NCBI GenBank assembly: GCA_016190625.1
Contig: JACPQF010000027.1
Coordinates: 1 to 34,535 of the forward strand
From: Chloroflexota bacterium
Lineage (GTDB): Bacteria; Chloroflexota; Dehalococcoidia; JACPQF01
Length of the DNA: 34,535 bases
Direction of reading: 5' to 3'
The notes under the pieces are model-generated. The model worked only from the letters and a program-made list of their open reading frames with translations. It had not been told where the DNA came from and made no database searches. A program made the translations under genes and the position numbers. Shown piece by piece: positions 1 through 34,535 of this stretch (the stretch's first letter is position 1; the number at the start of each line of letters is the position of its first letter).

Positions 1-142
1 GTAGACGTGGCAGTGCCAGTTGGCGTTGGCGAAGGCGTGCTGGTAGACGTGGCAGTGCCAGTTGGCGTTGGCGAAGGCGTGCTGGTAGACGTGGCAGTGC
101 CAGTTGGCGTTGGCGAAGGCGTGCTGGTAGACGTGGCAGTGC
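1..142. repeat. 42-bp perfect tandem repeat (3 copies plus partial fourth)
   Basis: Three identical 42-bp units occupy 1-42, 43-84 and 85-126, and a 16-bp start of a fourth ends at 142. On the minus strand each encodes a 14-residue linker unit (STPSPTPTGTATST) in the frame of the giant protein. The array may continue outside the window. It is coding linker DNA, not a CRISPR: there are no spacers. Its perfect identity suggests recent expansion and likely copy-number variation. Confidence 0.9.
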
Positions 143-3100
143 GAGTTGCAGTAGGGGTAGAAGTGGCGGCCGCGGCAACTGTTATGGATATCGCAGCGCT
201 TGTGACCGTTCCGGTGCCATCGTTGACGAGAGCCGTATTGGTGATGGCCGAGCTCGCCGTAACGCCCGAATTCAGCGTAACCCTGAACGTAACAGTAACC
301 GACTGGCTCGCCGAGACCGTGCCACTCCAGCGGATTGGCGAACCGCCAGTGTCGGTAATGACCCCCGAGGTTGCGGTTGCCGAGCTGGACACATAGGTGA
401 CCTGGCTTGGCAGGCTATCGGTCATCAGCGCCGATGCCGTGGCGTCGCCACTATTGGCCATTACCACGGTATAGGTGACCGTGTTGCCGGCCTGTAGATT
501 GCTGCTGGGGCTGGCCGCCTTGGTCGATCCGCTCAGGTTGGGCGCCGTAGCCGCCGTCCCGGCGCTACCGCCCGTGATGGTCCACTGGCTGAAGTGGTCG
601 GTGTAGATGGTGAGCGTGTTGGCGGACTTATCCTGAACCACATTGGTCATGTTCCGCCAGCTACCGGTAGCGCTGTCCCAATAGCTGCCCATGACCTGGT
701 CCTCGGTGATCCCCAAGGCGGTCAACTGCTCCTCGGTGTAGTGAAGGACGATGGAAACGTTCTGGCGGAACCGGCTTATGGTCGCATTGCTGCTGTCGAG
801 CGCAGTCAGGTCGTAGGCCAGGCCAATGGGCCGCGCCGAGCCGTCCATGGCCACGTTGCCCTTCGGTATCGCCCTCACCGTAACCGTGCCGGATACGGCT
901 AGAGAGCCAGCCGGAATATTGATCTCGGTGCCATCACCCAAAGTGATCTGCCTCATGGCCGAGGCGTCGAAGCTGGTCGAGGTGGAGTTGGGCATCGACG
1001 TGCCGCCGCCGGACAGGACCAGGCCCTGTACCGTGGCGCCGCTGCCGACGACCACCGTATACACCTGACTTTGATATAACGTCGAGCTATACTCTCGCAC
1101 GGCCTGGATATGCCAGGTATCGTCGCCGGTCACGGCCAGCGAGTAGGTGCCGTTGGAGCGAATATCGGTGTAGGCCCTCGCACCGCCGTCGGAGAAGGCT
1201 CTCACGAGGCCGTCCGACACTGCCGTTCCCGAGATGGTCACCGTGCCGGAAATCGACGAGCCGGGTCGGCGGAACTGGAGGTTCCTCTGAACCACCGGGT
1301 TGCCGCTGGTGACGGTGGCCGTAACCGGCGCCGGCGGCAAGAATCCCTCATCTGGTGGCATGAAGGTATTGACTTCGTAGGTTCCGTTGGGAACCGTGAT
1401 GGTATAGACCCCGCTGGCGTTGGTATCGGCGCCATACGGTGGACGGGGGTTGCCTGACACATCTCTCACCATGGCCCCTACCCAGGCGCCTCCCACTGCC
1501 GTGCCATCGGGGTCGGTTACGATGCCCCAGATCTTCGAGTTGGCGGATGTCACCGTGAAGTTAAATGTCGTCGTGAAGTTCTCGGTCACGATTATCCGGT
1601 TGTCGGCCGGCATCTCCAGAACGTAGCCGCTGGAGGGGTCGAGCCAGGCGTTCACGAACCATTCGCCCGGCGCCACTCGCATCGAATAGCGACCGGTTTC
1701 CGAATCTACCTGAGTGAAGGACTGCCCCTGTGGCCCCCCGGCAAACACGTTCGCCTGCAAGCCCGAACCAGCGGTCCCCACCAAGCCTCCCGCAATCCAG
1801 GAGCTCGCCTGGGTTGCCGTCAAAATGATCGACGTGCTGCTGGTGACCACCACCCCTGTTCTTCTCGAGATACTATACTCGGAACCCGGCGGCAGTCCGC
1901 CCTCGACGTCGTAGGTGCCGGAAGGTAGACGAATGGTGAAGGTGCCACCGCTGATCGGTCCCCCATAGCCTCGGAAGCTCGGCCCCTGTCCGACGCTAGC
2001 GTTGGCGAAGCCGTAGATGTCGCTTAGCGGCTCGCCATTGGCGTCGACCACCGATCCAGTTAGCTCGCCATCGGCCGAGGAGACCACGATGTTCACGTCC
2101 GAAACGGTTCCCCCATCGGGAACGTCAACCTGAGTCGGCATGCCGCTCTCGACGTAGCGGGAGTCGGGGGACGGCATGGCGTGCACTTCCCACGTCCCCG
2201 ATAACACATAGAGGCTGAATACGCCGTCGGTGATAGAGGTAGTACGCGACCAATCGCCCGGTCCACCCCCAGGACCTTCCATGCCCTTTCGCAGCCAGGC
2301 GCCTATCTCGACGTCGGCAACGCCTCTCCCGCTGGCGTCTGTCACCCAGCCAGTAATCCGCGAGTTCCTACCCTGCAGCGTGAGCGTGCCGAGGTCCTTG
2401 GTCTCGTCCTCGCCGAGAACGATGGGGGCCAGGCGGGGAGCCGAAAGCGTGGTATCCGGCAGCCAGACGTCGAACATGTAGGTTCCGGGCGGCAAAGGAA
2501 CCTGGAAACTACCGTCCGAGGAGACAGGTCCACCGTTGCCAAAGCCGGCGATGCTGTGGAAGCCCACGCCGGCCTGGGATGGCGGTATGCCATCGGGTGT
2601 TAGCAGTCGCCCCCGAATCACCGAGCCAGCGCTGGTAACCGTGAAATTCACCGTTCGAGTGATCGCCTCCGTGGTATCGGCAAATTCGACCCTGACGGGC
2701 GGACGACCGTAGGTCCAGTCGGGCATCTGTTCGGGATGGTCCGGCCCCACCATGATGTTCCAGGCGCCCGGGCTAACGTCCATGACGTATCTGCCCTGGT
2801 CGTCGACTCTACCGTTGGCCCAACCAGCGCCGTCCTCCAGGTTGGCGAACACCATGGCGTCGGTAACCGGCTGGCCGTTGCTGCGAGCCACTCTTCCCGC
2901 AATGTGCTTGGAGGCCTTGGTAAAGATGACCGTCTCGCTGATGGCTTGGCCCGCGGTGATGGTGATCGTCTTCGAGGCTGGAGGCACCAGCCCCGTCGAT
3001 TCCCAAGGCGTGTGCGCGGACAGGACGTAGACACCGGGATTTAGGCCGCCGAAGGTGAACTCCCCGGCTTCGTTGGAGCCGCTGTAACTGGCCACCGCCG

Positions 3101-6100
3101 GATTATCTTTCAATCGCACGTCGACGCCTGCTCGCGGCACGGGCACCATGATCCCACCTGCGTCTCTCACCGTCACGCCAGTCAGGCTGGGCGACGTGAG
3201 AGTGATCGTATAGTAGCGGGTGACGCCGGTTTCGACCGTAACCGGCAAAGGCAGGGACCGGGAGTACCTGCTCATCGGCGGCGCATCGGCCTCAATGAGG
3301 TAGCCGCCGGGGTCGATCCCACCGAAGCTGAAGTTGCCGGACTCATTGGTGTTGCCGTGCGACTGCACGTACCAGTTAGCGTCGTGCAGCATGACATGGG
3401 TCATACTAATTGGCGTACGGCCGTCCGGGGACAGAACCGTGCCGGTGATACTGGCGCCGGTGAGGGGAAGAGTGAAGGGTTGGGTCACGTTCACGGCCAC
3501 GCCGTTGGTTACGGTTACCGGCATCGGCCTCGACTGCGAATATGGCGAATCTCCGCCGTAGGGAGGCATGGCCTCGATGATGTAGAGACCGTCGTCGACC
3601 GAGCCGAAGCGGAACCGGCCGTTCTGGTCGGTCCCCGACCAATTAGCGAACCGGTAGTCCTTGGAGTGCAGGCTAACCCCCGCCCAGGCCACGGGAGTCG
3701 TCTGGTCGGGCGCCGTAACCGTGCCCGTGAGGAAGGGTAAGGTCACGGTGAGCACGACGTTCGTTATGGGCGTGCCCCTGAACAGGACCTCCGTCTCGCG
3801 GGACTCGCCGTAAGCCGATTCGGGACCCGGTCTCGCTCGCAGCAAGTAGGTGTTGGTAACCAGGTTGCCGAACCTGAACATGCCGTCGTCGCCGGCGAAC
3901 GCGAACCTCTGAGTCGTATGGTCACGCGTGTACAAGTCGATATTGGCGTTAGCCACCGCCTCTCCCAGCGGATTGCGCACCACGCCGGCGATGTTGGCAG
4001 CGGTGAGGGTAAGAGTGACGTGGGCAGTGCCGGTGAAGACCCACTGGTAATCGGACGATTCGCCGTAGGGTGAGCCGCTAGGAGGCCAGGCCGTGAGCAT
4101 GTAGAAACTGCCGGTGATGAGACCGGCAAAAGCAAACTGGCCTGCCGTGCTCGTGGTCCGTGAATCCAGGGGTGGTCCCCACTGAGACTGCTTGAGATCG
4201 ACGCGGGCGCCCTGTACAGTGTTGCCCAGGGGGTCAACCACGGCGCCTGTGAGGTTGGGGGTCCGCAACTGCAACGTAATGGGCATCCCTTGATTGCCAA
4301 AGAAGGGAACCTGTGCCGGCTCTGAATCGAAGTAGGGGCCGCTTTGGTCTGCCCTGGCTATCAGCTTGTACATACCGTTGGACAGTCCACCAAATCTGAA
4401 GATTCCCGCGCTGTCCGTCGATGCGCCCTCCAGGAATGTGCCCTGCGGCGTACCGTCCATGAGGTAGAGATCGACCCAATTGTTTGCCTGCGGCGTACCG
4501 TCGGGCTTCGTCACCGTGCCCGTAATCGAAATCGTGGTGAGCGTCAGAGTACCGACGTTAATGGTGATGCCCTGAGTGAATTGGAAGTCCACCGGTTGGG
4601 AATTGCCAAACGAAGCAAACCCGGGTCTGCTGGGAGGGCTGGCGATAACGCGATAGGATGCGCTGGCTATGCGAGGAATTCGAAAAACGCCGCCGTTGTT
4701 CGTGCCATAATTGTCCAGCAGCCGCCAATCGGGACTATTCGAGCCTCCGGCGTTCCAGTAAAGAGTAGCGTTGGTGCCGGTGACGACCCCTCCCCCGGGG
4801 CCGGGCAACGCAACCGTGCCGGTTATCGCCGCCGAACGCAGAGAGAAGTTTGCCTCCTGAGGAGTCCCGGAGGTGTAAGTTACCGTTATCACCTGGGAAT
4901 CGGCCAATCCCGACCCATAGCCGCCCATTGGCGCCTTGGCCTTCATCTGGTAGGTCCCGCTGGGCACACCGCTCAGGGTTAGGCTATAAGATCCGGTGCC
5001 GTCCACGCTGCTATACGTAGCCCGATCTACGCTGTGGTCGCCGTTAAACAGGCTCACGCGAGAGTTGCCCACCGGCGCTCCGGAGTCCGCAGTGACCACG
5101 CCAGAAAAGGCCGGCGCTGCGGCAGGCGTGGTGGGTGTAGCTGTGGGCGTAGCCGTCGCACTGCCAATGGGGGATCCCGTCGCCGTCGGCGAAGGCGTAG
5201 GCGTACTGGTCGCCGTGGGAGTGCTTGTCGCAGTAGGGGTAGCTGTGCCCGCCGCGCCAACGATCGTGAACGTGGCGCTCTGGGCAGAGCCAAGAACTGA
5301 GCCGCCGCCACCGGTGACCTCTGTGATACGGTTATTGACTTGATCGAAAACGAAGGACACAGTCGAAGCGCTCGTAGAAGCCAGGGTCCTGAATCGAATG
5401 ATGCCGACGGTGAACGTTCCCGAGATCGGGGCACCTATGGTGCCGACAGCGTAGTCTACACGACCCAGAGTATTGTTGGCCTGATTCATAAGCTGAAGGT
5501 TCAGCGGAGTGCCAGGATTGACGATGGCGTTCGCTGGATTACCATCGATGTCGACTATCCGGAACAAGTCGGGGTTAAAGTTGACGTGGACCTCCACGCC
5601 ATCCACGGGTTGAGAACCGGCTTGGACCTGAAGGGTTACCGTAAACACCTGGTCGATGGTGAAGGTGCCAGTCAGAGGAAGCATGACCAAGGCTACCGGA
5701 CCGGCCGGCGTTGGCGTCACGGTGGCGGTGGCCGTGGCGGTCGACGTGCCGGTATTCGTAGCAGTGGCGGTGGCCGTACGCGTCGAAGTTGCAGTGGGTG
5801 TCGGGGTTGGCGTCGTCGTCGGCGGTGTGGCGTAAAGGTATACCGGGCTATCGGTAAGCTGGGACGCTTGAGCTAGGCTGATGGAATTACCCAACTTGTC
5901 TTTGGCCGATGCCGCCCACGAGGGTAGGGTGACGGTCACTGTGATATTCCACCTGGTATTGTCGCCCTGTGCCCATTGCCCCTGATTCTGCGCCCACAGC
6001 ACCCCGCGCTGCTGACCATCGGTAGTATACTTGTAGCCCTCCACTACGCACTGATTCCCGGCCGTTTGGCAGACCACGGGAAACTGGCCGGGAGTGACTT

Positions 6101-7333
6101 CCGGGGCAAGACTGCCGGCAAAAGTAGCGTTCTGAAATTCGCCAGCGGCAAACGTATAGGCCCGATAAGAGTCCTTGGGTGTGTAATCCGAGTTTAGCAG
6201 CCCGTAATGGACATCTGTTCCCAGCCCGCTCGCCGCAGACGAATCGGCCAAAGCAAACCAGGTCAGGGCCTGGACGTCGGTATAGATGGCGCGGGCAAAC
6301 AACTTGGGAACGTACCGCGCCTGCCGCTCACCGAAATTGCTATCGTTGACTGAGTTCGTCCAACTCACTTCTGTCACAATTAAGGGTTTACTCACCCCTC
6401 TGCTCGACATCTCCTGACGAATCTCGCCTACTTTGCCAAGGATGTCGTAGCCGTAGTCGCTGTAGTTGGGACTCTGGCTCGAGAAGAAGTGAAGGTTCAC
6501 AAAATCGAAATAGGACGACGCTCCCAAGTCTAGGATGTTCGTAAGGAAGTTGAAGTTGAAGATCGACGGCTCGTGCTCGTGCGCCATGCCACCAAGTACG
6601 ACCTTGGCGGTGGGGTCCGCCAGCCGTAGCGAATCCTGCGCCACTCGAAGCATGTCTGTGTACTGTTGCGGGTAGCTGCCCCAGCAGCCGCCAAGGTCTA
6701 TACCCACCGTGGGGTCCGTGTTGTCAGGCTCGTTGTAGAATTCCCAATGGTGCACGTTGTATGGCGCTCTACTGTAGCGATCGGCCAACGCTCGCACGAA
6801 CTCGCCGAAAGCATCCAAGCCGGTTCTGTTGATGCCGATAGTTTTTGTGATGGGCCCGCAAGAGGTGATCGCAGCCCAGCCGGGATTCTGTCTGATCTCG
6901 ACTATGGGGGCTATCCCCCTAGCGCTTACATCCTGAAACATCTGGTCATAGCCGCTGAAGTTGTACGTGGGCGGATCAGTGCGAACCGGTTCGATATTGG
7001 ACCATCCAACCGATAGGCGCGCCCATTTGGCGCCGGCTTCTTGCATCTTCTGGGCGGTGTCAACGCCGGTGTAACTCATGGGATAGATACCCATTCGAGG
7101 GCTGGCCGTGTCGGCCGGCGCAGTTGCGTTGCAGATCCGGTGGACGTTCGTGTAGCTCTATTCGTGTTGCTTGGCGAAGTGATGGGTGTGGCCGTTGGGC
7201 TCGCTGCGGCCGAAGAGTCAATGGTAACTGCCGGCGGTTTTTGAGACGCGGACAACAATGATCCAGCGGGAAGAACCAGAGACAGTAAGGAAATGGCGAT
7301 CGCGAGGACAAAAGCCTGGCACCGGTGTGACAT
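1..7333 (-). CDS. Giant secreted mosaic protein: GH-A-like barrel, cohesin, ~15 beta-sandwich repeats (frameshifted, runs off window)
   Basis: Not a named gene. Start chosen at ATG 7333 (reading MSHRCQAF) because GAGGTGG lies about 5 nt upstream; a signal peptide follows. After a Thr/Ser linker the frame breaks (see 7123-7132). The next frame stays open from there to position 1, so the 3' end is outside the window. Domains in order: (beta/alpha)8 barrel at about 7100-6230 with WEFYNEPD (candidate acid/base Glu, codon 6731-6729) and TEVSW (candidate nucleophile Glu, codon 6371-6369); accessory beta-sandwich to about 5840; Thr/Pro linker; cohesin-like module about 5710-5250; linker; about 15 tandem units resembling carboxypeptidase-regulatory/CnaB folds, each opening like ITGTV.PDG (about 5100-1080); ZU5-like domain (TEINIPAGSL) about 1000-590; DUF11-like domain about 570-170; linker of 42-bp repeats. 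Likely an extracellular carbohydrate-active or adhesive protein. Expression depends on whether the frameshift is real. Confidence 0.75.
7123..7132 (-). other. Frameshifting 5-bp tandem duplication (GTTGC x2)
   Basis: On the plus strand GTTGC occurs twice in direct succession at 7123-7127 and 7128-7132. Reading from the signal peptide at 7333, the frame leaves the family sequence here and stops at 7078-7076 after TQLRRPTRP. Removing one GTTGC restores the frame as TSTGSATAPADTASPRMG, which aligns with [19 protein letters not shown] in the upstream paralogue. The same segment is 2 nt longer than in the paralogue (38 versus 36 nt). Whether this is a real mutation, a reversible slippage site or a sequencing/assembly error cannot be told from one sequence. 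Confidence 0.8.
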
Positions 7334-7462
7334 AGTTTCCACCTCTTTCCCGTCCCGGCCCCGTGAGATTGAGCACCGGAATTCGACGGCCGTGACCGTC
7401 GCCCACGAGTTCTAACGTGATCGCTTCCACCGCGATGGGAACCGGGACATGTTCGCCGTTTT

Positions 7463-7498
7463 CCAAACAAACAAGAAAGGTATCCGAAGCCGGGTACC
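7463..7498 (-). promoter_or_regulatory. Terminator-like hairpin in leader, copy 1 (possible attenuator)
   Basis: In the minus-strand leader RNA, GGUACCCG-GCUU-CGGAUACC (7498-7479) can fold into an 8-bp stem with one mismatch, followed by a U-rich run (UUUCUUGUUUGUUUG, to 7463). The paralogous leader has the same hairpin with the mismatch repaired. The site lies about 130 nt upstream of the start codon. It could be an attenuator, but no known riboswitch class was recognised around it. Confidence 0.4.
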
Positions 7499-7569
7499 TC
7501 TCAACACCTCATCCACTATCATCCACCCACCAAGCCTGAAGAGGCCCGTAACTCCGGGGGGTATGCGGC

Positions 7570-7598
7570 ATACTAGCATGTTTGGGTCGTTTGGTCAA
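7570..7598 (-). promoter_or_regulatory. Sigma70-type promoter of the downstream giant gene
   Basis: On the minus strand TTGACC (7598-7593) and TAGTAT (7575-7570) are separated by exactly 17 bp. The same elements and spacing recur at 18148-18176 in front of the paralogue. Transcription should start near 7562, leaving a leader of about 230 nt before ATG 7333. Confidence 0.7.
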
Positions 7599-7737
7599 TA
7601 GCCTGTTTCTTTGTTTTTCGTGTCTTCTGAGTTGCAGGGCATACTCGGCGGCGGGCCTTTATTAGCTCCTACCTCCTATCCCGCGCGACCCGCAACTTGG
7701 TCGACAGACGGCGTATCGCTTTGCCCCGTTGGGGAGT

Positions 7738-10700
7738 CTAGCCTGATGGGGCATCGCTCATCGCGATGGCTGGCAGATATATCCTCCATTGCGGCCTCCC
7801 CAAGATGGCAAACCTGGTGAGCTGGTTCCCGGCAGCCGTTAGGATGTTGGCGACGGGTTCCACGGTAGTCGGCAGGGCAGCCCAAGCTAATACCAGGTCA
7901 TCCCAGTAGTAGACCTTCAGGGAAGTCTCCTCCATCCCGACCACGTCAACATCGTCGTAGCGGACCGTGACAGTGAAGTTTGCCGGGAAGCCGGTCACCG
8001 GCGTGCCATCGGCTGTGGTCGCTTGGATGGCGAATGCCCTCCCCAAACTCCGGAACTCCCCGCTCAGGCCGGAGGCGTCGCCCGGCGTAAAGGTGACAGT
8101 GACGGGCTGGCTCACGGCGCCTGGCGGGAAGGTGATGGTGGTAGTGGGAACCCCGGCCGACGTGAGCGTGCCTCCAAAGGAGGGATCTACGACAGCCGTG
8201 ACAACCGGATTGGCAAAGACCGTGGCATTCTGAGCCGAGCCAAGAACGGAGAGGCCGCCACCGGTGACGTCGGTCAGCCGATTGCTGGCGCCGTCGAACA
8301 CAAAGCGGACGTTCGCTCCTGCTTCCGGAAGTGTTCCGGTCCGCTTGAAGAAGACGGTCCCCACGTCAAAACGACCAGTAGGTCGAGGCCCAAGGGTCCC
8401 CACCGCGTAGTCGATGCGACCGGTGGAGTTGTCTACCTGGTTTAGCAATTGGACGTCGAGGGGCGAGCCGGAGCTAACGATTCTCGAAGTGGGATTGCCG
8501 CTGGCGTCGACGACCTGTAAGCGGCCGGGGTCGTATTCGAGATGCGCTTCCACGCCATCGATCGCTTGATCTCCGGCTTCCACCGTCAGAGTGAGGCTGA
8601 ACGGCGCGTCCGTGACCGTGATCTGGCCAGGTTCGAGGATCAAGCTCACGCTTGCTGTCCCGAGTTGGGGCGCCTGGAGATCCACCCCCTCGCCAGCGAT
8701 TGGTCCCAACGGCGCCTGATTTGGTCTGGTGCTCGCCGGCGTAATGATATCCCCAAGCCGCCCGAAATTGCTGGCAAGCAGAGAGAAATCGGAGATGTTG
8801 ATCTGATTCGAGTTATTGAAATCGGCTCGCGCATCCCAGCCGGCCTGGCCGAGCTGCTTGCCAAAAGCAGTGGCAAGGATGGAAAAGTCGGTGATGTTGA
8901 CCATGTTGTTGTCGTCGGCATCTCCTTCGAGGAGGGCGCCAATGGTCACGGTATTCACGCCGCTGGCGATTACCACGTTCTGCTTCTTGCTGGCCAGGGT
9001 GTGCGAGTTCTTCGCTCTGATATCATAGGTGCCCGGCGACATGCCTGTTAAGGTGAAGCCGGCCGAGGCGTCCAGAGTTGGCGTAGCCTCGGCGAGCAAT
9101 GTGGTCGTGCCGGGTGAATAGAACCGAACGTCCAGAGGAATCTGATATGGGAGGCCAGAGCCTACCTGTCGCCCCTGCAGGGAGACCGAGCCTCTTATGA
9201 GTGCGCCAACGACGTTGAAGGTACCGCTTTGAGTGCTGCCCAGCACCGAGCTAGAGGCGTTGGTCACGTTCGTAACGCGGTTGTTGCCCTGATCGGAGAC
9301 GAAGGACACCGTCGAGGAGATCGCAGGGGCCAGAGCCTTTAGACGAATGACGCCGGCGGTGAACGTTCCCGAGGGTTTGACCCCAGAAATCTTGCCGACG
9401 GCGTAGTCTATGCGGCCCAGGGTGTTATCGGCCTGATTCAGAAGCGGAACGTCCAGCGGACTGCCAGGATTGACGATGCTGTTCGCTGGATTACCATTGA
9501 TGTCGACAACCCGGAACAAGTCGGGGTTGAAGTTGACGTGGACCTCCACGCCATCGACGGGTTGAGAACCGGCCTGGACCTCAATTGTGATACTGAACAC
9601 CTGACCGATGGTGAAAGTGCCCGTCAGAGGAAGCATAACCAAGGCTACCGGACCCGCCGGTGTTGGCGTCACGGTGGCTGTGCTGGTCGCGGTGGAGGTC
9701 GCCGTTGCCGTGCCAGTTGGTGACGCGGTCGCTGTTGCCGTGTCCGTAGGCGTGTTGGATGACACTTGGGTTGCCGTACTCGTCGGTGTTGCATTTGGTG
9801 TTGCGTTTAGCGTAGGTGTCGAACTGGGAGTGGCCGTACGAGTTGGGGAGGCTGTGTTGGTCGGCGTCGAGTTATCGACCGTGATCGTAAGTCTCTGATT
9901 GTCAGCCAGGGAGCCGCCTTGGCCCCGGCCTCCCACAACGTAGATGTTGCCATCGCCTGCTCTGGCAGCCCCGAGTAACTCTCTAACTGGCCCCCAGCCT
10001 GCGGGAACGGGTACGGCGCCAAGGCTGTCCCATGTGTCTGCAGCAGTATCGTAGGACTCCACGACCGCGCCCCCCCACACGTCGCCCCCTATGACGTAGA
10101 TGCGCCCGTCGCTTCCAACAGCGGCTGCCGTTCCGCCCCGAGCCGTCGGCATGTCTGCCTTCCTCGTCCACTGATTCGTCGCTGTATTGTACTCTTCCAC
10201 CGTGGCAAGAGCGATCCCATCGATGGTGCGGCCCCCGAAGGCGTAGACACGTCCGTTGAGCGCAGCGGCGGCACTTAACCCCTTACGCGCCGTGGGAAGG
10301 CTTGCTCTGGCCTCCCAGCTATTGCTCGCCGGGTTGTAGGCCTCAACTGCACTTAAGGATATAGCCGATCCGCCGAATCCGCCAATCGCGTACACCTTGC
10401 CGTCGGACGCACCGGCCAGTCCAAGGCCCTCACGCCCGGTAGGCATGCTGGCACGGGTCACCCATGTGTTATTGAGGGGATCGTATTCTTCGGTCGCACC
10501 TGTATATCGGCCGCCGTCCCAGCCTCCCACAGCGTAGATCTTGCCGTTTACGGCCCCGGCCGCCGCCAACGAACGCCGCGCAGTCGGCATCGACGAGACG
10601 GCAGCCCAGTTATTGAAGGTCGGATCGTACGCGTACATTTGGTTCGTCCAGACCACGGTTTCGTTGTAGCCCCCAATCACGTAGACTTTGCCGTTTGGCC

Positions 10701-13700
10701 CGGCAGCAACTCCCATTTGGTCCCTTGCCTGGGGAATAGGGGCCATCGAGGACCAGATCAACGTCCTTTGACCAGCGGGTGTCTGAGTTGGCGTTGGCGT
10801 GGCAGTTTGCGTAGATGTAGGAGTGGCCGTTGGCGTGCCGGTCGCCGTAGATGTGCGAGTGGCAGAGGCTGTAGCAGTGCCGGTGGCTGTGGCCGTCGCG
10901 GTCGGAGTGGCGGTCGGCGTGCTGGTCGCCGTAGAGGTGCTCGTGGGCGTCGGCGTCGGCGTTGCCGCACCGGCCACCACGCCATTGCTCGTCCCCGCCT
11001 CGCTCCACAGTCCGCCATCGTTGCGGGCCATGACCGATACGTAGTAGGTCTGCCCGCGCAGGAGATTGAGCCCGGAGCGAACCACATTCGTTACAGCCGA
11101 GTTGGTCCAGTTCACCACATCGGTTCCACCGGCGCTGGTGCCTATGGCGTAACGAAAGAGGTTGATGGCCGATTCTGGGTCAGTGGCCGACCAATTTGCG
11201 GAGATGGTGCTGGTAACGCCAATGGCCGAAGCGACTACGGTGGGCGCCGACGGCGGGGTGGTGTCGGCGATGTAACCGGCGTAGTCCACGGTGAAAGTCG
11301 GGCCGGAGTAGGGAGCGATCTCGACCCCATCTGCCCCCCGCGCCGACGAGATGGTGAGAGAATAGGCGCCCCGAGGGACAAGGGTGGTGAAGTCGTAGGT
11401 GGTGCGATAGTTGGTGGGGGAGACCCATTGGCCATCGCGAAAGTCCTCTAGCAGGGCAGGCAATTCGGACGCCTCAACCGTTGCGAAATAGTTCCAGCCA
11501 AAGGCCTTGCCTCCGATGGCGTAAATCCAGCCGTTCGACTCGGCTAAACCCAGAAAGAACCGCGCCGTGGGCATGCGTGTGTGGCCGCGCCATGTATCGG
11601 TCACGGGGTTGTACTCCTCCACTGTCGCGAGGGGTGCGTCGGCATCACCGCCCCCGATAGCGTAGATCCGGCCGTTGGCCGCCACTGCGCTTAGTTTGCC
11701 GCGCGCTGCGGGCATAGGCGCGCGGGCGCGCCAGATGTCGGTCGCCGGGTCGTACTCCTCCACCACGGAAAGGTAGCCGGAGGAGGGGGACGTCCCCCCG
11801 ATGGCGTAGATGCGGCCATTTGCCTCCGCTACCCCGAGGCCGGTGCGCGCCGTTGGCATGGGGGCGCGGTCCCGCCATGTGTCGGTTGCCGGGTTGTACT
11901 CCTCCAACGTCGCGAGGGGTCCGTCGGCATCACCGCCCCCGATGGCGTATATCCGGCCGTTGGCCGCCGCTACCCCCAGAAAAGCGCGCGCTCTAGTCAT
12001 GGGTGACCGAGCGCTCCACACGTCCCGCGCTGGGTCGTATTCCTCTACCGTCGCGAAGGGGATATGGCGGCCATCCCAGCCGCCGATAGCGTAGAATCGG
12101 CCGTTGGCTGCTGCCATGCCCATGTAAGCCCGTGCCGTGGGCATGGGTGCGCGAGCGCCCCAGGTGTTCGTCATGCGATCGTACTCCTCGACAGTGGCGA
12201 AGGCTGTGTCGAAAGCCTCCCCCCCTATGGCGTAGATGCGGCTGCTAGCCACCGCCACCCCGAGGCCATCGCGCGCCGTGGACATGGGGGCGCGGGTCGC
12301 CCAGACAAGGTTGGATGCCCCTTCGGAGTCAAAACCGGGAGCACTCTGCGTGTCCATTCCGCGGCTGAACTCCACATCGAAGTTTACGGTCTGGATCCCC
12401 ACCGGACTTGGTGGCGTAAGAGTGATGGCCCGAACGTAAGCAGGGGCATCAACGGAGGGAGAGGTCAGCACCGGTGTGGGGGACACCCTCCCTTTGGTGT
12501 AGTCGTCGTCGTAGTCGAAGATACGCCCGGAGATTGTCGCCGTATTCGTGATCCCCCACCAGTTGCGCTGGGCGATGACATACTGTCCGGCGGCGTTATC
12601 GTTGTAGAGGTCGTACGAGCCCGAGTTGAGGTCGAAGTTGTTGCCCGAAGTCGTCGCCGGGATGCCGCCGCTCGTGTAAAGAGACCTTCCCCCATTGCCG
12701 GTGAAGGTGTTGCTGACCACCGTAGCCGCCCCTACTCGCAGCCCGTCGCCGCTGGAGTTGGCGATCAGGTTCCCCTGTACCAGACCGGTGGACACCACCA
12801 GGCCGGTGGCATTGCCCACCAAACGGTTCCCGGTCACGGTGATTGTCCCGCTGGTCTGGATGCCCACCCCGGAGGAACTCTCCACGTCGTTCCCCCGGAC
12901 GGTGGACCCGCTGCCGGCAATAATGCCCCCGTTACGCACTGTGTTGGACAGGACGGACCCCGTTCCACTCATGCCGATGCTCCCGCCCGTGACGGCGCTC
13001 CCGCTCACCACGCCACTGCCGAGGCTGACGCCGCCGCTGACTGTGGCGCTAACCACCGTACCGCTGCCCAGGCTCACCGTGCCGCCAGCCGTGGCGTTTT
13101 CCACCGTGCCGCTGCCACTTATGGTGATGCCCCCGCTGCCGGTTGTTTGCCGCACCGCGCCGGCGCTGCCCAGAGAAATGTTGCCGCCGACTGTGCTAGA
13201 AAGCACGTCCGATTGGTTGCCCAAGGTCAGGTTCCCACTCCTGGTAACGCTGCGTCGCACGTGCCCCGTCCCGTTAGCAGTGACGGTGCCCGTAATGGTG
13301 CTGTCCAGCAGCCAGAAACCGGTGCTGCCAAGGGTGGCATTCACACCGCCGCCGGACACGGTCAGATGGGACAGGTGCGGTGTCGAGCTGTTGCTGACCA
13401 CGCCAGCGGTCGCCCCCTGCACCTGCACGTAGCGCAGAATGCTCCCCGACTGATAGTTTCCATCGCCGTCCGCTACCGCGTCGGTGCTCGAATCGTCAAA
13501 GTAGATGCGGTTCCAGGTTCCGGCGCCATAGGGCATGAAGACGATGGGCTGGGAGGCGGTTCCGTCGGCGATGAGCGTCCCGCCCACGTTTAGTGCGTAG
13601 TTGCCATTGAACTTCACCACCGTTCCCGCTTGAATGGTCAGGGTCACACCGGGCGCGATGCCGAGGTTGTTCCCAGCGACTACGTAGGTCTTGTCGCTCG

Positions 13701-16700
13701 TCCATACCGTATCCACGCCGATGGTCCCACCCACATTCTCGACGCTGCTGCGAGTGGTCACCGTGAAGGCCACGGTCGTCGTGTACGAGTCACCGTTGGC
13801 GGAGAGGGCCAGAGTAAAGGGGATGGCATGGTTGTAGCCGGCCCCGGCGGCAATGGTGGTCGAGAAGGGCGTGCTGTTGGCGGCGGTCTGCCCGGATACG
13901 ATGTTGCCGAAGCTGGCGGTACCGGTGACCACCGTAACGTAGGGGTCCGTCGTGGTCAGCGTGCCGGTGACATTTGACGCGTCAGCCCAATCATCGTAAA
14001 GGGAGACGGCAAGAGACGCTCCGGCGCCAAAATCGGGCCGCCCGTTTGGAGTGCCGTTGGCGGCGTAGCCGGAATAGGCAAGTATAGGATGGGGCGGCTG
14101 AACTGCCCTGGCGGCGTTGATACGTCCCGCCCCCATCTGTCCCTCGTAGCCGGGGTTGAGCGAGTCGACTGGATCGGCCGTATGGATGATCTGCGAGCGA
14201 ATCATAGCCGGCGTCCAGTCGGGATGCTGGGATACTAGCAATCCTGCCAGCCCGGCGACAAAAGCCGAGGCCATCGAGGTGCCCGATGTGGTTACGTAAT
14301 CACCGCCCATGGCCGTGGTCAGGATAGACGCACCGGGAGCCGAGACGTCGACCCACGGCCCGTAATTGTTGAAGACGGTGCGGGTGTCGCTAATGGTCGT
14401 GCCGGCGACGGCGATAACACCGTCGTAGGCGGCGGGATAGAACGGCGCGCCAATACCGTCGTTGCCCACACCGCTCACCACCACCACGTTCTGAGAGACG
14501 GCGTTGGCGACGGCCTCGCGCAGCGCCGTGGAGTCGGCATAGCCGCCAAGGGAGAGGTTGATGACTCTAGCGCCTTTGGCGGTGGCGTAATTGACTCCCG
14601 CGGCGATATCGGAGTAGTTGGCGAGTCCGGAGGCCTGCATGACCTTAACGGGCATGATGCGGCAGTTCCCGCAGACGCCGGCGATGCCGGTAGCATTGCT
14701 GGATTTGGCGGCGGCGATGCCGGCGACGAGGGTGCCATGGCCATTGTCGTCGGAGGGGTCGTTGCTGGCAGAGATGAAGTTCCAACCCCGGATGTCGTCG
14801 ATGAAGCCATCGTTGTCGTCGTCCACTCCGTTTGCGGAGACATCACCGGGGTTTGTCCATAGGTTGGGAATCAGGTCGGGGTGACCCAGATCTACGCCGG
14901 AGTCGACAAAGGCAATGATTACGCCTGACGTACCGGTAACCACGGACCAGGCTCCCTCGACCTGAATTTTGCTGAGCGCCCACTGCTCTTGGTAGCGCGG
15001 GTCGCGGGTCGAGACCGTCGGGCTCGGCGTAGCCGTATTCGTAGCCGTCGGCGTTCTCGTAGCGGTCGCCGTAGCCGTGCTCGTGGGGCTTGGCGTGGCC
15101 GTTCCCGTTGCTGTCGGACTCGCCGTGGAGGTGCTGGTGGGCGTCCGCGTGGGAGTGGGCGGGTCTGACTCGAAGGCGTAGACCTTCCCATCCCCCGAGC
15201 CGACGTACATCATCCCGTTCGCCACCGCCGGCGAGGAGTTGCTCCCGCTACCGGTGGAGTAGCTCCACCGCAGGGCCCCGTTGCTGGCGTCGAGGGCCGA
15301 GAGCTTCCCGCCCCACGAACTCATGTATACTACTCCGTTGGCCACCGCCGGCGAGGAGAAGTAGGACTCCACACCGGTGGGGGAACTCCACCGGATCTCT
15401 CCCGTGGAAGCGTCCAGAGCGTAGACTGACGAGGAGGCCACGCTTTTGCCCACGTAGACCATGCCGTTGGCCACCGCCGGCGACGAGTCGACCGAGTCCG
15501 TGAACGGGCGCGTCCAACTGGCCGCTCCCGTGGCCGCGACCAGAGCGTGCAGCTTCCCGTTCACGGTGCCAGAGCCCACGTATATCACGCCGTTTGCCAC
15601 GGCCGGGGACGATGCGACCGTACTTCCCGTCGCGTACGCCCACTTCAAGGCTCCGGTTAGGGCGTCGAGGGCGTAGACCTTCCCATCGCCGTGAGACCCT
15701 ATGTAAACCACCCCGTCGGCTACCGCCGGCGAGGAGAAGTAGACCTGCCCTGTCGTGAAGATCCACTTGAGTTGCCCGGTTGAGGCGTCGAGGGCGTACA
15801 CCTTGCCATCCCAGCCGCCGAAATAAACCGTGCTGCCGCTCACCGCAGGGGAAGAGTCGACGATCTGCGCGCCGGCGGCGTAGCTCCATTTGAGGGCGCC
15901 GCTGGCCGCGTCCAGAGAGTAGAGCTTGCCGTCGTTGGCGCCAACGTAGACCACCCCGCCGACCACGGCCGGAGATGACTGGACGGCACCCCCTGTCGAG
16001 TAGGTCCACCTCAAGGCACCCGTGGCCGCATCCAGCGCGTAGACCTTGCCGTCCTCCGAGCCAGCGTAGACTACCCCGCCCACTACAGCGGGAGACGACT
16101 GGACCGAGCCGCCCGTGGAGTAGCTCCACTTAAGGCGCAGGGGAGGCGTGAGCTGCGTTTCGGCCGCGCTGTAGCCGGCGTGAGCCAGGTTGTAGCGGAA
16201 CATAGGCCAGTCGGAGGCGGACGGGGTAGCGGTGGGCGTGGAGGTAAACGTGGGCGTAGGCGTAGGCGTAGGCGTCGCCGTGGCCGTAGCTGTCGCCGTC
16301 GGCGCCGCTGCGTAGACGTATACCGGGCTATCGGTAAGCTGGGACGCTTGGGCAAGGCTGATGGAATTACCCAACTTGTCTCTGGCCGATGCCACCCACG
16401 AGGGTAGGGTGACGGTCACTGTGATATTCCACCTGGAATTGTCTCCCTGAGCCCATTGCCCCTGATTCTGCGCCCATAGCACCCCGCGCTGCTGACCGTC
16501 GGTGGTGTACTTGTAGCCCTCCACTACACACTGATTCCCGGCCGTTTGGCAGACCACGGGAAACTGGCCGGCAGTGACTTCCGAGGCAAGACTGCCGACA
16601 AAAGTAGCGGTCTGAAACTCACCAGCGGCAAACGTATAGGCCCGATAAGAATCCTTCGGTGTGTAATCCGAGTTTAGCAGCCCGTAATGGACATCTGTTC

Positions 16701-17910
16701 CCAGCCCGGTAGCCGCCGACGAATCCGCCAAAGCAAACCAGGTCAGGGCCTGGACGTCGGTATAGATGGCGCGGGCAAACAACTTGGGAACGTACCGCGC
16801 CTGCCGTTCGCCGAAATCGGCATCGTTGACCGAGTACGTCCAGCTCGATTCCGTCAAGATTACGGGTTTGCTCACCCCCTTGTTCAACATTTCCTGGCGA
16901 ATCTCGCCCACTTTGCCAAGAACGTCGTAGCCGTAGGCGCCATAGTTGGGACCCTGACTCGAGAAAAAGTGAACGTTCGCAAAATCGAAATAGGGCGACG
17001 CTCCCAAGTCGAGGATGTTCGTGAGGAAGTTGTAGTTGAAGATCGACGGTTGTTGCTCGTGCGCCAGGCCGCCAAGTACGACTTTGGCCGTGCTATCCGC
17101 CGCCTGCAGCGAATCGTGCGCTTTGTGGAGCATGTCTGTATACTGTTGCGGGTAGCTGCCCCAGCAGCCGCCAAGGTCTATACCCACCGTGGGGTCCGTG
17201 TTGTCAGGCTCGTTGTAGAATTCCCAATAGTGCACGTTGTACGGCGCTCTACTGTAGCGATCGGCCAACGACCCCACGAACTCGCCGAAAGCATCCAATC
17301 CGGTCTTGTTGACACTGACAGTCTTGGTTATGGGTCCGCAAGAGGTGATCGCCGCCCAGCCAGGATTCTGCCTGATCTCGACTATGGGGGCTATCCCCCT
17401 GGCGCTCAAATCCTGAAACATCTGGTCATAGCTGCCGAAGTTATATGTAGGCGGATTGGTGCGAACTGGTTCGATAGTGGACCATCCTACCGAAAGGCGC
17501 GTCCATTTGGCGCCGGCATCTTGCATCTTCTGAGCGGTGACGACGCCAGAGTAACCCATGGGATCGATGCCCATTCGAGGGCCGGCCATGGTCGTCCCTG
17601 CTAGCGCTGCAAACCCGGTGGACGTTCGTGTAGCTGCGCTCGTGCTGTTTGGCGTGATGGTGGGTGTAGCCGTTGGGCTCGCTGCGCCCTCGGCGAATTG
17701 GCCAACTTTCTCGATGAACGCTATTGGGGCTTGGTTAGTGGCCTCACCTAGGCGATATCGATCCAGAATCGGAGCGAGCTTGAGACCTGAAGGATCAATG
17801 GTGACTGCCGGCGGTTGTTGGGACGCGGACAACAGTGATCCACCGGGAAGAATCAGAGATAACAAGAAAATGGTGATCGCGAGAGCAAAGAACTTGAACC
17901 GGTTTGGCAC
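7738..17910 (-). CDS. Giant secreted mosaic protein: GH-A-like barrel, PQQ propeller, subtilase, beta-helix, two Kelch propellers, cohesin-dockerin-cohesin
   Basis: Not a named gene. The frame is open from an ATG at 18045; residues here are numbered from that ATG. The likely start is GTG 17910 (residue 46), with AAGGCGGTG upstream and the signal peptide following at once; upstream DNA is conserved in the paralogue but in another frame, so it is leader. Domains: signal peptide 46-78; linker; barrel 155-450 with NEPD Glu279 and TESSW Glu399; accessory sandwich to 575; eight PQQ-type blades 610-960 (SSPAV..G.VY motifs); S8 protease 1013-1320 with Asp1048, His1103, Ser1257 (SGTSMAS); beta-sandwich; parallel beta-helix 1434-1856; Ig-like domain split by a six-motif Kelch propeller 1904-2192; fibronectin III 2262-2354; second Kelch propeller 2425-2721; cohesin 2796-2944; CnaB-like 2946-3037; dockerin 3040-3100; cohesin 3127-3284; ZU5-like 3286-3415; tail WRIYLPAIA. 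Four Thr/Pro linkers separate blocks. Expected to be extracellular. Confidence 0.88.
8195..8665 (-). other. Cohesin-like module 2 of the giant protein
   Basis: About 157 residues starting [14 protein letters not shown], with [35 protein letters not shown] and [11 protein letters not shown], the same landmarks as module 1 but clearly diverged. It lies directly after the dockerin and before the ZU5-like domain. Confidence 0.75.
8750..8928 (-). other. Dockerin-like module within the giant protein
   Basis: Two calcium-loop repeats are visible: [12 protein letters not shown] followed by FSILATAFG, and [12 protein letters not shown] followed by FSLLASNFG, about 22 residues apart. Asp/Asn at loop positions 1, 3, 9 and 12 and the helix after each loop fit type I dockerins (duplicated F-hand). 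It is internal, between a CnaB-like sandwich and the second cohesin, whereas dockerins are usually terminal. Confidence 0.85.
9215..9660 (-). other. Cohesin-like module 1 of the giant protein
   Basis: About 149 residues beginning [12 protein letters not shown], with the cohesin pattern [25 protein letters not shown]-like turn, then GRIDYAVG and a final Thr/Ser-rich strand. It follows a Thr/Pro linker and is near-identical over long stretches to the module at about 5250-5710 in the downstream gene, so the two were copied from one another. Confidence 0.75.
9665..9880 (-). repeat. Low-complexity Thr/Pro/Ala/Ser linker DNA
   Basis: This encodes a linker of about 70 residues ([20 protein letters not shown] end). 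Similar linker DNA occurs at about 16222-16318, 15010-15165 and 10775-10980 in the same gene and at 5710-5830, 5100-5250 and 1-180 in the downstream gene. Every long linker falls on a domain boundary. The block here and that at 5710-5830 also share the cohesin that follows. Confidence 0.8.
9885..10772 (-). repeat. Kelch repeat DNA, six units (propeller 2)
   Basis: A second set of six Kelch blades ([48 protein letters not shown]) flanked by Thr/Pro linkers on both sides. It differs in sequence from propeller 1, so it is a separate module and not a recent copy. Confidence 0.8.
11480..12310 (-). repeat. Kelch repeat DNA, six units of about 145 bp (propeller 1)
   Basis: Six direct repeats each encode a Kelch blade with the landmarks [14 protein letters not shown] and APMPTAR. 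Copies are similar enough at DNA level to recombine. The block sits inside an Ig-like domain: [16 protein letters not shown] lies before it and [21 protein letters not shown] after it. Confidence 0.8.
15170..16140 (-). repeat. PQQ-type propeller repeat DNA, eight units of about 120 bp
   Basis: Eight direct repeats encode blades reading [32 protein letters not shown]. Eight blades fit a closed PQQ-like beta-propeller. Nothing in the blades shows PQQ binding; the fold is commonly structural. Confidence 0.85.
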
Positions 17911-18042
17911 AGTTTTCACCGCCTTCCCGTCCCGGTCCCTGTGAGATTGAACGCCCGAGTTCGATGGCCATGGCCGTCGCCCACGAGTCTTCAACGCGAT
18001 CGCCTCCGCCATGATGGGAGCCGGGACGTGTTCGCCGTTTTC

Positions 18043-18078
18043 CAAACAAACAAGAAAGGCACCCGAAACCGGGTACCT
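18043..18078 (-). promoter_or_regulatory. Terminator-like hairpin in leader, copy 2 (possible attenuator)
   Basis: GGUACCCG-GUUU-CGGGUGCC (18078-18059, minus strand) pairs over 8 bp with one G-U, followed by UUUCUUGUUUGUUUG. Compared with copy 1 the loop differs, one mismatch becomes C-G and one U-A becomes U-G, so pairing is kept despite sequence change. It lies about 150 nt upstream of GTG 17910. Confidence 0.45.
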
Positions 18079-18147
18079 CTCAACATCTCATCCTCTATCC
18101 CCCGCCCACAAAGCCCAAAGAGGCCGGTAACTCCGGGGAGCGTCGGC

Positions 18148-18176
18148 ATACTAGCATGTTTTGGTCGTTTGGTCAA
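18148..18176 (-). promoter_or_regulatory. Sigma70-type promoter of the upstream giant gene
   Basis: TTGACC (18176-18171) and TAGTAT (18153-18148) on the minus strand with a 17-bp spacer, matching the paralogous promoter. The -35 box overlaps the TGA stop of the PdxA-like remnant. Predicted transcript start is near 18140, with a leader of about 230 nt. Confidence 0.7.
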
Positions 18177-18303
18177 TAGCCTGTTTCGTTGTTGTTTCTC
18201 GTCTTCTGAGTTGCAGGGCGTACTCGGCGGCGGCCTTTTATGGCCTCTACCATGCTGACCGGGCTGGCAATGCCCCGGCCGGCGATGTCGAAGGCCGTGC
18301 CGG
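18173..18303 (-). pseudogene. C-terminal remnant of a PdxA-like dehydrogenase
   Basis: One minus-strand frame reads GTAFDIAGRGIASPVSMVEAI and ends at TGA 18175-18173. GTAFDIAGKGIA.P.S..EAI is the conserved C-terminus of 4-hydroxythreonine-4-phosphate dehydrogenase (PdxA). Only about 25 residues match; the frame upstream runs into the rpsI terminator and no PdxA body is present. It looks like a scar left when the promoter-plus-giant-gene cassette was joined to the ribosomal cluster. The match is short, so chance or another family cannot be excluded. Confidence 0.5.
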
Positions 18304-18314
18304 GCGCACCAACC

Positions 18315-18343
18315 AAAAGCGTCAGGCAGTTGCCTGACGCTTT
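18315..18343 (-). terminator. Rho-independent terminator after rpsI
   Basis: A perfect 13-bp stem (AAAGCGTCAGGCA / TGCCTGACGCTTT) with a 2-nt gap, followed on the minus strand by TTTT. It begins about 27 nt after the rpsI stop and should end the translation super-operon. The A/T ends also allow weak function on the other strand. Confidence 0.85.
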
Positions 18344-18369
18344 GTCGTTTCTCGCCGAGAATTCAGATG

Positions 18370-18768
18370 CTAGCGCTTCGTGTACTGAGGAGCTTTCCGC
18401 GCCCGCTTCAAGCCGTACTTCTTTCTCTCCTTGACCCGCGGGTCACGGGTGAGCAGGCCGGCCCTCTTCAGGGCCGGGCGCAGCGTCTCGTCGGTTCGCA
18501 ACAGCGCCCGGGCGATCCCGTGTCGAATGGCGCCCGCTTGCCCGCTGTAGCCACCCCCTGCCACCTTGACCACCGCATTGAATCTGCCCAAGCTGCCTGT
18601 GAGCCGCAGCGGTGTCAGAATAATGGTCTGGAGGCCCTGCCCGGGGAAAGCCTCTTCCAGCGCTTTACCGTTCACGACCACCGCGCCCGTTCCGGTCATG
18701 AGTCTGACTCGGGCGATGGCCGTCTTGCGCTTACCAGTTCCGTAAAAGTACTCTTGGTTGGTTACCAA
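18370..18768 (-). CDS. rpsI: 30S ribosomal protein S9
   Basis: S9 sits in the 30S head; its C-terminal tail reaches the P-site tRNA. The sequence shows the N-terminal [15 protein letters not shown] motif, the [18 protein letters not shown] core and a basic tail ending APQYTKR, which matches the universal (K)YSKR end. The start is TTG 18768: AGGAGG lies 6 nt upstream, and this gives 132 residues, the family length. A longer frame to 18873 exists but overlaps rplM. The rplM stop lies 1 nt before this start, so the pair is translationally linked. It is the last gene of the cluster, followed by a terminator. Confidence 0.95.
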
Positions 18769-18769
18769 A

Positions 18770-19267
18770 TCACGCCTCCTCTCTCGGAGTTGTCGCCCGC
18801 GGCTCGCTCGCCGGGGACGCCGGTTGAGCCGCTCGTTTTTCCCCTTTCGCCTGAGCGCGCACCTGGGATTCATGTGGGTGGGTCCGACCCGAATAGACCT
18901 TGAGTTTCCTGAACATTGCCTCGCCTAATCGGTTATGAGGCAGCATTCCCCTCACTGCGTGCTCGATTACGCGAGTTGGACGGGTAGCGAGCATCTTCTC
19001 GAGCCGCACCACTTTCAGTCCTCCGTGGTACTGCGAATGCCGGTAGTAGGCCTTCTGGCTTACTTTTCGGCCCGTGAGGCGAACGCTGGCGGCGTTGACT
19101 ACGATCACAAAGTCGCCCACATCCAGGTGGGGAGTGTACTGGGGCTTGTGCTTCCCCTTCAGTAGCTGAGCAACCTGTGAGGCCAATCGCCCTAACGTCT
19201 GTCCACCAGCATCCAGCACATGCCACTTCCGTTCGACGTCAGCGGCGCTTGCAGAATAGGTCTTCAT
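18770..19267 (-). CDS. rplM: 50S ribosomal protein L13
   Basis: L13 is an early assembly protein of the 50S subunit binding 23S rRNA. It shows [15 protein letters not shown] near the N-terminus, [33 protein letters not shown] and [12 protein letters not shown], all L13 landmarks. Its 165 residues exceed the usual 142-150 because of an Ala/Pro/Glu-rich C-terminal extension ([20 protein letters not shown]). ATG 19267 overlaps the truA stop as ATGA; GAGGAG lies about 10 nt upstream. It forms the usual pair with rpsI. Confidence 0.96.
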
Positions 19268-20058
19268 AATTCAGTTTCTCCTCGTCGCTCCTGCAGATGG
19301 TCTTCTGTTACGTAAATATCAGCAGGATAGTCAACCTTCACAAACCATAGCCCATGGGGAGGCGCCGCCGGTCCAGCCGCTTTGCGATCACGTCCCGCCA
19401 GAACCTGAATGAACTCCGGCACGCTGAGCTTGCCCGTGCCCACCCAGAGGAGGGTGCCCACCATATTCCTCACCTGATGCGCCACAAAGGCATCGGCCGA
19501 GATGTCGAAGGTGATTAGCTCACCTTCCCGCTCCAACCTCTCCTCTAAAACTTCTCGCCTGGTGCTTCGCCCCTTCGCCTCCCGACCGGCAAACGCGGCG
19601 AAATCGTGCTGGCCCACCAAAAAGCCGGCCGCCGTTTTCATCGAGGCCAGGTCCAACCGGGCAGGCACGTGAAAGGCATACCGGCGCCAGAACGGAGACG
19701 GGCTCCGCCGGTTCAGCAGGTAATACCGGTAATGCCTCCTGGTAGCGCTGCGCCTGGCATCGAAATCCGGTCGCACCTCCGCAGCCGTCCTGACGACGAT
19801 GTCATCCGGCAGATAGAAGTTTAGCGCTCCGACGAACTGGCTGACCGGGTATACGCTCGTGGTCGAGAAGCTCACCACCTGCCCCTTGGCATGAACACCC
19901 GTATCTGTCCGTCCGGCTGCCTTGACCCTCAAGGTTTCGCCGGTGAGTTTGTAAAGGGCTGTCTCTAGTTCCCCCTGAATGGTAGTCCGGTCCGGCTGAA
20001 GCTGAAAGCCAAAATAGGCGCTGCCGTCGTACTCCATCTCTAGCTTTAGCTTCCGCAT
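19264..20058 (-). CDS. truA: tRNA pseudouridine(38-40) synthase
   Basis: Converts uridines 38-40 of the tRNA anticodon stem-loop to pseudouridine. The catalytic Asp lies in AAGRTDTGVHAKGQV; LEYDG-like start (LEMEYDGSAYFGFQLQ) and the C-terminal FVAHQVRNMVG motif are present. The start chosen is ATG 20058 (MRKLKLEMEYDG), giving 264 residues; a TTG at 20088 in the same frame would add ten non-conserved residues. No strong Shine-Dalgarno is visible for either. It lies between rplQ and rplM, a common position, and its stop overlaps the rplM start. Confidence 0.94.
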   Translation of the reverse strand: MRKLKLEMEYDGSAYFGFQLQPDRTTIQGELETALYKLTGETLRVKAAGRTDTGVHAKGQVVSFSTTSVYPVSQFVGALNFYLPDDIVVRTAAEVRPDFDARRSATRRHYRYYLLNRRSPSPFWRRYAFHVPARLDLASMKTAAGFLVGQHDFAAFAGREAKGRSTRREVLEERLEREGELITFDISADAFVAHQVRNMVGTLLWVGTGKLSVPEFIQVLAGRDRKAAGPAAPPHGLWFVKVDYPADIYVTEDHLQERRGETEL

Positions 20059-20117
20059 GCTTTGATGTTTTCCAGCCCGACAAGTCAATGGCTTGCCGGC
20101 GAGGGCCGCGCCGGAAG

Positions 20118-20192
20118 TGGCTCAGGAAAAGGCACCGGTCGCGTTCACGGTAGGGGCGAACGGCCGTTCGCCCCTACGCGTCTCTGAGCCAC
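20118..20192. repeat. Palindromic REP/MITE-like element between truA and rplQ
   Basis: A perfect 28-bp palindrome (20150-20177; arms GTAGGGGCGAACGG and its complement) is nested in an outer inverted repeat GTGGCTCAG (20118-20126) / CTGAGCCAC (20184-20192). The 20089-20252 gap holds nothing else recognisable. The GTAGGGGCGAA arm recurs at about 30084 and 30517, so this is a dispersed family. Confidence 0.75.
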
Positions 20193-20252
20193 GGCCGCGG
20201 ACTTATCCTTCAACTGTAACCCTGCCGATGAACCATGGCCATCACCGCAAGC

Positions 20253-20606
20253 CTAGTCCACCAGCTCGATCACTGCCACCGGCGCTGCGTCGCCTAGCCT
20301 TGTGCCAATGCTGACCACTCGCGTGTAACCACCTTTGCGGTCGGCATATCGTTTAGCCAGCACATCAAAGAGCTTCTCTACCACCTGGGGGTCGAACATG
20401 TAAGACAGCGCCTGCCTTCGGGCGTGGAGCGAGCCGTTCTTCCCCAAGGTGATCATCTTCTCTACCAGCGCCTGCACCTCCTTGGCCTTTGCCTCGGTCG
20501 TCTTTACCTTCTCGTGGCGGAGAACGTCGGTGACTAGATTTCGATACATCGATAGCCGATGGCTGGTGGGACGTCCCAGCTTCCGTCCCGCTACTGCGTG
20601 CCTCAT
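20253..20606 (-). CDS. rplQ: 50S ribosomal protein L17
   Basis: L17 binds 23S rRNA near the polypeptide exit. It opens [17 protein letters not shown], the L17 signature, followed by [23 protein letters not shown] and a C-terminal GGYTRVV.IG.R.GDAAP.AVIELVD. ATG 20606 is chosen because MRH is the conserved start; a TTG 18 nt upstream in frame adds PPTHD-type residues absent from the family. It gives 117 residues, the usual size. It lies 38 nt downstream of rpoA, its standard partner. Confidence 0.95.
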
Positions 20607-20644
20607 ATCATGAGTGGGGGGCAATCTGGCGGCAACCCACCGGA

Positions 20645-21745
20645 TTACTCCTGTTCCTCCTCTTCCTCATCATAGTCGTACTCGGACTCGAACTCCTCGT
20701 CCTCATCCTCGTCTTCGTGGGCAACGAGAGCGCTGCCGATCTCGCCTCCGCCCGGAACTTCACCAGTCGCGCTCATGAAGCCCCGCGAGACGAGACGCTC
20801 GCGAAGCTCCTCTAGCGACTTCCGACCGAAATTGCGCACTGACAAAAGATCTTCCTCGCTCATCTCCAGAACCTGGCCGACCTTGGAGATGCCGCTTCGC
20901 TTGAGGCAATTGTACGCCCTCACCGAAAGGTCCAGGTCCTCGATTGGAACGTCATAAACCTTCGAAGGAATAGCGGTAGGAACCAGTGCCTGTCTTTCCA
21001 CCCGGGGCGTGGCCTTACCAAGCTCCCCGACCATGGCGAAATGGTTAACAAGGATCCGGGCGCTTTCGCTTAGGGCCTCGACCGGCGTGATCGTCCCATC
21101 AGTCCAGATCTCGATGTTCAATCGCTCGAAGGTTGTCACCTGACCGATTCGCATCTTCTCGACGGAGTAGCTAGCCTTTCTTATTGGGGTAAAGATCGCG
21201 TCGACCGGTATCATGCCTATCGGCTGCCCGTCTCGCTGGCTAGCGGGAATGTAGCTCTTGCCCCGCTCGACGCTAAGCTCAACGGTTAACGAGGCCTCAG
21301 GCGAATCGAGCGTCGCCAAATGGAGCTCCGGGTTTACGACCTCGAAGTCCGCCGGGGCCTTGATATCTGCCGCCGTCACGCTGCCCTCGCCGCGCGCCTC
21401 GATGCTCAGCTTCCCCGGCCGGTCGGAAAAAGAGCGGATGCGTAGTTGTTTCACGTTTAGGAGGAACTCAGTCGTGTCCTCCTTGACGTGAGGAATGCTG
21501 GAGAACTCGTGCTGCACTTCCTCTATCTTGACGGAGGTCACAGCCGCGCCACTAAGCGAGCTTAGCAGCACCCGCCGCAGAGCGTTGCCCAGCGTCACGC
21601 CGAAACCGCTTTCCAACGGGCCAATGGAGAAACGGCCATACCCCTCCGCGCTAACTGTCGATTCTATCTTCGGTATGAGTGTTTCCACAGAAAGGTCGCC
21701 TCCTCGGAGGCGAGTGCTCACTGCATCGTCAAATGCAGTTGCCAT
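20645..21745 (-). CDS. rpoA: DNA-directed RNA polymerase subunit alpha
   Basis: Alpha forms the dimer that nucleates RNA polymerase assembly and contacts upstream promoter DNA and activators. The N-terminal domain shows [20 protein letters not shown] and SVEK.R.GQ.T...[15 protein letters not shown]; the C-terminal domain shows [36 protein letters not shown] 21745 has GGAGGG just upstream and is preferred to GTG 21757. At 366 residues it is longer than usual because of an acidic tail (about 22 residues, mostly Asp/Glu, after [11 protein letters not shown]). Confidence 0.97.
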
Positions 21746-21852
21746 TGCTCCCTCCACAATTACTCTCAGTTGTCACCATCTGGCAGGATACTTGGGACGA
21801 TGCGGCGGCCTGCCTGGATAAATCTCTGGGACAGACGCCGCGGACGCTGCTT

Positions 21853-22485
21853 CTATCGCGAATAGTACTCGACGATGATCTGCTCGTTGACTCTGGTATC
21901 AATGTCCTCCCGCGTTGGCAGAGATAGGACCCTTCCCGAGAGCTTTTCTATGTCCACGCTGAGCCACGTCGGAACGTTCTTCGCCGCGAGGTCCTCGGCG
22001 CGTACCTTGAAATACTCTAGCCCCTTGCTTTTCTCACGGACAGATACCGTATCTCCCGACTTCACCAAAGCCGAGGCGATATCGGTCTTTCGCCCGTTAA
22101 GATCGAAATGTCCATGGTTAACGAGCTGACGAGCCTGATTTCGGGAATCGGCAAACCCCATCCGATATACCACGTTGTCCATTCTGGTCTCGAGAATCTG
22201 CATGAGATTCTGTCCGGTCATCCCCGACCGCCGCTCGGCCGCGGCGAAATACCGCCTGAATTGCTTCTCCAACACGCCGTAAGAGTATCGCGCCTTCTGC
22301 TTTTCCCTGAGCTGGACCCCGCGCTCCGAGACCTTTCGTCTGCGGCCCGAGCGCATGCCCGGACCCATACCCCGCCTGTCTCTCTCCACGGCACACTTCG
22401 GCGTCAAGCATCTGTCGCCTTTCAAAAAGAGCTTCTCGCCAATGCGACGGCACTGCCTGCACACTCCACCTATATAACGCGCCAT
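21853..22485 (-). CDS. rpsD: 30S ribosomal protein S4
   Basis: Primary 16S rRNA-binding protein that starts assembly of the 30S body and, in many bacteria, represses the alpha operon. It begins [23 protein letters not shown], with four Cys (CRQC, C, C in the first 31 residues) forming a zinc-binding N-terminus (the C+ form). The S4/RNA-binding domain reads [27 protein letters not shown]. It has 210 residues; AGGAGG lies just upstream of ATG. rpoA follows after 107 nt. Confidence 0.96.
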
Positions 22486-22507
22486 TTGTCCTCCTGTCCT
22501 AAATCCT

Positions 22508-22903
22508 CTACACCCTTCTGCGCTTTGGCGGCCGACAGCCGTTATGCGGAATAGGGGTGACGTCTGTGATGGTGGTAATCATCAAGCCTGCCGCTTGGAG
22601 CGATCGAATCGCCGCCTCGCGCCCACTGCCAGGCCCCTTCACGAAAACGTCGACCTGTCGCAGGCCATGCTCCATCGACCTCTTGGCTGCGTTCTCGGCA
22701 GCCATCTGCGCTGCGTAGGGTGTGCTCTTGCGCGATCCCTTGAACCCCGCGGCGCCGCAGCTTCCCCACGCCAGGACATTACCATTCGGGTCGGCGATGG
22801 TGACGATAGTGTTGTTGAACGTGGACTGAATATAGGCCCGCCCTCGCGGGACTACCTTCCGCTCGCGCCGTCTGGCTCTCGCCTGTCTTCTCTTATCTGC
22901 CAT
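22508..22903 (-). CDS. rpsK: 30S ribosomal protein S11
   Basis: S11 lies on the 30S platform near the mRNA path and E site. The sequence shows [46 protein letters not shown] and the conserved end [17 protein letters not shown]. Its 131 residues equal the family length. GAGGAG precedes ATG 22903. The gap to rpsM is 26 nt. Confidence 0.97.
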
Positions 22904-22929
22904 TTGACTCCTCGCTGCGCAACTAACGC

Positions 22930-23313
22930 TTACTTCTTCGACGTCGCCTTGCGCCGTCCGGCAACGGTCTTTCTTGGACCCCGCCTGGTGCGGGCGTTGG
23001 TGCGTGTCCTCTGGCCTCGCACGGGAAGTCCGCGCCGGTGCCTGATGCCCCGGTAGCAGCCTATTTCGATCAACCGCTTGACATTCAGTTGGACCTCGCG
23101 TCGCAGGTCACCTTCGACCCTGTGCTCGCGATCTATGACCTCCCGCAAGCGAGTGATTTCCTCCTCCGTTAGATCTCTCACGCGAGTGTCGGGGCTCACC
23201 CCTGTAGTAGCCAAAATCCTCCGGCTGATGGCCGGTCCGATGCCGTAAATATACCGCAAGGCAATCTCAATGCGCTTCTCTCGGGGGATATCAACTCCCG
23301 CAATTCGTGCCAT
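22930..23313 (-). CDS. rpsM: 30S ribosomal protein S13
   Basis: S13 is in the 30S head and makes intersubunit bridges and contacts P-site tRNA. It starts [26 protein letters not shown], followed by helix-hairpin-helix sequence, [41 protein letters not shown] (read here in parts) and a basic tail ending ATSKK. At 127 residues it is normal. AGGAGG precedes the ATG. Confidence 0.97.
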
Positions 23314-23328
23314 AAATCTCCTCCTACC

Positions 23329-23442
23329 CTAGCCTTGCCTTTGCTTGTGTTTCGGATTACTGCATAGCACTCTCACCACGCCGCGCCGACGGATGATCTT
23401 GCATTTCTCACAGCGGGCTTTTACTGACGACCTGACTTTCAC
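23329..23442 (-). CDS. rpmJ: 50S ribosomal protein L36
   Basis: A 37-residue protein read directly from the sequence: it begins (GTG) [21 protein letters not shown] and ends [11 protein letters not shown]. The C-x2-C ... C-x4-H pattern is the L36 zinc ribbon, so this is the zinc-binding paralogue. The start is GTG 23442 with GGAGG about 8 nt upstream. It occupies its classical place between infA and rpsM. Confidence 0.95.
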
Positions 23443-23507
23443 TATAATACCTCCGCTCCGTGTCCAAGTTATCCCTTGCGGCTGGCTTCATCGCTCCCTG
23501 AACTTGG

Positions 23508-23726
23508 TCACTTGAATCTGTAGGTTATTCTACCCCGCGTTAGGTCGTAAGGCGATAACTCGACCAGCACTCTGTCGCCGGGCAGGATCCTAATGAAATG
23601 CAGCCTGATCTTACCCGAGATGTGAGCGAGAACCCTGTGGCCATTGGCCAACTCAACGCGAAACATCGCATTGGGCAGGGACTCGACCACCGTTCCCTCT
23701 ACCTCAATGACATCTTTTTTGGGCAT
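23508..23726 (-). CDS. infA: Translation initiation factor IF-1
   Basis: IF-1 occupies the A site of the 30S subunit during initiation. The whole protein is one S1/OB-fold: [65 protein letters not shown] 23726 is chosen (72 residues, family length), with GAGGTGAGG upstream; an in-frame GTG at 23732 would add two residues. It lies 23 nt after map and about 65 nt before rpmJ. Confidence 0.97.
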
Positions 23727-23749
23727 CCTCACCTCAAACGGACGTTAAA

Positions 23750-24499
23750 CTAAAGAGACGTGAGGATCTCCGCCTCATTCTCTGTAACCGCCACGGTGTG
23801 CTCAAAATGAGCCGATAGGCTTCCGTCTGCAGTCACCACCGTCCATTTATCTTCCAGAATCATGGTCCGCCAATCACCGGCGTTCACCATGGGCTCGATG
23901 GCCAGCACCATACCTGGCTTCAACAGAATCCCTCGTCCCGGCAGGCCGAAGTTCGGAATCTGGGGCTCCTCGTGCATCTGGCGACCGATACCATGTCCGA
24001 CGTATTCCTTGACCACCGAGAACCCCTGGCTCTCGGCGTGCGATTGCACTGCCCAGGAAACGTCGCCCAAATGGCTGTTGGCTCTTGCCGCGGCCATGCC
24101 TGCGGCCAGGGCGCCACGGGTGGCGTCGATCAGTCTCTGAGCCTCGCCGGATATCTTGCCGACGCCCACCGTCATGGCCGCGTCTCCTTGCCAGCCCCGA
24201 TAGATGGCTCCAATGTCCAGAGACACTATGTCCCCTTGCTGCAGGCGCCGCTTGCCGGGTATGCCATGTACGACTTCTTCATTTACGGAAACGCAGATGG
24301 AAGCCGGAAAGCCACGGTATCCTTTGAAGGACGGTTTCGCGTTGTGCTGGCCAATCACTTTGTTGGTCAGAGCGTCCAGTTCCGACAAAACTACTCCCGG
24401 CCTTATGGCATCTGCTACCACCTGCAAGGTTATTGCCACAATCCGGCCCGCCTCACGCATGAGAGCGATCTCCGCGGGCGATTTCAAAATGACAGCCAT
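23750..24499 (-). CDS. map: Methionine aminopeptidase, type I
   Basis: Removes the initiator Met from nascent proteins, working with the exit-tunnel machinery. The five metal ligands are visible: Asp in SLDIGA, Asp in QGDAAMTVGVG, His in VGHGIGRQMHEEPQIPNFG, Glu in AIEPMVN and Glu in HFEHTVAVTE. At 249 residues it has no SH3-binding or zinc-finger N-terminal extension, which is the short class Ia form. It follows adk after 22 nt. Confidence 0.97.
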   Translation of the reverse strand: MAVILKSPAEIALMREAGRIVAITLQVVADAIRPGVVLSELDALTNKVIGQHNAKPSFKGYRGFPASICVSVNEEVVHGIPGKRRLQQGDIVSLDIGAIYRGWQGDAAMTVGVGKISGEAQRLIDATRGALAAGMAAARANSHLGDVSWAVQSHAESQGFSVVKEYVGHGIGRQMHEEPQIPNFGLPGRGILLKPGMVLAIEPMVNAGDWRTMILEDKWTVVTADGSLSAHFEHTVAVTENEAEILTSL

Positions 24500-24521
24500 A
24501 GACGAACGGTCTCTTTGCCCG

Positions 24522-25178
24522 TTAGCTCCTCACCCCGGTCTGCAGCGCTTCGACAAGAGCCCTGCCGACCGAGTCTATCTCTCCCTCGCCGTCAAGCTCC
24601 ACGAGATTTCCGGCCTTCTTATAATAGTCGATGAGAGGCGCGGTCTGAGCAAAGTACACATCCAGCCTCTTCTTCGCCGTCTCCATAGAGTCGTCAGCCC
24701 TCTGGTATAGCTCGCCGCCACAAGTGTCGCATTTGCCAGCGACCTTGGGAGGCAAGTTCTTCACATGATAGGGCGCTTGACAGTTTCGGCAGATCCATCT
24801 GCCTCCCAGCCGGCTCAACAGCTCGTCGGTCGAAACCTTGATGTAGGCTACCTTATCGATCCGCTGCCCCCGGGCGGCAAGAGCTACATCCAGAGCCTTT
24901 GCCTGATCGAGCGTGCGGGGAAAACCGTCCAGAATGGCTCCTTTGGCGCAATCGGCCGCCCCAAGCCGCTCGAGCACCATCTTGACGGTGACCTCGTCGG
25001 GAACCAGTTGGCCCTTCTCCATATAAGACTTCGCCAGCAATCCTAGTTCTGCGCCCTTCGCCTGCGCTTCTCGAAACAGGTCGCCCGAAGAAACGTGGGC
25101 TAAACCCAGCGCCTTGGCTACAGTCACGGCCTGTGTTCCCTTGCCGGCCCCGGGAGCGCCCAATAGAATGACGTACAA
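24522..25178 (-). CDS. adk: Adenylate kinase
   Basis: Catalyses ATP + AMP = 2 ADP in the cytoplasm. The P-loop GAPGAGKGTQA is at the N-terminus; the AMP-binding segment (SSGDLFREA), DGFPRTLDQA and a long-form LID follow. The LID carries C-x2-C-x16-C-x2-C (CRNC ... CDTC), a structural zinc site. TTG 25178 is the likely start: GGAGG lies 8 nt upstream and LYVILLGAPG then matches the usual MYIVLLGPPG. ATG 25193 overlaps that Shine-Dalgarno and a longer frame to 25271 adds unrelated residues. It gives 218 residues. Confidence 0.94.
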   Translation of the reverse strand: MYVILLGAPGAGKGTQAVTVAKALGLAHVSSGDLFREAQAKGAELGLLAKSYMEKGQLVPDEVTVKMVLERLGAADCAKGAILDGFPRTLDQAKALDVALAARGQRIDKVAYIKVSTDELLSRLGGRWICRNCQAPYHVKNLPPKVAGKCDTCGGELYQRADDSMETAKKRLDVYFAQTAPLIDYYKKAGNLVELDGEGEIDSVGRALVEALQTGVRS

Positions 25179-25277
25179 CGGGAGTTCCTCCATCTCATGA
25201 TAGTTACTTGGCTGGGACGCGCAGTGACACCCTTGCCGCTCGCCCTCACCCTTGGCGACGGCGAAGACCATTATTCA

Positions 25278-25305
25278 ATTATACACGATTTCGCTCTGCC
25301 CCCGC
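25278..25305 (-). promoter_or_regulatory. Possible internal promoter before adk
   Basis: A perfect TATAAT lies at 25283-25278 on the minus strand in the 133-nt gap between secY and adk, the longest coding gap in this part of the cluster. No convincing -35 box is seen at 17 bp. If real it would give adk-map-infA and the alpha genes transcription apart from the S10/spc part. Confidence 0.35.
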
Positions 25306-25311
25306 CAGCTT

Positions 25312-26625
25312 CTACTTTATGAAACCCTCGTAGTGGCGCATCAGCAACTGCGCCTCGAGCTGCTTCATAGTATCGAGCACCACGCCAACCACGATGAGCA
25401 ATCCCGTGCTGCCGAGCTGGAGCGCCTGCACGTTCGTGGCCTGGCTGGCCACGAACGGCATTATCGCCACAACCCCGAGGAAAACCGCACCCGCGACTGT
25501 TATCCGGTAGAGCACCCTGTTCAAGTACTCCGAGGTAGGTTGACCAGGCCTGATTCCCGGTATGAAGCCCCCGTACTTCTGCAAGTTCTCGGACAAACGC
25601 TGCTGCTGGAAGATGACCATCGTGTAGAAGAACGTGAACATTACCACCAGGAAGAAATAGAATAGCCAGTACATCGCATTGTTCGTGCTAAACACGTTGC
25701 CGATAAACTGGGCAGTGTTCTTGATCCAGGGAGTGGTCGACAGGGCGAAGTATGACGCTATCTGACCGGGAAAGACCATGATAGACATGGCGAAGATCAG
25801 AGGGATCATGCCGGCGCTGTTAACCCTTAGAGGTATATGCGTGCTCTGTCCCCCGTACATCCGCGTGCCCCTGATCCGCTTGGCATACTGAACGGGAATT
25901 CGCCTCTGGGCCTCCTGAAAGATGACGATCGCCACGACGGTGGCCAGACCCAGGACGGCGAAGGCTGCAAGGCCGACTATGCTGCCCCCGGTGCCACCGG
26001 CTAGGAGCGACTTTCCAAACATCGTCGGAAGTGACGCCACGATTCCACCAAAGATAATGATCGAAACTCCGTTGCCGATACCGTGCTCGGTTATCAGTTG
26101 ACCAAGCCAAACGCAAAAGACCGTGCCAGCAGCGAGCGTCATTACCATCGCCAGGGTTGGCAAGAAAGTGTGGGCTGGCTGGCCGAACCACCATAGTACC
26201 ATCTGTCCGTCAGCACCCTGCGAGTTCTTCAGCAGCGCCAGTTGCCCGTAACCCTGCAGGGCGGCCAGCGGCACCGTGAGCCAGTGCGTGATCTGGTTTA
26301 TCTTATTGCGTCCGGCTTCACCCTCCTTGGACAGGGCCTCGAGCCGGGGGATTACCGGAACCAGAAGCTGCATGATGATCGAGGCGGTGATATAAGGATA
26401 CACGCCCATCGCCGCCACACTAAAGTTCCGCAGCGCCCCCCCGCTGAACAGGTCCAACATGCCCAGCAGGGCGTTGTTCTTGAAGAGCTCCTCCAGCGCC
26501 GCGATGTTGATGCCCGGCACGGGAACGTGCGCGACGAACCGGAAGATCACCAGAATCCCGAAAGTAAACAGCAGCTTTCGGCGCAGGTCGGGTAGCTTGA
26601 ATGCGTTAAGTAGCGCTTGCAGCAT
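25312..26625 (-). CDS. secY: Preprotein translocase subunit SecY
   Basis: Forms the membrane channel of the Sec translocon. About ten hydrophobic segments can be counted. Landmarks are the N-terminal LRRKLLFTFGILVIFRFVAHVPVPG, the plug-region NFSVAAMGVYPYITASIIMQLL, the cytoplasmic loop RIPVQYAKRIRG and the C-terminal GGFIPGIRPGQPTSEYLNRVL. Its 437 residues are normal. The start overlaps the end of rplO by 20 nt. This channel would export the two giant proteins encoded downstream, though the link is only positional. Confidence 0.97.
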   Translation of the reverse strand: MLQALLNAFKLPDLRRKLLFTFGILVIFRFVAHVPVPGINIAALEELFKNNALLGMLDLFSGGALRNFSVAAMGVYPYITASIIMQLLVPVIPRLEALSKEGEAGRNKINQITHWLTVPLAALQGYGQLALLKNSQGADGQMVLWWFGQPAHTFLPTLAMVMTLAAGTVFCVWLGQLITEHGIGNGVSIIIFGGIVASLPTMFGKSLLAGGTGGSIVGLAAFAVLGLATVVAIVIFQEAQRRIPVQYAKRIRGTRMYGGQSTHIPLRVNSAGMIPLIFAMSIMVFPGQIASYFALSTTPWIKNTAQFIGNVFSTNNAMYWLFYFFLVVMFTFFYTMVIFQQQRLSENLQKYGGFIPGIRPGQPTSEYLNRVLYRITVAGAVFLGVVAIMPFVASQATNVQALQLGSTGLLIVVGVVLDTMKQLEAQLLMRHYEGFIK

Positions 26626-27070
26626 TTCCCGGTTCCTCCACTCTTCCCCCCGCCTCCTGAATCTTGCGACGAGCGATCTCCGAGAACTTGTCGGCGGAAA
26701 TCGCCAGCGGCCGCGTCAGCTCGCCTGTTCCCAGTATCTTGATTGGGTGCTTTGGCGACCTGACGAGGCCCGCAGCCATGAGCTGCAGGAGGCCCACCGC
26801 CGTATTTGGCTCGAAAACGTTGAGGGCGCCCACGTTTACGAGAGAGTATTCGACCTTGAAGATATTCTTGAACCCGCGCTTGTAAGGTAACCTCTTGATG
26901 ATGGGCAACTGGCCGCCCTCGAAACCGGGCCTCACGCCACCGCCGGCGCGGGCCTTCTGGCCCTTCGTCCCTCGCGTTGCCGTGGTGCCATGGCCGCTGC
27001 CATTGCCACGGCCAACCCGTTTTCTCGCATGCCTCGCGCCCGCTGGAGGCACTAACTCATGAATTCTCAT
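26606..27070 (-). CDS. rplO: 50S ribosomal protein L15
   Basis: A late-assembly 50S protein. It shows [42 protein letters not shown] (seen in parts: [20 protein letters not shown]) and [16 protein letters not shown]. Its 154 residues are usual. ATG 27070 overlaps the rpmD TGA as ATGA, and its 3' end overlaps secY, so rpmD, rplO and secY are tightly coupled. Confidence 0.96.
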
Positions 27071-27249
27071 TGGACTTCCTCAACCCTGACTAGATGTCTT
27101 ACCTTCTCCGTCATACCGCGCACTGTCGGCACATCCTCTTGCTCCACGCTCTGCTGGAGACGGCGAAGGCCCAGAGCCCTCAGCGTCGCCCGCTGATCCC
27201 GGGAATAGCCAATGGCGCTCTTGATCCACGTAATTCGCACTTTTCCCAC
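27067..27249 (-). CDS. rpmD: 50S ribosomal protein L30
   Basis: A 60-residue protein with [25 protein letters not shown], corresponding to the L30 pattern (SxIGxxxxQxxTxxxLGLxxxxxxV) and a hydrophobic C-terminal strand. The start is GTG 27249; the GAGGGGGT at the end of rpsE serves as its ribosome-binding site, so it depends on rpsE translation. Confidence 0.93.
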
Positions 27250-27253
27250 TGAC

Positions 27254-27760
27254 CTAACCCCCTCTGCCGGTTGCCGCCATCCTCCGGCTCCGTTTCGCCA
27301 TCTCGACTTCCGGTTTCTTCAGTTGTGACAGCGCGTTCATTGCCGCCTGAACCACGTTTATGGGGTTAGCGCTGCCGAGAGACTTGGTGAGAATGTCCTT
27401 GATGCCCGCCAGCTCTACCACTGCCCGCACTCCGCCACCGGCAATGACGCCGGTTCCCGGCGCCGCCGGCTTGAGAAGTACTTGGGCCGCTCCGAACCTG
27501 CCTATGACCGTATGAGGTATCGTCGTTCCCACCAACGGCACTTCAAGAAGGCGTTTCTTGGCGTCTTCGGCGCCCTTGCGAATCGCGTCGGGCACTTCGT
27601 TCGCCTTACCCAGACCAATGCCGGCGATGCCCTTGCCATCGCCGACGACCACCACCGCGCTGAAGCTGAAGCGGCGACCACCCTTCACAACCTTGGCAAC
27701 ACGGTTTACCTGTACAACCCTTTCTTCAAGGGAAAGCTCGCTCGTCTCAATTCTCGCCAT
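27254..27760 (-). CDS. rpsE: 30S ribosomal protein S5
   Basis: S5 lies at the mRNA entry channel and affects decoding accuracy. It shows [42 protein letters not shown] (read in parts: [30 protein letters not shown]) and the C-terminal [23 protein letters not shown]. Its 168 residues are normal. ATG 27760 has GAGGAGAG upstream. Confidence 0.97.
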
Positions 27761-27783
27761 AATCTCTCCTCAAAGCCAACGAC

Positions 27784-28152
27784 TCAAAAAACGAGTCCGC
27801 CTTCTCTCGCGGCTTCGGCCAGAACTTTGACCCTGCCGTGATAAAGAAAGCCACCTCGATCGAAAACTACTTCGCGTATGCCCTTCTCGAGGGCTCGCTT
27901 GGCAACCAACTGCCCGACGAGGGCAGCCTCCGCCGATTTGGTCTTGCCCTCCAGAAGTGACTTCACCTCTGGTTCGAGAGTCGACGCCGCTACCAACGTA
28001 TGGCCGGCAATGTCGTTGACGATCTGGGCATAAATGTGCGACAAGCTGCGGTACACCGCCAGTCGCGGTCGGGTTTCTATTCCCATCAGGTGTTTCCTGA
28101 CTCTGGCATGCCGCCTCTTTCGCGCTTCTCTGGAATCGACCTGCTTGATCAT
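27784..28152 (-). CDS. rplR: 50S ribosomal protein L18
   Basis: Binds 5S rRNA with L5 and joins it to the 50S subunit. It shows [45 protein letters not shown] and [26 protein letters not shown], the standard L18 C-terminus. Its 122 residues are usual. Gaps to rplF and rpsE are 12 and 23 nt. Confidence 0.97.
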
Positions 28153-28164
28153 TAGGATTACCTC

Positions 28165-28719
28165 TTACTTCTTCTTGCCGCCGGCCTTACCAGCCTTGCC
28201 GGCCTTCAGCTTGATCCTTTCGCCTTGGTAGCGGATGCCCTTGCCTTTGTACGGCTCTGGCGGCCTGACTGCCCTCAATCGTGCTGCCACCTCGCCGACG
28301 AGCTCCTTATCGATCCCCCCAACCTGCAGCCTTGTCGGCGTGTCTACGTTAAAGGTGATTCCCGGTGGAGGAACGACCTCGACGGGGTGTGAATATCCCA
28401 ACATAAGTATCAATTTGTCACCGGATCTTTGAGCCCTATAGCCGACGCCACTGATCTCGAGGCCCTTTTGGAACCCCTGTGTCACACCCTGAACCATGTT
28501 GGCAACCAAAGACCGCGTCAGTCCGTGCAGCGCACGGTGGGTGCGACTCTCGCTGGGACGACTCACTATTATCTGGCCATCAACTCGCGCGATAACCATC
28601 TCCGGGTGGAGCGTCCTGGTGAGCTGGCCACGGGGGCCCTTCACTGTCACCACATTCTGCTGGATGTCTACCTCGACGCCCGGTGGGACCGGTATCGGGG
28701 CGCGACCTATCCTCGACAT
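28165..28719 (-). CDS. rplF: 50S ribosomal protein L6
   Basis: Located at the base of the L7/L12 stalk near the factor-binding site. Two related alpha/beta domains are visible: MSRIGRAPIPVPPGV, VTVKGPRGQL, and later GVGYRAQ, LMLGYSHPVEV. The signature PEPYKGKGIRYQGE(RI) is present, then a Lys/Ala/Gly-rich tail. Its 184 residues are usual. AGGAGG precedes the ATG. Confidence 0.97.
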   Translation of the reverse strand: MSRIGRAPIPVPPGVEVDIQQNVVTVKGPRGQLTRTLHPEMVIARVDGQIIVSRPSESRTHRALHGLTRSLVANMVQGVTQGFQKGLEISGVGYRAQRSGDKLILMLGYSHPVEVVPPPGITFNVDTPTRLQVGGIDKELVGEVAARLRAVRPPEPYKGKGIRYQGERIKLKAGKAGKAGGKKK

Positions 28720-28774
28720 CTTCTTGCCTCCTCACGGCGTTCGTCCCACCGGACCTTTGTCCGAGGGCCTTCGC

Positions 28775-29173
28775 CTACCACACGTAGCATAGCACCTCAC
28801 CGCCGACCCGATTCCGCCACGCCATCTGTCCGGTCATGACCCCCATAGGCGTCGAAAGAATCGCGATGCCCATGCCACCGTATACTCGTGGAATCTCCGC
28901 CTTCTGCACGTAAACCCTCAAGCCCGGCTTGCTGACCCGTTGGAGTCCAGTCAACACCGACTGTTTCTTCCCCTGGTAGCTAAGCTGCAGCTTCAAAAGC
29001 CTCTGGACCCCATCTTTCTGTATCTCAAAATCCCTGATGAAGCCTTCGTCCTTGAGAATTCTCGCAATGGCGATCTTCACTTTGGAGGCAGGCACGACGA
29101 CCGCATCGTGCTTAGCAGCAACAGCATTGCGTATCCTTGTGAGCATATCTGCAATTGGATCCGTAATATTCAT
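28775..29173 (-). CDS. rpsH: 30S ribosomal protein S8
   Basis: Central 16S rRNA-binding protein and often the translational repressor of the spc operon. It starts [17 protein letters not shown] and ends with the S8 pattern STP.GVMTG..A...[13 protein letters not shown] 29173 is supported by GGAGG 6 nt upstream and gives the usual 132 residues. The frame stays open to 29368, but that part overlaps rpsZ and has no S8 similarity. Confidence 0.97.
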
Positions 29174-29250
29174 ACTTGTCCTCCTTGGGCCGGGGTTGCC
29201 ATCAAATCCACCCGCCACCCACAAACCTGATGGGTTGTTTCTCTGGGCAC

Positions 29251-29436
29251 CTACCAACTGGACTTGGTTACGCCAGGAACTTCGCCAGCCAGGGCCAACT
29301 TGCGGAAACATATTCTGCACATGCCAAATCTCCGCATGAAAGCTCGGGGACGCCCGCAAACCCGGCACCGGTTGTGCTGCTGCACCTTGAATTTAGGTTC
29401 CCTCTTTGCTTTAACGATCTTGCTGACTTTGGCCAC
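29251..29436 (-). CDS. rpsZ: 30S ribosomal protein S14, zinc-binding type Z
   Basis: A 61-residue short S14 with the zinc ribbon [24 protein letters not shown], i.e. C-x2-C-x12-C-x2-C, and the conserved end [15 protein letters not shown]. The start is GTG 29436 with GGAGG 4 nt upstream. It is located between rplE and rpsH, as usual. Confidence 0.97.
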
Positions 29437-29457
29437 TTTTCCTCCGTATCAACTGAC

Positions 29458-30003
29458 CTAGCTTCGGCTGAATGGCATTCCCATCAACTCGAGCAAGCGA
29501 CGCGCCTCCTCGTCGGTGCGAGCCGACGTAACGATGGTTATCTCCATTCCCCGTATCTTGTCAATCTTGTCGTATTCAATCTCGGGGAATACCAGTTGCT
29601 CTCTAATGCCCAAGCTATAATTGCCCCGTCCATCGAATGACTTCGCCGACACGCCATGGAAATCTCGAATGCGGGGAAGGGCAGCATTGATAAACTTGTC
29701 CAGAAACTCGTACATTCGCTCTCCCCGAAGAGTGACCATGGCGCCAATTGGCATTCCCGTACGTAGACGGAACGCCGCAATGGATTTCTTGGACCTGGTG
29801 ATTACCGGATGCTGGCCGGCTATCTGCGCCAGGTCCTTGGTTGCCGCTTCCATCGCCCTTGGATTCTGAATGGCTTCGCCTAGGCCGATGTTGACGACAA
29901 CCTTGTCCACCCGCGGCACTCGCATCGGATTCGAATAGCTGAAGTCCCGCATTAGGGCCGGGACGGCCTCCTTGAGGTACCTTTCTCTTAGTCTGCTAGC
30001 CAA
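29458..30003 (-). CDS. rplE: 50S ribosomal protein L5
   Basis: Part of the 5S rRNP in the central protuberance; it contacts P-site tRNA. It shows [71 protein letters not shown] and the C-terminal [27 protein letters not shown] 30003 is the likely start ([11 protein letters not shown], 181 residues), behind GGGGGGAAG. The frame continues to 30066 only through palindromic repeat sequence, so longer starts are artefacts. Confidence 0.94.
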
Positions 30004-30048
30004 TATGCTTCCCCCCATCGGGCTGGATCCCGCTCTGCCATCTGGACT

Positions 30049-30121
30049 GGGCGAACGCCTGTTCACCCCTACCTTTGCCTTCCGTAGGGGCGAATCCTTC
30101 GGCTGAAGGATTCACCCCTAC
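30049..30121. repeat. Two palindromic REP-like units between rplE and rplX
   Basis: Unit 1 (about 30049-30072) pairs GGGCGAAC with GTTCACCC. Unit 2 (30084-30121) has 17-nt arms starting GTAGGGGCGAATCCTTC around a GGCT loop with one mismatch. They fill the 154-nt gap between rplX and rplE and would form RNA hairpins inside the operon transcript. Confidence 0.7.
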
Positions 30122-30157
30122 CCGTACCTACGGCAAGCATTTTCCAGCCGCACACTC

Positions 30158-30469
30158 TTAGTCTATAGTCTCGCCACAGGCCCGACAGACCCGACTCTTG
30201 GCCCCGCTCTCCGGGTAGACGCTGCCAACCCGCGTGGGCTGGTTACATTTCGAACAAACAAGCATGACGTTCGAGATGCCAATCGGCGCCTCTTTCTCGA
30301 TGATTCCGGCCTGCCTCGCGATCCCACGAGGTTTCATATGGCGCTTCACGATGTTCACGCCCTCCACCAGCAGCTTGCCGTCCTTGGGAATCACCCGGTG
30401 GACCTTGCCTCTCTTGCCTTTTTCTTTACCGGCGATCACCAAAACCGTATCATTCTTTCGTATCGTCAC
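30158..30469 (-). CDS. rplX: 50S ribosomal protein L24
   Basis: Assembly-initiator protein next to the exit tunnel. It starts [23 protein letters not shown] (KOW motif), then [13 protein letters not shown] and EAPI..SNVMLV. The C-terminus carries CSKC ... CRAC, a zinc-ribbon-like pair found in many L24. Its 103 residues are normal. The start is GTG 30469 with AGGAG 6 nt upstream. Confidence 0.96.
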
Positions 30470-30481
30470 CTTTATCTCCTA

Positions 30482-30596
30482 CAGAACCTCGGGCGACACA
30501 AACACCATCGTCCCGCGTAGGGGCGAATCCTTCCGCCGAATGATTCGCCCCTACGAATGCCGTCATAGAACCTCGGGCGCCAGAGACACGATCTTC
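30482..30596. repeat. REP-like palindrome flanked by a duplicated rplN 3' end
   Basis: The palindrome at 30516-30555 (arms CGTAGGGGCGAATC.TTC) lies between two direct repeats: AGAACCTCGGGCG... at about 30483-30511 and at about 30567-30595, roughly 29 bp with about 24 matches. The right copy is the real rplN C-terminus (LAPEVL, stop at 30563); the left copy is a leftover that still reads SPEVL, stop, just before the rplX ribosome-binding site. It resembles an insertion with a long target duplication. Confidence 0.65.
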
Positions 30597-30931
30597 ATGA
30601 AGTTCCTGTCTCTCAGCTCCCTCGCCACCGGACCGAAAATGCGAGTGCCCTTCGGGTTCAGCTTATCCGTTAGGATTACTGCGGCGTTCTCGTCAAATCT
30701 GATATAGGACCCGTCCGGCCTCCCATATTCCTTGGCTGTCCGCACGACCACTGCCCGAACCACGTCGCCCTTCTTGACAGCGCCGTGAGGTGTGGCCTGC
30801 TTTACAGAGCCAATGATGACGTCACCGATGCGTGCGTATTTCTTGGCGGACCCTCCCAGCACGCGGATGCACATAATGCTTTTCGCGCCGGTGTTGTCCG
30901 CGACCTTCAGCCTAGTAAGTGCCTGGATCAC
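30563..30931 (-). CDS. rplN: 50S ribosomal protein L14
   Basis: Lies at the subunit interface and contacts 16S rRNA helix 14. It shows [85 protein letters not shown]. Its 122 residues equal the family norm. The start is GTG 30931 with GGAGA upstream. Its 3' end is duplicated beside the palindrome downstream. Confidence 0.97.
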
Positions 30932-30968
30932 GTCAAGAGTCTCCTTCTAAAGCAGCCTCTACTTGGCC

Positions 30969-31250
30969 TTACTCAATTTCGGTGGGCTTTACTTCGGCGA
31001 CATCGCCCTTGGTCAGGACCTCGACCACTTTCCATGCCTTGTCCCTGGAGATCGGACGTGTTTCCATGAGACGCACAATATCGCCCATATGGCAGGCGTT
31101 CGCCTCATCGTGAGCCTTGATCCGGCGTGTGCGCCGGATCACCCGCCTGTACAGGGGGTGCTGCTTCGCCGTCTCCACCGCCACGACGACGGTTTTCTCC
31201 ATCTTGTCGCTGACTACTCGCCCAACCCGTGTCTTGCGATTCTTCTGCAC
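30969..31250 (-). CDS. rpsQ: 30S ribosomal protein S17
   Basis: An OB-fold 16S rRNA-binding protein. It shows KTRVGRVVSDKMEKTVVVAVE, HPLY.R..RRT.RIKAHDE.N.C..GD.VR..ETRP.S..K.W.VVEVL. GTG 31250 is chosen because GGAG lies 6 nt upstream and the next residues (VQKNRKTRVG) fit the family; a frame to 31286 overlaps rpmC. It gives 93 residues. Confidence 0.95.
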   Translation of the reverse strand: MQKNRKTRVGRVVSDKMEKTVVVAVETAKQHPLYRRVIRRTRRIKAHDEANACHMGDIVRLMETRPISRDKAWKVVEVLTKGDVAEVKPTEIE

Positions 31251-31260
31251 CCTTAACTCC

Positions 31261-31476
31261 TCATTCGGTTTCGCCGCCCAGCTCACGCTCTCGCATCAGC
31301 GTCACGATTCGCGCTATTCGTCGCTTGACTCGCGGGATCTCCCGATAGTTGTCCAGTTGCCGCGTAGCATGGCGAAACCTGAGATTGAATAGCTCTTCGT
31401 GGGCCTGCTCGAGCCTGCGAGCGAGCTCGGCTTCGGCCACACCACGTAATTCCTTAACCTCTTCCCTCGTCTTCAC
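31261..31476 (-). CDS. rpmC: 50S ribosomal protein L29
   Basis: A two-helix protein near the tunnel exit, part of the trigger factor/SRP docking site. It shows [21 protein letters not shown] and [34 protein letters not shown]. Its 71 residues are normal. The start is GTG 31476 with AGGAG inside the end of rplP, 1 nt after the rplP stop. Confidence 0.96.
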
Positions 31477-31477
31477 T

Positions 31478-31933
31478 CTATTCAGCTCCTGCTTCCGGGG
31501 CGCCCGCTGGCTCTGCCGCTTCCTCTGCCACGGCGGCGAGGAACCTCGTATCTATGGGAAGCTTATGCCCGGCCAGACGCAACGCCTCACGGGCAATGTC
31601 CTCTCGCACCCCACCCACCTCGAACAAAATACGACCCGGTTTCACCACGGCGACCCAATGGTCTGGTGCGCCTTTGCCACTGCCCATTCTCGTCTCCGCC
31701 GGCTTCGCCGTGACTGGCTTGTCGGGGAAAATACGAATCCACACTTTGCCGCCACGCTTCATGTGATGGGTAATCGCCCGCCGTGCGGCCTCGATTTGAC
31801 GTGAGTTTATCCAGGCGGCCTCCAAGGCCTGAAGCGCAAACTCACCAAAGGCTAGCCGATCTCCGCCCTGCGCTAATCCCTTCCGGCGACCACGATGAAC
31901 TTTACGATGCTTCACCCTCTTAGGTTGTAACAT
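31478..31933 (-). CDS. rplP: 50S ribosomal protein L16
   Basis: Binds near the A site and 5S rRNA. It shows [36 protein letters not shown]...[21 protein letters not shown] (seen in parts), [36 protein letters not shown]. Its 151 residues include an Ala/Glu-rich tail of about ten residues. AGGAGG precedes ATG 31933. Confidence 0.97.
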
Positions 31934-31963
31934 AACTCCTCCTGAGATCTAGCCGACGGAGCG

Positions 31964-32641
31964 CTAGGGTGTGGCGACCTCTTGCACCCGGGCCGGCTGG
32001 CTGACCTTCTTCGGCTCTGGCAAGATGTCTCCCTTGTAGATCCAGACCTTGATCCCCACTCGCCCAAAAGTTGTGCGCGCCTCTGCCGTACCATAATCGA
32101 TGTTCGCCCTAAGCGTTTGCAGAGGAACCTGCCCCGACCTTTCGGTTTCGCTTCTCGACATCTCTGCTCCGCCCAGCCTTCCCGCCACGATAATCTTGAT
32201 GCCCTTGGCACCCCGCTGCATTGAGCGCTGGACAGCCTGCTTCATCGCCCGCTTATAGGCTACTCGTCGCTCGAGCTGCTCGGCGATATTGCGCGCTACC
32301 AGAGCAGCCTCCAATTCGGGAACGCGGATCTCCTGAATGCTGACCCGCACCTTCTTCCCCGTTAGCCGCTCCAACGAGTTCTTGAGCTCGTCGACCTTGG
32401 CACCGGCCTTCCCGATCACAATGCCGGGCTTTGCCGTATGGATCGAAATCGCCACTTGGTTGGCTCCCCTCTCGATCTCGATTCGAGGGATGCCGGCATC
32501 ACGAAGTTTGGTCAGAATCGATCGCCTGATCAACAGGTCCTCGTGCAGCAGGTCGGTGTAGTTCCTCCCGGCGTACCAGCGACCCTGCCACGCCTTGTTT
32601 ATCACCAGCCTAAATCCAGCGGGATGTACCTTCTGTCCCAA
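31964..32641 (-). CDS. rpsC: 30S ribosomal protein S3
   Basis: Forms the mRNA entry with S4 and S5. It begins MGQKVHPAGFRL, followed by the type II KH domain with GIVIGKAGAKVDEL (GxxG loop = GKAG) and the C-terminal domain GRLGGAEMSRSE, RANIDYG.AEA.TTFG..G.KVWIYKGDI. Its 225 residues are normal. The start is TTG 32641, immediately after the rplV TGA, with GGAGG 5 nt upstream. Confidence 0.97.
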   Translation of the reverse strand: MGQKVHPAGFRLVINKAWQGRWYAGRNYTDLLHEDLLIRRSILTKLRDAGIPRIEIERGANQVAISIHTAKPGIVIGKAGAKVDELKNSLERLTGKKVRVSIQEIRVPELEAALVARNIAEQLERRVAYKRAMKQAVQRSMQRGAKGIKIIVAGRLGGAEMSRSETERSGQVPLQTLRANIDYGTAEARTTFGRVGIKVWIYKGDILPEPKKVSQPARVQEVATP

Positions 32642-32980
32642 TCAGACCTCCTTATCTCCCACACTAACAGAGATGTGGCTCGATCGCTTCAGGATGGGCC
32701 TCGCACGTCCGTGAGCTGCCGACCTGATCCGCTTCAGCGTCGGACCCTTGTCGACACAGATAGACATGATGAACAAGTCCATAGGCGCCATTTGATAATT
32801 GTTCTCCGCGCTCGCCGCCGCCGACGCCACTGCCTTTGATACCGCCCTCGCCGCCGGCGAAGGCATGTACTTCAACACGGCAAGCGCCCGATCCACCTTC
32901 ATGCCGCGCACTGTGTCGACAATCAGGCGCATCTTCCGCGGCGAAGTCCGTATGTATTTCTCGGTTGCCCAAGCCTCCAT
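32642..32980 (-). CDS. rplV: 50S ribosomal protein L22
   Basis: Lines the exit tunnel with an extended hairpin. It shows IRTSPRKMRLIVDTVRGMKVDRALAVLKYMP, A..KAVASAAASAENNY and C-terminal GPTLKRIR.AAHGRARPILKRSSHISV. Its 112 residues are usual. ATG 32980 has GGGAG upstream. It is fused end to end with rpsC. Confidence 0.97.
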   Translation of the reverse strand: MEAWATEKYIRTSPRKMRLIVDTVRGMKVDRALAVLKYMPSPAARAVSKAVASAAASAENNYQMAPMDLFIMSICVDKGPTLKRIRSAAHGRARPILKRSSHISVSVGDKEV

Positions 32981-33034
32981 CCAACGCTCCCATCGAGGGG
33001 TCGACTGTGGTGGCCTGAGCCACCCTCTCCCCTG

Positions 33035-33325
33035 CTATTTCTTCTTGACTGCCGTCGTTCTCTCCGACTTGTGCGAATGGCCGCGAAAATGCCTGGTCAG
33101 AGCGAACTCGCCCAGCTTATGCCCCACCATGTTCTCCGTCACAAAGATGGGCACGTGACGCCTTCCGTCGTGGACGGCGATCGTATGACCCACCATTTGC
33201 GGGAGGATCGTGGAGGGGCGCGACCACGTCTTTATGACCGCCTTCTGGCCGCTCCGGTTGATTGAGTCGATCTTTCTCATTAGATTCAAATCGACGAACG
33301 GGCCCTTTTTGGTCGACCTTCCCAT
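33035..33325 (-). CDS. rpsS: 30S ribosomal protein S19
   Basis: A 30S head protein that pairs with S13. It shows [71 protein letters not shown]. Its 96 residues are normal. No clear Shine-Dalgarno is visible, which suggests coupling with rplB, whose stop is 56 nt upstream. Confidence 0.97.
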
Positions 33326-33381
33326 ACTTGTTCAGCCAGCGCAGGCCTGCAACTAGCCATAGCGGCTCCGCTGCCCTCGTC

Positions 33382-34212
33382 CTACCTGGCCTTTCTCCTC
33401 CTTATGATCATCTTGTCTGTTACCTTATTGTGCCTCGTCCGGTAACCCATGGCGGGCTTGCCCCAAGGTGTCTTCGGTCCCGGCATACCGACTGGCGCCT
33501 TCCCCTCACCACCACCATGGGGATGGTCGCGAGGATTCATCGCCGACCCACGAACTTCCGGCCTCCGACCGGTCCAGCGCGTTCGCCCGGCCTTGCCCAG
33601 CTTTATATTCTCGTGCTCGATATTGCCCAGTTGGCCGATAGTGGCCGAGACGTCGATCCGCACCCGCCGCATTTCTCCCGAAGGCATACGAAGCGTGGCG
33701 TATTCGCCCTCCTTGGCCATGAGCTGGGCTGCCGCTCCGGCGCTACGCACCAACTGCCCGCCCTTTCCCTTGCGAAGCTCGATATTATGGATGAGCGTTC
33801 CCGTGGGAATCGCGCTTATCGGCAAGGAGTGGCCAGGCTTAATATCGGCCTCCGGCCCGGTGAGAACGGCGTCCCCAACTTTCAGCCCGAGGGGGGCCAA
33901 AATGTATCTCTTCTCACCGTCTGCATACTGCAAGAGTGCTATGCGGGCTGACCGGTTCGGATCGTATTCAATCGCCACAACCTTGGCCGGGACGCCTACC
34001 TTCTCCCGCTTGAAGTCGACGACCCGATACTGTCTCTTGGCGCCTCCGCCCCGATGCCGCACCGTCACCTTGCCCCGAACATTGCGTCCGGCCTGCCTCT
34101 TCAAAGGCGCGAGGAGTGATTTCTCGGGGGCCTTCCCGGTGAGCTCCTCGAAGGTCGCCCCGGTCATGCCTCGACGGCCCGGAGATGTCGGCCTATACGT
34201 CTTCAATGCCAT
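33382..34212 (-). CDS. rplB: 50S ribosomal protein L2
   Basis: Required for subunit joining and peptidyl transferase activity. It opens [21 protein letters not shown], continues [26 protein letters not shown], and has the hallmark [21 protein letters not shown] containing the functionally important His (seen within [12 protein letters not shown]). Its 276 residues are usual. ATG 34212 has GGAG 5 nt upstream. Confidence 0.98.
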
Positions 34213-34275
34213 GCTAACTCCTTCTAGGTAGCTATCAGTCCTTCTTTGGAAGGACCGTCAGCTTCATGCGGATAA

Positions 34276-34535
34276 CTACACGCCCTCGAAGAGCTCGATC
34301 TTCTGACCCGTTTTCAGGGTTACTATGCCCTTTCTCCAAGCGGCAGTCTGAACCTGACGCTTGCCGACCCTTCTGGTCTTGCTGGGCATCCGGCTCACCG
34401 CCACGTCGACGACGTTAACGTTGAAGGCTTTCTCGACAGCCTCTCTTATCTGCATCTTGTTGGCGCCCTTCGCCACCTCGAAAGTGTACTTGCTCTGGTC
34501 CAACATTCCTGTGGACTTCTCGGTAACGATGGGAC
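34276..34535 (-). CDS. rplW: 50S ribosomal protein L23 (5' end outside window)
   Basis: Tunnel-exit protein and docking site for trigger factor and SRP. The frame runs through the right edge: PIVTEKSTGMLDQSKYTFEV matches the conserved N-terminal region of L23, so the ATG at 34506 is internal, not the start. The rest shows A.K.QIREAVEKAFNV.V..V....P.KTRRVGKR and a final KTGQKIELFEGV. About ten N-terminal residues lie outside the window. Confidence 0.95.
   Translation of the reverse strand, partial: PIVTEKSTGMLDQSKYTFEVAKGANKMQIREAVEKAFNVNVVDVAVSRMPSKTRRVGKRQVQTAAWRKGIVTLKTGQKIELFEGV

Follow-up and report, generated by a model that had tools for sequence, protein, structure and literature searches.

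Can one protein chain carry an enzyme for polysaccharide, an enzyme for protein and a docking cassette, or does such a reading frame come from pieces of different genes joined by an assembler? This question is raised by gene A of an uncultured bacterium of the Dehalococcoidia (Chloroflexota), a class better known for small genomes. The gene lies in a window (the whole stretch of DNA analysed) of 34,535 nucleotides. A first-pass annotation, made from the letters alone, had read the locus as one very long secreted protein combining catalytic, propeller, beta-helix and cohesin/dockerin modules.

The reading frame of gene A

The single intact frame of that annotation was borne out. Window positions 7738-18045 are free of stops on the minus strand over 3,435 codons counted from TTG 18045 (ORF translation), and translation of the same interval on the plus strand is full of stops. 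A 3,400-codon open frame with so many profile matches is far beyond chance. The start and the residue numbering, in contrast, had been mismatched: the module numbers, which are kept below, count from TTG 18045 and not from GTG 17910, and the gene is on the minus strand. The true start is most likely GTG 17910. It is favoured because the tandem paralogue, gene B, carries ATG at the corresponding base, and because a purine-rich stretch lies just upstream in both genes. Gene B also has frame-breaking indels upstream of the homologous start, so the region before GTG 17910 would be non-coding. Gene A sits downstream of a ribosomal-protein operon. An Rfam search of the window gave no match. The features are as follows.

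18148..18176, minus strand: putative promoter-like TTGACC-N17-TAGTAT, read from the A/B upstream alignment; the region is homologous to that upstream of gene B
7738..17910, minus strand: gene A, whole coding sequence (17910 to 7738), GTG start, 3,390 aa; the open frame runs on upstream to TTG 18045
17824..17910, minus strand: putative signal peptide (29 residues), by inspection
16312..17595, minus strand: GH39/PslG-type (beta/alpha)8 barrel with C-terminal beta domain, residues 151-578 (PDB profile match, paralogue alignment)
16210..16311, minus strand: Thr/Pro linker 1 (sequence, linker comparisons)
15151..16209, minus strand: eight-bladed PQQ/BamB-type beta-propeller, residues 613-965 (PF13360, PQQ_2, 8e-51; eight SPAV repeats)
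15010..15150, minus strand: Thr/Pro linker 2, immediately before the mature protease, no prodomain (sequence)
14098..15009, minus strand: Peptidase S8, thermitase-like, residues 1013-1316 (PF00082, 8e-51; alignment to 1dbi/1thm)
13741..14097, minus strand: region after S8, presumed beta-sandwich, residues 1317-1435 (fold by inspection)
12451..13740, minus strand: probable right-handed parallel beta-helix, residues 1436-1865 (by relatives)
11476..12315, minus strand: Kelch propeller 1, six blades, residues 1911-2190 (Pfam, blade count)
10966..11253, minus strand: fibronectin III, residues 2265-2360 (fn3, 25.1 bits against a cutoff of 25, E 2e-5)
10768..10920, minus strand: Thr/Pro linker 3 (sequence)
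9871..10767, minus strand: Kelch propeller 2, six blades, residues 2427-2725 (Pfam, blade count)
9655..9870, minus strand: Thr/Pro linker 4, homologous at its end with the linker that precedes the cohesin of gene B (85% identity at C150:5688-5751)
9202..9654, minus strand: cohesin-fold module 1, residues 2798-2948 (family, AF2 model, Foldseek)
8926..9201, minus strand: X module, transthyretin/CarboxypepD_reg-like, residues 2949-3040 (weak CarboxypepD_reg, 15.2 bits, stronger in relatives)
8746..8925, minus strand: type I dockerin (PF00404, Pfam), residues 3041-3100, duplicated Ca-loop motif
8212..8694, minus strand: cohesin-fold module 2, residues 3118-3278 (Pfam sub-threshold, Foldseek)
7741..8220, minus strand: ZU5/GAIN-like tail domain with a C-terminal 15-residue segment, residues 3276-3435 (AF2, structure matches)
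3..7333, minus strand: gene B, tandem paralogue, truncated at the window edge (signal peptide, barrel, cohesin, CarboxypepD_reg array, ZU5/GAIN with DHFS, DUF11-like)

An intact barrel and an intact S8 protease in one chain

By sequence, the same chain is shown to hold two intact enzyme modules, a GH39/PslG-type barrel and a thermitase-like S8 protease. For the barrel, first annotated as GH-A-like with both catalytic Glu, a profile of four paralogues matched PslG structures with E=1.2e-14 and GH39 xylosidases with 1.9e-8. Both residues, E279 (NEPD, codon 17209-17211) and E399 (TESS, codon 16849-16851), are invariant in the four paralogues and align with the acid/base and nucleophile Glu in the NEP and TEW motifs of PslG on strands 4 and 7. 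The Pfam GH39 model gives only 15.7 bits in gene A against a cutoff of 26; the paralogue on contig C40 reaches 26.3. A Peptidase C25 domain suspected by eye in the C40 paralogue was dropped, as neither Pfam nor the PDB gave a match. The homology to PslG of Pseudomonas aeruginosa (GH39; PDB 4zn2, 5bx9) covers about 300 residues. PslG disperses biofilm through cutting of the exopolysaccharide matrix (PMC7237758), and it is a stand-alone enzyme encoded in a polysaccharide synthesis cluster (PMC9075953). The barrel of gene A, in contrast, heads a chain of 3,390 aa. An initial scan of the genome contigs with the barrel gave no confirmed relative, and relatives came from a genome search instead. The barrel is widespread in Chloroflexota, yet in far shorter frames than gene A.

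The S8 module scores 173.5 bits against a Pfam cutoff of 21.8. Its catalytic set is complete, with the triad D1048, H1103 and S1257 and the oxyanion residue N1195; the triad had been recognised earlier, with numbers that are right only when counted from 18045. Thermitase and AK.1 protease (PDB 1thm, 1dbi) have the same triad, oxyanion Asn and fold, but the S8 of gene A is embedded mid-chain. No Pfam match to a prodomain was found before it, and the linker occupies that place. A paralogue on contig C136, 71% identical and alike up to about residue 1387 in the region after S8, carries a Fervidolysin_NPro-like prodomain. Because this prodomain is missing in gene A, its S8 may fold poorly or rely on other modules.

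We consider it moderately likely that the product of gene A is a genuine single polypeptide of about 3,390 aa, a mosaic exported by the Sec route, and that it serves as an enzyme for processing extracellular matrix. The barrel would cut an exopolysaccharide, and the protease would cut proteins, whether these belong to the matrix or to other cells. The position of S8 between long exposed linkers also allows a polyprotein to be considered, in which the exported protease cleaves Thr/Pro linkers, either in its own chain or in a neighbouring one, and frees the glycosidase, the propellers and the cassette separately. Its lack of a prodomain, which the C136 paralogue has, and the stand-alone copies of barrel, Kelch and propeller in the same genome fit such trimming. 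However, the sequence has no readable cleavage site, and Thr/Pro linkers are frequently glycosylated and protease-resistant; we regard this fate of the chain as rather unlikely.

The modules between and behind the two enzymes are of known kinds. The first propeller has the eight blades originally counted, but the label PQQ-type suits it less: judged from its profile matches, it is a bare eight-bladed BamB-like propeller, and the reading as a PQQ-dependent dehydrogenase was dropped, since TIGR03075 gives 110 bits, far below its cutoff of 480. The beta-helix has no PF13229 match in gene A itself; alignable relatives (L236, L239) match Pfam Beta_helix at 8e-22 and 4e-20, in support of the earlier assignment. 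The two Kelch propellers (Kelch_1, E=1e-102; 6+6 blades counted) and the fibronectin III domain were likewise found as annotated. Nesting of Kelch 1 in an Ig-like domain was considered and dropped: the joined flanks form no Pfam domain, and a relative spanning the join matched through FN3. In the preferred reading of a matrix-processing chain, the propellers and the beta-helix may be spacers or polymer binders. Together with FN3 and the Thr/Pro linkers, they separate and extend the two enzymes in the sequence, with the cassette and the ZU5/GAIN-like domain at the chain end.

Gene B and the integrity of the chain

The tandem paralogue is an addition to the earlier picture of the locus. Gene B is 86% identical to gene A in the barrel and 73% in the cohesin, and a 1-base difference breaks its frame after the signal peptide and before the barrel. 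Truncated at the window edge, it has 13 Pfam CarboxypepD_reg stretches. The barrel, the linker end and the cohesin are common to both genes, and about 2,200 residues between these flanks, including the protease, are found in gene A only, which is consistent with insertion in A or loss in B. Between A and B, dN/dS is about 0.22 in the barrel and 0.31 in the cohesin, and S8 gives 0.14 against its C136 paralogue; these values indicate that the paralogue pairs are under purifying selection. This selection bears on a further reading, that the chain serves chiefly as a fibre for structure or adhesion, with catalytic domains that are vestigial or lectin-like in use. Non-catalytic propellers, beta-helix, FN3 and beta-sandwiches do make up most of the length, and the CarboxypepD_reg array of gene B would suit a surface stalk. 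Both enzymes, however, keep all catalytic residues, and both catalytic domains are under purifying selection; a mere stalk seems quite improbable to us.

An assembler might also have joined modules of different genes at the repetitive linkers. Four joins indeed fall in low-complexity linkers, and linkers do disturb assembly here: the contig ends inside a linker of gene B, and this end has 46 bases in common with the end of contig C118. But at a true repeat of 42 bases the assembler broke rather than joined. The linkers of gene A are codon-scrambled, their longest exact match to the loci compared is about 20 bases, and the whole genome gives only short or diverged matches to them, apart from the homologous linker of gene B. 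Several joins have no such linker (S8 to beta-helix to Kelch 1 to FN3, and Coh-X-Doc-Coh-ZU5), and GC3 of the modules is near the range of the genome throughout. Given linker DNA that occurs nowhere else in the genome, a normal composition and purifying selection on the paralogue pairs, an assembly chimera is highly improbable.

The C-terminal cassette and tail

The dockerin of the first-pass annotation was confirmed (23.4-25.6 bits against a cutoff of 22.9; 21.6 if scanned inside the 485-aa cassette), and it belongs to a four-part cassette, Coh-X-Doc-Coh. As to the two cohesins, the fold stood, but in this chain they are below the Pfam cutoff (PF00963): module 2 has 15.9 bits against 24.1, and module 1 has no match. 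Nine of the ten members of their family match Pfam Cohesin at an E-value limit of 0.1 (best 2.1e-17). Used alone as a profile query against the PDB, the cohesins gave chance matches only. By Foldseek, the best PDB matches of the cassette model are cohesin-X-dockerin and cohesin structures, among them the Coh9-X-DocII trimodule of CipA of Clostridium thermocellum (PDB 3kcp, 4fl4), which has the same cohesin-X-dockerin order. The AF2 monomer model has a pTM of 0.57 and leaves the dockerin-cohesin contact unfixed. Unlike the CipA trimodule, the cassette of gene A adds a second cohesin and sits on enzymes rather than on a scaffoldin, and no set of dockerin enzymes was found in its genome, which is 65% complete.

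A cellulosome was also considered and rejected: in the genome at this completeness one dockerin was found, in gene A, and no cohesin-like modules were found outside genes A and B. Further dockerins may be absent from the assembly. As the sole dockerin detected belongs to A, and the cohesins detected belong to A and B, any cohesin-dockerin pairing is probably A-A or A-B. The cassette might then, with less certainty than the cutting steps, join copies of A to each other or to B in small assemblies or fibres, not recruit many enzymes. More speculatively, and on balance doubtfully, the two adjacent tandem genes, with their one dockerin and three cohesins, may be a closed system that builds a homotypic or A-B extracellular fibre, with a glycosidase on each subunit and also a protease on A. 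If true, this would be a self-linking enzyme fibre rather than an enzyme-recruiting scaffold, and the Chloroflexota relatives would have the same design with other peptidases.

In those relatives, secreted peptidases again have the cassette at their C-terminal end: S8 with PPC (G400, L161), Kelch propellers with C11 (G312, L160; here X-Doc-Coh), M23 with lectin-like repeats (G081, L149) and a C39-like peptidase (G268, L151). In contrast to gene A, their frames are 1,112-1,922 aa, and the part read has neither a GH39 barrel nor two catalytic classes. The same whole chain was found in no other genome among those examined, and among the papers searched there was none on the architecture of gene A or on the cassette in Chloroflexota. 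This agrees with what was said at first: each module is of a known kind, and their combination in one chain is not known from elsewhere. The supposed machine for binding, cutting and anchoring polymers is plausible; the catalytic residues for cutting are present, while binding and anchoring are its conjectural parts. If the preferred reading is right, gene A is a natural single chain with polysaccharide- and protein-cutting enzymes on a docking cassette, and it gives a testable entry to the use of this recurrent cassette on secreted peptidases of Chloroflexota.

The tail domain, annotated as ZU5-like, was modelled by AF2 with a pLDDT of 91, and its top PDB matches are ankyrin ZU5 (TM 0.60) and BAI3 GAIN (TM 0.54). 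In 2012, ZU5 domains predicted to be autoproteolytic were described from bacterial polymorphic toxins (PMC3482391); there they are N-terminal to RHS repeats, whereas the tail of gene A is at the C-terminus of an enzyme chain. It has the fold and the motif region of the ZU5/GAIN (GPS) autoproteolytic superfamily. In its family of 23 members, the His of the GPS/HFS-type self-cleavage motif is nearly invariant, but gene A has Gln (Q3408) and no H-x-S/T motif. The tail domains on C25, C55 and C118 read HLT, HTT and HFS, and that of gene A reads QLT. Because of this replacement, the tail of gene A probably does not self-cleave. If the reading is right, the family of this tail would be a further, bacterial branch of the ZU5/GAIN superfamily, with a cleavage motif open to direct assay.

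Frame, start and modules of gene A

The first-pass annotation claimed one intact frame without stating its strand. The frame stands, since translation gives a single stop-free frame on the minus strand from window 18045 to 7738; the plus strand of the gene A interval, when translated, is not coding. The protein most likely has 3,390 aa from GTG 17910, because the ATG of its tandem paralogue, gene B, lies at the exact homologous base in the upstream alignment, a purine-rich stretch precedes both starts, and farther upstream indels between A and B disrupt the frame. Residue numbers here, like those of the first-pass annotation, are valid only as counted from TTG 18045; 45 is subtracted to convert them to the likely start. 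The earlier observation on gene A is confirmed, and its module order is as follows.

Modules of gene A (minus strand; residues from TTG 18045)
151-578, GH39/PslG-type barrel (paralogue alignment and profile)
613-965, eight-bladed beta-propeller of BamB/PQQ type
1013-1316, thermitase-like peptidase S8
1436-1865, beta-helix (from alignable same-class relatives with Pfam Beta_helix)
1911-2190, Kelch propeller 1, six blades
about 2265-2360, FN3
2427-2725, Kelch propeller 2, six blades
2798-3278, cohesin–X–dockerin–cohesin cassette
3276-3435, ZU5/GAIN-like tail

Judged by alignment, two catalytic centres are complete. A barrel with both catalytic Glu had been proposed, and a profile from the four aligned paralogues of this genome matched PslG, the GH39 enzyme of Pseudomonas aeruginosa (1.2e-14), as well as GH39 xylosidases (about 2e-8), with the Glu positions in NEP(D/A) and TE matched to the PslG/GH39 alignment. 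The S8 triad (D1048/H1103/S1257) is complete as claimed, and oxyanion N1195 is also present. An S8 paralogue on contig C136 is 71% identical and has a Fervidolysin-type prodomain, the place of which is occupied in A by a linker. The PQQ-type propeller keeps its eight blades; as a true PQQ dehydrogenase it scores far under the family cutoff, and that identity was rejected. Six blades were counted in each of the two Kelch propellers proposed. The beta-helix region of A itself has no Pfam match.

If the frame were an assembly chimera, as the first-pass annotation considered, the four Thr/Pro linkers would be the obvious candidate sites for the joins. No exact match between them and the fetched loci exceeds about 20 bases, and a whole-genome search with linker DNA returned self, the homologous B linker and otherwise short or diverged matches. 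The longest exact repeat involving A in the fetched sequences is 88 bases, in the barrel, and is common to B. GC3 of the modules (0.69-0.84, linkers and signal region excepted) is close to that of the other genes measured in the genome (0.66-0.82). By these checks a chimera is unlikely; at the one place with a real exact repeat, in gene B at the window edge, the contig ends. Purifying selection acts on three modules, with dN/dS of about 0.22 for the barrel and 0.31 for the cohesin (A vs B), and about 0.14 for S8 (A vs the C136 paralogue).

A sample of 400 Chloroflexota genomes gave the barrel in 155 (E<=1e-15), and 6 of 393 same-class genomes have it at E<=1e-25 (own genome counted). Among the matches listed, barrel frames outside the own genome are below 1,300 aa, except for a 1,819-aa frame with a weak match. 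The first-pass annotation named no other chain with this combination, and in the sampled part of the phylum, where the nearest genomes are of the same class, none of the matches listed has the full architecture. The genome appears to belong to Dehalococcoidia, as its best RpoA matches are Chloroflexi and Dehalococcoidia MAGs (top 65%).

The C-terminal cassette and tail

The AF2 model of the cassette (pLDDT 79, pTM 0.57) has the CipA Coh9–X–DocII trimodule of Clostridium thermocellum as its best structural match. The Coh–X–Doc–Coh unit is also C-terminal on other secreted proteins in five Chloroflexota genomes (G081, G268, G305, G312, G400); partners are S8 (locus L161), C39-like (L151) and M23 (L149) modules, and in L160 an X–Doc–Coh form is joined to Kelch propellers and C11. 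In the own genome, the only dockerin found by Pfam is that of A, and a search with the C-terminus of A found cohesin-like modules in A and B only. The cohesins and dockerin therefore more likely pair inside this set, within A and B or between them, than serve to recruit a large number of enzymes. These counts call for caution, because the genome is 65% complete and the Pfam Cohesin search gave zero matches, A and B modules included, which means low sensitivity here.

A would be exported via Sec, judging from a signal peptide seen by eye. The barrel may cleave exopolysaccharide by analogy with PslG (PMC7237758), S8 would cleave protein, the propellers and beta-helix would serve for spacing or binding, and the cassette could link to itself. 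The most far-reaching reading, a self-linking enzyme fibre, is possible though less likely.

The tail belongs to a family of 23 Chloroflexota tail domains with weak matches to the GPS motif (6/23) and ZU5 (4/23). The family profile matched ADGRF1 GAIN at 2.8e-4, and the fold resembles ankyrin ZU5 (TM 0.60) and BAI3 GAIN (TM 0.54). An H-[LFT]-[ST] motif, as in known self-cleaving domains, is nearly invariant across the family, whereas A has NQLT, with Gln replacing His. Since bacterial ZU5 with predicted autoproteolysis and homology to GPS has already been reported in polymorphic toxins (PMC3482391), the domain type is not new; the additions here are that enzyme chains carry it at their C-terminus and that A has Gln. 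On contig C50, a protein SpvB/RHS-like by eye (L083 5164-8295, plus strand) has a ZU5-like domain near its N-terminus, the arrangement reported for those toxins.

Gene B, relatives and neighborhood

Gene B lies directly downstream of A.

Window 7333 to 3, minus strand, gene B, tandem paralogue of A
Window 18370-34212, ribosomal-protein operon (S9, L13, TruA, RpoA, S4, MAP, Adk, SecY, ... L2)

A and B have the barrel, linker end and cohesin 1 in common, and about 2,200 residues between the barrel and cohesin flanks occur in A only, either by insertion in A or by loss in B. Between signal peptide and barrel, B differs from A by 1 base, which interrupts its reading frame; this is either a natural mutation or a sequencing error. 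The frame of B leaves the window edge inside a 42-base tandem repeat. Window 1-130 and the end of contig C118 (L085) have 46 exact bases in common, from this linker repeat, and the 2,102-aa open frame of C118 may continue gene B.

In B and in the loci on C81 (L084) and C118, long CarboxypepD_reg/SpaA-like arrays precede a ZU5/GAIN domain with DHFS. Over 1,721 residues B and C81 share 81% identity, and the homologous array stands behind barrel and cohesin in B and has its own signal peptide in C81, which is direct evidence of module shuffling.

Gene C, a 2,038-aa relative on C40 (L007 6825-12938, plus strand), has a GH39 barrel, a sub-threshold BNR-like propeller and a DUF11-like end; a large region, peptidase C25-like by eye, has no Pfam or PDB match. 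On contig C156 (L079 6235-7752, minus strand), the N-terminal methylation motif of type IV pilins (Pfam N_methyl) is fused ahead of a Kelch propeller, giving a pilin-tip-like propeller, and L076 is possibly alike.

Many secreted Chloroflexota proteins in the examined loci appear to end in a short motif of the type [RK]-h-[YF]-L-P-h-x-x-[RK] (A, L007, L077, L081, L084-L087, L133, L137, L140, L149, L151). It is possibly a final strand or sorting signal.

Upstream of A is the ribosomal-protein operon, named by eye from translations; the giant genes lie directly downstream of it on the same strand.
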